DNA of 36,548 nt, taken from IMG/VR virus record IMGVR_UViG_3300030450_001980, positions 1 through 36,548 of that record, one strand, 5' to 3'. Position numbers and translations under genes: made by a program. The DNA is from a virus. Below the pieces are notes generated by a model. The model was not told where the DNA came from. It saw only the letters and a list, made by a program, of their open reading frames with translations, and searched no databases. Positions 1 through 36,548 of this stretch are shown here, in pieces (position 1 is the stretch's first letter; the number at the start of each line of letters is the position of its first letter).

Positions 1-99
1 GATATTGCCGATATTATAAAAGACCCCAGAGCTTGGGCAGAGGCTGTTGCCGAAAAAATAATAGCGGAAAACGCAGATAAATTAATACAAGCAAGAAAG
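1..99. repeat. Terminal direct repeat, left copy
   Basis: Bases 1-99 are identical to the last 99 bases of the window (36450-36548). An exact odd-length end overlap is what a short-read assembler leaves when it walks round a circular or circularly permuted molecule, so I read this as a closed genome of about 36,449 bp and not as a physical terminal repeat. The small open frame that crosses the join supports closure. Confidence 0.9.
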
Positions 100-141
100 T
101 TAGGAGAAGATTTTGCAGGCAAGATTAAAATTCACAAGTAA
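1..141 (+). CDS. Small phage protein, 3' part (gene crosses the join)
   Basis: This is the C-terminal part of an 80-residue protein whose start is a TTG at 36348 at the other end of the window. The frame is open from base 1 to the TAA at 139-141. Joined, the protein is lysine-rich at the N-terminus, then acidic/hydrophobic (segments DIADIIKDPRAWAEA and EKIIAENADKLIQ), mostly predicted helix. It lies between the portal gene and the virion-morphogenesis gene, overlaps the portal end by 80 bp and the next gene by 29 bp. I do not recognise a family; a small head-assembly protein is a positional guess. Confidence 0.7.
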   Translation, partial: DIADIIKDPRAWAEAVAEKIIAENADKLIQARKLGEDFAGKIKIHK

Positions 142-598
142 CATATCTTTTCAAAAGTTATACGACAAGTTGCCTGAAATTTTAGAAAAAGGGGGAAGAA
201 GAATTACTCGTAGCTCTGCAAAAGGTGCTAAGGATAGAATTGACAAAGGGTTGTCACCTCCTTTAAAAAGATCTACTATTGAGTTAAGGAAAGAAAAAGG
301 GACTGGTGGCACAAAGCCGTTATATGAAACAGGATCGCTTTATAGAAGTATAAAATCTACAGATGAAGGTTTAGAGATGAAAAAATACGGATGGTATCAT
401 CATAAAGGTTTTACGGTAAAAAATGTTCCCGTGGGATTTGAAAATGGTAAACCTGTCTTTCATAAATCTAAGAAAATTTCTAAAAAAGTACCAGCTAGAC
501 CATTTATATTTCCTTCTAAAAAAGAAATTCTTGAGCCTATGAAGAAAATTTATATGGATGTAAGAAAATCGTTGAGCAAAAGAAAGGTAATAGAATAA
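113..598 (+). CDS. Virion morphogenesis / HK97-gp10-like protein
   Basis: A 161-residue basic protein. The order of landmarks fits the phage virion morphogenesis (Mu gpG-like) / HK97 gp10 type: a helical N-terminus with many Lys/Arg, then PLYETGSLYRSIK (the usual 'L-DTG-L--SI'), a GWYHHKG segment where these proteins read 'YA-FHQFG', and a VPARPFIFPS motif near residue 130. Such proteins act in head-tail joining or tail completion. The start is TTG at 113, supported by GGAGAAGA six bases upstream; no ATG lies nearer. It overlaps the preceding small gene by 29 bp and is joined to the next by TAATG. Family assignment is from motif memory and position. Confidence 0.72.
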   Translation: MQARLKFTSNISFQKLYDKLPEILEKGGRRITRSSAKGAKDRIDKGLSPPLKRSTIELRKEKGTGGTKPLYETGSLYRSIKSTDEGLEMKKYGWYHHKGFTVKNVPVGFENGKPVFHKSKKISKKVPARPFIFPSKKEILEPMKKIYMDVRKSLSKRKVIE

Positions 599-1119
599 TG
601 CCAGAAGAACTGGAGGAGATATTAAATGAGTCAACCCAAGAAGACGAAGCAACCATCAACTTTAGCATATTTGCAATTGCTTATTTCGGCAGTATCTTTG
701 CTGAAAGAATCGAACAAGAAATTGGAATCCTTAGAACGGCAGGTATGTCTGATTCAGGAATTATTAGAACCCTCTCAGCCGACTTGGATGGAGGAGGAAG
801 AATCTTCGGAGAGTATAGTCGTTCCATTAAGCGAGGAATTGTACTTGGAATTATGCAGGGCTTTAGAGTCGGACAAGATGCCATTTATGGCGATAGCGTA
901 AAATTTAGATGGGTTTCTGTAGGGTCTCCTAATATTTGCCCTGATTGCGAAAGCCGAATCAATCAAGTATTGTCTTGGGAAGACTGGGAAGCAGAGGGAT
1001 TACCAGCAAGCGGCTTTTCTGTATGTAAAGAGAATTGTTACTGTCAATTAATACCTGAAGATGTAGAAATAGATAATCCTGTTATTGTTCAGGGTTCTGG
1101 GGCGGAGTCAATTCGCTAA
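598..1119 (+). CDS. Minor head protein, MuF/gp7-like C-terminal domain
   Basis: A 173-residue protein. The N-terminal two thirds are helical; the C-terminus has a cysteine pattern typical of MuF-type minor head proteins: RWVSVGSPNICPDC (C114, C117) and SGFSVCKENCYCQLIP (C143, C147, C149), with the Trp and 'GLPASG' between them. These proteins sit inside the head near the portal. Length is short for the family, which is often 250 or more, so this may be only the C-terminal domain. ATG at 598 overlaps the previous stop (TAATG), with AAGG ten bases upstream. Between about 640 and 900 its third positions hold more G/C than elsewhere, which may reflect a second frame (see 626-901). Confidence 0.72.
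   Translation: MPEELEEILNESTQEDEATINFSIFAIAYFGSIFAERIEQEIGILRTAGMSDSGIIRTLSADLDGGGRIFGEYSRSIKRGIVLGIMQGFRVGQDAIYGDSVKFRWVSVGSPNICPDCESRINQVLSWEDWEAEGLPASGFSVCKENCYCQLIPEDVEIDNPVIVQGSGAESIR
626..901 (+). CDS. Possible overprinted 91-aa protein in the +1 frame
   Basis: An ATG at 626 follows GGAGGAG with seven bases between, the best ribosome binding site in this neighbourhood, and opens a 91-residue frame inside the minor head gene. The product begins MSQPKKTKQ, then a leucine-rich helix (LAYLQLLISAVSLLKES, KKLESLERQVCLIQELL) that could coil, then an acidic segment (MEEEESSES). Composition looks protein-like, not shadow-like. The host frame shows unusual C/G at third positions over the same interval. 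It could still be chance. No family recognised. Confidence 0.35.
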   Translation: MSQPKKTKQPSTLAYLQLLISAVSLLKESNKKLESLERQVCLIQELLEPSQPTWMEEEESSESIVVPLSEELYLELCRALESDKMPFMAIA

Positions 1120-1228
1120 TTTGGCCCTGCAATGCTTTTAAAGCTAATTTTACAGTATAAACTTCAGCAAATAAAATAGCTATAGCTTTATCCCTATCTT
1201 TGTTGCTTTTCTTTTTGTTTGATTTCAT
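1082..1228 (-). CDS. Small 48-aa protein downstream of terS
   Basis: An ATG at 1228 (minus strand) opens a 48-residue frame that fills the gap between the small terminase gene and the convergent minor head gene, overlapping each by 35-38 bp. The product starts with a Lys/Asn-rich stretch (MKSNKKKSNKDRDK), continues with a helix AIAILFAEVYTVKLALKALQ and ends in a proline-rich tail. AAAGGAAAG lies about nine bases upstream of the ATG. No family recognised. It is tail-to-tail with the rightward minor head gene. Confidence 0.45.
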   Translation of the reverse strand: MKSNKKKSNKDRDKAIAILFAEVYTVKLALKALQGQISELTPPQNPEQ

Positions 1229-1844
1229 TTTGCCAATCTTTCCTTTGAGCTGGAGTAGGCCTTCTAGATGGTAATGGATCTACCCCTACTGCTTTCGCTC
1301 TTTTGTTCCATTTATACCATTCTCTGCGTTTTTTATTATACTCTTTCTTTTCAGACTCTTCTGCTACCCGTTCTTTTATTTTCTTTTTTTCTTTTTGAAC
1401 CCTCTTGCTCTGGTCTTCAGGATCACGTTCGGGCAGATTTATTTCCATATCAGGTATTGAATCAACTATTTCTTCTATTTCAGCATCTTCAAACTCTATT
1501 TCAGTCACTTCAGATTTTAAGAACTTCTCATAAGGGCTATCTACAGTTATATTTACGTTCTTAACTAATTTACCGCTATGTTCAAGAATTAATCTTCCAG
1601 CCTGAACATTACCTGCTTTAGCTTCTCGTATCATTGCTTGTAAAACCGCAGGTAGCTCTGAACCAAACTGAACCATATACCTGTCGTATATAGCATCTAC
1701 AAAGTTTGGGTTTTTTCGCCAACTATATACCAAAGTCTTAGATACACCAATCTTATCAGCTACTTCTTTTGCTGTTATATCAGGGTATGTCGCATAAAGC
1801 TCTACAGCCTGCATAACACCAGCTTTCTTTAATAAATCAGTCAT
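1194..1844 (-). CDS. terS: Terminase small subunit, HTH type
   Basis: A 216-residue protein. Residues about 1-95 carry a helix-turn-helix (DITAKEVADKIGVSKTLVYSW) followed by FVDAIYDRYMVQFGSELPAVLQ and a helical AGNVQAGRLILEHSG segment, the arrangement of phBC6A51-type small terminase subunits that bind DNA to start packaging. The second half is a highly charged Lys/Glu/Arg-rich extension, longer than usual. It is on the minus strand, whereas the large subunit (33804) is on the plus strand and separated by five genes through the join. The ATG at 1844 overlaps the stop of the upstream 53-aa gene (TAATG). Confidence 0.75.
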   Translation of the reverse strand: MTDLLKKAGVMQAVELYATYPDITAKEVADKIGVSKTLVYSWRKNPNFVDAIYDRYMVQFGSELPAVLQAMIREAKAGNVQAGRLILEHSGKLVKNVNITVDSPYEKFLKSEVTEIEFEDAEIEEIVDSIPDMEINLPERDPEDQSKRVQKEKKKIKERVAEESEKKEYNKKRREWYKWNKRAKAVGVDPLPSRRPTPAQRKDWQNEIKQKEKQQR

Positions 1845-2005
1845 TAGTATTTAATTGAGTTTTTTAGATACTGCTCGATCCACCAACAACGACCATTATT
1901 ACTCGCTTTTGCAATGGCCTTTTGAACCTTTTTGCAGCGCATATAAGATCTGGTGGCTTCCTTTTCTTTAGCCTCCCCCCTAGTAGTGACTAAAGTATCA
2001 TTCAT
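1844..2005 (-). CDS. Small 53-aa basic protein upstream of terS
   Basis: A 53-residue frame from ATG 2005 whose stop overlaps the terS start as TAATG, so the two are probably co-translated. It is rich in Lys/Arg and carries RSYMRCKKVQKAIAKA followed by NGRCWWIEQYLKNS. The 'WW-E-YLKNS' ending resembles the C-terminal part of helix-turn-helix/terminase-like proteins, but that is only an impression. The first ATG has no strong ribosome site. No family recognised. Confidence 0.5.
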   Translation of the reverse strand: MNDTLVTTRGEAKEKEATRSYMRCKKVQKAIAKASNNGRCWWIEQYLKNSIKY

Positions 2006-2052
2006 TAGTAGTTAATATACTTTATTTCGTAGTTCTTTCCAAATATTTTTAT

Positions 2053-2124
2053 TTATAGCTTATTTGGTAGTTCCTTTTTCCATTTTATGGGGAATGGTAT
2101 CTGAACAGCTTCGGCATTAGCCAT
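2053..2124 (-). CDS. Possible 23-aa leader peptide
   Basis: An ATG at 2124 on the minus strand preceded closely by AAGGGGGGAG opens a 23-codon frame (MANAEAVQIPFPIKWKKELP and three more). It would be the first gene of the leftward terS unit. Support is the strong purine-rich site, although the spacing to the ATG is short. It may instead be a leader peptide or chance. Confidence 0.3.
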   Translation of the reverse strand: MANAEAVQIPFPIKWKKELPNKL

Positions 2125-2276
2125 CCGCTCCCCCCTTAACATTTAAGGCGCATCCCCTCTATAGCTTTAAAATGCTAAGTAGTTCTATAAGCTGGGGGGC
2201 GGGTAATGATAGCCCATTTTTAACCCTTTTTAATTAGTAATTTTAGCATTTAAAATAAAAGCTTATTTTAATTGTA

Positions 2277-2304
2277 TTGCTATATACTAGTATTTGTATA
2301 TGAT
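2277..2304 (+). promoter_or_regulatory. Candidate sigma70-type promoter of the early unit
   Basis: TTGCTA at 2277-2282, a 16-base spacer and TATGAT at 2299-2304 match the -35/-10 pattern (4/6 and 5/6). A perfect 10-bp palindrome, ATACTAGTAT (2284-2293), lies in the spacer where a repressor would block polymerase. It would drive the unit that begins at 2398. Confidence 0.45.
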
Positions 2305-2371
2305 TAGGCTTTTTCTTGCTATATTCGTTTAATAGCCATAAATTAGGGCAACGCCCAAATTAAGCGGGCTT

Positions 2372-2402
2372 AACTAAATAAAAGGCGGGTAAACCTTATG
2401 AA
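2372..2402 (+). repeat. Duplicated gene leader, copy 1
   Basis: The leader AACTAAATAAAAGGCGGGTA continuing AACCTTATGAA precedes the gene at 2398. It recurs with one inserted A before the gene at 2735 (2708-2739). A shared leader that includes the start codon suggests common translational control or duplication. The GGCGGG core is not a standard Shine-Dalgarno sequence, and GGT-AA-ACC within it is a small dyad. Confidence 0.7.
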
Positions 2403-2625
2403 ATTAAACAAAAACGAATTACAAGTAATTAACAATAAAGATTATGCTTTCTTTGTATGTGATACTATAGAAGGCCTAGAAATACTATCAGGCTGGGAAT
2501 ATAAAGAGGATGCTATTGACGATATGTTAGAAACTAAAGAAAGATATGATTTTCTTTGTTGTAATGAAGGGTTAAAAGTATACACTAGAAGGCATTTAAA
2601 CACGCTAATTAATGGGGGTAAATAA
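2398..2625 (+). CDS. Hypothetical 75-aa protein
   Basis: A 75-residue mostly acidic protein (FFVCDTIEGLEILSGWEYKED, then DDMLETKERYDFLCCNEG) ending KVYTRRHLNTLINGGK. The pattern resembles small phage proteins with one alpha/beta unit; I do not recognise a family. It is the first gene after the control region, has the duplicated leader, and its stop overlaps the next start (TAATG). Confidence 0.6.
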   Translation: MKLNKNELQVINNKDYAFFVCDTIEGLEILSGWEYKEDAIDDMLETKERYDFLCCNEGLKVYTRRHLNTLINGGK

Positions 2626-2705
2626 TGCAATACAAACACATTAAATACTTTTGGATATATCTTTTTGCTATGCTATTAATCGATACAATAAAGAATATAA
2701 TTTAA
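2625..2705 (+). CDS. 26-aa single-helix membrane peptide
   Basis: An ATG at 2625 overlaps the preceding stop (TAATG), with GGGGG nine bases upstream. The product has a short basic N-terminus (MQYKHIK) and one hydrophobic helix (YFWIYLFAMLLIDTI). The ending resembles the C-terminus of the 66-aa protein at 3909 (LLIIVLIDIIK), so the two may be related. Function unknown. Confidence 0.5.
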   Translation: MQYKHIKYFWIYLFAMLLIDTIKNII

Positions 2706-2707
2706 TT

Positions 2708-2739
2708 AACTAAAATAAAAGGCGGGTAAACCTTATGAA
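2708..2739 (+). repeat. Duplicated gene leader, copy 2
   Basis: Second copy of the leader before 2398, differing by one extra A in the A-run. It ends in the ATG of the gene at 2735. Confidence 0.7.
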
Positions 2740-3571
2740 TAATAACACATTAAAACAATACTACGAACGTAACAACCTATTAACAATTAATCAAGACCCA
2801 AAGACCAGCAAAGGAACAAGTAAGGGCTATATAACAGCTATAATATATATGTCACCAGCTTCTTTATCCGGTAAAAATGTTTGTTCTTTTAGTACGGCTG
2901 GATGTCGGGCCGTGTGTTTAAATATGGCGGGGCGTGGTCAATTTAACTATATACAGCAAAGCCGTTTAAATAGGACTAGATATTTTTTAAATGATAGAGT
3001 TAACTTTTTAAATAATCTAACATTGAGAATATCTAATTTTATAGAGTATGCAAAGCGGAAAGAGTTAACGCCTGTAATTAGGCTTAATGGTACAAGTGAC
3101 ATACCATACGAAAATATAAAAATAAAGCTTAATGATTTACTACAATATAAAAAGCTTAACAATAACAAGCATAAAAAAGTATTTACGGCGTTTATTCAGA
3201 ATAACGGGATAAAAGAATCATTAAATATTATGGATATATTTAAAGATATACAATTCTATGACTATACAAAATACCCGCAAACAAGGCGCCCTAAAGCTAT
3301 TAACCAGCGTAATTATGATTTAACTTTCAGCCGTGCCGAAAATAACGAAGCGGAAGCGCTGGAATATATCCGAACTAATAGCGGGCGGGCGTCGTTTGTA
3401 TTTTCTGGAAAGCTTCCAGAATATTACAAAGGCTTAAAAGTAATTGATGCGGATAAAACAGACTTAAGATTTTTAGAACCTAAAAACGTAATTACTGGAC
3501 TGGTTTTTAAAGGGTCTAAAAAAACGCTTAAAGAAGGAATAGAAAGCGGGTTTGTAATACCTAGTATATAA
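2735..3571 (+). CDS. Gp88-like / DUF7227-like phage protein
   Basis: A 278-residue protein. The N-terminal third has the signature I associate with the mycobacteriophage Gp88-like family: KTSKGTSKGY, then MSPASLSGKNVCSFSTAGC and VCLNMAGRG (cysteines 50, 57, 61), QSRLNRTRYFLNDR, and RLNGTSDIPYE about 50 residues later. The biochemical role of this family is not established. The cysteine cluster could bind metal or an iron-sulfur cluster. It follows the duplicated leader and is followed by a stem-loop at 3599. Function not assigned. Confidence 0.6.
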   Translation: MNNNTLKQYYERNNLLTINQDPKTSKGTSKGYITAIIYMSPASLSGKNVCSFSTAGCRAVCLNMAGRGQFNYIQQSRLNRTRYFLNDRVNFLNNLTLRISNFIEYAKRKELTPVIRLNGTSDIPYENIKIKLNDLLQYKKLNNNKHKKVFTAFIQNNGIKESLNIMDIFKDIQFYDYTKYPQTRRPKAINQRNYDLTFSRAENNEAEALEYIRTNSGRASFVFSGKLPEYYKGLKVIDADKTDLRFLEPKNVITGLVFKGSKKTLKEGIESGFVIPSI

Positions 3572-3598
3572 TGTTAACTGATGACGCTTAAAGCAGAA

Positions 3599-3617
3599 AC
3601 CCCGTTTTTTACGGGGT
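3599..3617 (+). terminator. Stem-loop, possible weak terminator
   Basis: ACCCCGT (3599-3605) pairs with ACGGGGT (3611-3617) around a T-rich loop, 28 bases after the Gp88-like stop. The tract after the stem is TCTT rather than a long T-run, so it may only attenuate or stabilise the 3' end. Confidence 0.5.
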
Positions 3618-3642
3618 CTTAACATAAAAGGAATTTAAAAAA

Positions 3643-3801
3643 ATGGTAGATAAAAAAATATTAGAACAAATTAAAAGAATTGATAATGATTTAACTTCCT
3701 GCTGTGAAGTACCTATTCTTTATTATATTGGTATTGATGCAAAAGGAAACCATTATTTTGAACCTTGGGATTTTTGTCCAAGCTGTTTAGAGTGTTGCTA
3801 A
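3643..3801 (+). CDS. 52-aa cysteine-rich protein
   Basis: ATG at 3643, after AAAAGGAA, opens a 52-residue frame. It carries C20-C21 and the ending FCPSCLECC (C45, C48, C51, C52), a zinc-ribbon-like spacing of two cysteine pairs about 25 residues apart. A Tyr-rich middle (ILYYIGIDAKGNHYF) is consistent with strands. It is likely a small zinc-binding early protein of unknown target. Confidence 0.5.
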   Translation: MVDKKILEQIKRIDNDLTSCCEVPILYYIGIDAKGNHYFEPWDFCPSCLECC

Positions 3802-3803
3802 TT

Positions 3804-3896
3804 ATGTATTTAAGATCAGATTTAAAACAAGTAGATCTAAAAATAAAATTAGATCTAAAAAAAAAGCACGGGATCCGCACGGGATCCGCATCATAA
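3804..3896 (+). CDS. Possible 30-aa basic peptide
   Basis: ATG at 3804 opens a 30-codon frame with Lys/Asp/Leu repeats (DLKQVDLKIKLDLKKK). It coincides with the GATC-rich repeats at 3832-3887, so the repeat may be the functional element and the frame incidental. There is no strong ribosome site. Confidence 0.22.
   Translation: MYLRSDLKQVDLKIKLDLKKKHGIRTGSAS
3832..3887. repeat. GATC-rich short direct repeats
   Basis: Two copies of TAGATCTAAAA (3832-3842 and 3850-3860) and two tandem copies of GCACGGGATCC (3866-3876, 3877-3887). With AGATCA at 3813 this gives five GATC sites in about 75 bp, in palindromes AGATCT and GGATCC. Such clusters can be methylation-sensitive protein sites. Confidence 0.7.
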
Positions 3897-3908
3897 AAGG
3901 GGTATAAA

Positions 3909-4109
3909 ATGAAAAATAAACATATGCGTAGTAAATGGCATTACAATAAATATGAATTTTTAAAGCGCTATTATTTAAGGCGCTTGCGTATTAATTCAGA
4001 TAATTTTTTAGATTATATGGATTACTTACTTGAAAAATACGGCCGTAAATTTTGCGCTTGTTTTGGTCTATATCTTTTAATTATTGTATTAATTGATATA
4101 ATTAAATAA
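3909..4109 (+). CDS. 66-aa basic protein with C-terminal membrane helix
   Basis: The first 50 residues are Lys/Arg/Tyr-rich (KWHYNKYEFLKRYYLRRLR) and the last 17 form a hydrophobic segment (CFGLYLLIIVLIDIIK). This suggests a tail-anchored inner-membrane protein with a basic cytoplasmic domain. AAAGGGG lies seven bases before the ATG. The C-terminus resembles the 26-aa peptide at 2625. No family recognised. Confidence 0.6.
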   Translation: MKNKHMRSKWHYNKYEFLKRYYLRRLRINSDNFLDYMDYLLEKYGRKFCACFGLYLLIIVLIDIIK

Positions 4110-4128
4110 ATAAAAAAGGGGGTTTAAT

Positions 4129-4206
4129 TTGATTATAGATTTAAGTCTAGGTTCTTTAATTGTAATTTGTATTACATTGATTTTAATTACAATTTTAACT
4201 AAATAA
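4129..4206 (+). CDS. 25-aa membrane peptide, TTG start
   Basis: TTG at 4129 follows AAAAAAGGGGG with five bases between. The product is almost entirely hydrophobic (IIDLSLGSLIVICITLILIT) and should be one membrane helix. The terminator at 4216 follows ten bases later, so it is the last gene of this unit. Confidence 0.45.
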   Translation: MIIDLSLGSLIVICITLILITILTK

Positions 4207-4215
4207 AAGGGTATT

Positions 4216-4244
4216 AAAAAGGCGTTTAAAAGCGCCTTTTTTTT
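4216..4244 (+). terminator. Intrinsic terminator of the first early unit
   Basis: AAAAAGGCGTTT pairs with AAAAGCGCCTTTTTT with one bulged C, followed by eight T residues. It is the clearest rho-independent terminator in the window and separates the 2398-4206 unit from the repeat region. Confidence 0.85.
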
Positions 4245-4318
4245 ATGCTGGATTTAAATCTATATATATAAATATTATGAATATCAAAAAACAAGTAAAA
4301 AAATTAGTAAAATTTTCT

Positions 4319-4420
4319 TTATATCTAGCGTTATATCTAGCGCTATAGTTTTATATTTGGCGTTATATTTGGCGTTATATTTGGCGTTATATTTGGCGTT
4401 ATATTTGGCGTTATATTTGA
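4319..4420. repeat. 12-bp tandem repeat array (iteron-like)
   Basis: Two copies of TTATATCTAGCG (4319-4342), an 8-bp spacer CTATAGTT, five perfect copies of TTATATTTGGCG (4351-4410) and a sixth that decays to TTATATTTGATC. It lies in a 300-bp stretch without a long gene, just after a terminator and just before a very AT-rich segment: the layout of an iteron origin. The units also read as Leu-Tyr-Leu-Ala; both differences between the two variants fall in one codon and leave it leucine. An ATG at 4277 reads in frame into the first two units (MNIKKQVKKLVKFSLYLALY then stop at 4346), while the other five are in another frame. Confidence 0.85.
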
Positions 4421-4547
4421 TCAGATAGTTATAATTGACGCAAAATTTATGATCTACTTTTTATATTTATAATTATATTTTTATTGCTATTATAAATTAT
4501 AATCGATAAATTTAGTGAAACGGGTAATTAAAAAACGGAGAGTTAAA
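4421..4547. other. AT-rich segment beside the repeat array
   Basis: After the array come about 90 bases made almost only of A and T (4441-4510), with TTGACG at 4435, a perfect TATAAT at 4498-4503 and two more GATC sites (4419, 4451). No convincing -35 box stands 17 bases before the TATAAT. It could serve as a DNA-unwinding element of an origin, a promoter for the 4548 unit, or both. No gene is seen. Confidence 0.45.
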
Positions 4548-4793
4548 ATGAAAAAAGAAATTAATAAAGATTGTTCAATATCTTATGAGATCAGAGTTTG
4601 TCAGATCTCTAATGATTATAAATCACGACCTTATAAATCAACACGCCGAATGGTTATAAATGATATAGAGTATAACTTCATTAAAAAATGCCTAGATAAT
4701 GAATATGGAATAGGCGACCACTTTGAAGACCTAGACAAAGAAGTAGAAAAAATCACATCATCAAGACTTATAAATAGGAGGGTATCTAAATGA
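4548..4793 (+). CDS. Hypothetical 81-aa early protein
   Basis: The frame is open from a GTG at 4515, but ATG 4548 has a proper CGGAGAG site nine bases upstream, the same GGAGAGTTAAAATG leader seen at 7423 and nearly at 8056. The product is charged (KEINKDCSISYEIRVCQIS, later GIGDHFEDLDKEVEKI). I do not recognise it. It begins the second early unit and is ATGA-coupled to the next gene. Confidence 0.6.
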   Translation: MKKEINKDCSISYEIRVCQISNDYKSRPYKSTRRMVINDIEYNFIKKCLDNEYGIGDHFEDLDKEVEKITSSRLINRRVSK

Positions 4794-4969
4794 ATAGAAC
4801 AATTATACTAACATTAAAAGTTAATAAAAAATTAAACGAATTTAGCAGAGATGTTGGAGATATTTTTAGGGAAGAATTTAATGATATAAAGTGGCTAAAA
4901 CACTTTTCTAAAAAATACATTCAGACAGGAATTTATGATATAATTGAAAGAGAAGAATATAAACTATAA
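4790..4969 (+). CDS. Hypothetical 59-aa protein
   Basis: ATG at 4790 overlaps the previous stop (ATGA) and has GGAGGG eight bases upstream. The 59 residues are helical and Lys/Glu/Phe-rich (KKLNEFSRDVGDIFREEF, WLKHFSKKYIQTG). No family recognised. Confidence 0.55.
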   Translation: MNRTIILTLKVNKKLNEFSRDVGDIFREEFNDIKWLKHFSKKYIQTGIYDIIEREEYKL

Positions 4970-4992
4970 ATCAAAAAAGGAAGGGTAACCAA

Positions 4993-5163
4993 ATGCAAAA
5001 CAAAAACCAAATAAATAAAGTAAGTAAAAAAGAATGTTTAGATGCAATAGAGTATTTTTGGCAATGCGTAGATTTAGATGATAGTGGAGATAGAATCCAT
5101 TATACAAAAATATTGCTAAAAAAAGTAGCTAACGATTGTAAGATTAAATTGGAGGGTATTTAA
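4993..5163 (+). CDS. Hypothetical 56-aa protein
   Basis: ATG at 4993 has AGGAAGGG about eight bases upstream. The product is helical with SKKECLDAIEYFWQCVDLDD and LLKKVANDCKIKLEG, three spaced cysteines and a stop directly before the ATG of the 223-aa gene, whose GGAGGG site lies inside its last codons. No family recognised. Confidence 0.55.
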   Translation: MQNKNQINKVSKKECLDAIEYFWQCVDLDDSGDRIHYTKILLKKVANDCKIKLEGI

Positions 5164-5835
5164 ATGCAAGTAATAATAAATCTAGAACATAAAATAGAAG
5201 TAGAATGTTTAAAACACGCTCTGGAATTAACAGAGTCATATTGGAGAAATCCAATGAACTCTTGGTTATACGGGTCTGGTTCGGATTATAATTCTATTAT
5301 AATTGAGGATGGGGTTCCAACGGGTTATTTTCACGGGATTCGTTTTATGGATTGGGATGATACTGAAGCTATAAAAGAAAATTCTGCAATGAGCAATCCA
5401 TTTACCAATGGTTCTGATTGTTGTAAGCATTGGGATAAAGTTAAGCATAATTTTATTCCAGTATTATGGACGCCAAGAGTAAATCTTGAACATCAAATAG
5501 CATCAATTCTTTATAAAAATGATGAGATTGAAATATTAAGAGAGCAAGAGTCTGATAAATATCCTTATGTTTATTTTATAGATGTATTTAAACACGATGT
5601 CCAAGATAGTGATGAAGCTTTTGATGGCGCTATGTCTGAAAGTTTTTCAGATATGAGTCTTATTTTGGATTATCTGGAAAATAATTTTAACATTCCTAAA
5701 GGAATTATTAATCAAATAGAAAATAGTAGATCATATAAAAAGTATTTAGAAGATCATAAACAAAGATTAGATGACATTAGAATACATATATTATCTAGCA
5801 AATTTCACAATAAATACATATCGGAGGAAAAATGA
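5164..5835 (+). CDS. Hypothetical 223-aa early protein
   Basis: The largest gene of this cassette. The N-terminal half is rich in Trp and Gly and looks globular (SYWRNPMNSWLYGSGSDYNS, GYFHGIRFMDWDDTEA), with a DCCKHW segment near 86; the C-terminal 60 residues are helical and charged. I recognise no catalytic motif or family. It starts right after the preceding stop with GGAGGG upstream and is ATGA-coupled to the next gene. Confidence 0.6.
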   Translation: MQVIINLEHKIEVECLKHALELTESYWRNPMNSWLYGSGSDYNSIIIEDGVPTGYFHGIRFMDWDDTEAIKENSAMSNPFTNGSDCCKHWDKVKHNFIPVLWTPRVNLEHQIASILYKNDEIEILREQESDKYPYVYFIDVFKHDVQDSDEAFDGAMSESFSDMSLILDYLENNFNIPKGIINQIENSRSYKKYLEDHKQRLDDIRIHILSSKFHNKYISEEK

Positions 5836-6029
5836 AAGTATTAAACCTACCTGCAGAACCAAGCCATATTATAAATTATATTGAAGATGATATGTATATA
5901 TCCTTTTTATATTGGCTTCGGGATAAAAAAGATTATAATTCTGCAACAGATATTATAAGTGTTGTAGAAGCGCCACATAAATACAATAAAGAATTTCAAC
6001 AATTTAAAACAGAATGGGAGGAAAAATGA
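5832..6029 (+). CDS. Hypothetical 65-aa protein
   Basis: ATG at 5832 overlaps the stop of the 223-aa gene (ATGA) and follows CGGAGG. An acidic, aromatic small protein (EDDMYISFLYWLRDKKDY). Its last codons contain the GGGAGG site of the next gene. No family recognised. Confidence 0.55.
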   Translation: MKVLNLPAEPSHIINYIEDDMYISFLYWLRDKKDYNSATDIISVVEAPHKYNKEFQQFKTEWEEK

Positions 6030-6217
6030 AAGTAATTAATATTGTAAGAAAAGAAATAGAAAACACTTTAGATGTAGAAAGAGAAAATGCCTTGCAATAC
6101 TCATCTTCAATTAGCGAAGCAGATGATATACATAAAGGCTGGATTGAAGCGCTGGAATATGTTTTAGATGTAATTGATATAAAAATAGCAGTAGAAAAAG
6201 TAAAGGAGGGAAAATGA
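6026..6217 (+). CDS. Hypothetical 63-aa protein
   Basis: An ATG at 6014 is in frame, but the ATG at 6026 follows GGGAGG with proper spacing and overlaps the previous stop (ATGA), so 6026 is chosen. The product is one long amphipathic helix pattern with WIEALEYVLDVIDIKIAVEK at the end. It is coupled to the next gene through GGAGGG. No family recognised. Confidence 0.55.
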   Translation: MKVINIVRKEIENTLDVERENALQYSSSISEADDIHKGWIEALEYVLDVIDIKIAVEKVKEGK

Positions 6218-6381
6218 ATCAAGAACAATTATCTTTTGAAATGCATTGCAGAGAGGATTTATATTTCTTTTGTCCTCTATGTGAGGATTACCATAAGAAA
6301 ATAAAAGACGCATCTACAGGCCAACTAAAAGGCCATTCTTTGTGTCAGATGCCTGTAGAGAATTATAATGATAAATATTAA
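6214..6381 (+). CDS. 55-aa putative zinc-binding protein
   Basis: ATG at 6214 overlaps the previous stop and follows GGAGGG. It contains MHCREDLYFFCPLCEDYHKK and a later HSLCQM, giving Cys/His ligands C12, C20, C23, H27 and C44. A CPLC knuckle in a 55-residue early protein suggests a zinc-binding fold. Target unknown. Confidence 0.55.
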   Translation: MNQEQLSFEMHCREDLYFFCPLCEDYHKKIKDASTGQLKGHSLCQMPVENYNDKY

Positions 6382-6529
6382 GATAGATTTTAAGATCCAA
6401 ATCGATGAAAGCAAGTTTGATCGTTGGTGTTATAAGCGTTCAATAAGTAGAAGTTACGGCAGAAATCTTATAAAAGACGATGTAGAGATACTTTCAAAAT
6501 TATATTTAAAAGAAAACAAATTAAAATAA
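6368..6529 (+). CDS. Hypothetical 53-aa basic protein
   Basis: ATG at 6368 lies inside the end of the preceding gene (14-bp overlap). The product begins with alternating hydrophobic/charged residues (MINIKIDFKIQID) and then is basic (RWCYKRSISRSYGRN), a possible nucleic-acid-binding surface. No family recognised. Confidence 0.5.
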   Translation: MINIKIDFKIQIDESKFDRWCYKRSISRSYGRNLIKDDVEILSKLYLKENKLK

Positions 6530-6540
6530 GGAGATCATAA

Positions 6541-6684
6541 GTGGCTAGAAAAATAAACATTGATTCTCTATTAAGAGACCATACAATGTATAAATCTTTA
6601 TTATTAGAGGTTTATAAAAACAATAAAAAGATAAACAGGAAGATTCGTCAGCATTTAGAAAAATCAGATTTAGAGGATTATTAA
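6541..6684 (+). CDS. Hypothetical 47-aa protein, GTG start
   Basis: GTG at 6541 follows AAGGAG with eight bases between. The helical, basic product reads ARKINIDSLLRDHTMYKS and NNKKINRKIRQHLEKSD. No family recognised. Confidence 0.5.
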   Translation: MARKINIDSLLRDHTMYKSLLLEVYKNNKKINRKIRQHLEKSDLEDY

Positions 6685-6685
6685 A

Positions 6686-6802
6686 TTGTATAAAAGTAAA
6701 TGTTGCAGTCAACCGCCTTTATATGATGTAGATAATAAAGGTTTTGGTATATGTGGTTGGTGTAAAAAACCAAGCAAATTCAAAAAAAAGGAGAAAAAAT
6801 GA
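6686..6802 (+). CDS. 38-aa zinc-ribbon peptide, TTG start
   Basis: TTG at 6686 follows AGAGG by nine bases, just after the previous stop. The peptide has KCCSQ (C6, C7), a short hairpin-like middle, and GICGWCKKPSK (C23, C26), the layout of a minimal zinc ribbon, then a Lys-rich tail. Its end carries the GGAGAAAA site of the next gene. The spacing strongly suggests a real gene despite its size. Confidence 0.55.
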   Translation: MYKSKCCSQPPLYDVDNKGFGICGWCKKPSKFKKKEKK

Positions 6803-6963
6803 ACAATATTAGATGGATAGTTTTAGGGTATTTTATGGCTATATGTATAAATGGATGTGATTTAGGGATCACTAATAATAATGAGGGTGGTTTTGATGAA
6901 ATTACAAATAGTGGAATAGGTTCATCTCAATGGAATCCTGTATATGTTAAGGTAGTAGATTGA
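6799..6963 (+). CDS. 54-aa putative lipoprotein
   Basis: ATG at 6799 overlaps the preceding stop (ATGA). The N-terminus is a short signal-like segment (NNIRWIVLGYFMAI) ending in ICINGC, a near-lipobox with Cys 20; Asn at -2 is not standard. The mature part would be Gly/Asn-rich and about 34 residues long. Small phage lipoproteins can act as outer spanins or superinfection-exclusion proteins, but the position in an early cassette and lack of a proline-rich segment argue for exclusion or unknown rather than lysis. Confidence 0.5.
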   Translation: MNNIRWIVLGYFMAICINGCDLGITNNNEGGFDEITNSGIGSSQWNPVYVKVVD

Positions 6964-7028
6964 TGTTTGAAGGATTCATCTTGTTAATAATTCCAGTTAT
7001 ATATTTAATTGTATTTATATCTACTTAA
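6963..7028 (+). CDS. 21-aa membrane peptide
   Basis: ATG at 6963 overlaps the lipoprotein stop (TGATG). The peptide is one hydrophobic helix (MFEGFILLIIPVIYLIVFIS). It is the fourth such one-helix peptide in the early region. It would be translated by coupling, as no separate ribosome site is seen. Confidence 0.4.
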   Translation: MFEGFILLIIPVIYLIVFIST

Positions 7029-7350
7029 ATGGTTAATACAACCCTAGAGCAAAGCATAGAACTCCCTACCCCTCATCAGAGGGTGGGAGGCTATGCCGTT
7101 AGAAATTACAACCCTTGTCGCTTTCGTGCATACAGATCATATTTCAAGCTAGGATCTGCGGAAATTCATTTATTTATTCTTGAAAATATAGATAGCAACT
7201 CAAATTCCTTCACTTTGTTGTGTGGCTTTCTATCAACCCCTTTTGGTAACCACTTTATTTTTATATTCAAGCCAAAAGTTTCAAACCAAACCTTGAATGG
7301 ACTACTAATATATGTATTGTTTTATATTTATATCAAGAACTTTTTTTTAC
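7029..7350. other. Non-coding stretch between early units
   Basis: A 118-codon frame from ATG 7029 spans this stretch, but its plus strand is pyrimidine-rich unlike the purine-rich genes around it, it has no ribosome site of its own and it would end inside the promoter at 7351. The minus strand is full of stops. Besides the hairpin at 7054-7096 it contains nested inverted repeats (CTTTTGG with CCAAAAG near 7242 and 7273; ATTCAAG with CTTGAAT near 7265 and 7292). I read it as untranslated RNA or control sequence. Confidence 0.5.
7037..7115 (+). ncRNA. Structured RNA candidate with flanking 9-bp repeats
   Basis: GCATAG (7054-7059) pairs with CTATGC (7091-7096); inside, CTCCC pairs with GGGAG, and the apical part closes as CCCTC-ATCA-GAGGG with small bulges, giving about 16-17 pairs with high GC in an AT-rich genome. 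The direct repeat TACAACCCT occurs at 7037-7045 and 7107-7115, just outside the stem. There is no T-run after it, so it is not a simple terminator. The strand of transcription is inferred from the neighbouring genes. Confidence 0.45.
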
Positions 7351-7380
7351 TTGACAATGTCAGACTTATTCATTTATATT
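7351..7380 (+). promoter_or_regulatory. Near-consensus sigma70 promoter
   Basis: Perfect TTGACA at 7351-7356, 18-base spacer, TATATT at 7375-7380 (5/6). Transcription would start near 7387 and give a 5' leader of about 36 bases to the gene at 7423. It is the best promoter match seen in the window and heads the DNA-metabolism unit. Confidence 0.75.
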
Positions 7381-7422
7381 CGTAATAACATATGGTAATA
7401 ATTTATAACAAGGAGAGTTAAA

Positions 7423-8055
7423 ATGAAGGAAATGCCAAAAAACATAACAGCGGTAGCTGAAAAATACAAACTAAATCCAGAGTCAGATTTCTGGACAATA
7501 GGTGACAATTGGATTATAACACACGATGCGGTTACAAAGATTGCAGAGATAGAGAATGTTGAATTTGATGAGCCTAAAGTAGAAATAATACACGACACCG
7601 AAGCGTTTTATGGTGTAGCAATGTGGGGTAAAGGTAGGATTATAAGAATAGATGAAGATGGAAACGACTTTACTAAAGAAGTTTGGACTACCGCAGATGC
7701 TACCCGTGATAATGTTAGAGGTAAAGGTGGTTATTATTTTAATATGTGTGAAAAAAGATGGCAAGATCGTTTGGTCTTAAAACTGCTTAATTTATATGAG
7801 TATGGTTTATATTCTGATGTAGAGGCAGACGATTTTAAAAAGGGTCAGAGCAAAGAAAAGCCTATGTCTGATTATATGAAGAATACTATTAGGCAGTTGC
7901 TTGTAGCTAAAAAAGAATACAGGCGTGAAGAAACAGAGGCTATTTTTCAATCTCTTAACGCAGAACAGGGTAAGGAATGGCGGGATAGAATACAGAGTCC
8001 AGAGATTGATAAATGGATTGTAGAATTTTATAAATTAAACAAAAAGGAGAGTTAA
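7423..8055 (+). CDS. Putative recombination / ssDNA-annealing protein
   Basis: A 210-residue protein. It begins with DFWTIGDNWIITHDAVTKIA and a second block MCEKRWQDRLVLKLLNLYEY followed by YSDVEADDF. I know this two-block pattern from phage proteins encoded beside SSB genes and from annealing-type recombinases ('-AEKRA-DRV-LKL--'), but cannot name a family firmly. The C-terminal third is helical and charged (EAIFQSLNAEQGKEWRDRIQ). It is the first gene after the strong promoter, has AAGGAGAG nine bases upstream, and is followed directly by the SSB-like gene with the same leader. The role is inferred largely from context. Confidence 0.5.
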   Translation: MKEMPKNITAVAEKYKLNPESDFWTIGDNWIITHDAVTKIAEIENVEFDEPKVEIIHDTEAFYGVAMWGKGRIIRIDEDGNDFTKEVWTTADATRDNVRGKGGYYFNMCEKRWQDRLVLKLLNLYEYGLYSDVEADDFKKGQSKEKPMSDYMKNTIRQLLVAKKEYRREETEAIFQSLNAEQGKEWRDRIQSPEIDKWIVEFYKLNKKES

Positions 8056-8481
8056 ATGAGTTCATTTAAATTTCAAGTTGGAGAACCAAGAAAGGTAACA
8101 CTTTCTTTTGATCAGCCAAAAACAGGTAAGAATGAGTATGGTATGTGGTATTTATATGGCATTAAGTCTGATATAAATAGCGATGAGGATAGTTTCTTTG
8201 CTACTGCAACCCTTCATAGTATGATTCAAACATTAGGCGCTAAAGAAGGCGATGACCTAACTATTGAAAAGTGCATTGATGGAGATATGTCTTTTTTTAA
8301 AGTTAATGGATTATCTATCAATGATATGAATAGCGGTGGATCTCAAGAGAAAATATCTGAAGCGCAAGAAAAAAGCGGTATTAGTTCTGTAGATCAGTTA
8401 AAGGCTAGAATAAAAGAGCTTGAGTTAGAAATAGCTTCTTTAAAGAAAAATCAACTTACTGAAGATGACATACCTTTTTAA
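8056..8481 (+). CDS. ssb: Single-stranded DNA-binding protein-like
   Basis: A 141-residue protein. Residues about 1-95 alternate strands as in an OB fold (FKFQVGEPRKVTLSFDQP, MWYLYGIKS, FFATATLHSMIQTLG, FFKVNGL). A coiled-coil-like segment follows (VDQLKARIKELELEIASLKK). The last residues, TEDDIPF, match the conserved acidic tip that bacterial SSBs use to recruit RecO, PriA, exonuclease I and other partners. The OB part is unlike typical Ssb, so this is probably a phage-specific analogue. It follows the putative annealing gene with the same GGAGAGTTAAATG leader. Confidence 0.65.
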   Translation: MSSFKFQVGEPRKVTLSFDQPKTGKNEYGMWYLYGIKSDINSDEDSFFATATLHSMIQTLGAKEGDDLTIEKCIDGDMSFFKVNGLSINDMNSGGSQEKISEAQEKSGISSVDQLKARIKELELEIASLKKNQLTEDDIPF

Positions 8482-8482
8482 T

Positions 8483-8872
8483 ATGCCAGACTTTAAGAAA
8501 GTTAGTTTTGAGCAGTTTTATAGCGCCTATCCAAGAAAGGTTGGGCGCTATACTGCTGAAAAAAGTTTTAAAAAGCTTTCTACTAAAGATAAAATTGATG
8601 CATATAATGGGTTAAAAAATTACCTTAAATACTGGAAAGCTTCAGAAACAGAAAAACAATTTATACCGCACCCATCAACTTTTATAAATCAAAAAAGATG
8701 GGAAGATGAGATAGATATTCCAACTCAAAAAGCAGAATTTAAGCACGATGCTACAGGTAGGTTTTTTATAGCATATTGTGACAAATGTAAGGTTTCAGAT
8801 TTTTATAATGATTATGAACTAAAAGGGGATAGCAGATGCTGTAACGCCCCTTTATTACCAGAGAGGGAATAA
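8483..8872 (+). CDS. Replication-initiator-like protein with zinc knuckle
   Basis: Residues near the start read FEQFYSAYPRKVGRYTAEKSF, followed by DAYNGLKNYLKYW and IPHPSTFINQKRWEDE. This is the helical domain found at the C-terminus of many phage replication-initiator/DnaD-like proteins. The C-terminal 40 residues add CDKC (YCDKCKVSDFYNDYE) and SRCCNAPLLP, a likely zinc site. Here the domain stands almost alone, without the usual N-terminal DNA-binding part. ATG 8465 in the same frame, overlapping the SSB gene, is an alternative start; ATG 8483 directly after the SSB stop is preferred, though neither has a good ribosome site. Confidence 0.6.
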   Translation: MPDFKKVSFEQFYSAYPRKVGRYTAEKSFKKLSTKDKIDAYNGLKNYLKYWKASETEKQFIPHPSTFINQKRWEDEIDIPTQKAEFKHDATGRFFIAYCDKCKVSDFYNDYELKGDSRCCNAPLLPERE

Positions 8873-9045
8873 TGGAATTAAAAATAGAAGACTTTAGAGA
8901 GTTTTTAGAAATGACAGATCGTATGCACGAAGATGAAGAGCTTAACATATTTCTAAAAACCTGTATAAATTCTTTATGGATAATGCACGAGCAAGGTAAC
9001 AGAATGGCAACAAAAACTTTACTAGAACTGAAAAACTACTTATAG
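8872..9045 (+). CDS. Hypothetical 57-aa protein
   Basis: ATG at 8872 overlaps the preceding stop (TAATG) with AGAGAGGG upstream. The product is acidic and helical, methionine-rich (EDFREFLEMTDRMHEDEE, LWIMHEQGNRMATKTLLEL). No family recognised. Confidence 0.55.
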   Translation: MELKIEDFREFLEMTDRMHEDEELNIFLKTCINSLWIMHEQGNRMATKTLLELKNYL

Positions 9046-9054
9046 GAGATAATT

Positions 9055-9285
9055 GTGAAAGCTAAAGAATATAATTTAAGAAAGATTTATATCTGTAGAT
9101 ATGAAGATGGAGATGTTGAATTTTGCACATTTCATACAAATCAAGCAGATGCTAGAAAAAGTAGAACATCTTTTAAAAGAAAATTTGGCGTTGTTGGTAG
9201 CGTTGAACTACAAAAGATTAGTTATACTAAAAAAGGTTTTATAGATTTATTTAATCGCTACGGCATAAAATATAGGCAGAGATAA
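9055..9285 (+). CDS. Hypothetical 76-aa basic protein, GTG start
   Basis: GTG at 9055 follows AGGAGATAATT. A small beta/helix-like basic protein (LRKIYICRYEDGDVEFCTFH, DARKSRTSFKRKFG) that could bind nucleic acid. No family recognised. It is the last gene before the hairpin at 9292. Confidence 0.55.
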   Translation: MKAKEYNLRKIYICRYEDGDVEFCTFHTNQADARKSRTSFKRKFGVVGSVELQKISYTKKGFIDLFNRYGIKYRQR

Positions 9286-9291
9286 TAAAAT

Positions 9292-9350
9292 TGAGGGGAG
9301 AGGGTTTTAACTCTCTTGGTTACCCGCCAATACCCCATCCTTTCCCCTCA
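9292..9350 (+). promoter_or_regulatory. Stem-loop in front of the methyltransferase
   Basis: TGAGGGGAGAGGGT (9292-9305) pairs with ATCCTTTCCCCTCA (9337-9350): 14 pairs including two G-T. The left arm is the only Shine-Dalgarno-like sequence in front of the methyltransferase and the right arm ends seven bases before its ATG, so the structure could control translation. A competing small hairpin GAGAG/CTCTC lies at the loop edge. Confidence 0.55.
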
Positions 9351-9357
9351 CCTTTCT

Positions 9358-9981
9358 ATGAGCAATATTAAGCTTATAAATGACGATTGTATGAATGTGA
9401 TCCCAAATTACGAAACCAATCATTTTGATTTAGCAATAGTAGACCCCCCATACGGACTCCCAGATTTTAGTGAAAACCCAGAGCAGGGAACAGGGGTTTT
9501 GAAAAACAGAATATTTCAAGAAATGGATAAAAAGAGATGGGATAAAGCTCCTGATTCATTATATTTTAAGGAATTGTTTAGAGTTTCTAAAAACCAGATC
9601 ATATGGGGTGGCAATTATTTTGACTTACCACCAACAAGAGAAATTATATGCTGGGATAAGGAACAGCCATTTACAAATTTTAGTGCTTGGGAATTTGCTT
9701 GGACATCTTTTAATAAACCTGCTAAAATATTTAGAATGAATAACAGAGTTAAAGGTAAGATACACCCAACAGAAAAACCTCTTAAACTTTACAAATGGTT
9801 ACTGCACACTTATTCAGAAAAAGGATTTAAAGTGCTGGACACACATTTAGGATCTGGAAACATTGCTATAGCCTGTCATTTGTTTGATTGTGATTTATTA
9901 GGCGTAGAGATAGACCCAGAATATTATAAAAAAGCATATAGAAATTTTAAAGACATTACAAGCCAGGGGGAGATTTTTTGA
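9358..9981 (+). CDS. DNA adenine/cytosine-N4 methyltransferase
   Basis: A 207-residue amino-methyltransferase that moves a methyl group from SAM to an exocyclic amine in DNA. The catalytic DPPYG is at residues 29-33; HPTEKP at 136-141; the SAM-binding loop DTHLGSGNIAIA at 161-172 and GVEIDPEYY at 182-190. Motif IV before motif I is the beta-class order. Specificity cannot be read from sequence. The frame is open back to a TTG at 9316, but residues conserved in this family begin at ATG 9358 (MSNIKLINDDC). It has no free Shine-Dalgarno sequence, only the one in the stem at 9292. No restriction partner is seen, so it probably protects or marks phage DNA. Confidence 0.88.
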   Translation: MSNIKLINDDCMNVIPNYETNHFDLAIVDPPYGLPDFSENPEQGTGVLKNRIFQEMDKKRWDKAPDSLYFKELFRVSKNQIIWGGNYFDLPPTREIICWDKEQPFTNFSAWEFAWTSFNKPAKIFRMNNRVKGKIHPTEKPLKLYKWLLHTYSEKGFKVLDTHLGSGNIAIACHLFDCDLLGVEIDPEYYKKAYRNFKDITSQGEIF

Positions 9982-10049
9982 TAGTAGATAGTTTTGACGG
10001 CAATAAAAACCCAACAATCGTTAATCAGCAAAGGTTCTATCTACTATGA
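9978..10049 (+). CDS. Possible 23-aa coupled peptide, TTG start
   Basis: TTG at 9978 overlaps the methyltransferase stop (TTGA), follows AGGGGGAG by seven bases and ends in an ATGA overlap with the next gene at 10046. The peptide reads MIVDSFDGNKN and ends RFYLL. The double coupling and strong ribosome site argue for translation, perhaps to carry ribosomes to the 10046 start. Confidence 0.4.
   Translation: MIVDSFDGNKNPTIVNQQRFYLL
9981..10047 (+). other. 11-bp inverted repeat bracketing the tiny frame
   Basis: ATAGTAGATAG (9981-9991) and CTATCTACTAT (10037-10047) are perfect complements 45 bases apart. The right arm runs into the ATG at 10046. Folding would bring the AGGGGGAG at about 9964 close to that ATG, or hide the ATG. 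Confidence 0.6.
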
Positions 10050-10243
10050 ACTGCGATATATGTAAGTCTGAAATAGATGAAGATAATGGAGATGTTGTTG
10101 GGTATTTTGGTATATCACCTGTTGCTTTTTGCATTTGGTGTATGTCTTCTATAACAGATATGGTTATACAGCGTCAAGGTTTTGACGATATTGATACACT
10201 AAAAGAAAGAATAGAGGATTTAAAAGAAGATGAAAATGTATAA
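10046..10243 (+). CDS. 65-aa zinc-ribbon protein
   Basis: Two CxxC pairs, CDIC (residues 3-6) and CIWC (29-32), 26 residues apart, followed by an acidic helical tail (DIDTLKERIEDLKEDE). A small zinc-binding phage protein of unknown target. Its start lies in the right arm of the 9981/10047 inverted repeat. Confidence 0.6.
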   Translation: MNCDICKSEIDEDNGDVVGYFGISPVAFCIWCMSSITDMVIQRQGFDDIDTLKERIEDLKEDENV

Positions 10244-10352
10244 AGAGTTAGCATTTGTTTATATTGTGGATGGTAAAAAGTTTTTATGTAAGAAAAAAGC
10301 ACAGAAGTATTTAAACAATCTTAATAAAGATAGAGAAAAAAATGCCGAATAA
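10230..10352 (+). CDS. Hypothetical 40-aa basic protein
   Basis: ATG at 10230 lies inside the end of the previous gene. The frame gives a lysine-rich 40-residue product (YKELAFVYIVDGKKFLCKKK) and overlaps the next start. No family recognised. Confidence 0.45.
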   Translation: MKMYKELAFVYIVDGKKFLCKKKAQKYLNNLNKDREKNAE

Positions 10353-10458
10353 AAAAGCTAAACAAAGAAAAATGGAAAGAAGAAAGAAAAACTTAGAGAT
10401 AAGAAAGTATAAAAGAATGAAAAAACAACAGAGGAGAGAGAATGGCTCATCCAAGTAA
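10342..10458 (+). CDS. 38-aa Lys/Arg-rich protein
   Basis: ATG at 10342 overlaps the previous frame. The product is about half Lys/Arg (PNKKAKQRKMERRKK). Tiny basic proteins of this MPN-KAKQRK type occur in many phages; a nucleic-acid-binding role is plausible. It overlaps the resolvase-like gene by 17 bp. Confidence 0.5.
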   Translation: MPNKKAKQRKMERRKKNLEIRKYKRMKKQQRRENGSSK

Positions 10459-10735
10459 AGTAAAAGGTAATAAATTTGAAAGAGATGTTGTTAATAAAGC
10501 AAAAGAGTTTGGACTCGACTCCAAAAGGGCGTATGCGTCAAATGGGGAATCACTTGGTATGCACGCAGAAGTAGATCTTATAATTGAGGACTACAAGATA
10601 CAGGCAAAAATCCGTAAGAGTATAGCATCTTACCTACTACCTAATGAGAATGTGGATGCTCAAGTGATTCGCCAAAATAGAGGAGATGCTTATATAGTTT
10701 TGAGGTTAGAGGATTGGCTAAAGACCCTAGTTTAG
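10442..10735 (+). CDS. Holliday-junction resolvase-like nuclease
   Basis: A 97-residue PD-(D/E)XK-type protein: KGNKFERDVV (E13), RAYASNGESLG, HAEVDLII (D45) and YKIQAKIRK (Q54, K56) are the ordered landmarks of archaeal Hjc-like and phage resolvases that cut branched DNA. The usual E-x-K is Q-x-K here; Gln at this place is tolerated in some PD-(D/E)XK enzymes. It is shorter than most Hjc (about 130). AGGAGAGAG precedes the ATG. It is at the head of a run of three nuclease genes. Confidence 0.65.
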   Translation: MAHPSKVKGNKFERDVVNKAKEFGLDSKRAYASNGESLGMHAEVDLIIEDYKIQAKIRKSIASYLLPNENVDAQVIRQNRGDAYIVLRLEDWLKTLV

Positions 10736-11019
10736 AATATTTAAATTACGTCAGAAGCTTGAATTGTCTGGTCTGCTTTACCTCTTCTCCAGATCCAGAC
10801 CACCTTGAAGCAATCGGTATGGGCGGTAACCGAAAAAAACCCACACTCAAGCACTTTTCAGCCATACCCCTGTGCCGATTGCATCACACCGAAAGACACG
10901 CCTTACCATTAAAAGAATTTGAAGATAAATATAAAATTAATCTATGGTATGAATGCTTTAGATTATTAAGGGGGTATTATGAGAGAGAACCACAGGAAGT
11001 TTTTAAGTCATTTAAATAA
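10714..11019 (+). CDS. HNH-type nuclease (Ref/DUF968-like)
   Basis: A 101-residue protein with CLVC (18-21), DPDHLEAIGMGG (D29, H30), IPLCRLHH (C54, H57, H58) and H62. The Cys pair plus D-H and the C-x2-HH block match zinc-supported HNH nucleases such as the RecA-dependent Ref and Nin-region proteins. The start is TTG at 10714, inside the end of the resolvase gene, with GAGG eight bases upstream; no ATG precedes the conserved part. It overlaps the next gene by 41 bp. Confidence 0.65.
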   Translation: MAKDPSLEYLNYVRSLNCLVCFTSSPDPDHLEAIGMGGNRKKPTLKHFSAIPLCRLHHTERHALPLKEFEDKYKINLWYECFRLLRGYYEREPQEVFKSFK

Positions 11020-11452
11020 TAGCACAGAGGCAGTATTTATATCTGCATTATATTTACATAAGCAAGGATTAGACGTGAGAATAAATGCAATGCAAAAAGC
11101 TAAATCTCACAAAGATTGGAAAGAATGTAAAGATGATGGAGATATGTATATTTATAAAAACAATAAAAGTTACAGGATTGAGGTAAAAGGATTGAGTTGC
11201 GATTTTACAGGGTGTAGCGATTGGAAGTTTAAAGATTTTATTGTATGCGCAAAACACTCTTATGATAATTCAGAGCCAAAACCTTATGCTTATATGATAT
11301 TAAATAAAAATAAAACACATATGGCTATTGTAAACACAAGAACCTATCTAGATTGGGAGATAGTCTCAAGAAAAGACTCTAGATATGAAAATGTTACTCA
11401 AGAATTTTATACTTGCCCTCTTAATAAAATACAATGGAGACAAATAGTATGA
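10979..11452 (+). CDS. PD-(D/E)XK nuclease-like phage protein
   Basis: A 157-residue protein. The core DDGDMYIYKNNKSYRIEVKG places D55 and E68-x-K70 as the PD-(D/E)XK active-site set, followed by DWKFKDFIVCAKHSYD and KPYAYMILN, which I recognise from phage proteins usually labelled hypothetical. ATG 10979 has AAGGGGG seven bases upstream. It is ATGA-coupled to the PAPS-reductase-like gene. Substrate unknown; recombination or repair is likely from context. Confidence 0.55.
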   Translation: MRENHRKFLSHLNNSTEAVFISALYLHKQGLDVRINAMQKAKSHKDWKECKDDGDMYIYKNNKSYRIEVKGLSCDFTGCSDWKFKDFIVCAKHSYDNSEPKPYAYMILNKNKTHMAIVNTRTYLDWEIVSRKDSRYENVTQEFYTCPLNKIQWRQIV

Positions 11453-12267
11453 CATTTAAAAAATATTGTAAAGGCAACAAAAACGCTGATCTGAAAATTA
11501 TATCTTTAGGTATGGGAGTGCAGTCTACCGCTGTTTACTTAATGAGTTCTATGAAATACAAGCTGCCAAGAGCAGATTATGCAATATTTTCTGATCCACA
11601 GGCAGAACATTACAAAACCTATGAAATGCTTGAGTGGTTGTTAAGTTGGCAAAAAGAAAACAACGGGATCCCTATTGTTGTAAATAGAGATAATAATTTA
11701 TATAAAGATATTATAGAAAATTATAAAAATGGGTCTAGGGTTGCGTCTATCCCAGCACATACCTCTAACAATGGATTAGTAAGAAGGCAATGCACGGAAG
11801 AGTATAAAATAAAACCCGTTATAAAAAGCGCTAGAGATTTACATAAATTAAAGTATAAGCAAAGAATGAAACCTACAGAGCTTTGGCTTGGCATATCTAC
11901 GGATGAAATTCAAAGGCTTAAAGAATCGAGCCTCTATAATATAAAATATTTTTATCCACTTATTTATCACGGAATGAGCAGGGTTGATTGTATGAATTTT
12001 TTTAAAAAAAACAATTTTCCAGTACCTATTAAATCTAGCTGTGTGTTTTGCCCATTTCATTCTGATAAATTTTGGAGATCTATAAAAAAAGAAAATGGAG
12101 ATGCTTGGAAAATATCTTTAGAAGTAGATAAGGCTATAAGGGTTCACCCAAAAATGAATGAAAAGCAATATTTAAACAGGCAATGTAAGCCTTTAGATGA
12201 AGCTGATCTTAATGAAAATCAAACAGATTTATTTATAGAAGAATGTGAGGGATATTGTGGATTATAA
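11449..12267 (+). CDS. PAPS reductase-like / adenine nucleotide alpha-hydrolase protein
   Basis: A 272-residue member of the PP-loop ATP pyrophosphatase superfamily. The PP-loop is SLGMGVQS (19-26), followed by AIFSDPQAEHYKTYE, RRQCTEEYKIKPV (C115), WLGISTDEIQRLK and SSCVFCPFH (C198, C201), ending GYCGL. PAPS reductases, DndC and related enzymes share the loop; the CxxC with further cysteines may hold a metal or cluster. An in-frame ATG at 11434 exists, but 11449 has GGAG nine bases upstream and ATGA overlap. Phage versions are of unknown role; nucleotide or nucleic-acid sulfur chemistry, or another adenylation-type step, is possible. Confidence 0.7.
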   Translation: MTFKKYCKGNKNADLKIISLGMGVQSTAVYLMSSMKYKLPRADYAIFSDPQAEHYKTYEMLEWLLSWQKENNGIPIVVNRDNNLYKDIIENYKNGSRVASIPAHTSNNGLVRRQCTEEYKIKPVIKSARDLHKLKYKQRMKPTELWLGISTDEIQRLKESSLYNIKYFYPLIYHGMSRVDCMNFFKKNNFPVPIKSSCVFCPFHSDKFWRSIKKENGDAWKISLEVDKAIRVHPKMNEKQYLNRQCKPLDEADLNENQTDLFIEECEGYCGL

Positions 12268-12309
12268 TTATTTAATAATTACATACAATTATTTAATAAA
12301 AGGAGTATA

Positions 12310-12654
12310 ATGAAATTTACAGGAACAATAAAAAATGGCGTTTTAACACTACACGATAAAGATGGATTTAATCGTTACATAAAAGATATTGATAGCGATG
12401 TGTGGATTGACGTTAAAATTGCCCCTAAGACACGTTCTGCTCAGCAAAATGCCTATTACAGAACTATTATAAGAGCTATAGGAAGACACATAGGCTATGA
12501 AGTGGATGAGATGCACGAAGTTATAAAAGCTAAATTTAAAATTAAATCAACAAAAGATTTATCTGTTGAAGAGTTTAGCGATTTATTAGATAGAATTATA
12601 AGGTTTGCAGGAGCAGAGCTACAATTTGCAGTTAAAGATCCACGTAGAAGTTAG
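12310..12654 (+). CDS. NinB-like recombination protein
   Basis: A 114-residue protein with KTRSAQQNAYYRTIIRAIG and FKIKSTKDLSVEEFSDLLDR, the landmarks of NinB-type (YbcN-like) phage recombination proteins. In lambda, NinB helps RecF-like repair and binds ssDNA/branched DNA. AAAGGAG lies six bases before the ATG. Its stop abuts that of the convergent tail gene with no space for a terminator. Confidence 0.65.
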   Translation: MKFTGTIKNGVLTLHDKDGFNRYIKDIDSDVWIDVKIAPKTRSAQQNAYYRTIIRAIGRHIGYEVDEMHEVIKAKFKIKSTKDLSVEEFSDLLDRIIRFAGAELQFAVKDPRRS

Positions 12655-13968
12655 TTACCAAACTTCCACCACGCTAAGAGTTACACTCCAAGTTTGATAA
12701 GCTACCTGTCTGGCTTCAAAAGAATCTTGGTCTAATCTGCATACACAATATTCTATTTCATCGGTATCGCCACCCTCACCATCTTTGTCGGGCGTAAAAA
12801 GAAAGGGCAAAGCTCCTCCTAATGTTAAGTCCCACAGTTGCTGTAATTCAGATCTTCCCGAGAATACCCATTCTTCATCATTATTATTATATTGCATACT
12901 TCCAAAAGATAAAGGCTCTTTGTGGTCATAAAATAAATCGTCATTTGAGATGTAAGAAAACGACATATCCCACCTGCGTCTACCGTTTCTTCCAATTTTC
13001 ATATTAAGAATTGGATTGCCAGCATTGTTACTATCTTTTCTACTTAAACTCCAGGGCTGACCCCTTAACCAAGCTGGGCTTCCATCATTATTTATATTTA
13101 CAAAGTCTCCACCACCTAATCCTCTTTGCACACTTACCCCATCAAACTCAACGGATTTTGTAACCTTTAAATCAGGGCTAACGGGCAAGTCTATATATTT
13201 ACCAAATGTTATTGCACCTATGTTAAAATCTTTTCCTTGAGAGGCATTCCCATCGTCTGTAACTTGACTGTACATATCAAAATCTACAACAAACGTACTA
13301 TAATGATAAGGCTCTGCAGATGGCAAAGAAGAAGAAGAACCTAAAGCATTGCGAAGAATTTTAACTGTATACCCATTTTTTGATATAGTGTCGGCTGGAG
13401 AAGAAGGGTTTGCGCCACCACTCAACTCAGTAAAAGGTATTTGAGATTCTGAAATTGATCCACTTTCATTGCTAGCACCCCAACTAATATCTTGGCTAGG
13501 GTCACCAGAGTGATTGTTAAAACCACCACTCCAAATATATGCACCTACATTCAAGTTCTCATCACCAGTTGCATCGTATTTAAAAGATGATGCAAGATCG
13601 TGATTTATTACAGCAACGTAATTTATACCGTGAACAAGTTTTGCAACCGCTGGAATTTGCGTGTTCCAATTATCGTTTGGATTCCAAAAACCAAATGAAA
13701 ATTTAAAATGTGCTTTTATTTCTTCGTTCCCACCATCATTACCTACTGTGTATCTAGTTGGATTGGCATAATCAAAATCCCAAACATTGGTATTCTTTTT
13801 TGCACGATTATCACTCAAACCGTCTGCATTTGCAGTTCTAAAGCCTTCCCCAGGAATTATACCTTGATTTTCTGCTAATTGTGTTCTGTCAAAATAAAAC
13901 CCTTTTACCTTAGCTAGTTGTGTGTAGTCTATAAAAAATCTTGGTGTCCCAACACTTTGCTTTGCCAT
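12655..13968 (-). CDS. Tail-tip / virion structural protein
   Basis: A 437-residue protein, last gene of the long leftward structural unit. It is rich in Gly, Asn, Ser and aromatic residues. The C-terminal third (PAWLRGQPWSLSRKD, NGRRRWDMSFSYIS, LQQLWDLTLGG, then LFTPDKDGEG) resembles a tail-tip beta-sandwich protein, and its position behind the hub suggests a distal tail or receptor-related part. I cannot name the family. It starts directly after the previous stop with AGGAGA upstream. Confidence 0.55.
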   Translation of the reverse strand: MAKQSVGTPRFFIDYTQLAKVKGFYFDRTQLAENQGIIPGEGFRTANADGLSDNRAKKNTNVWDFDYANPTRYTVGNDGGNEEIKAHFKFSFGFWNPNDNWNTQIPAVAKLVHGINYVAVINHDLASSFKYDATGDENLNVGAYIWSGGFNNHSGDPSQDISWGASNESGSISESQIPFTELSGGANPSSPADTISKNGYTVKILRNALGSSSSLPSAEPYHYSTFVVDFDMYSQVTDDGNASQGKDFNIGAITFGKYIDLPVSPDLKVTKSVEFDGVSVQRGLGGGDFVNINNDGSPAWLRGQPWSLSRKDSNNAGNPILNMKIGRNGRRRWDMSFSYISNDDLFYDHKEPLSFGSMQYNNNDEEWVFSGRSELQQLWDLTLGGALPFLFTPDKDGEGGDTDEIEYCVCRLDQDSFEARQVAYQTWSVTLSVVEVW

Positions 13969-14619
13969 CTATCTTCTCCTAAGTTGTTTTGCTCTAAAAA
14001 CTCGCTTTTTTATTATTTTCTTTTTTTTATAAAACAGAGGTTTAGAATTTTCATCGTGATTTACACCTGTCATATATTTATTTCCAAATGAATGAATATG
14101 ATATTTTCCCTCATAAACATTTCCGTCTGAGGTAAGCAATGAAGTTTCTCCAGATGTGTCTAGTCCAACCTGTATAATGTTTGTCCATTTAAGGTTAAAA
14201 GGTTTATCGTTTTCAACAGAAGAATAGTACCTAGACTCTCTATAGTCTTTAAAATTACTGTTTAAATTTTCCCAATTATCATTTCTTACAGTATCCCAAT
14301 AATGCCAGTTATTAATTCTCTTAGCTAACATTTTATTGCCATTTACATTATAACCGTCAGCTTTTAAAATTTCAAATGTCCCTTCATATGAAAATAAGTT
14401 TTGAGGGAATGCTGTTTTAGCTGTTCTTACAATTATAATTCTATTACTATTTGTAGATATAATAAAATTTTTATCTAAATTTGAAATTCCTTTAAAAACA
14501 CCTTTATATTTAATATCTAGAATAACCATATTTGTTGTTTGCCCATCGATAGCATCAAAAATAACTTCACCGCCAATTAATGATAGGCTAAAATTTCCTA
14601 CTTGATTAAAATATGTCAT
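13969..14619 (-). CDS. Tail-associated protein after the hub
   Basis: A 216-residue protein, ATGA-coupled to the hub gene. The N-terminal half is beta-rich (FSLSLIGGEVIFDAID, MVILDIKYKGVFKG); the middle has NWHYWDTVRNDNWENL and a Tyr-rich stretch; the C-terminus is strongly basic (KKKKIIKKRVFRAKQLRRR). Small minor tail proteins are common here. No family recognised. Confidence 0.5.
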   Translation of the reverse strand: MTYFNQVGNFSLSLIGGEVIFDAIDGQTTNMVILDIKYKGVFKGISNLDKNFIISTNSNRIIIVRTAKTAFPQNLFSYEGTFEILKADGYNVNGNKMLAKRINNWHYWDTVRNDNWENLNSNFKDYRESRYYSSVENDKPFNLKWTNIIQVGLDTSGETSLLTSDGNVYEGKYHIHSFGNKYMTGVNHDENSKPLFYKKKKIIKKRVFRAKQLRRR

Positions 14620-17600
14620 TCGTAAATAACTCCTAGGTCTCCATATTCGCCCTCATCTATAATATGATTAACAATTTGAAGAATATCTAAAACAGTTACA
14701 TAGTTGTCTTGGTCAATATCTGCTGCCATATAATTATATCCTCCTAACTGATCTTCAGGATTATCCCCCATTATATGGTCAACAATCTGAACAATATCAA
14801 GCACATCAATAGATTGGTCAAAGTTAACATCTCCTAACACTATTTGCGAAAATTCATCTCCCTCTACGCCTTCTTCTGCACCTTCTTCTGGCCAATGAAC
14901 ATTAACCCCAAAATCTTGCCCAAACGTAGCTAAAGCATCGTTAATAATAACATTTTCATCAAATTTATGAATTTGCAATAAAACTAAATCAACTTTATTT
15001 TGATGTTTTTTAATTTCCTGCACCATAAAATAAGGATAAACTACTTGCCCTATTTCGCTTTGGTCTGGCAAACCTATAAAAAATTCTTTAGTATAATCTT
15101 GACCGAAAATTGTCATTCCATTTATTAATCTTTCAAAGTTTACCACATCTCCAGCCTCTAAGTTCATATATTTTGGAGAAACAGAACATTTAATAATATT
15201 GTGCTGATTCATATTCCAAAGAAGAAGGTGGTTTCTTAGCTTTATAGCAGTTCCTTCATCCCTTATAAATTTACTATCAACTTCTAAATATGCGTCAGAT
15301 AATTTTCTAATTCCATATCTTTCCATTAAATAATCAGCATTAGCTGGAGCTGCACCAGTCTGTGCTACATTTGTCGAATGCTCAAATGTCTCTAGCCCAT
15401 CATCGTAAGAATAGTTAACTCTTACCATTAGCTTAACATCCGATATTGGTGTCCTTTCGTAACTAAAATCTATAACATCCTCTGGATTTATTGTTTCGTC
15501 TATTGTGTAAGCATCGTCTTTTAAATTTATAAAAGAAAAAGTGCCATCGTATCTGAATCGTGGAATTATTTTACAACTTTGACAAAATTCACTTAAAAAT
15601 GTTTTTGAATCCATTTTATCGTTTACTGTAAAACGAAATTCCCATTGACTATGTTGTGTTCTTGCTGTTTCTAAAGATAGGGAGTCATAAGGAAAATCAT
15701 TTAACTGATTATCATATCCTAGTTCTTTTTCTACTATATGCATCAACACATCGGATGGTCGCTTTATTAACCAACTATGATCTGGGTTTCCAAGAAGCTG
15801 TTCACCTGTATATCTTCCAGACACTCCGTCTGTACCTAAGTTATCTATTCTTCCCCATACATCTGCATAGTATTTTTGCTTTGCTATATTACCTATAACA
15901 AAATTTTGTATTAATTTAAAATCTATTACTCTTGTTTGAAAATATCCACTAACCGCAATACTGTCTACATCATCATTATCATTGCCTAAATAATAATATA
16001 AAGACACATTGTTGACTGAATTTACATCCTCTGACCAGTCTCCCCCTTGGTATGTATCTGCACTTTGATCCATAGCATTACATTCTTGCAGTATATATTT
16101 CGGGCTATTTATATCTGTGCCTACTGCGCTACTTGTTCCGTAATAGATATTGTTATCAAAATCTTCTGAATGACCCGTATGAAAAATATCGTATACTTGT
16201 TGCCCAGCTTCATTTTCATCGCCTGTTAATGGCTCGGTATTATTAAGTATTTCTGAAATTTTTAAAACATCATTTTTATTAGAACCTGGAGTTGAATCAA
16301 AGCTAGTTGCTTCTATCATAAAATGCATATTAGCATCTGTATCTTCAGTTGAAGCTGCGTTTCTATGAAACAAAGTTTCTATTTTGCCTCTTAAAGTGGA
16401 GTACACACTCCCCATTACCACATCTGAGCCACTAATTGAGTTAAATGTTAAGTCTAATTTGCTTGCAATTCTATTTCCGAAAGAATTACTAACTAAAGCC
16501 CATTGACCTCCTAACATAGCTTCGACACCTTTATTATCAATATTTGGATGCCCCCAGTTATAACCTACTCTGCCACCAAAGTCATAATAGCTTACGTGGG
16601 TTACGTATTGACTTTGCCCCATAGAATTAAGTGCTTTATTGTAGCCTGAATGGTATGCCAAACCATATTCATTAGGCTCTGCAGAATAAACCATACCAAC
16701 CCACCAATAGCCTTGCTCTTCTATAGCTGGAATAGAATATGCTGGATCGATATAATAATCACTAGTAGGGGCAACAGTATCTGGATATGTGTAATGCTGT
16801 CTAACTATCCAGTCTGGGCTATTTATCTCTGTATATTTTGCATCCGCAGGCCACATATCATTTATATCTGACCCTGCAGGACTATCTTCACCAACATAAT
16901 TTAAATCTCCATCTAAATCGTGCCTAACCAAATCTCCTAAATCTGCTGGAGGGTTAAAAACATCGGCAGATCCATAAGATTGTAAGGCATCACAATTAAG
17001 AGTATAGTAGGAGCCAAGCGTAAAGCTTCCCGTTCCTGGGTAAATGTTTGTAATCGCATAGTAATCTTCAAACCACGTATTTTCTAATGATGTAATCTGT
17101 ACATTCCCAAGAGTTGGAAATATCCCATAAATACTAGACCCTCTTCTTATTCCAGTATATTGATGCTCCTCTTCGGTTAATTTTCTACCCCAAATTATTT
17201 TATTTAAAGTTACGTCAGTATTAGTTATTTGAGGGTCAACCCCTATTTTAGCTGCATCGTGAACTGTTATCCAATCTGCTACACCATCTTTTAAAAACAT
17301 ATCCCAGTCTGTGTCAAATATATTTTTTGTTATACTAATATATTCTTGGTCGTCATCTTCAAGGGAGTTAAAGTTAGCCCCATTACCAGACCCTTCAACG
17401 AGAATTGGCGCATTTTCGGCAGAGCATTTTATATAAAGATACTCGCATATTGGAAACTGCTCCCAATCTTGCATTTGCGAAGCTATAAATTCAAGAGCAT
17501 CTCCCCCTCCAGGTATACCGTCATTTGCCTCTAAATCTCCTCCAAGGTCTATATTGTCCCCGCCTATTCCTATATTTATAGTAATTGCCGCATTACCCAT

Positions 17601-19004
17601 CCATCTAGTCTGGCCTATATCCATCGTCCAGTCATCAGGAAGTAAATCTCCTCCTGGCTGCTCTCTTAGCCAAGCTGTCATCTTATCTAAATCAAATATT
17701 TCTTTCCAAATCGGATGCCCACCTACACTAGGCCTGTATGAAAAATCAAATCCTGTCAATCCATCTGTTGCATCAGATATGTCTGGATGTTTTAGATAAT
17801 TAACATATCTCATATTCGTAGCCCAAATAGGGAAAGGGCCGTTTGGATCACCCATTTCGGCAAGACCATCCCAAAATCCGTGTAGCCTCATATTTTGATA
17901 ATAACCCATAGGCTGAATATCTCCTAATGATGGGTCTGGGAAAGTAAAAGTGTCCCCAGATAAAACAGATGAAAGTCCATCCTGTTGTCCTAAATACTGA
18001 ATTTGTTTATCTTCCCCATACGCTATTGGGTCATCTGATTGGTCTGGGGTTAGGCTTGAGGGGCTTCTTTCTGCTACAACTTGAAACTGGTCTTTTGCAA
18101 CTATGTTTTTAGGAAGTCCTGATGAGAAGGCAAAATCAGATATTTTTTTCTCTAAAACTATAGCATTTCCATTATCTGATACAGTATATTGTTCAGTTCC
18201 ATTAAATTTGTCCGCATAGTTTTCTCCGCCTATAAGCTCAAAATCAGTAGGTAGATCTAAAAATTTCATTGGAACTTTTAAATAATCAGAATCTCTTAAA
18301 ATAATCAACGGATCAACTTCTTCTTCTGGCGTGTTGTTAATAAACCCATCAAATCCTAATATGTCTATTCCAGGAACGTGTGTAGCATCTGCATATATAT
18401 ATGATAACAAACTTTCATTATATGGCCTGCTAAATATCATTGGAGATTTTTCATTACGACCATATACCATAGGGAAATAAACATATTTAGAAGTGTCTAT
18501 TGATTCTTGAGAGCTGTCTACTGTGCTATGCCTAGGTATAGTTTTATCTTCTAATGTATACTGACTATGATCCTCAACTGTAAAAGTAGCTCTTTTTTCA
18601 TCTGCCTTGTAATTTTTAACAAACCCCTTATATATTAAAAGGCAATCCTCTAAATTTCTACAATTATCATTTGCATAATATATATCTACTGACGAATTAG
18701 TAAAAGTATTGCCTTCAAATTTTTCAGTAAACCTTTCTCCTTTTATCATATAATTAGATACAGAAATATCTACTTGATTTACTTGAAATTTCCTATTTTG
18801 AACATCAACTCTTTCTCTAATTGATGACACTTTTAAATCTCTGTCTTCAAAAACCCCTTCAGATCCACCAAAAAGACCCTTTTTTTGACTTAGCCTTATG
18901 ACTTTCCCTACCCCATTATCATAAACAGATATAACAACAACTGGAAAAACTCCTGATATTTTATGGGAAAATCCTTGTTTGAATTTTTCTGGTATTGGAA
19001 TCAT
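14616..19004 (-). CDS. Tail hub protein with large insertion and C-terminal dockerin
   Basis: A 1,462-residue protein. Residues 1-170 (QVDISVSNYMIKGERF, SSVDIYYANDNC, LIYKGFVKNY, TFTVEDHSQ) and about 1080-1380 (SKTFLSEFCQSCKIIPRFRY, FSFINLKDDAY, LRNHLLLWNMNQHNI, YMNLEAGDVVNF, VDLVLLQIHKF) look like the two halves of a gp27/Tal-type hub. About 900 residues of Gly/Asp/Tyr-rich sequence lie between them. The C-terminus (1385-1462) holds two EF-hand-like dockerin repeats: D1392-x-N-x-D-x3-D1400-x2-D1403 and D1429-x-D-x-D-x3-T1437-x2-D1440. Siphovirus hubs close the tail tube and carry receptor-binding parts. It follows the tape-measure gene by TAATG overlap. Confidence 0.7.
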   Translation of the reverse strand: MIPIPEKFKQGFSHKISGVFPVVVISVYDNGVGKVIRLSQKKGLFGGSEGVFEDRDLKVSSIRERVDVQNRKFQVNQVDISVSNYMIKGERFTEKFEGNTFTNSSVDIYYANDNCRNLEDCLLIYKGFVKNYKADEKRATFTVEDHSQYTLEDKTIPRHSTVDSSQESIDTSKYVYFPMVYGRNEKSPMIFSRPYNESLLSYIYADATHVPGIDILGFDGFINNTPEEEVDPLIILRDSDYLKVPMKFLDLPTDFELIGGENYADKFNGTEQYTVSDNGNAIVLEKKISDFAFSSGLPKNIVAKDQFQVVAERSPSSLTPDQSDDPIAYGEDKQIQYLGQQDGLSSVLSGDTFTFPDPSLGDIQPMGYYQNMRLHGFWDGLAEMGDPNGPFPIWATNMRYVNYLKHPDISDATDGLTGFDFSYRPSVGGHPIWKEIFDLDKMTAWLREQPGGDLLPDDWTMDIGQTRWMGNAAITINIGIGGDNIDLGGDLEANDGIPGGGDALEFIASQMQDWEQFPICEYLYIKCSAENAPILVEGSGNGANFNSLEDDDQEYISITKNIFDTDWDMFLKDGVADWITVHDAAKIGVDPQITNTDVTLNKIIWGRKLTEEEHQYTGIRRGSSIYGIFPTLGNVQITSLENTWFEDYYAITNIYPGTGSFTLGSYYTLNCDALQSYGSADVFNPPADLGDLVRHDLDGDLNYVGEDSPAGSDINDMWPADAKYTEINSPDWIVRQHYTYPDTVAPTSDYYIDPAYSIPAIEEQGYWWVGMVYSAEPNEYGLAYHSGYNKALNSMGQSQYVTHVSYYDFGGRVGYNWGHPNIDNKGVEAMLGGQWALVSNSFGNRIASKLDLTFNSISGSDVVMGSVYSTLRGKIETLFHRNAASTEDTDANMHFMIEATSFDSTPGSNKNDVLKISEILNNTEPLTGDENEAGQQVYDIFHTGHSEDFDNNIYYGTSSAVGTDINSPKYILQECNAMDQSADTYQGGDWSEDVNSVNNVSLYYYLGNDNDDVDSIAVSGYFQTRVIDFKLIQNFVIGNIAKQKYYADVWGRIDNLGTDGVSGRYTGEQLLGNPDHSWLIKRPSDVLMHIVEKELGYDNQLNDFPYDSLSLETARTQHSQWEFRFTVNDKMDSKTFLSEFCQSCKIIPRFRYDGTFSFINLKDDAYTIDETINPEDVIDFSYERTPISDVKLMVRVNYSYDDGLETFEHSTNVAQTGAAPANADYLMERYGIRKLSDAYLEVDSKFIRDEGTAIKLRNHLLLWNMNQHNIIKCSVSPKYMNLEAGDVVNFERLINGMTIFGQDYTKEFFIGLPDQSEIGQVVYPYFMVQEIKKHQNKVDLVLLQIHKFDENVIINDALATFGQDFGVNVHWPEEGAEEGVEGDEFSQIVLGDVNFDQSIDVLDIVQIVDHIMGDNPEDQLGGYNYMAADIDQDNYVTVLDILQIVNHIIDEGEYGDLGVIYE
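14619..14852 (-). other. Dockerin-type calcium-binding domain coding segment
   Basis: Encodes residues 1385-1462 of the hub. Both repeats follow D-x-[ND]-x-D-x3-[DT]-x2-D with VLDI-x-QIV-x-HI helices. The two coding copies resemble each other in DNA as well (14656-14690 and 14770-14805), so the pair probably arose by duplication. Dockerins bind cohesins on cell-surface or secreted scaffolds; Ca2+ is needed for folding. Confidence 0.8.
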
Positions 19005-21970
19005 TAACTAATGCCTATGTCTGCACCTCTACGGATAGCATCTTTAATTTGTGGGATTGCCTCTTCTTCAATAAAATCTCGGCTCATTACATTTCCACTA
19101 AAAGTGACGTTCACTCCACTACTTGCTTGCCCAGTTCTATTCATCCTATTTAAGTTTTCAACACCTATAGACTCTACAGCTCTTCTATTAATAACATATT
19201 CTCCTTCTTGAGCCATTATAGGCACGTTATCTACACCGCTACTAATAGTTCCCCCAGAATTATACCCCTGCATTGGTATAAGGCCACCTGTTGCATAACC
19301 CTCAACTTCTCCGCCTTGATGTTTTATGTCCATTAACCCAAGCATTGCAGTACCTAAACCACCACTCCCTAGGTTTAATAACATTGCTATTATTTTAAAA
19401 AATCCAGTAGCGATGGCTTGAGCTGCAATCTGTTTCATAACTTGTGCAACATTATCTCCAAAAGTATCCCAAGTAATTTTATTTATTTTATCAAATTCTA
19501 CTAACGTTGCCACTATAGCACTATGCAATCCATTTAAAGCGTCTACTCCTATTTGTTCAAGAAAATCATATTCTTTGCCTACATTTTTCACGTTTTCTTT
19601 TAACTGGTCAGTAAGTTGTACTAATAACTCGTAAACTTCTTTTAAACTCTCATTTTCTTTAACTTGTTTTTCTAAGCTCTCCAACATTAAATCAAGCTGA
19701 ATAATATAATTTTCCAATACCTCTTTTTGACTAAGCATTGAAGATTCTAATTCAAAATTTGTGTCATTTAAAAACTTTACCACCTCTGTATACTCTCCCC
19801 ATTTTGGGGTTAACGCTGATATCTCTGCCGATAAAACTAAGATAGCATCTGCCGTAGCTTGATACCTTTTGTCAGTTACTTCCATTGTTTTAAAATGGTC
19901 TTCTAATTCCTTCTTCTCTTCTTTTTTTAATTGAATCTGAGTTTTTGTTGAATTGTTTAATTTTTTAACAGTTTTGTCTAGTTTTTTAATAGCTTGTTCT
20001 TCCTCTATAAACAAAACGTCTAGGCCTATATCTTTTAAACTTTTCAGTTGATTCTCTAAAACACCTATAGTGCTTTTAAACATTTCCTTATTTTTTTTAT
20101 ACTCTTCTCTTTCTATTCTACTCATTTTTGAAATGTCTGTGCTTTCCAGATAGTCAAGATATTTAACCCTAGCATCAAATAATTGTTTTTGAGCTTTTGT
20201 GTATGAGGACATTCCTGCTATATTACCTACTACTTCGTCATACATTTCTTGAGCTTCGGTTGCAAGTCTTGTAACCCTCTCCTCTTCTTCAAGTGCCTCA
20301 ATCAATAGGTATTTTTCCGCTAGAAGATTAGAAATTTGTTGAATCTGCTCTTTTGTAAGTTTTAATCCTTTTTCTTCAAAAGTGTATAGTAATTTTTTCG
20401 CCTCTAAAATCATACCAGAATTATCCCTTTCAAGCTTCATCATCGCTATTTCTTTTTTATAATTAGGAATTAAATCTGCTTTAATTTGCTCTTGCGCTCT
20501 TACCATTTCATTGTATTGGCTTTGCGCTTTTACTAAATCTTTATATAATTTATGCTCTCCATCAAGAAGGGCGTTATGGCGTTCTTCAAGAGTATTCATC
20601 CTTTCTTGCCCTGTAAGTCCATTAGCCGTATCAATATTTAGTTCTTTTTGAAGTTTGCTTAGTTTCTTTTGTATACTGTTCCTATCTTCTGCGTTTGACA
20701 TATTTGACATTGTAATAGCAAATCCCTTCTTTTGAAACTCTAGCTCTTTTTCAAGATTTTTCTCTGTTTTTGCCAATTCATCATTGTATTTTTTCCGAGC
20801 ATCTGTAAGAATTTTTTGAGTACCTGAAAAACTGTTGCTAACTTTTATAAGCTCTTTATCAAATTGTGTTAAAGTTTGAGTTGAAACCTTTACTGCTTTT
20901 GAAGATTGTTTTGATCCACCTGAAAGAGCTGCAAAAAAAGCAGATATAACTTCTAGCGCAGCAAAAGCTACAGTTGAAGCCATTAATATTTTAAAGCTTT
21001 TAGCTAGCGTTTTAGTAGCTACTGCCCCAGCGTTCATAGCTGTCACAGATTCCCACAGGCTTGCTCTGAATATTTTAAATCTTTTAGAAGCTAAAAGTGC
21101 GCCTATTGAAAGTGCTGTTATGCCATTTGCTAAATGTCTCGGATTAATTGTTTTTAAAAGTTCTCCAAAAGATGTAAGTGCTTGAATAAGAGGTTTTAAA
21201 GCTTCTCCTAAAACACTTCCTAATCCTTCTCCTAAGTCTCCCCAAGTATTGCCAAGTGCTTTTACAGCACCAGAATAAGTGTCTAACTCTGCTGCCGCTT
21301 GTCCTCCGTATTTTTCATTTAATTCTTCAAGTATGGCGGTCAGTCTTTCAGGCCCTTCAAGCCCTTCTTCTATTGTTATTCCATACCGACTTAAAGCATT
21401 AGTTGAACTAAATATAGATTTTGTTATAAGGTCTGTGGTTGTTACTAAGTCCATACCTCTTGCAGATGCCATATCTTGAGCGGCAGAAGCAACTTTTTCT
21501 ATAGCCTCTTCATTTTTTGTAAACGCCGCAACTTGCGACATTGCTTGAATGGTAACTTCATCCCCAAATACTGTAACTTTTTGTTGGGCTGATGCGTAAT
21601 TTAATAGTCTTTTTGAAGTAACTCCTAGAGCTTGAGATAGTTTTTTTTCAGCTAATTCTTGTTTTGCATATAAAGAAGTGAGCTTGCCTATTGTTTTCGA
21701 GTATCCTGTGGCAGCAAAAGCGGCTAATAAAAGAGTGTTTCTGTATTTTGCTATAATTCCCTGTAGCTTCGCAAACATTTTGCCTTGTTTTCCAAGAGCA
21801 TCTGTGTTTTTAGGGACACGCATACCAAATTCTTTTTGAGCATCTACAACTTTCTTAGTACTGTTTTCAAGCGTTTTTTGAGCTTTAGCCAAGCTTAATA
21901 TTGCTTTTTCTAAACTTTTATTACCTACAGCTTTAAATTTAATTTGTATTGTTTCTTGACCTTGCGGCAT
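19004..21970 (-). CDS. Tail tape measure protein
   Basis: A 988-residue protein. The N-terminus (SLEKAILSLAKAQKTLENST) and residues about 110-260 (VTVFGDEVTIQAMSQVAAF, LITKSIFSSTNALSRYGITI, AAELDTYSGAVKALGNTWGD) match tape-measure proteins. Long coiled coils fill the middle, hydrophobic helices occur near 280-350 and 860-890, and the C-terminus has GGVEGYATGGLIPMQG-type and AQEGEYVINRRAVE motifs. At this length a tail of roughly 150 nm would follow from the usual 0.15 nm per residue. It overlaps the chaperone gene by 32 bp. Confidence 0.88.
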   Translation of the reverse strand: MPQGQETIQIKFKAVGNKSLEKAILSLAKAQKTLENSTKKVVDAQKEFGMRVPKNTDALGKQGKMFAKLQGIIAKYRNTLLLAAFAATGYSKTIGKLTSLYAKQELAEKKLSQALGVTSKRLLNYASAQQKVTVFGDEVTIQAMSQVAAFTKNEEAIEKVASAAQDMASARGMDLVTTTDLITKSIFSSTNALSRYGITIEEGLEGPERLTAILEELNEKYGGQAAAELDTYSGAVKALGNTWGDLGEGLGSVLGEALKPLIQALTSFGELLKTINPRHLANGITALSIGALLASKRFKIFRASLWESVTAMNAGAVATKTLAKSFKILMASTVAFAALEVISAFFAALSGGSKQSSKAVKVSTQTLTQFDKELIKVSNSFSGTQKILTDARKKYNDELAKTEKNLEKELEFQKKGFAITMSNMSNAEDRNSIQKKLSKLQKELNIDTANGLTGQERMNTLEERHNALLDGEHKLYKDLVKAQSQYNEMVRAQEQIKADLIPNYKKEIAMMKLERDNSGMILEAKKLLYTFEEKGLKLTKEQIQQISNLLAEKYLLIEALEEEERVTRLATEAQEMYDEVVGNIAGMSSYTKAQKQLFDARVKYLDYLESTDISKMSRIEREEYKKNKEMFKSTIGVLENQLKSLKDIGLDVLFIEEEQAIKKLDKTVKKLNNSTKTQIQLKKEEKKELEDHFKTMEVTDKRYQATADAILVLSAEISALTPKWGEYTEVVKFLNDTNFELESSMLSQKEVLENYIIQLDLMLESLEKQVKENESLKEVYELLVQLTDQLKENVKNVGKEYDFLEQIGVDALNGLHSAIVATLVEFDKINKITWDTFGDNVAQVMKQIAAQAIATGFFKIIAMLLNLGSGGLGTAMLGLMDIKHQGGEVEGYATGGLIPMQGYNSGGTISSGVDNVPIMAQEGEYVINRRAVESIGVENLNRMNRTGQASSGVNVTFSGNVMSRDFIEEEAIPQIKDAIRRGADIGIS

Positions 21971-22370
21971 CTATATCCCTTTTTTCTTTTTTAGCTAGTG
22001 CGGTTTTTATTAAAAAAGATGTTGCAACCCATTTGTATGGCTGATCTCCATAACTTCCCTTAAATGGTTTAACTCCAAACTTTTCACAATATATATACCT
22101 TTCAATATCCCTAAGTATACTTTTATCCATTAATATATTTGGGCAGCCAAAGAAAGGAAGTTGACTTATAACTGAATTTGCTATATCAAAATCCTTTCCT
22201 TGCTCTTCATTGACTTCTTTAGTTTCTTGAACAATTAAATCAATGATATCCCAAACATCTTCTTTAGACTTAAAGGTTTTCTCTTGTCTCTTTCCATCTA
22301 TTAAAACTGGAGATACAGCTTTATAGGGAAAGCTATGGTAATTGCAGCCCCCACAAGGACTACCAAGCAC
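21939..22370 (-). CDS. Tail assembly chaperone, downstream (T-like) part
   Basis: A 143-residue frame from GTG 22370; it has no good ribosome site and is open further upstream in the -1 frame through the G7 run of the preceding gene, so it is probably made as a fusion of about 244 residues by frameshifting. The protein has SPCGGCNYHSFPYK, then acidic helices and a WVATSFLIKTALAKKE end. Gp13/GpT-like second chaperones load onto the tape measure before tail-tube assembly. It lies directly before the tape-measure gene as expected. Confidence 0.65.
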   Translation of the reverse strand: MLGSPCGGCNYHSFPYKAVSPVLIDGKRQEKTFKSKEDVWDIIDLIVQETKEVNEEQGKDFDIANSVISQLPFFGCPNILMDKSILRDIERYIYCEKFGVKPFKGSYGDQPYKWVATSFLIKTALAKKEKRDIDAARSRNNTN

Positions 22371-22378
22371 ATTAAATT

Positions 22379-22672
22379 CTACTTGGAGGGCTTTTCTTCC
22401 CCCCCTAACATTTCTTTTTGCATTGCTGCAAATATTGCAGTTTTATCTGCAAATGTTAGAGTTTTTAAGAATTTGTCAGAAGTGTCCCCATCAACGCCTA
22501 TTCTAATAAATTTAGTCATCGTTGAGTGAGGAGCTTCCATACCACCTATTCCACCTTTTTCGTCTGTGGTAAATTTACAAGCATCAAGAAGCTCATCTTT
22601 TTCATCGATTGATAGCTCTTTCAACTTTACACTTTTACCATTTCCTAACTTTACATTCTCCATTTTAATCAT
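22379..22672 (-). CDS. Tail assembly chaperone, upstream (G-like) part
   Basis: A 97-residue protein (KLGNGKSVKLKELSIDEKDE, TMTKFIRIGVDGDTSD, TLTFADKTAIFAAM), mostly helical and acidic, placed between the major tail protein and the tape measure, where siphoviruses encode their G chaperone. It ends MLGGEEKPSK; the Gly-Gly codons form a seven-G run where ribosomes may slip into the next frame. Confidence 0.7.
   Translation of the reverse strand: MIKMENVKLGNGKSVKLKELSIDEKDELLDACKFTTDEKGGIGGMEAPHSTMTKFIRIGVDGDTSDKFLKTLTFADKTAIFAAMQKEMLGGEEKPSK
22399..22405 (-). other. Probable -1 frameshift site (G7)
   Basis: On the minus strand, codons 90-91 of the G-like gene and the next base read TTA-GGG-GGG-GAA. 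A tRNA on the second GGG can re-pair perfectly one base back; the -1 frame then stays open to the stop at 21939. The product would be 91 + 153 residues. No pseudoknot is obvious to me downstream. Confidence 0.6.
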
Positions 22673-22691
22673 CCTCTTGTTTGTTTATTTA

Positions 22692-23711
22692 TTAAGCTAA
22701 GTCAAATGTAATAATATCATTTCCAACATTAACTGCTTTACCTTCAATATCAAGCATCATTATATCTCCCTCGCTAAGAGAAGCATTTGTCAAAACTCCT
22801 GCCCCAATAGCTATAGAACAATTAGTAGCGCTAGCTTGCGTCATTGTAAAAAAGTCTGCTGCGTCAACTCCTATTGATCCTTGAGTGTTAAAATTATTAA
22901 GCAATGGCCTTGTAGCCGAATCATACTTAACTTGAGCTGAACAAGTAACTGCCAACTCTGGGCCTCTAGCAAAAGCAGCGTACCCTGTAGCAGCTACACC
23001 TGAATATACAGCAGGACTATCTATAGTTACACTAAAAGAACTTAATATTGTGCTTGCTATACTATTTATTGTTGTAGCTCCTGTTAGTGTAGATATTGAT
23101 ATAGGAGCTGCCGAATAAACTGTACCCGCTTCAGTTGCTGTGTTGTTTGTTATAGGTTTGCAACCAGTTGATATTGTAGCAGACCATTTATACAAACCAC
23201 CTTCAGCTCCTGCTTCAGCAGATATAGTAAAATTAGTACATAAACACCCAACTAAAACAATGTTATACCCATCAGTAGTATCAGGTGGAGCTAACACCAA
23301 TGTAAACGTCTTATTAGCTTCCGTTCCACTACCATAAAGACCCGACACAGTTGTGCTAGCAGTTGGAATAGCTACATCAGCTACAGTTGATTGTAAATTC
23401 ACCCCACAAACACTTTGCATTAATAATATATGCCCTGTATCGTTATGATAAGTCCCAGATAACGACACTTCTGTTGATCTTATAACATCATCTTGGAAAA
23501 AATCATTTGTATGCAAAACTCTACCTACGCTTGACCTAACATCTAAATTTTGGTTAGGAGTAATAGATGGAAAACTCACAGAGTCTACATCTAATTGTAA
23601 CATTCCTGATGTTATAGCGGGGGCATCTAATGCTCCTGCGTTATTACCTGTATCTGTTTCTTCTATTACCCAAGCCTTAAAATCTCTTGGTGAAAATGCT
23701 GCATTAGCCAT
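22692..23711 (-). CDS. Major tail (tube) protein
   Basis: A 339-residue protein with low charge and many Ser, Thr, Ala and Gly residues. The N-terminus (AFSPRDFKAWVIEETDTG) and repeated beta-type segments (VSLSGTYHNDTGHILLMQSV, TFTLVLAPPDTTDGYNIVLV, GLYKWSATISTGCKPI, STILSSFSVTIDSPAVY) resemble tail-tube proteins, and the position between tail terminator and chaperones supports this. It is long for a tube protein, so it may carry a surface domain. Confidence 0.72.
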   Translation of the reverse strand: MANAAFSPRDFKAWVIEETDTGNNAGALDAPAITSGMLQLDVDSVSFPSITPNQNLDVRSSVGRVLHTNDFFQDDVIRSTEVSLSGTYHNDTGHILLMQSVCGVNLQSTVADVAIPTASTTVSGLYGSGTEANKTFTLVLAPPDTTDGYNIVLVGCLCTNFTISAEAGAEGGLYKWSATISTGCKPITNNTATEAGTVYSAAPISISTLTGATTINSIASTILSSFSVTIDSPAVYSGVAATGYAAFARGPELAVTCSAQVKYDSATRPLLNNFNTQGSIGVDAADFFTMTQASATNCSIAIGAGVLTNASLSEGDIMMLDIEGKAVNVGNDIITFDLA

Positions 23712-23893
23712 TATTTGCCTCCTTTTTTATTAGAGGCAGTTTTTACTTCCTCTACTTTATCTATTATTAATTTAGGAACTACATCTAGCTCCACTTGTTT
23801 CCCTTGATTCAAAGCAGTCCAATTATCTAGGTCTAACCCACAATAATTTTGATTTGATGACAACTTTTCACCACTTTTTAATTTCACTTTCAT
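23711..23893 (-). CDS. Hypothetical 60-aa protein in the tail module
   Basis: ATG at 23893 follows AGGAGGG with proper spacing; an ATG at 23941 in the same frame is inside the previous gene and less likely. The product (KVKLKSGEKLSSNQNYCGLD, VVPKLIIDKVEEVK) is a short beta/helix protein of a kind often found next to the tube gene. Its stop overlaps the tube-gene start region by one base. Function unknown. Confidence 0.55.
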   Translation of the reverse strand: MKVKLKSGEKLSSNQNYCGLDLDNWTALNQGKQVELDVVPKLIIDKVEEVKTASNKKGGK

Positions 23894-23901
23894 AATCCCT
23901 C

Positions 23902-24336
23902 CTATGAGATATTTCCTGTGTGTTGACCTTTCCATTCCCATTGAACCACATATACTCCAGACTCCTCATCGGGGTTTAATTGCGTTGTTTCCATTCTGCA
24001 ATTATATAAGTTACTACTATCTGCTAATGTAACAGATGTATTATCGTGTATTAGTGCTTCAATTCTTGATACATATCTTAAAACGTGATCTAATGCTGTC
24101 TTCTTTAAATTATGTTCAGCAAAATAATAAAACACGCTAATTGTAAATTCTCTCGACTCGGAAGAGACATTATATTCTAGCATCTCACTTCCTATGGGGT
24201 CTAAACGTATAAACTGAGTCCCTTCATTGCCTTCATTCCCAACATATACTGGCAATGTACCTTTAAACTCTGTACGCAAGACACTTCTTAGCTTGTCAAG
24301 AATATTCTTCCAATTATTTGTAAATGTTACTGGCAT
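23902..24336 (-). CDS. Tail terminator / completion protein
   Basis: A 144-residue protein. WKNILDKLRSVLRTEF, a beta-rich centre (FTISVFYYFAE) with HVLRYVSRIEALIHD, and VYVVQWEWKGQ at the end match the small alpha/beta tail-terminator (gpU-like) or neck proteins that cap the tail. It follows the connector gene directly (one-base overlap). Confidence 0.6.
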   Translation of the reverse strand: MPVTFTNNWKNILDKLRSVLRTEFKGTLPVYVGNEGNEGTQFIRLDPIGSEMLEYNVSSESREFTISVFYYFAEHNLKKTALDHVLRYVSRIEALIHDNTSVTLADSSNLYNCRMETTQLNPDEESGVYVVQWEWKGQHTGNIS

Positions 24337-25322
24337 TATTTATAGTACCTTCTAGTAGGTGTTCCTGTTCTTGTTAATTTAATACTTTTCATGTCAGATG
24401 TGTCTACATATTCTTGTCTGCCTGTTACCTCAATTTCCCATTCGTTAGTTGCAGTAGCTACAGAGGTTTTAGACTCCCCTCCAAATCTTATTTGCAATCC
24501 ACCTGCAAGAGCCTGATAGTCTCCATTAATTTTTTCGGCAGTAACAACTTGACTGCCCTGCTGATTGCCTAGCTTATCGCCATCTTTAACCCAAACAGAA
24601 TAAGTGGCTGTTCCATCCATTACTCCGCCAGTTTCAATTTTAACTCTAATAAGGTCAAAGGTTCCAGAATACTCACCTCTAGTATCTACAGGCCTTACAG
24701 AGCCATCTGTATAACTTACGTCTCTTATAACTCCTTGAGAAGCATCTGACGTGTTTTGCCAAGACAATGCTGCTTTACCTTCATTTAATAGATCTATATT
24801 TCTTTCTGCTTCTTCCATAAATGATTCGGCTATGGGTGAATTATGATCTTTTGTTCTCATCATAAAACAAGCAGCAATTAAACCAACAGTCCTAACTACC
24901 ATATAATCATAGTTTCCAGACTTATCTTTTAATTGATTTTTAGGTAAAGAAGGATCAACTCTTGAGTCAAAGTATCGGCTTGCATCTGCTCTATATTGAG
25001 TTACCATACCTACAAACTCTTCTCCTCCTTCCATTAATTTGTCTAATGGGGTGCTGGCTGAAAAATAATAACATACATCTTCAGCAGAGTTATAAAACCA
25101 CTCTCCTTCAACATTTAAATCAGTATGTGCAGACTGAGCAGGCCCTAAATCTTCTCCATCGACAAATAATTGAGATACGTGACCACTATCGTGAGCAGCA
25201 TACTTATTGCTTGTAGTTGTTTCTACCCATCCATAAATAGGGGATTTCTGATCAAACTCATCTAACTGAGGAAATATTCTTTTAAGTTGTTTGTGAGTTA
25301 TATATGTTGGTGCTGTTGCCAT
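24336..25322 (-). CDS. Head-tail connector-like protein, enlarged
   Basis: The first 200 residues begin with YITHKQLKRIFPQLDEFDQK, as in gp6/DUF1320-type head-tail adaptors, and end in helices (VGLIAACFMMRTKDHNSPIA, FMEEAERNIDLLNEGKAAL). Residues about 205-328 form a beta-rich extra domain (GTFDLIRVKIETGGVMDGTA, WEIEVTGRQEYVD). Typical adaptors have 100-150 residues, so this is a fusion or enlarged form. It would sit at the ring below the portal. Confidence 0.6.
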   Translation of the reverse strand: MATAPTYITHKQLKRIFPQLDEFDQKSPIYGWVETTTSNKYAAHDSGHVSQLFVDGEDLGPAQSAHTDLNVEGEWFYNSAEDVCYYFSASTPLDKLMEGGEEFVGMVTQYRADASRYFDSRVDPSLPKNQLKDKSGNYDYMVVRTVGLIAACFMMRTKDHNSPIAESFMEEAERNIDLLNEGKAALSWQNTSDASQGVIRDVSYTDGSVRPVDTRGEYSGTFDLIRVKIETGGVMDGTATYSVWVKDGDKLGNQQGSQVVTAEKINGDYQALAGGLQIRFGGESKTSVATATNEWEIEVTGRQEYVDTSDMKSIKLTRTGTPTRRYYK

Positions 25323-25332
25323 TTAATCTCCC

Positions 25333-25626
25333 CTATAATCCAATTTTTTTTAAATTATTTTTAATTTTGTCTTCCAATTTATCTTTTTCTTTTTCTACCT
25401 TATCTTCTAATACTTTCTTTTTTTCTTCAATATTCTCTTTGATCTCTTCTTTTTTGGTGTCGATTTTTTCCTGTACTTCCTGTTTAACTTCTTCAACTTT
25501 TTCCTTAACCTCCTCTTCTGCTTTATTGAGTATTACCTCAAAATCTACAAGATTAATAACTATGCCTATAATAACCCCTATAGATATAACTATTATAGAA
25601 TATATTTTTATCAACTTTTTATTCAT
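25333..25626 (-). CDS. Membrane-anchored charged-helix protein
   Basis: ATG 25626 overlaps the upstream stop (TAATG); an in-frame ATG at 25659 lies inside the previous gene. The 97-residue product has a hydrophobic helix at residues 4-26 (IYSIIVISIGVIIGIVIN) followed by about 65 residues nearly all Glu, Lys and hydrophobics (AEEEVKEKVEEVKQEVQEK and more), a long coiled coil or single alpha-helix. Inner-membrane spanins and phage membrane tethers have this layout. It lies between two structural genes. No family recognised. Confidence 0.6.
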   Translation of the reverse strand: MNKKLIKIYSIIVISIGVIIGIVINLVDFEVILNKAEEEVKEKVEEVKQEVQEKIDTKKEEIKENIEEKKKVLEDKVEKEKDKLEDKIKNNLKKIGL

Positions 25627-27245
25627 TAATAAGTCCTTAATGCAACAGATCCATTCCATTTTTGGCTTGGAGTGTTTACATAGATATCTGTCAATGAGTT
25701 AATTCTTTCGTCTGTACTTTCTGTTAACTTACCAGAAAAAGCTGATGTGTGTACAGCACTATAAACAAACTCTGCATTAACTGGTGCATTTCTAAACTCA
25801 ATAGCACCTGTTTCGTAATTTATAATACCATTTGCTCTGCCCATTAAATTACCTTTTCCATCATCATAGCAAAAGAATGCTGAGTTAGGTATTTGCTCAT
25901 ATGTTATTTTATCGTAGGACACATCATCAGGCAACTTTGCTGCAACTGGGGCATCTAAATTACCAGAAGCAGGTATTCTTCCATTGGCTGCGGCATCAAT
26001 AAATGTATCAGAATCCCCTGTATCTTCAAGAAGTATAGCAGAAGTTGAAAGATGTGATCCTGAAGTAAATCTTATGTCTCCATTTACTATTCCAACGTGA
26101 ACTTTCTTTTCAAAAAGATTTCCTGCTGTATAAAATTGAGCATCTAATGCAGCCTGTATTTTAGCTATAACACCATTAGTTCCTCCAAAATTAACATTAG
26201 ATGAGTCTAATGTAAATGTTAAATCTTGGAATTTTGTGCCACCATCTACTGTAATATCAAGCTTTAAAGTTTCTCCTGCTGTTAATCCAGAATTAGTACT
26301 TCCAGTAATTCCAGTTAGCCCTAGCTCTTGATATCCTGGCTCATAAAATTTAATAGCAACAGAGCCAGGAACAATTCCTTGAACTCCGCTGTTTGCTCTT
26401 CCAGTTGCAAAAAAGTTATTAGATTTAAATTTTCCACCTGCATCTGTTTGAGCAACACTAAATTTGTCAAAGTCGTGATAGGCATTAAAAAAAGGTAATT
26501 CAATCTGAGTATTGTCAGCGTGAGTAGCTGCAGTAGAGCCGTGAACCCCTCTTTTTACAGTAAGTTGAGCTTCTGTACCAGTATTTGCCGCTATTGCTGT
26601 CACTTCCAATATTTCATTTTCAATTCTTATTAAGTCTCCTACCCTAAAAAATCCAACTGCTGCGGCTGGAGAGCCTCCGTTATCATCTACATTAAAAGTT
26701 GTAGCTGTTGTTCCTGAAGCCAAACCTGCACCGTCTATATAAGCACTAACACTACTTTTTAAAATCTTTGTGCCACTTTCCAACCCATCATCTGTTAACC
26801 ATTTATTATCAATGGCAGTTCCTAACATTTGAACTTTAGATTCAGTTCCATCTGTTTCTCCAGTCCTTATAACAGACCTAATAGGTGGAGAAAATGTTTC
26901 ACCTGGCATTATCATAGTGTGAAGATACTCAAATCTTCCTTCGGCACTACCTGCGTCTGCTGTCGCACTTGTCCACTCTCTATAACCACTCATAACCATA
27001 ATAGGAACTCTGCCCTTATTTTCAACCTCTACTGCTTTAGGAATTGGCTCACCTGTAGAAGTTGAAGACTCGCTCCCTGATATTGATAATAATTGGTCTG
27101 ATGTCGTAGCATTATATTTTACTGATTTTGTTTTTTCCAATATTGGCTTTCTAGATCTACCATTTCTAACCCCTGATAATCTGCCACCTGCAAAGCCTGC
27201 TGTTGTATCCCCACCTGGCCCCCCTCCTGTATATCCTTCTGCCAT
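25626..27245 (-). CDS. Virion structural protein, 539 aa
   Basis: A Gly/Thr/Ser/Asp-rich protein. The N-terminus is disordered (TGGGPGGDTTAGFAGGRLSG), then beta-rich segments (VEVENKGRVPIMVMSGYREW, LIRIENEILEVTAI with LTVKRGVHGSTAA) and a late segment with TYEQIPNSAFFCYDDGKG and INYETGAIEFRNAP. The LTVKRG-GSTAA-H motif is common in phage structural and fibre proteins. It is probably a head-decoration, fibre or tail-associated protein. Confidence 0.6.
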   Translation of the reverse strand: MAEGYTGGGPGGDTTAGFAGGRLSGVRNGRSRKPILEKTKSVKYNATTSDQLLSISGSESSTSTGEPIPKAVEVENKGRVPIMVMSGYREWTSATADAGSAEGRFEYLHTMIMPGETFSPPIRSVIRTGETDGTESKVQMLGTAIDNKWLTDDGLESGTKILKSSVSAYIDGAGLASGTTATTFNVDDNGGSPAAAVGFFRVGDLIRIENEILEVTAIAANTGTEAQLTVKRGVHGSTAATHADNTQIELPFFNAYHDFDKFSVAQTDAGGKFKSNNFFATGRANSGVQGIVPGSVAIKFYEPGYQELGLTGITGSTNSGLTAGETLKLDITVDGGTKFQDLTFTLDSSNVNFGGTNGVIAKIQAALDAQFYTAGNLFEKKVHVGIVNGDIRFTSGSHLSTSAILLEDTGDSDTFIDAAANGRIPASGNLDAPVAAKLPDDVSYDKITYEQIPNSAFFCYDDGKGNLMGRANGIINYETGAIEFRNAPVNAEFVYSAVHTSAFSGKLTESTDERINSLTDIYVNTPSQKWNGSVALRTY

Positions 27246-27258
27246 AATTTTTCTCCTT

Positions 27259-28020
27259 TTATCTTAAATGATATCTTACTAGGGCATTGACACTATAATC
27301 ACTACTTGTGCCATCGCCTTCTATTGTTAACGCTAAATAATTACCTGCATCGACATTTGCCGATTGTATGTCTAAAGGTATTCTGTAGAATTGCTCATAA
27401 CCTGAAGTTGTTGTAAACGAACTTTGGTCAGCCACTATAGTAGTACTGCTCCACTCATCTATAGTCGTAGAATCGCCTGTTGCTAAATTACATAAATGAA
27501 AATTTAAAGAATCTCCTGTTGCTGCAGTTCCTCCTACTAATATGTTGACAGAATCTACTGTTATATTTGTATCTACATAATGTAAAAAATGAACCCAATC
27601 ATCCCCATTATTATTTATGGCTGGAGCTGCAGGGTCTGCTGAATTTCCAAATGTTATATTTCCCGACACATCAGGATTAATGGATACCCCAATATGAGTA
27701 CCAGAGTCTATGTCAATGCTTTTTGCTATAAATCTTAAATACTGAGTATTGATTGATTTTTGTGTTACATTTGCGCTAACTAAGCTGTTAGTGCCGTCAA
27801 CTTTAAGCAATGCATCTCCACTTTGGTTTTGAATAACTACAGTTGATGTAGAGTTGGCAGAAGGCCTTACTGTAATTTTATTAGTACCTAATGCTAGACA
27901 ACTACTTGTACCGTCTCCATCTTTTACTGTTTTACCTGCTGCAGTTATTCCTGAATTAGAATTGTCAAGATGCAATAGATCTTTATATGTATTTGCTACT
28001 GTTTTATTTGTTAAGCTCAT
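27259..28020 (-). CDS. Fibre-like structural protein, 253 aa
   Basis: The N-terminus SLTNKTVANTYKDLLHLDNS followed by GITAAGKTVKDGDGT is a segment I know from many marine-phage fibre or appendage proteins. The rest is beta-rich (TSTVVIQNQSGDALLKVDG; FYRIPLDIQSANVDAGN) with a carbohydrate-binding-like end. It is probably a virion appendage. AGGAGA lies before the ATG. Confidence 0.6.
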   Translation of the reverse strand: MSLTNKTVANTYKDLLHLDNSNSGITAAGKTVKDGDGTSSCLALGTNKITVRPSANSTSTVVIQNQSGDALLKVDGTNSLVSANVTQKSINTQYLRFIAKSIDIDSGTHIGVSINPDVSGNITFGNSADPAAPAINNNGDDWVHFLHYVDTNITVDSVNILVGGTAATGDSLNFHLCNLATGDSTTIDEWSSTTIVADQSSFTTTSGYEQFYRIPLDIQSANVDAGNYLALTIEGDGTSSDYSVNALVRYHLR

Positions 28021-28028
28021 TCATTCTC

Positions 28029-29090
28029 CTATTGAGTATGTATTGATGCAGGCAATGCTGTTGCCTTAATTACAAATGGGGGATAATATCTGTCAGGAGT
28101 TGTTGAAGTATTCCCACCCCACCTTAAATTAGTTGAAGTAGAGTTTGTTTTACCTGCTAACCAATATGTATAAGAAGTTCCTGATGTTAAACCACCTACA
28201 ACAAATTTACCTGTTACATACCTGTCATCTGTTTCATCTGCTGTGTCAAAACCATACCCATATATTAAATCATAAGATGTAGAACCATCTCCTATTTCTG
28301 CTGTTGCTAAATTATAAGTCGCATTGTCAGATAAAGAAAAATATATTACTTTATTAGATGATACTGAATCTCTATATATACTAAATTCTATTTCTACATT
28401 ACCGCTTGGTGGGGCTACAAATGTTACTTTTCCATCTGCATCTATAACATCATGGGATGTTGTTAGTGCGTAAGATTCTGTTGAACCTGTAGTTGTTAAA
28501 TGTGTATAACCTAATATCATACCTGCATAAGCACTATCTGTTGGACTAAACTCTGTTCCGTTATTTTTTGCAATAAACTTTCCGTCAGCAGGGTCTAGTA
28601 TTAAAGAACCATCAGAATCTAGATGCAAGTGACCTAATGTGCCACTAAAGTCTGTCGTACTTATTTTAGTCGCTCCGTTGGTGTCGACTTCAATCTGAAA
28701 GGTGTCAGCGGCTGTAGTAGAATCATTGATCCTTAAAAGCCTATTTTCAGAATCTATAAGCCATTGATAGGTAGTAAAGGCATCAGCGATATGAATACCG
28801 CCTGTCCCAGACACACCTGAACTTTGAATTTTTATATGATCTACATCTAGCATTAAAATACCATCTGTTGATAATAAAGCTCCCTCTCTTTTATCGAGAA
28901 CATTAGCATAAACATCATTATATTTAAGTCTTAATGCACCTTGAGCCGCAGTTATCTCCCCATTAACAACTATATCTTTAAGCTTAACTTTTCCTTCTTC
29001 ATTTACATAAACACCAATAGGCTCATCATCAATATAAATTTGCTGATAATCTTTGCTTAATGCGCCTTTTATTTTTAAGTCTTTACTCAT
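28029..29090 (-). CDS. Fibre-like structural protein, 353 aa
   Basis: Begins KDLKIKGALSKDYQQIYIDD and continues with the repeated beta pattern of phage fibres (TDGILMLDVDHIKIQSSG, FSGTLGHLHLDSDGSLILD). The C-terminal 150 residues form a separate domain (GNVEIEFSIYRDSVSSNK, FVVGGLTSGTSYTYWLAGKT), fibronectin-like in wording. It probably belongs to the adsorption apparatus together with the 253-aa protein. It is ATGA-coupled to the upstream 54-aa gene. Confidence 0.6.
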   Translation of the reverse strand: MSKDLKIKGALSKDYQQIYIDDEPIGVYVNEEGKVKLKDIVVNGEITAAQGALRLKYNDVYANVLDKREGALLSTDGILMLDVDHIKIQSSGVSGTGGIHIADAFTTYQWLIDSENRLLRINDSTTAADTFQIEVDTNGATKISTTDFSGTLGHLHLDSDGSLILDPADGKFIAKNNGTEFSPTDSAYAGMILGYTHLTTTGSTESYALTTSHDVIDADGKVTFVAPPSGNVEIEFSIYRDSVSSNKVIYFSLSDNATYNLATAEIGDGSTSYDLIYGYGFDTADETDDRYVTGKFVVGGLTSGTSYTYWLAGKTNSTSTNLRWGGNTSTTPDRYYPPFVIKATALPASIHTQ

Positions 29091-29251
29091 TTAATTTTTT
29101 TCTTTAACTCCGCAACTTCTTTTTGAAGCTTTGCTATTGCCTTGTCATTCTTATTAGGCTTATTCACATAATCCTCTAAAGGTTTTAGCTTAGGAAATAC
29201 TTCTTTAAGAATTAAAGGCAATAGTTTTTTTAAAGCTGTTTTAATAATCAT
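29087..29251 (-). CDS. 54-aa amphipathic / coiled-coil protein
   Basis: ATG at 29251 overlaps the previous gene end; the stop overlaps the fibre start (ATGA). The N-terminus is an amphipathic helix (IIKTALKKLLPLILKEVFPK), followed by a charged coil (AIAKLQKEVAELKKKI). A membrane-active or linker protein in the lysis/fibre border. No family recognised. Confidence 0.5.
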   Translation of the reverse strand: MIIKTALKKLLPLILKEVFPKLKPLEDYVNKPNKNDKAIAKLQKEVAELKKKIK

Positions 29252-29520
29252 TTTTTATTATCTGACCTTAGACCTTTAATAAGACCTCTTAATGCACCGC
29301 CTACAACATTATCTACCAAATCGATAAAATAAGGCTCTATAGTGCTATTCCATATCTTTTTAGTTGCCCAAAACTTAGTTAGACCTGCTGTCATTAATAT
29401 TCCTAGTTTTTCAAAACAACCTTCTGTTACTGCACAAATCTTTTCATTAGGTATCTTTTTTAATACCCATAAAACTGCTCCACCACTACTTAATCCTAAA
29501 GTCATTGTTAACCAATCCAT
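29248..29520 (-). CDS. 90-aa membrane protein, possible holin partner
   Basis: N-terminal hydrophobic segment (WLTMTLGLSSGGAVLWVL), two cysteines (CAVTEGC), a second moderately hydrophobic helix (LGILMTAGLTKFWATKK) and a basic end (GLIKGLRSDNKK). The position among holin-like and lysis genes suggests a holin, antiholin or membrane tether. Not identified. Confidence 0.5.
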   Translation of the reverse strand: MDWLTMTLGLSSGGAVLWVLKKIPNEKICAVTEGCFEKLGILMTAGLTKFWATKKIWNSTIEPYFIDLVDNVVGGALRGLIKGLRSDNKK

Positions 29521-29681
29521 TAGTTTTCTCCTTTAATTAAATTTTCAAGTTCTATCACTTTTGACCTGAGTATTATATTGTCATTCTCAAGCCTTCTTAT
29601 TTTTAAACCGAAACTATTTAGCTTCACATCAACCTCTTGTCTTAGTTGATTCATCATTTTTCTATCTTTAATACTAATCAT
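29520..29681 (-). CDS. 53-aa coiled-coil protein
   Basis: ATG at 29681 lies inside the end of the MscS-like gene (ATGA type overlap), the stop overlaps the next start (TAATG). Residues 15-50 show heptads (VKLNSFGLKIRRLENDN, RSKVIELENLIK). No transmembrane helix. Function unknown. Confidence 0.5.
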   Translation of the reverse strand: MISIKDRKMMNQLRQEVDVKLNSFGLKIRRLENDNIILRSKVIELENLIKGEN

Positions 29682-30043
29682 TTTTCTTCCCACTTACTTA
29701 AATCTAGCATCTGCAAAGGCCTTTCTATAACGTGTTCTTTTAACTTATCGTTTTGGATTTGGATTTTAGTCCCACCTTTTACATAAGGTTTCCCATTAGC
29801 CATTCCAATATCGTAAGCAAAGAATGTTGTTTTCCATAGACCAACCCTAATAACTCTTGCAGGGCGACCATCTAATATGACTACATCGTCAGTATTAAGG
29901 TCTTTGCCCATAAAGACTTTTAAGCCTTCAACAACAGTCTCTATCGTTGATTTAAATAATAGAAGAGCAACCCCAGATAAAAATAGCCATACCCAGTTCC
30001 CTAGGAATCCTTCTGCCTGTTTCTGTAATTCCTCTTCGTTCAT
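29678..30043 (-). CDS. Membrane protein with MscS-like beta domain
   Basis: A 121-residue protein with a membrane helix at about 14-32 (GNWVWLFLSGVALLLFK), then KDLNTDDVVILDGRPARVIR, LWKTTFFAYD and GTKIQIQNDKLKEHVIERPL. This order matches the beta domain of MscS channels ('GD-V---G--G-V--I-----T', 'IPN--L---I-N'). Full MscS has three membrane helices; only one is present, so it cannot be a normal channel alone. In the lysis region it may be a holin, pinholin partner or osmotic-stress factor. GAGG lies upstream of the ATG. Confidence 0.6.
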   Translation of the reverse strand: MNEEELQKQAEGFLGNWVWLFLSGVALLLFKSTIETVVEGLKVFMGKDLNTDDVVILDGRPARVIRVGLWKTTFFAYDIGMANGKPYVKGGTKIQIQNDKLKEHVIERPLQMLDLSKWEEK

Positions 30044-30046
30044 TCA

Positions 30047-30193
30047 TTACTTCATTAACTTATAAATTTTTAAACATATATATATAAAAGTGGCAACCCC
30101 TACTAAAACTCTAATTGCTAAAGGCAGCCACTCCACCCAAGTTAAGACAACAGCACTTGTTCCTGCTGTAGTTGTCTTTAAGCTATCTATCAT
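30047..30193 (-). CDS. Putative holin, 48 aa
   Basis: ATG 30193 follows GGAGAG with five bases between; a GTG at 30274 in the same frame would add an unlikely basic extension. The product has a short N-terminus (MIDSLKTTTAGTSAVV) and one helix (WLPLAIRVLVGVATFIYICL) with a basic tail (KIYKLMK), the shape of very small phage holins. Neighbouring genes are MscS-like and an endolysin two genes away. Confidence 0.55.
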   Translation of the reverse strand: MIDSLKTTTAGTSAVVLTWVEWLPLAIRVLVGVATFIYICLKIYKLMK

Positions 30194-30273
30194 AGATACT
30201 CTCCGAAAATTTTGGAAGCGTAGTGCAAGATCGCTTCTTCGTATAATATGGAGTGTACAAACCAGAGGATGCA

Positions 30274-31488
30274 CTATACGACCACTTTGAATATGGTTTC
30301 TCGTTTCCGATTTTTTTTCGCTGATTTTGCATTATACGCCTCCAAAGTCTTATCAATATCATAACCACTACAATCTGTATTTTGCAAGTCTATCTTAATA
30401 CCGTCTCGATTTCCATTATCATAGAACACATAAGCGTTCTGACTTGCTCTTCCACCGAGATTTAAAGCTTTTTCAGAATAATCATTCGCACCTACCATAC
30501 TAGATGATCTGCCAAAACAATCTCCTACTCTAGCTGAATGAACGTGTCCAAATATAACATAGTCTATCTTTATACCTTTCATCGAGTATCTACCGCATAT
30601 CTGATTGATAGACTTTTCTACACCTGCACCTACTGCCCCGTGTCCGTGTATCATCAAAAGATTCTGGCCCGCAACATTAATAACTAATTCAGATGGATCG
30701 CCGTCTATAAAATGTACCTTTGAGTCCTTAAAAAGGTATCTTAAGCAGTTAAAAATAGTATAGTCATAGTTATCAGTAGCTACAGAATTTGACCATCCCA
30801 ATTCCTTATTTGCACGTCCTTCATTTCCAACTACATTTGCCACACTAACATTAAACCTGCTGTTTAAGTCTAGAACAACCTGCTGCATTATATCTACAGC
30901 TAAAAAGGTTGCGTTAGCCCTATTAGAAGCCTGATTAAGTAATTCATCCAGCCTTCGGTCACTATTCATTAGGTCTCCAGTTAAAGCTACCACAACTTGG
31001 CTAACTCCATTAATCTTGAAGTATGCTGATGCCTTCTCTACGAAGTATTGGCATCGCTGTGAAGCAACTTTAAAATCATAACGATTATTCTGAAGTTCAA
31101 CTAATTCATTAAAATGAACATCACTAAATTGGATGACCCCAACCGCCCTTTTACTAATCTTATGGCTCTTAGTTAGTTTATGTAGTTTATTTTTTTCAAA
31201 AAGCTTTTTTAATTCTTTGCTGTACTCTTCTACAGCGTTTTCAACTCTTGCGTGTTCTCTAAAGCCCTTTCTTTCTATTCTAGTAACGTCTTGGGCTTTT
31301 TGTTTCTCTTTTCTGTACCTAACATTTTCTCGAAGAAGTTCTAAGTCTTCAATAGGATTTACCGTTCTATACTTGCAAGCACCGCATTGATATCGCTGCT
31401 TATATTTATCAAACCCACTTTTAGCTAAACCTCTATGGTAGCATCTTGGGCAAGCAAGAACCTTATCTAGGTATTCGTCAGATGACAT
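30274..31488 (-). CDS. Zinc-ribbon + calcineurin-like metallophosphoesterase
   Basis: A 404-residue protein. A zinc ribbon opens it (CPRC at 13-16, CGAC at 35-38), then a basic helical linker (about 50-110), then the phosphoesterase: FSDVHFNE (D123, H125), LTGDLMNS (D172), VGNEGR (N222), MIHGHG (H281, H283) and FGHVHS (H316... H318 region). The usual GNH is GNE here, so the His that assists catalysis is replaced by Glu. Homologous phosphoesterases in phages are seen as nucleases or phosphatases. Its place in the late lysis region is unusual; the zinc ribbon suggests a nucleic-acid substrate. Confidence 0.7.
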   Translation of the reverse strand: MSSDEYLDKVLACPRCYHRGLAKSGFDKYKQRYQCGACKYRTVNPIEDLELLRENVRYRKEKQKAQDVTRIERKGFREHARVENAVEEYSKELKKLFEKNKLHKLTKSHKISKRAVGVIQFSDVHFNELVELQNNRYDFKVASQRCQYFVEKASAYFKINGVSQVVVALTGDLMNSDRRLDELLNQASNRANATFLAVDIMQQVVLDLNSRFNVSVANVVGNEGRANKELGWSNSVATDNYDYTIFNCLRYLFKDSKVHFIDGDPSELVINVAGQNLLMIHGHGAVGAGVEKSINQICGRYSMKGIKIDYVIFGHVHSARVGDCFGRSSSMVGANDYSEKALNLGGRASQNAYVFYDNGNRDGIKIDLQNTDCSGYDIDKTLEAYNAKSAKKNRKRETIFKVVV

Positions 31489-31518
31489 AAATTAATGTTT
31501 GGCAGTTGAAAGAAGCAA

Positions 31519-31923
31519 CTAAAGAGATTTAATAATCTCACTTAATTCTTTAGCTCTGTTAGGCGTTTGCTTCGCCCATTTTGAGTCTAACATTTCTTCT
31601 GAAGCTTTTTCCCACTCAGAGCCTTCTAAGTAGCCAATGGTTTTCTTGAACTTGCAGAAGCCTCTAAATCCTAATTGATATGCCATATTTAACATAACAT
31701 TCCTAACTTCTACAGGCGATGTTTTAAACCAATCAAACTTTTTTTCAAATCTTTCTTCTAATACTTCTAATTTTTCTTTAAGGATCAACTCACACACTTC
31801 TTCAGATAACTCTAAATCTTTAATAGCGAAGCCAATCCCTATAGTATCTACACCTGCTGTGCATTTATATACTTTAGGTTTATATCCTTCGTGTATTTTT
31901 AACTGATCTATTATATCTTTCAT
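31519..31923 (-). CDS. Endolysin, T4-lysozyme type (GH24)
   Basis: A 134-residue muramidase. HEGYKPKVYKCTAGVDTIGIG gives the GH24 triad in proper spacing: E12, then C21 where T4 lysozyme has Asp20, and T27. Cys at this place is known in phage GH24 lysozymes. The C-terminal helical lobe (RNVMLNMAYQLGFRGFCKF, KWAKQTPNRAKELSEII) is also typical. No signal peptide, so it needs a holin; candidates lie just downstream. It cuts peptidoglycan at the end of infection. Confidence 0.88.
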   Translation of the reverse strand: MKDIIDQLKIHEGYKPKVYKCTAGVDTIGIGFAIKDLELSEEVCELILKEKLEVLEERFEKKFDWFKTSPVEVRNVMLNMAYQLGFRGFCKFKKTIGYLEGSEWEKASEEMLDSKWAKQTPNRAKELSEIIKSL

Positions 31924-31954
31924 AATTTTAAGTTGTTCTGTCCAATATTGATAT

Positions 31955-32146
31955 TTATTTTTCAGATTTCTTTTTATTTTTGGGTTTGGGCTTAGATTTC
32001 GGCTTTGGCATTTCTACCACATTTAAACCAAATGACTCAATTTTTTCATACTCTTTTAGTTCTGCCTCGCTAATCATAAACTCAACCCCATTTCTTTTTC
32101 CTGATGGACATTTTGATCCTGTGCAAATAACTTTTATATTTCTCAT
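31955..32146 (-). CDS. 63-aa protein with Pro/Lys-rich tail
   Basis: ATG 32146 follows AGGAGA; an earlier in-frame ATG at 32167 lacks it and lies in the stem-loop. The N-terminus has CTGSKCPSGKRNG (C9, C14), a helical centre and a tail of Pro-Lys repeats (PKPKSKPKPKNKKK). The cysteine motif may be a capsid or DNA contact. Small head-associated protein by position; no family recognised. Confidence 0.55.
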   Translation of the reverse strand: MRNIKVICTGSKCPSGKRNGVEFMISEAELKEYEKIESFGLNVVEMPKPKSKPKPKNKKKSEK

Positions 32147-32161
32147 AAATTCTCCTGTTAA

Positions 32162-32192
32162 ATACAAGGGGGAGCTTTAATCCCCCTTGTAT
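32162..32192 (-). terminator. Strong stem-loop after the major capsid gene
   Basis: ATACAAGGGGGA and TCCCCCTTGTAT pair over 12 bases with a 7-base loop, 13 bases after the capsid stop. On the minus strand it is followed by TTAACAGG rather than a long T-run, so it may be a partial terminator or a 3' stability element that lets capsid mRNA accumulate over downstream genes. Confidence 0.7.
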
Positions 32193-32204
32193 AATTATAA
32201 GGTT

Positions 32205-33152
32205 CTACCAAGAAGTAGTGCCTTCTTCAACAATTCCAAAACACTTAAATTGACTAGCGTCTTGTAGCAGTTTGCAACCATATATCATATCGCCAACTAA
32301 TTTGTGTGCAATATAATCAATATCGTATTCCGAGCTAACAGTAGGCTGTTTACTAAAAGCGTGTCCTAATGCAGTATTATGAATTACAAAACCACCAAGA
32401 ACATTTCCGTTAGTCAAAGCAGAAGATCCGTCAACTGCTTTTACAGCATCATTGTGGTTAGTAGATGTAATATTATTAGACAATACAACATTCATGCCCA
32501 TAACACTTCCAACTAGCCCATTTTGAGCATTAGCAATTCCTGTTTTAGACACATGAATAAAATCGTCTATTTGGAATAAAGATGCGTACAATATTGGATT
32601 TAAAACTAATGTGCAATCTTGTAATCTCATATCATTTTCTAAAACAATACGAGAAATGAGAGACATAGTAGCTGCATCTATTGTTTTTGCAGCTGTGTTT
32701 CCAGATATATCAATACATCTCAATGTTGTTGCAGCAGCAGCTTCAACAGCAGCATCAACACCTAATGCCAATTTGTATCCAATAGAATCTGCATACATTG
32801 ATAATAGGTCTGAGCTTGACTGAACTACTCCCATATCTTCAACCATAGCTGAAGCGTACTGGTGAGTAGTAGCTGTAATTGTCAACTCATCTTCAGTTGC
32901 GTTTGTGTAGTTTACTGGAACGTGTGGATCTTTAGTCGCCACATTTGCTACATCTGCTACAGATGGAACATGAACTGTGTCACCACCACTACTTAATAAA
33001 GAAGAATAGTCGTTAGATAATTCTCCGAGAACTAGATTTTTTTTGAATGAAGCCCTTACTGCTTGCGCCCAAATTTCTGGTATAAATACCGCTAATTCTG
33101 TATCACTAGCTTGAGATGCGACAGGATTGGCTGATCCGATTGTTGTTGCCAT
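32205..33152 (-). CDS. Major capsid protein (HK97-fold type)
   Basis: A 315-residue protein. The N-terminal part (IPEIWAQAVRASFKKNLVLG, VHVPSVADVANVATKDPHVP) and centre (LTITATTHQYASAMVED, LVLNPILYASLFQIDDFI) and the end GFVIHNTALGHAF... SEYDIDYIAHKLVGDMIYG match the phage coat proteins of the HK97 fold. Position after the scaffold, AGGAGG upstream and the 3' stem-loop fit a highly expressed gene. It is on the strand opposite the portal. Confidence 0.82.
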   Translation of the reverse strand: MATTIGSANPVASQASDTELAVFIPEIWAQAVRASFKKNLVLGELSNDYSSLLSSGGDTVHVPSVADVANVATKDPHVPVNYTNATEDELTITATTHQYASAMVEDMGVVQSSSDLLSMYADSIGYKLALGVDAAVEAAAATTLRCIDISGNTAAKTIDAATMSLISRIVLENDMRLQDCTLVLNPILYASLFQIDDFIHVSKTGIANAQNGLVGSVMGMNVVLSNNITSTNHNDAVKAVDGSSALTNGNVLGGFVIHNTALGHAFSKQPTVSSEYDIDYIAHKLVGDMIYGCKLLQDASQFKCFGIVEEGTTSW

Positions 33153-33175
33153 TTATTTTTCCTCCTTAGGAATTT

Positions 33176-33703
33176 TTAGTTTTTTTTCTGTGCATTTGCA
33201 ATTATAGAACCCCAATTCTTTTTTAGGCTTTCTTTATTTCCCCAATCTACAGGCTCACTAGGGATTTCTTGCCTTGCATTACCTGCTACTTGAGGAGCAT
33301 TTGCTTTTACACTATTAATTTTATTAGTAACAAATTCAAGAGTGTCTAAAGGTAAACCTTGTAAAGACTCTCTATCTTCTTCAGGATGTTTTTCTAACAA
33401 AGAAGCACGTCTTGTTTCTTCATACTTATTCCATTTATCTGCAACAGATGATAAAGTTTCATTTTCAGAAGACACTTTTTCATAAAGAGCTTTAAAATCT
33501 TCTTTTTCTTTCAACTTTGTTTCTTCAGCTTTTGCAAATTTCTTTTCCATTTCCGCTATACGAGCTTCTGCATCCTGCGCCCTTTTTCTATACTTTTTGC
33601 TTTCTGCTATTAAACCACCATCATCAGGCGAACTTGCTGGTGTTTCTGGGGTAGGTTGCTCACTTACTGTTTCGCTTACTACTGCTTTATTCTCTTCGGA
33701 CAT
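33176..33703 (-). CDS. Scaffolding protein
   Basis: A 175-residue acidic protein with a Pro/Glu/Ser-rich disordered start, a coiled-coil centre (KKYRKRAQDAEARIAEMEKK, EDFKALYEKVSSENETLSS) and a short basic end. This is the standard look of siphovirus scaffolds directly upstream of the capsid gene. AGGAGGG lies before the ATG. It is the first gene of the leftward late unit. Confidence 0.72.
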   Translation of the reverse strand: MSEENKAVVSETVSEQPTPETPASSPDDGGLIAESKKYRKRAQDAEARIAEMEKKFAKAEETKLKEKEDFKALYEKVSSENETLSSVADKWNKYEETRRASLLEKHPEEDRESLQGLPLDTLEFVTNKINSVKANAPQVAGNARQEIPSEPVDWGNKESLKKNWGSIIANAQKKN

Positions 33704-33803
33704 ACTGCCCTCCTATCTTGTGTTTTGAAAAATAAAAATACTATATCTTGTATTTATCTTACGCCATAAGTTAGATTATGGCAGTTGTTTATTGCAACCT
33801 TTA
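33704..33803. promoter_or_regulatory. Divergent promoter region with perfect inverted repeat
   Basis: GCCATAA (33763-33769) and TTATGGC (33776-33782) form a perfect dyad with a 6-base centre. For the leftward unit, TATAGT (complement of 33740-33745) could be a -10 box with TTATGG, 18 bases off, as a weak -35 that overlaps the dyad. For the rightward unit TTGAAA at 33725 lacks a good -10. The dyad may be an operator for one or both late units. Confidence 0.45.
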
Positions 33804-35126
33804 ATGGAAAATAATTTAAATAAAGACATTGAATTTAAGAAATCTTGGTTTGACTTTATGGGATATAATCCGCACAAAGGTCAAGAAAAATTGCATTTTC
33901 CAACTAAAGAGACAGCTCGGTTTTTTGTCATGGTGTGTGGTAGAAGGTTTGGTAAGACAACTTGTTCTGCTATGGAAGCAACATTTGTAGCATCGCAGCC
34001 GAATAAAAGAATATGGTGTGTTGGTCTATCTTACGACAAAGCAGACTTAATGTTCCGTGAAATTTGGGAAAAGATGGTAGTTGGGCATCAGAATGATATT
34101 ATAAGAGCATCTGAAAAAGAGCGATATATAAAATTTAAGTGGGGTACAGTTGTTGAGGGAAAGTCTGCTGATAACCCAGATTCATTAGTAGGTGAAGGTT
34201 TAGACTTGCTAATTATAGATGAGGCTGCTAAAGTAAAAAGAAAAATATGGGATATGTATTTATCTCCTACTTTGTCAGATAGAAAAGGTAAGGCAATATT
34301 TATTACTACCCCAGAAGGCTTTAATTGGATATATGATTTATATTTGCTTGGACAGAAAGATGATCTATGGGAATCTCACCAAGCACCTTCGTGGGAAAAT
34401 CAGTTTGCTTTTCCTGATGGAAAGAATGATTCTTTTTTGCTTGAAAGAAAAAGAAATATGGCCCAAGAGTCATACAATCAAGAGTATGGGGCTAAATTTA
34501 CAACATTTGCTGGTCAAGTATATCCATTTGACCGCAATTTAGATGTAGGGTATTTTCCTTATAATCCAGAATTTCCTACATTTTGCAGTATTGACTTTGG
34601 CTATAGAATGCCAGCAGTAGGTTGGTTTCAAATTCATAGAATTAATGGAGAATACCATATAAACGTAATTGATGAGATTATACACGAAAGAAATATTAAG
34701 ACAGATGAACTTGTTAATAGAATTAAATCAAAAAGATATAATGTTAGGGCGTATTATGGCGACCCTGCTGGAAAGCAAGCTCAAGGTCAATCAGGTCTGG
34801 GGGATATAGAAATTTTTAGACAAAATGGTATACGTATTCAAACAATAAGAGATAAAGTGTCTAGAAATATATCTTCAGGGGTCAATCATGTTAGAAGTTT
34901 TATAGAAAATGCAGACGGAAAGCGTTATTTGCATATTGACAATAAATGTCAAGGTATGGCAGAAGATTTAGAAAATTATCGTTATCCAGAACAAAAAGAA
35001 GGTAAAGAATTAAAGCTTGATCCTCTAAAAGACGGTTTTCACGATCATGGGTGCGATATGTTAAGATATTTTTTTATAAATAGGTTTCCAATTAAACAAC
35101 AAGAATTAATAGTGAGGAAGAGATGA
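33804..35126 (+). CDS. terL: Terminase large subunit
   Basis: A 440-residue packaging motor. Walker A is GRRFGKTT (46-53), Walker B LLIIDEAA (135-142), the coupling motif ITTPEG is near 167, and the nuclease residues are D264 in SIDFG, D320 in YYGDPAG and the late HDHGCDMLRY. The frame is open from a TTG at 33792, but ATG 33804 is preferred; neither has a Shine-Dalgarno sequence, so its translation start is uncertain. It overlaps the portal start (ATGA). Confidence 0.93.
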   Translation: MENNLNKDIEFKKSWFDFMGYNPHKGQEKLHFPTKETARFFVMVCGRRFGKTTCSAMEATFVASQPNKRIWCVGLSYDKADLMFREIWEKMVVGHQNDIIRASEKERYIKFKWGTVVEGKSADNPDSLVGEGLDLLIIDEAAKVKRKIWDMYLSPTLSDRKGKAIFITTPEGFNWIYDLYLLGQKDDLWESHQAPSWENQFAFPDGKNDSFLLERKRNMAQESYNQEYGAKFTTFAGQVYPFDRNLDVGYFPYNPEFPTFCSIDFGYRMPAVGWFQIHRINGEYHINVIDEIIHERNIKTDELVNRIKSKRYNVRAYYGDPAGKQAQGQSGLGDIEIFRQNGIRIQTIRDKVSRNISSGVNHVRSFIENADGKRYLHIDNKCQGMAEDLENYRYPEQKEGKELKLDPLKDGFHDHGCDMLRYFFINRFPIKQQELIVRKR

Positions 35127-36427
35127 CAGTAGAACAAATAATACAAGAATCAGTTAGAGAATTTAAACAATCTCAGCAAAAATCCAGAAGAGATCACATA
35201 AGAAAGCTTATAAATTATTATTGCGGATCAAATACGAGCATTTATATATCAAAATATTTTGACTCAGACGCTTTTAGAGAAGTTCCTTGTTATGAAGCTA
35301 ATTTTACTAAAAGATTTATAAATAAAATGAGTAGAATATATACTGTAGGAGCAGCTAGGAATGTAAGTAACGCTTATAGCAATTTAACTGTAATGAAAGA
35401 TGCTAGAATGAAGCATATAGAAAGAATGACTCGTTTAATTGGCTCTGTAGCTACTCAAGTAGTGTTTATTGATGACGATATGCCTCATTTTGACTATAGG
35501 CCTGTTTATTATTTCGATGTTCATCTTGGCGATAATCCTTTTAAACCTGAAGCTATAGTTTATCCTATCCTTAGCAATGTTGATGATGTCGCTTATGCTG
35601 AAAGTTTAAAGTATGCTTATTGGGATCAAGGTATGTATGCCCTTTACGATGAAAACGGCCATATATTAGAAGAATACGAACACGGGTATGGTGTCTTACC
35701 ATTTGTTTTTACTCATAGAGAGAATCAACTAGACTCATTCTTTGTGGATGGTGCAGATGATATTGTTTCTTGCAATGAACACGTTAATATAACTATGACT
35801 GAGCTTCAGTTAGGGTTAAGATTTCAGATGTTTGGTCAGCCTTATGTAACTGGACTTCAAGCCGATAAAAGATTAGAAAGAGCTGGATCTGACACTATAC
35901 TAGACCTACCAGAAGGATCTGTGTTTGATATTGTTGCTCCAGACGCTGATTTACAGTCAGTTATTGAGACAGTTAAGTTTCAAGTTGACTTAGTTGCTCA
36001 AAATAACCACTTATATGTTCAATTTGCTCAAGATGGTGGTGAAGTTCCTAGTGGCATTGCTCTTAAAATTAAAGATTTAGAGAGATTTGAGGACTATCAA
36101 GACGATATTGAGCTATGGAAAATGTATGAACACGAAATGTATCAAGTCGAAAGAGAGATAGCTGCTTATAATTCAATACGATTGCCTGAATCTCTTAAAT
36201 TAGACTTTAATGAGCCTGAATATCCTAAGACTATGCAAGACCAAATATTATGGGACAACCATAGGCTTGAAAACAATTTAATAACCCCAGCTAAGTTAAT
36301 GGTAGAGTATAACGATGACTTATCTATAAAAGAAGCGGAGAAATTAATTGGCGAAAACAAACAGCAAAACGAACAACAGTCAATCTTTGAAAGAATACGT
36401 CAACAAAATCAAAGACCTCAAGGATAA
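35123..36427 (+). CDS. Portal protein
   Basis: A 434-residue protein, ATGA-coupled to the large terminase gene. HIRKLINYYCGSN, CYEANFTKRFINKMSRIYT, then VVFIDDDMPHFDYRPVYY, YGVLPFVFTHRENQLDSFF and NEHVNITMTELQLGLRFQMF follow the order of SPP1/HK97-type portal proteins: N-terminal helices, wing, clip and stem. The ending is Gln-rich (ENKQQNEQQSIF). The 12-fold ring forms the packaging gate of the head. Confidence 0.85.
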   Translation: MTVEQIIQESVREFKQSQQKSRRDHIRKLINYYCGSNTSIYISKYFDSDAFREVPCYEANFTKRFINKMSRIYTVGAARNVSNAYSNLTVMKDARMKHIERMTRLIGSVATQVVFIDDDMPHFDYRPVYYFDVHLGDNPFKPEAIVYPILSNVDDVAYAESLKYAYWDQGMYALYDENGHILEEYEHGYGVLPFVFTHRENQLDSFFVDGADDIVSCNEHVNITMTELQLGLRFQMFGQPYVTGLQADKRLERAGSDTILDLPEGSVFDIVAPDADLQSVIETVKFQVDLVAQNNHLYVQFAQDGGEVPSGIALKIKDLERFEDYQDDIELWKMYEHEMYQVEREIAAYNSIRLPESLKLDFNEPEYPKTMQDQILWDNHRLENNLITPAKLMVEYNDDLSIKEAEKLIGENKQQNEQQSIFERIRQQNQRPQG

Positions 36428-36548
36428 TATATCTGTTGACTTAAATGGTGATATTGCCGATATTATAAAAGACCCCAGAGCTTGGGCAGAGGCTGTTGCC
36501 GAAAAAATAATAGCGGAAAACGCAGATAAATTAATACAAGCAAGAAAG
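36348..36548 (+). CDS. Small phage protein, 5' part (gene crosses the join)
   Basis: TTG at 36348, seven bases after GCGGAG, opens a frame that overlaps the portal end by 80 bp and runs off the window in frame with bases 1-141, giving an 80-residue protein (AKTNSKTNNSQSLKEYVNKI at the start). The good ribosome site and the intact frame through the join argue that it is real and that the ends are contiguous. Confidence 0.65.
   Translation, partial: MAKTNSKTNNSQSLKEYVNKIKDLKDNISVDLNGDIADIIKDPRAWAEAVAEKIIAENADKLIQARK
36450..36548. repeat. Terminal direct repeat, right copy
   Basis: Exact copy of bases 1-99; see that entry. It should be counted once in the circular genome. Confidence 0.9.

Follow-up and report, generated by a model that had tools for sequence, protein, structure and literature searches.

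In plasmids and lambda-like phages, iteron-type origins pair short direct repeats with an adjacent AT-rich tract, and the primary origin of phage T7 has a promoter arrangement. The T7 primary origin contains an AT-rich cluster at positions 3761–3821 of T7 (cited in PMC12839067). The tandem-repeat regions of Borgs are described as variable-number tandem repeats (VNTRs) formed by replication slippage, and intergenic arrays of this type may be missing in a close relative (PMC9879509). The locus considered here is an array of 12-bp units in a viral contig that is 36,548 bp long (IMGVR_UViG_3300030450_001980; "the window" denotes this whole stretch of DNA). Like iteron-type origins, the window combines short direct repeats with a neighbouring AT-rich tract; however, these repeats are not conserved, lie neither in nor beside an initiator gene, are accompanied by no DnaA box and look like a young expansion. 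As in the T7 primary origin, an AT-rich stretch is situated between early genes of a similar-sized phage, near a putative promoter, but the two sequences are unrelated, and no T7-type RNA polymerase or primase was found among the window genes scanned. With Borg arrays the locus shares the absence of the array from a close relative, whereas it differs in being confined to one site per genome rather than pervasive, and in having one block in frame within a tiny open reading frame (ORF) and the other past its stop.

The window is circular-looking, with an exact 99-bp repeat at both ends that fits a circular assembly, has a GC content of 34% and can be recognized as siphovirus-like from its terminase, head, neck, tail-tube and tape-measure families. 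Among 50,697 phage records, BLAST detected no DNA related to positions 2501–8500, and the window terminase is <60% identical to all of these records (best about 33%). By these comparisons the phage belongs to a group that has no close members in the phage records searched and appears to be an undescribed siphovirus group. The relatives used here (numbered with an L) are IMG/VR metagenome contigs, together with a single contig from the TMED88 metagenome-assembled genome (MAG). In about ten of them the matching region was placed by synteny (TerS, GP88-like gene, small genes, SSB-like gene and Rep-like gene), and the closest relative by TerL is L002 (91%). The MAG contig, L209, is a phage contig of the same group (TerL 78%) and the only MAG contig from the scan of genome contigs; its presence in "bacterium TMED88" is probably a binning artefact and gives no evidence for a host. 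Elsewhere in the window, an exonuclease-like gene (phrog_284, metallophosphoesterase; 30274–31488, minus strand) occupies an unusual place inside the late structural operon, while the early region carries a PAPS-reductase-like gene (11434–12267, plus strand) and an N6/N4 DNA methylase gene (9316–9981, plus strand).

As assembled from metagenome data, the array is composed of seven perfect 12-mers of two types and an eighth unit that matches at 9 of 12 positions (Table 1), in agreement with a preliminary description of the sequence as seven near-perfect units and a decaying eighth, except that its true end is at 4422 and not at 4420. The units are 100% identical within each type, which indicates that the array is young. 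The window's longest exact match to a shifted copy of itself spans 57 bp, at a lag of 12, as against 9–13 bp, whatever the lag, in ten sequences simulated with a first-order Markov model of the window; the array is far beyond chance. The other elements of that description are also present in the sequence, namely the terminator next to the array, the ATG at 4277 followed by two in-frame units before a stop, the 8-bp spacer that shifts the rest (the second block is offset by 2 modulo 3 relative to the frame of this ATG), and the highly AT-rich surroundings, with 4058–4357 being the lowest-GC 300-bp stretch of the record (19.3%; the mean is 33.9% and the standard deviation 4.1%).

Table 1. Coordinates of the array and of the neighbouring features in the window.
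Feature	Position	Strand	Remarks
Intrinsic terminator	4216–4241	+	Ends the upstream operon; 11-pair stem, then T-run
Conserved box GCTGGATTTAAATCTATATATATAAATATTATG	4247–4279	+	Overlaps the start codon of the small ORF (smORF); promoter-like or origin-like
smORF, 23 aa, MNIKKQVKKLVKFSLYLALYLAL	4277–4348	+	Conserved; without Shine-Dalgarno sequence
A_AAA_AAA run	4297–4303	+	In frame; a −1 slip would read on through all later LYLA units as far as the TAG at 4426; not supported
Array block 1, 2 × TTATATCTAGCG	4319–4342	+	In frame with the smORF
8-bp spacer CTATAGTT	4343–4350	+	Contains the smORF stop TAG; resembles a degenerate, truncated unit (cf. TTATAATT)
Array block 2, 5 × TTATATTTGGCG (4351–4410), then TTATATTTGATC (4411–4422)	4351–4422	+	Past the smORF stop
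AT-rich tract with TTATAA elements (e.g., TTATAAATTATAATCGATAA at 4490–4509)	4423–4530	.	Precedes the ribosome-binding site (RBS) of the next gene
First downstream gene, 81 aa	4548–4793	+	RBS CGGAGAG; opens the operon leading to the SSB-like (8056–8481) and Rep-like (8465–8872) genes

The suggestion of a small basic-hydrophobic peptide encoded at the array has held up. Counterparts of the smORF are present in L029 (MKKNLQKLINNNIFLLYLAL), L014 (MNIKKHIIKIINSVIISVAWNYKFRL), L013 (MNIKKDIINIINSVIISVALIYKFRL), L010 and L017 (both MKLKKHIIKIINSVIISVA), L027 (MKKIKKDILNIIFSSIISEAYNYIIYIYLPYKTK) and, in a short form, L009 (MRIIKNIIKNNKMRAIK), and L006 has a counterpart at the matching place that lacks the box and has a Shine-Dalgarno sequence (MINKIIIKIVVIVLNIFIGKNKYILLHHK). 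All of these peptides are short and basic at the start, most are then hydrophobic, and the window's smORF falls within the length range of its counterparts (17–34 aa). The window and L029 peptides share the end LYLAL*, hence the stop at 4346–4348 is a normal one and the ORF is unbroken, contrary to the earlier proposal of a broken membrane-peptide gene. In seven to eight relatives the position of box and smORF is conserved, as is part of their sequence, with constraint at the protein level as expected of a conserved small phage protein. The nine variable columns among L010, L017, L013 and L014 are distributed 2/0/7 over the three codon positions (P = 0.008), and this third-position excess suggests that the smORF is translated, the signal being a weak one from a short peptide and few sequences. 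A Shine-Dalgarno-like 4-mer is found in 31 of the 42 other window genes and not in the smORF; the box ends in the ATG of the smORF, and in L029 the ATG falls a few bases later.

The two differences between the unit types lie in one codon and are synonymous, which is literally true but not significant as a coding argument: a random substitution in the LYLA frame is synonymous with a frequency of 27.8%, and two in a row are expected by chance in about 8% of cases, before allowing for the choice of frame, and the coding significance of these differences was rejected. A phase-variable frame, as also proposed, calls for a unit length that is not a multiple of three; with units of 12 bp, copy-number phase switching is ruled out in its usual form, as gain or loss of a unit in block 1 would add or remove LYLA without a change of frame, and block 2 lies past the stop. 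All LYLA units could be read, as a 50-aa repeat membrane peptide, by −1 frameshifting at the A_AAA_AAA run, which is in the right frame and is followed by a −1 frame that is open to the TAG and in which all later units read LYLA. The long tail is, however, present in no relative, the counterpart in L029 stopping right after LYLAL; no stable RNA structure was found (z = 0.05), and runs of A are frequent in sequence of this base composition, and we regard such a peptide as very improbable.

The box, the smORF and the AT-rich tract are located between the terminator and the next operon, at the GC minimum of the phage. The box GCTRGATTTAAATCTATATATATAARTATWATG, directly upstream of the array, is common to L029, L013, L014, L010, L017 (L124) and L027, and partly to L009. 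In the window the box is single-copy, with one match even at up to 3 mismatches, and a loose pattern scan gave 31 hits, mostly chance matches in unrelated phages, with L010, L013, L014 and L017 as the only relatives. L124, the 35,220-bp contig of L017, begins within the conserved box (L124:1–30), so that its assembly broke exactly there. Without the array, the trough (4242–4547) has a GC content of 17%, as opposed to 31% for the array itself, which is thus the least AT-rich part of the trough. In the parts of L009, L010, L013, L014, L027, L029 and L006 that were analysed, the lowest GC is also at or next to the matching region. The element TTATAATT is enriched about 20-fold in the region relative to the remainder of the loci, part of this excess being due to base composition. 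An Rfam search gave no hit. Two promoter readings were tried and rejected. The 8-mer TATAAATA, read as T4-late-promoter-like, is present on both strands and in many places unrelated to operon starts. The sequence TATATTTG fits the Bacteroidetes promoter TAnnTTTG. This second reading was set aside because 31 of 42 window genes have strong Shine-Dalgarno sequences, which Bacteroidetes naturally lack (PMC6847099), and because the spacing is wrong. The functional items are most likely the single-copy box with the smORF, plus the low-stability AT-rich tract; we infer that the box with the smORF most likely serves as a promoter, accompanied by a basic-hydrophobic peptide that is leaderless or weakly translated. 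The region may act as the promoter of the operon leading to the SSB- and Rep-like genes, as an origin, or as both.

The absence or unrelatedness of the array in close relatives, named in advance among the findings that would refute the earlier reading, applies to the array but not to the surrounding region. In L002, neither the array nor the box is found at the matching place, while L029 has a single 12-mer, TTATATCTGGCG, followed by a similar 13-mer, TTATAATTTGATC. A two-unit stretch of the 12-mer, exact or degenerate, occurs in none of 2.9 million viral contigs, in a scan that may omit records very near the window. Other arrays are present at the matching place. L013 and L014 have 13-bp arrays, and L006 and L084 have an 8-bp array of GCGCCCCA, unrelated in sequence to the 12-mer and followed by a C6/G6 hairpin (L006:9583–9637, 7 copies; L084:5677–5707, 4 copies). 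L006 and L084 are 98.4% identical over 3.65 kb, yet differ in copy number (7 vs. 4, as read from metagenome assembly), which is a copy-number polymorphism among near-identical genomes in another array than the window's 12-mer. Arrays of at least three copies in 0.90 Mb of relatives amount to nine rows, about six of them distinct, and two are in this small region, for which P is about 3e-4 under an even spread, an order of magnitude with related loci treated roughly. The site of the array is, to judge from these comparisons, repeat-prone; the TerS/early intergenic gap (1845–2397), considered as a rival repeat site, contains only weak two-copy repeats. Further repeats occur at other places, namely an 11-bp tandem of GCACGGGATCC (2.3 copies) before a small gene in the window (3866–3890) and the related CACGGGATCAGATT, present twice near 16170–16255 of L002.

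Near-identical head-to-tail units whose copy number is not conserved (one plus a variant in L029, none in L002) are typical of a slippage-type VNTR, and we consider it probable that a 12-bp segment was recently expanded in tandem by strand slippage, giving a lineage-specific array. The seed would have been L029-like, with one TTATATCTGGCG at the 3′ end of the small conserved ORF and then the similar 13-mer, and such neighbouring imperfect repeats would offer slippage something to pair with. Slippage would have taken place in an easily melted AT-rich control region, between the early terminator and the operon leading to the replication genes, and two rounds of expansion may have given the two units of the CTA type and the five of the TTG type, flanking a truncated unit with the stop of the ORF. 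Both window types are one step from the CTG of L029, and the last window unit matches the GATC-ending element TTATAATTTGATC of L029 and L006. As for function, the array is probably either neutral or slightly modulating. Against slippage alone, tandem TTATAA-bearing 12- or 13-mers recur at this place in the window, L013/L014, L006 and L029, and several of these repeats end in GATC (in the window, L029, L006 and L013/L014); the recurrent TTATAA and GATC and the excess of TTATAATT could result from selection on repeated binding sites rather than from mere slippage.

Binding sites of this type would be expected if the 12-mers were sites of a phage initiator and the box and AT-rich tract a replication origin, with units changing along with the initiator. 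The eight units of 12 bp do lie beside the GC minimum, in a conserved AT-rich trough, which is the part of the earlier iteron proposal that stands; the recurrence of TTATAA-bearing units, the enrichment of TTATAATT, the single-copy box and the SSB-like and Rep-like genes 3.5–4 kb downstream in the operon also agree with it. The array is, however, not conserved with its presumed initiator, being absent from L002, although the Rep-like protein of L002 is 70–86% identical, and L029 has one unit. The Rep-like gene is not adjacent but 4 kb away, and its 135-aa product matches only positions 179–262 of a 383-position profile. No DnaA box is present in the region, the nearest TTATNCACA-like sites being at 9121 and 29160 and, on the reverse strand, at 7747 and 28501. 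GC skew, proposed beforehand as a check for the replication start, is confounded by gene orientation, and the third-codon skew shows no clear break (the difference across the site is about 1.5–1.9 standard errors). An iteron origin is therefore unlikely here. A variant, in which box, leaderless smORF and AT-rich tract would form a transcription-activated origin and the 12–13-bp TTATA(A/T)TTTG(ATC) units would be fast-changing, copy-number-variable initiator sites, with each lineage building its own array, seems to us a little less likely still.

The same low likelihood is given to a regulatory role, in which the units would be tandem operator or promoter elements with TATAAT- or TATATT-like cores and their copy number a rheostat of the downstream operon. 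The position of the array between the terminator and the first RBS of the next operon is in line with this, as is the 13-mer TTATAATTTTAGA, present three times in L024 (9694–9737) immediately before the RBS of the gene that corresponds to window gene 3643–3801, so that TTATAA 13-mers occur at another gene start as well. Sigma-70-like promoters are, however, not in excess (9 found vs. 11 expected), no regulator was identified, and the array is absent from most relatives with the same operon.

The array thus has an iteron-like and a coding appearance without, on the preferred reading of a young expansion seeded in a tiny conserved gene, being either. The kind of event is an ordinary one, a young tandem expansion, and its setting is a control region, conserved and uncharacterised, in phages that belong to an undescribed group. 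If the region is an origin, the repeated independent arrays there would make it a tractable case of fast origin-site turnover. The conserved box, the smORF and the AT-rich trough are more useful than the array, as they mark the most likely control site of these phages, be it a promoter or an origin.

Follow-up and report, generated by a model that had tools for sequence, protein, structure and literature searches.

The tail-tip hub encoded in the window (the whole 36,548-nt stretch analysed here, from virus record IMGVR_UViG_3300030450_001980) is of the lambda gpJ type and bears a type I-like dockerin on its C-terminus, a fusion that is common to a diverse family of uncultured phages and not a one-off. 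From comparison of the sequences we modestly favour a role for this exchangeable dockerin as a tail-tip adhesin that would dock on cohesins of the host.

A dockerin at the C-terminus of the hub

The hub gene (1,462 aa, 14616..19004; all features given here lie on the minus strand) was defined from the ORF list and by its core fold match. Its start coincides with the end of the ORF directly upstream, which encodes the tape measure protein (19004..21970; PHROGs tape measure, E 2.8e-8), the position of a gpJ-type hub; a tail tube protein is encoded farther upstream (22692..23711; Pfam Phage_tube_2, 43 bits, cut-off 27). Alignments of relatives delimit a conserved, gpJ-like core (about residues 1062-1350, 14955..15821), which is followed by an acidic linker of low pLDDT (about residues 1351-1389, 14838..14954) and the dockerin module (residues 1390-1448, 14661..14837).

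Pfam Dockerin_1 (PF00404, cut-off 22.9) matches the module at 28.0 bits (E 2.5e-6) when the whole hub is searched and at 33.3 bits (E 5.5e-8) with the 78-aa tail alone, and a six-frame Pfam search of the record places a dockerin at the same positions (14661-14837, minus strand). A sequence-only reading of this DNA had proposed a dockerin at the end of the 1,462-residue hub, with a type I profile search of the tail as a check; the profile scores and the predicted fold bear this out. PDB sequences gave weak phmmer matches only (E 0.011 and worse), mostly to chains bearing dockerins. Among 32 aligned hub ends, PF00404 matches 31 at E ≤ 0.01 and EF-hand_7 matches three (best E 0.0044). In the window protein PF00404 is the only one of these families found, which speaks for a dockerin rather than an ordinary EF-hand pair. 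Pfam Phage-tail_3 matches 17 of the 32 hub ends, the window's own having no reported match.

The earlier description had two complete loops with every calcium position filled. Two loops are indeed present, loop 1 (DVNFDQSIDVLD, 14796..14831) and loop 2 (DIDQDNYVTVLD, 14685..14720), each with D or N at positions 1, 3, 5 and 12; at position 9 loop 1 has D but loop 2 has T, which leaves nine, not ten, of the ten ligand positions as D or N. This T is rare, occurring in 3 of 66 aligned tails, the window included. For type II dockerins, a passage of PMC5590126 gives calcium ligands at positions 1, 3, 5, 9 and 12 and mentions Ser, Thr or Lys as infrequent variants at three of them (3, 5 and 9). Position 6, usually Gly, is Q and N in the window's two loops. 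Across the 66 tails the ligand columns are nearly invariant: D occupies position 1 in 62/63 and 66/66, position 5 in 62/64 and 63/66, and position 12 in 65/65 and 65/66. Judging by these residues, the hub dockerin probably binds calcium.

The AlphaFold2 model, built for the 401-aa end of the hub, has the two loop-helix motifs expected of a dockerin (pLDDT 59-85 by block, and below 50 at model residues 305-324, in the linker). Foldseek aligns it with the Clostridium thermocellum dockerin 2ccl_B over 62 columns (TM 0.86 by target length, rmsd 1.9), with an E of only 0.076 because the query was the whole 401-aa end; the probability is 1.00 for 2ccl_B, 2vn6_B and 4fl4_J, and 4uyp_B is a further fold match. 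Like type I dockerins, the phage module is C-terminal and has two calcium loops with a helix after each; unlike them, it sits on a tail hub rather than on a secreted protein, and its cohesin partner is putative. Positions 10-11 of the phage loops are mostly V/I and L, and position 18 is mostly N/Q; at these places A/S/T and K/R are more frequent in the clostridial loops used for comparison.

The core fold matches tail-tip proteins of lambda and T1 (8iyk_F, E 9.9e-11; 9l9p_S, E 3.3e-10; probability 1.00), with TM by query of 0.46 and 12% identity for the gpJ-core match. The phage hub thus shares its core fold and its place after the tape measure gene with lambda J and other siphophage hubs (8iyk, 9l9p, 8rk3), but it ends in a dockerin after the core, where lambda has a fibre and a receptor-binding end. 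A cellulosome component is rejected, since the dockerin is fused not to a secreted enzyme or scaffold of a cellulosome-making bacterium but to a phage hub of the gpJ type that adjoins a tape measure gene.

Two genes follow the hub. The first (216 aa, 13969..14619), whose start overlaps the hub stop, is associated with the tail tip by position only; its product has 42 relatives (phmmer, ORFs of 83 loci), and neither a Pfam match above cut-off nor a PHROGs match was found. The second encodes a 437-aa tail-tip protein (12655..13968) with homologs in related loci (119 of 163 sequences, window and duplicates counted). Its AlphaFold model (pLDDT 68.9) is rich in beta-strands and resembles the CBM32 4a42 (VIA Z 9.6 over residues 12-258) and tail-tube proteins (VIA Z about 8-9), while Foldseek gave no match at E ≤ 0.001. 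Perhaps, as the model faintly hints, the protein holds a CBM32-like domain within a tail-tube/Dit-like framework.

Spread, exchange and relocation of the dockerin tail

Loci were fetched with the hub core alone; the best 80 of 85 relatives, near-copies among them, were taken, and removal of five with 3'-cut hubs left 75 complete hubs. A dockerin follows the core in 71 of these 75, a fraction valid for this clade and not for all gpJ-type hubs because the query alignment (A2), its window row excepted, was built from loci first found via the dockerin. A search for the same fusion in related phages had been proposed as a check. With no dockerin in the query, its recovery is unlikely to be due to chance; a chance or pattern artefact is rejected. 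No more than 12 residues follow the dockerin in 67 of the 71 hubs, and its distance from the core ranges over 9-388 aa across the 71. A stricter regular expression overlooked the dockerin in some hubs, which the profile search recovers. Dockerins without a hub core homolog occur in 16 of 81 loci, where by eye some are on host-type proteins and some on truncated contigs.

On a tree of 76 cores the dockerin is scattered over the viral rows and is missing at L118, at L119 and at the pair L145/L158. In L118 a 346-aa tail with no Pfam match takes its place. In L145 the dockerin is on a separate 187-aa downstream ORF rather than on the hub; the record of its sister L158 stops 139 bases past the hub, so that a dockerin on the next gene would escape view. 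The tree is midpoint-rooted with long out-group branches, needs at least five dockerin changes at the fewest (four forced by well-supported branches) and has out-groups in two places; it therefore gives no support for a single dockerin origin.

In the pair L137/L144 the DNA is > 98% identical on either side, while the linker-plus-dockerin tails share almost nothing, though both end in dockerins; these dockerins are 38% identical and the next two proteins 100% and 98.6%. Further such pairs are L131/L147, L130/L143, L045/L067 and L005/L055. In 93.7% of the 222 pairs compared, dN is higher for the dockerin than for the core, with a median ratio of 1.84. There are also close pairs that keep both dockerin and core (L010/L063, L090/L091, L123/L129) and two in which the dockerin is the better conserved (L009/L037, L022/L042). 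Besides the relocation in L145, L066 has a second dockerin within its 437-aa homolog. These alignments show that the linker-plus-dockerin tail can be exchanged. The process resembles tip exchange in phage tail fibres, with a conserved body, a swapped end and similar flanks, except that here the swapped end is a dockerin in every pair counted, and the calcium frame is the same throughout. It had also been suggested that Ca2+ folds a tip domain; a purely structural role of this kind now looks less likely, given that several pairs have swapped the tail within similar flanks, that it mostly outpaces the core in divergence and that it can move to another protein.

The same comparisons bear on a dockerin that serves as an internal joint, plugging into a virion protein (e.g. 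one of the two neighbours, of 216 and 437 aa, or its own hub) with calcium locking the tip. We consider this unlikely, although relatives of both neighbours are frequent in these loci, the calcium ligands hardly vary, and the 437-aa model is rich in beta-strands, cohesins being beta sandwiches. A specific internal partner is hard to accommodate when the L137 and L144 dockerins differ beside near-identical neighbours; the wide range of core-to-dockerin distances and the L066 homolog that bears a dockerin itself also speak against it. So does the Pfam search for cohesins, with none above cut-off in 25 phage records, where diverged cohesins may escape and records may be fragments (one sub-threshold match, 13.8 bits). 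For the 437-aa model, no cohesin is among the 50 matches listed in either structure search, which does not amount to proof of absence.

Neomarinimicrobiota as candidate hosts

The wording of the repeats had been taken as a hint of host lineage, and a classifier based on non-ligand positions agrees: with only four bacterial groups on offer, from small samples gathered differently, it places 88.2% of the phage dockerins in Neomarinimicrobiota, the best fit, and assigns the window dockerin there in 200 of 200 resamplings. Searched with the dockerin alignment, genomes gave matches mostly from gut Clostridia and Bacteroidota or Planctomycetota. In Neomarinimicrobiota the two-loop dockerin likewise comes last (L164, L165, L195) and its non-ligand residues are similar to those of the phages; these proteins, however, belong to cells rather than virions, and by eye their N-termini are signal-like. 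Among 40 Neomarinimicrobiota dockerin ORFs, some fetched twice, 25 end within 12 aa past the dockerin.

Cohesins occur in the same lineage. All four Neomarinimicrobiota genomes with dockerin matches in one set also have cohesins above cut-off, and no cohesin match was found in Pirellulaceae and Flavobacteriales genomes with dockerin matches. Among 120 Neomarinimicrobiota genomes, dockerins are found in 71, cohesins in 68 (63 above cut-off) and both in 56 (odds ratio 11.5), against two with a dockerin and one with a cohesin among 14 control genomes. The remaining 15 of the 71 dockerin-bearing genomes, with no cohesin match, would suit a dockerin-like calcium mini-fold that binds some other ligand (a glycan or another protein) or is a mere tip cap, as would the L118 tail that stands in for the dockerin. 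We regard such a mini-fold as quite improbable, given that the two-loop architecture and dockerin fold are retained in nearly all hubs and that dockerin and cohesin genes co-occur in the Neomarinimicrobiota sample.

No dockerin-bearing hub was found in host genomes. A hub core search (A1) of 245 Neomarinimicrobiota genomes yielded six more distant homologs in five genomes, none with a dockerin; in 395 genomes of the phylum of the Flavobacteriales genome it found distant homologs in two, and the link to Neomarinimicrobiota as hosts is thus not unique. A search of genome contigs with another core alignment (A4) found no relative, and the 437-aa family (A7) has a match in 2 of 244 genomes; one of these two matches is on a small contig where another ORF looks, by eye, like an integrase. 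In the stretches read, no dockerin lies beside these genomic homologs of the hub or 437-aa protein, by which the host is neither proven nor excluded. Perhaps the host is a member of the Neomarinimicrobiota, in which secreted-looking proteins end in dockerins too.

A possible route of attachment

Docking on cohesin-bearing surface proteins of the host, one of the roles first suggested for this dockerin, fits the comparative sequence evidence. Two calcium ions would clamp both loop-helix motifs together, the dockerin would lie exposed at the end of the tail, and helix positions that vary among phages may set binding specificity. The most likely target would be a cohesin domain on the host surface or in the host's secreted scaffolds; the phage would then gain its hold as a mimic of host proteins that fit such sockets, and attachment via the dockerin would precede hub opening and DNA injection. 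More tentatively, the whole clade may use the bacterial cohesin-dockerin interaction as a receptor system, in which virion dockerins imitate host secreted proteins, host cohesins are the receptors and specificity shifts when dockerin cassettes are swapped at the hub gene's end.

A dockerin could also bind cohesins as a tether that keeps virions on secreted scaffolds, on particles or in host matrix and so raises encounter rates, without the cohesins being the infection receptor. Some Neomarinimicrobiota cohesin matches do sit in frames of 1,000-3,000 aa, and the carbohydrate-binding domain that the 437-aa neighbour may hold would be a possible second adhesive element. We nevertheless find a tether rather improbable and favour adsorption proper, because the C-terminus of the gpJ hub is where lambda has its receptor-binding end.

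When phage and host are both uncultured, the receptor is rarely known. If the hub dockerin is an adhesin, the receptor, a host cohesin, could be predicted from sequence alone and the binding pair tested in vitro without culturing phage or host, with the exchange pairs as ready-made specificity controls. The cohesin-dockerin pair, known from cellulosomes, would gain a role in virus attachment, and host assignment of these phages would be helped.

Among the matches listed from the open-licence PMC literature, none of the titles, abstract openings and selected passages reports a phage tail hub that bears a dockerin, and no paper there has 'dockerin' and 'Marinimicrobia' together. A passage of PMC3558961 notes that VvAW1 gene 40 is homologous, by blastp, to a dockerin type I protein and does not describe the gene as structural, and a passage of PMC5967307 concerns a cellulosome protein's carbohydrate-binding module. 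In tblastn searches of 50,697 named phage records, two of the hubs found no match. The window dockerin found two (E 0.2 and 0.03) and another phage dockerin five at E ≤ 0.01, all of these dockerin matches being to unannotated contigs from human faeces.

A dockerin at the end of a gpJ-type tail hub

The tail hub (1462 aa; 14616–19004, minus strand) is encoded after the tape measure gene and ends C-terminally in two dockerin loops. These had been proposed in a sequence-only reading and are real: Pfam Dockerin_1 (PF00404; cut-off 22.9 bits) matches hub residues 1390–1448 at 28.0 bits in the whole protein and 33.3 bits in the tail alone, and a six-frame search of the record places the match at 14661–14837 (minus strand). 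The calcium loops are DVNFDQSIDVLD and DIDQDNYVTVLD. That reading's claim that all calcium positions are filled stands for nine of the ten ligands, which are D or N, but was slightly overstated: loop 2 has T at its position 9, and the G that is usual at position 6 is replaced by Q in loop 1 and by N in loop 2. Ligand positions are those given for type II dockerins in PMC5590126. Among 66 unique tails from the reverse search described below, the window's included, these ligands are almost invariant (e.g. position 12 is D in 65/65 first loops and 65/66 second loops). In contrast, the helix residues at positions 15 and 19, counted in loop numbering, vary widely.

Hub residues 1062–1462 were modelled with AlphaFold2 from an alignment of 32 hub ends (mean pLDDT 77.5, pTM 0.67). 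The core of the model resembles the tail-tip proteins of lambda, T1 and JBD30 (8iyk_F, E 9.9e-11), and its end resembles type I dockerins (2ccl_B, target-length TM 0.86, rmsd 1.9, E 0.076). PF00404 matches 31 of the 32 hub ends and Phage-tail_3 matches 17. Together, these model and profile matches identify the carrier as a gpJ-type hub. The lambda hub ends in a fibre and receptor-binding end; the window's hub has the dockerin in its place. Both hub type and module are known, and we rate their clade-wide conserved combination as what is new: two hubs had no match among 50,697 phage records, a viral structure library gave closest relatives of up to 46% identity, and the literature matches listed from the open-licence part of PMC hold no report of a dockerin on a phage tail hub.

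Tail and lysozyme genes occupy the minus strand at 12655–33703. A terminase gene (33792–35126, plus strand) is followed by an ORF with no Pfam match (35123–36427, plus strand), possibly the portal gene.

Conservation and exchange among related phages

A dockerin-loop DNA pattern found 81 IMG/VR stretches, 65 of them also encoding a hub-core homolog. The reverse search, with the core as sole query, gave the best 80 of 85 relatives; five have a cut-off hub, leaving 75 complete hubs whose cores are 24–52% identical to the query over the best segment. The fusion recurs in these related genomes, a dockerin lying downstream of the core in 71 of the 75, a figure valid for this clade because the query alignment was made from dockerin-bearing loci. 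The lowest dockerin score among the 71 is 27.4 bits (model built from these phages' own dockerins), and in 67 no more than 12 residues follow the dockerin. When 76 cores (71 from viruses, five from genomes of the phylum Neomarinimicrobiota) are placed on a maximum-likelihood tree, dockerins occur throughout the viral rows. They are missing from loci L118, L119 (where, by eye, half a loop is left) and the L145/L158 pair, and from the five out-group hubs of Neomarinimicrobiota genomes. With at least five gain or loss changes required and an uncertain root, the tree does not establish a single dockerin origin.

Core and dockerin identity are loosely coupled between relatives; in nine pairs at 80–90% core identity, the dockerins average 56%, and 45% outside the ligands. 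The cleanest exchange is between loci L137 and L144, whose DNA shares 98.5% identity as far as roughly hub residue 849, only a few bases past the core, and 98.5% again from the hub end across the next two genes; between these flanks there is no DNA match, and each tail ends in a dockerin, 38% identical to the other's. Three more pairs (L131/L147, L130/L143, L045/L067) have tails without DNA match between flanks of 84–92% identity, the whole-locus alignment of the first resuming about 70 bases before the hub end, and L005/L055 share the linker start with dockerins 59% identical. There are counter-cases: the dockerin is kept in L010/L063, L090/L091 and L123/L129, and is better conserved than the core in L009/L037 and L022/L042. 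In 93.7% of 222 non-independent pairs the dockerin has a higher dN than the core (median ratio 1.84), an excess not readable as selection because of recombination.

Possible partners within and outside the virion

We somewhat favour the dockerin as an exchangeable adhesin, presumably calcium-binding and exposed at the hub end, that would plug into host cohesins and so serve adsorption, mimicking the host's own dockerin-tagged proteins. It might instead be an internal joint of the virion, which we consider unlikely. In 25 phage records, the window's among them, Pfam cohesin matched nothing above its cut-off; the one sub-threshold match (13.8 bits) lies in a 1112-aa frame of the L105 record. The neighbouring 437-aa tail-tip protein (12655–13968, minus strand; model pLDDT 68.9) may hold a CBM32-like domain (Z 9.6, residues 12–258) within a tail-tube/Dit-like frame; Foldseek with this model gave no match at E ≤ 0.001. 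We favour a partner outside the virion as the likelier case. Some relatives (L119, L145) have, by eye, two tandem paralogs of the 437-aa protein.

The module also relocates. L145, with no dockerin on its hub, has immediately downstream an extra 187-aa ORF ending in one (PF00404, 26.9 bits), the first 120 residues of which match nothing in the other fetched loci or the window. In L066 the hub keeps its dockerin and the 437-aa homolog (2140–3954, minus strand) carries a second mid-protein, and in L118 a 346-aa tail with no Pfam match replaces the dockerin. From these arrangements, what seems to matter is that the tail tip has the module, not which protein carries it. A dockerin that tethers, with no receptor function, is a reading we find slightly more doubtful than an internal joint.

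Cohesins in a candidate host phylum

Searching genome contigs with the dockerin alignment gave 89 relatives, 80 kept: the top match was a Zixibacteria contig, the next two were among four Neomarinimicrobiota loci, and the remainder were mostly gut Clostridia and Bacteroidota or Planctomycetota. All four Neomarinimicrobiota ORFs end in the dockerin (that of L189 has a degenerate second loop, in a sequence with undetermined residues), and three have, by eye, a hydrophobic leader-like N-terminus. Cohesins score above cut-off in all four Neomarinimicrobiota genomes, in the Zixibacteria genome and in Ruminococcus flavefaciens; the genomes from Pirellulaceae and Flavobacteriales gave none. In a sample of 120 genomes from the phylum, dockerins occur in 71, cohesins in 68 (above cut-off in 63) and the two together in 56, an odds ratio of 11.5 (p 3e-9, relatedness uncorrected); among 14 control genomes, two have a dockerin match and one a cohesin match. 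That the phage dockerin binds some other ligand is, of the alternatives, the one we hold least probable.

A naive Bayes classifier using 34 non-ligand positions, with only four groups on offer and small samples, placed 88.2% of phage dockerins in Neomarinimicrobiota, 8.5% in Clostridia and 3.3% in Bacteroidota; its held-out accuracy was 172/200, 169/200 and 159/200 for these three groups and 185/200 for Planctomycetota. Hub homologs occur in 5 of 245 Neomarinimicrobiota genomes, with no dockerin on them, and in 2 of 395 genomes of a different phylum. On sequence grounds, Neomarinimicrobiota are a fair guess as hosts.

Four genomes of the phylum (G049, G088, G116, G127) have a very large inventory, with at least 46–49 dockerin matches each, two of these genomes being 1.7 Mb. 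Three small ones (L257, L260, L262; 0.9–1.0 Mb), in which the dockerin search gave no match, each have an ORF that matches Pfam cohesin and whose N-terminus looks, by eye, like that of a lipoprotein (Cys followed by a Gly run), possibly a surface cohesin in genomes without dockerins of their own. The viral contig L004 encodes (7169–8008) a host-type dockerin protein whose C-terminus resembles, by eye, a type IX signal; the gene may have been captured, or the DNA may be cellular. L312, a 4.2-kb contig of a Neomarinimicrobiota genome, carries a partial relative of the 437-aa protein next to an integrase-like ORF (by eye), a hint of temperate relatives.
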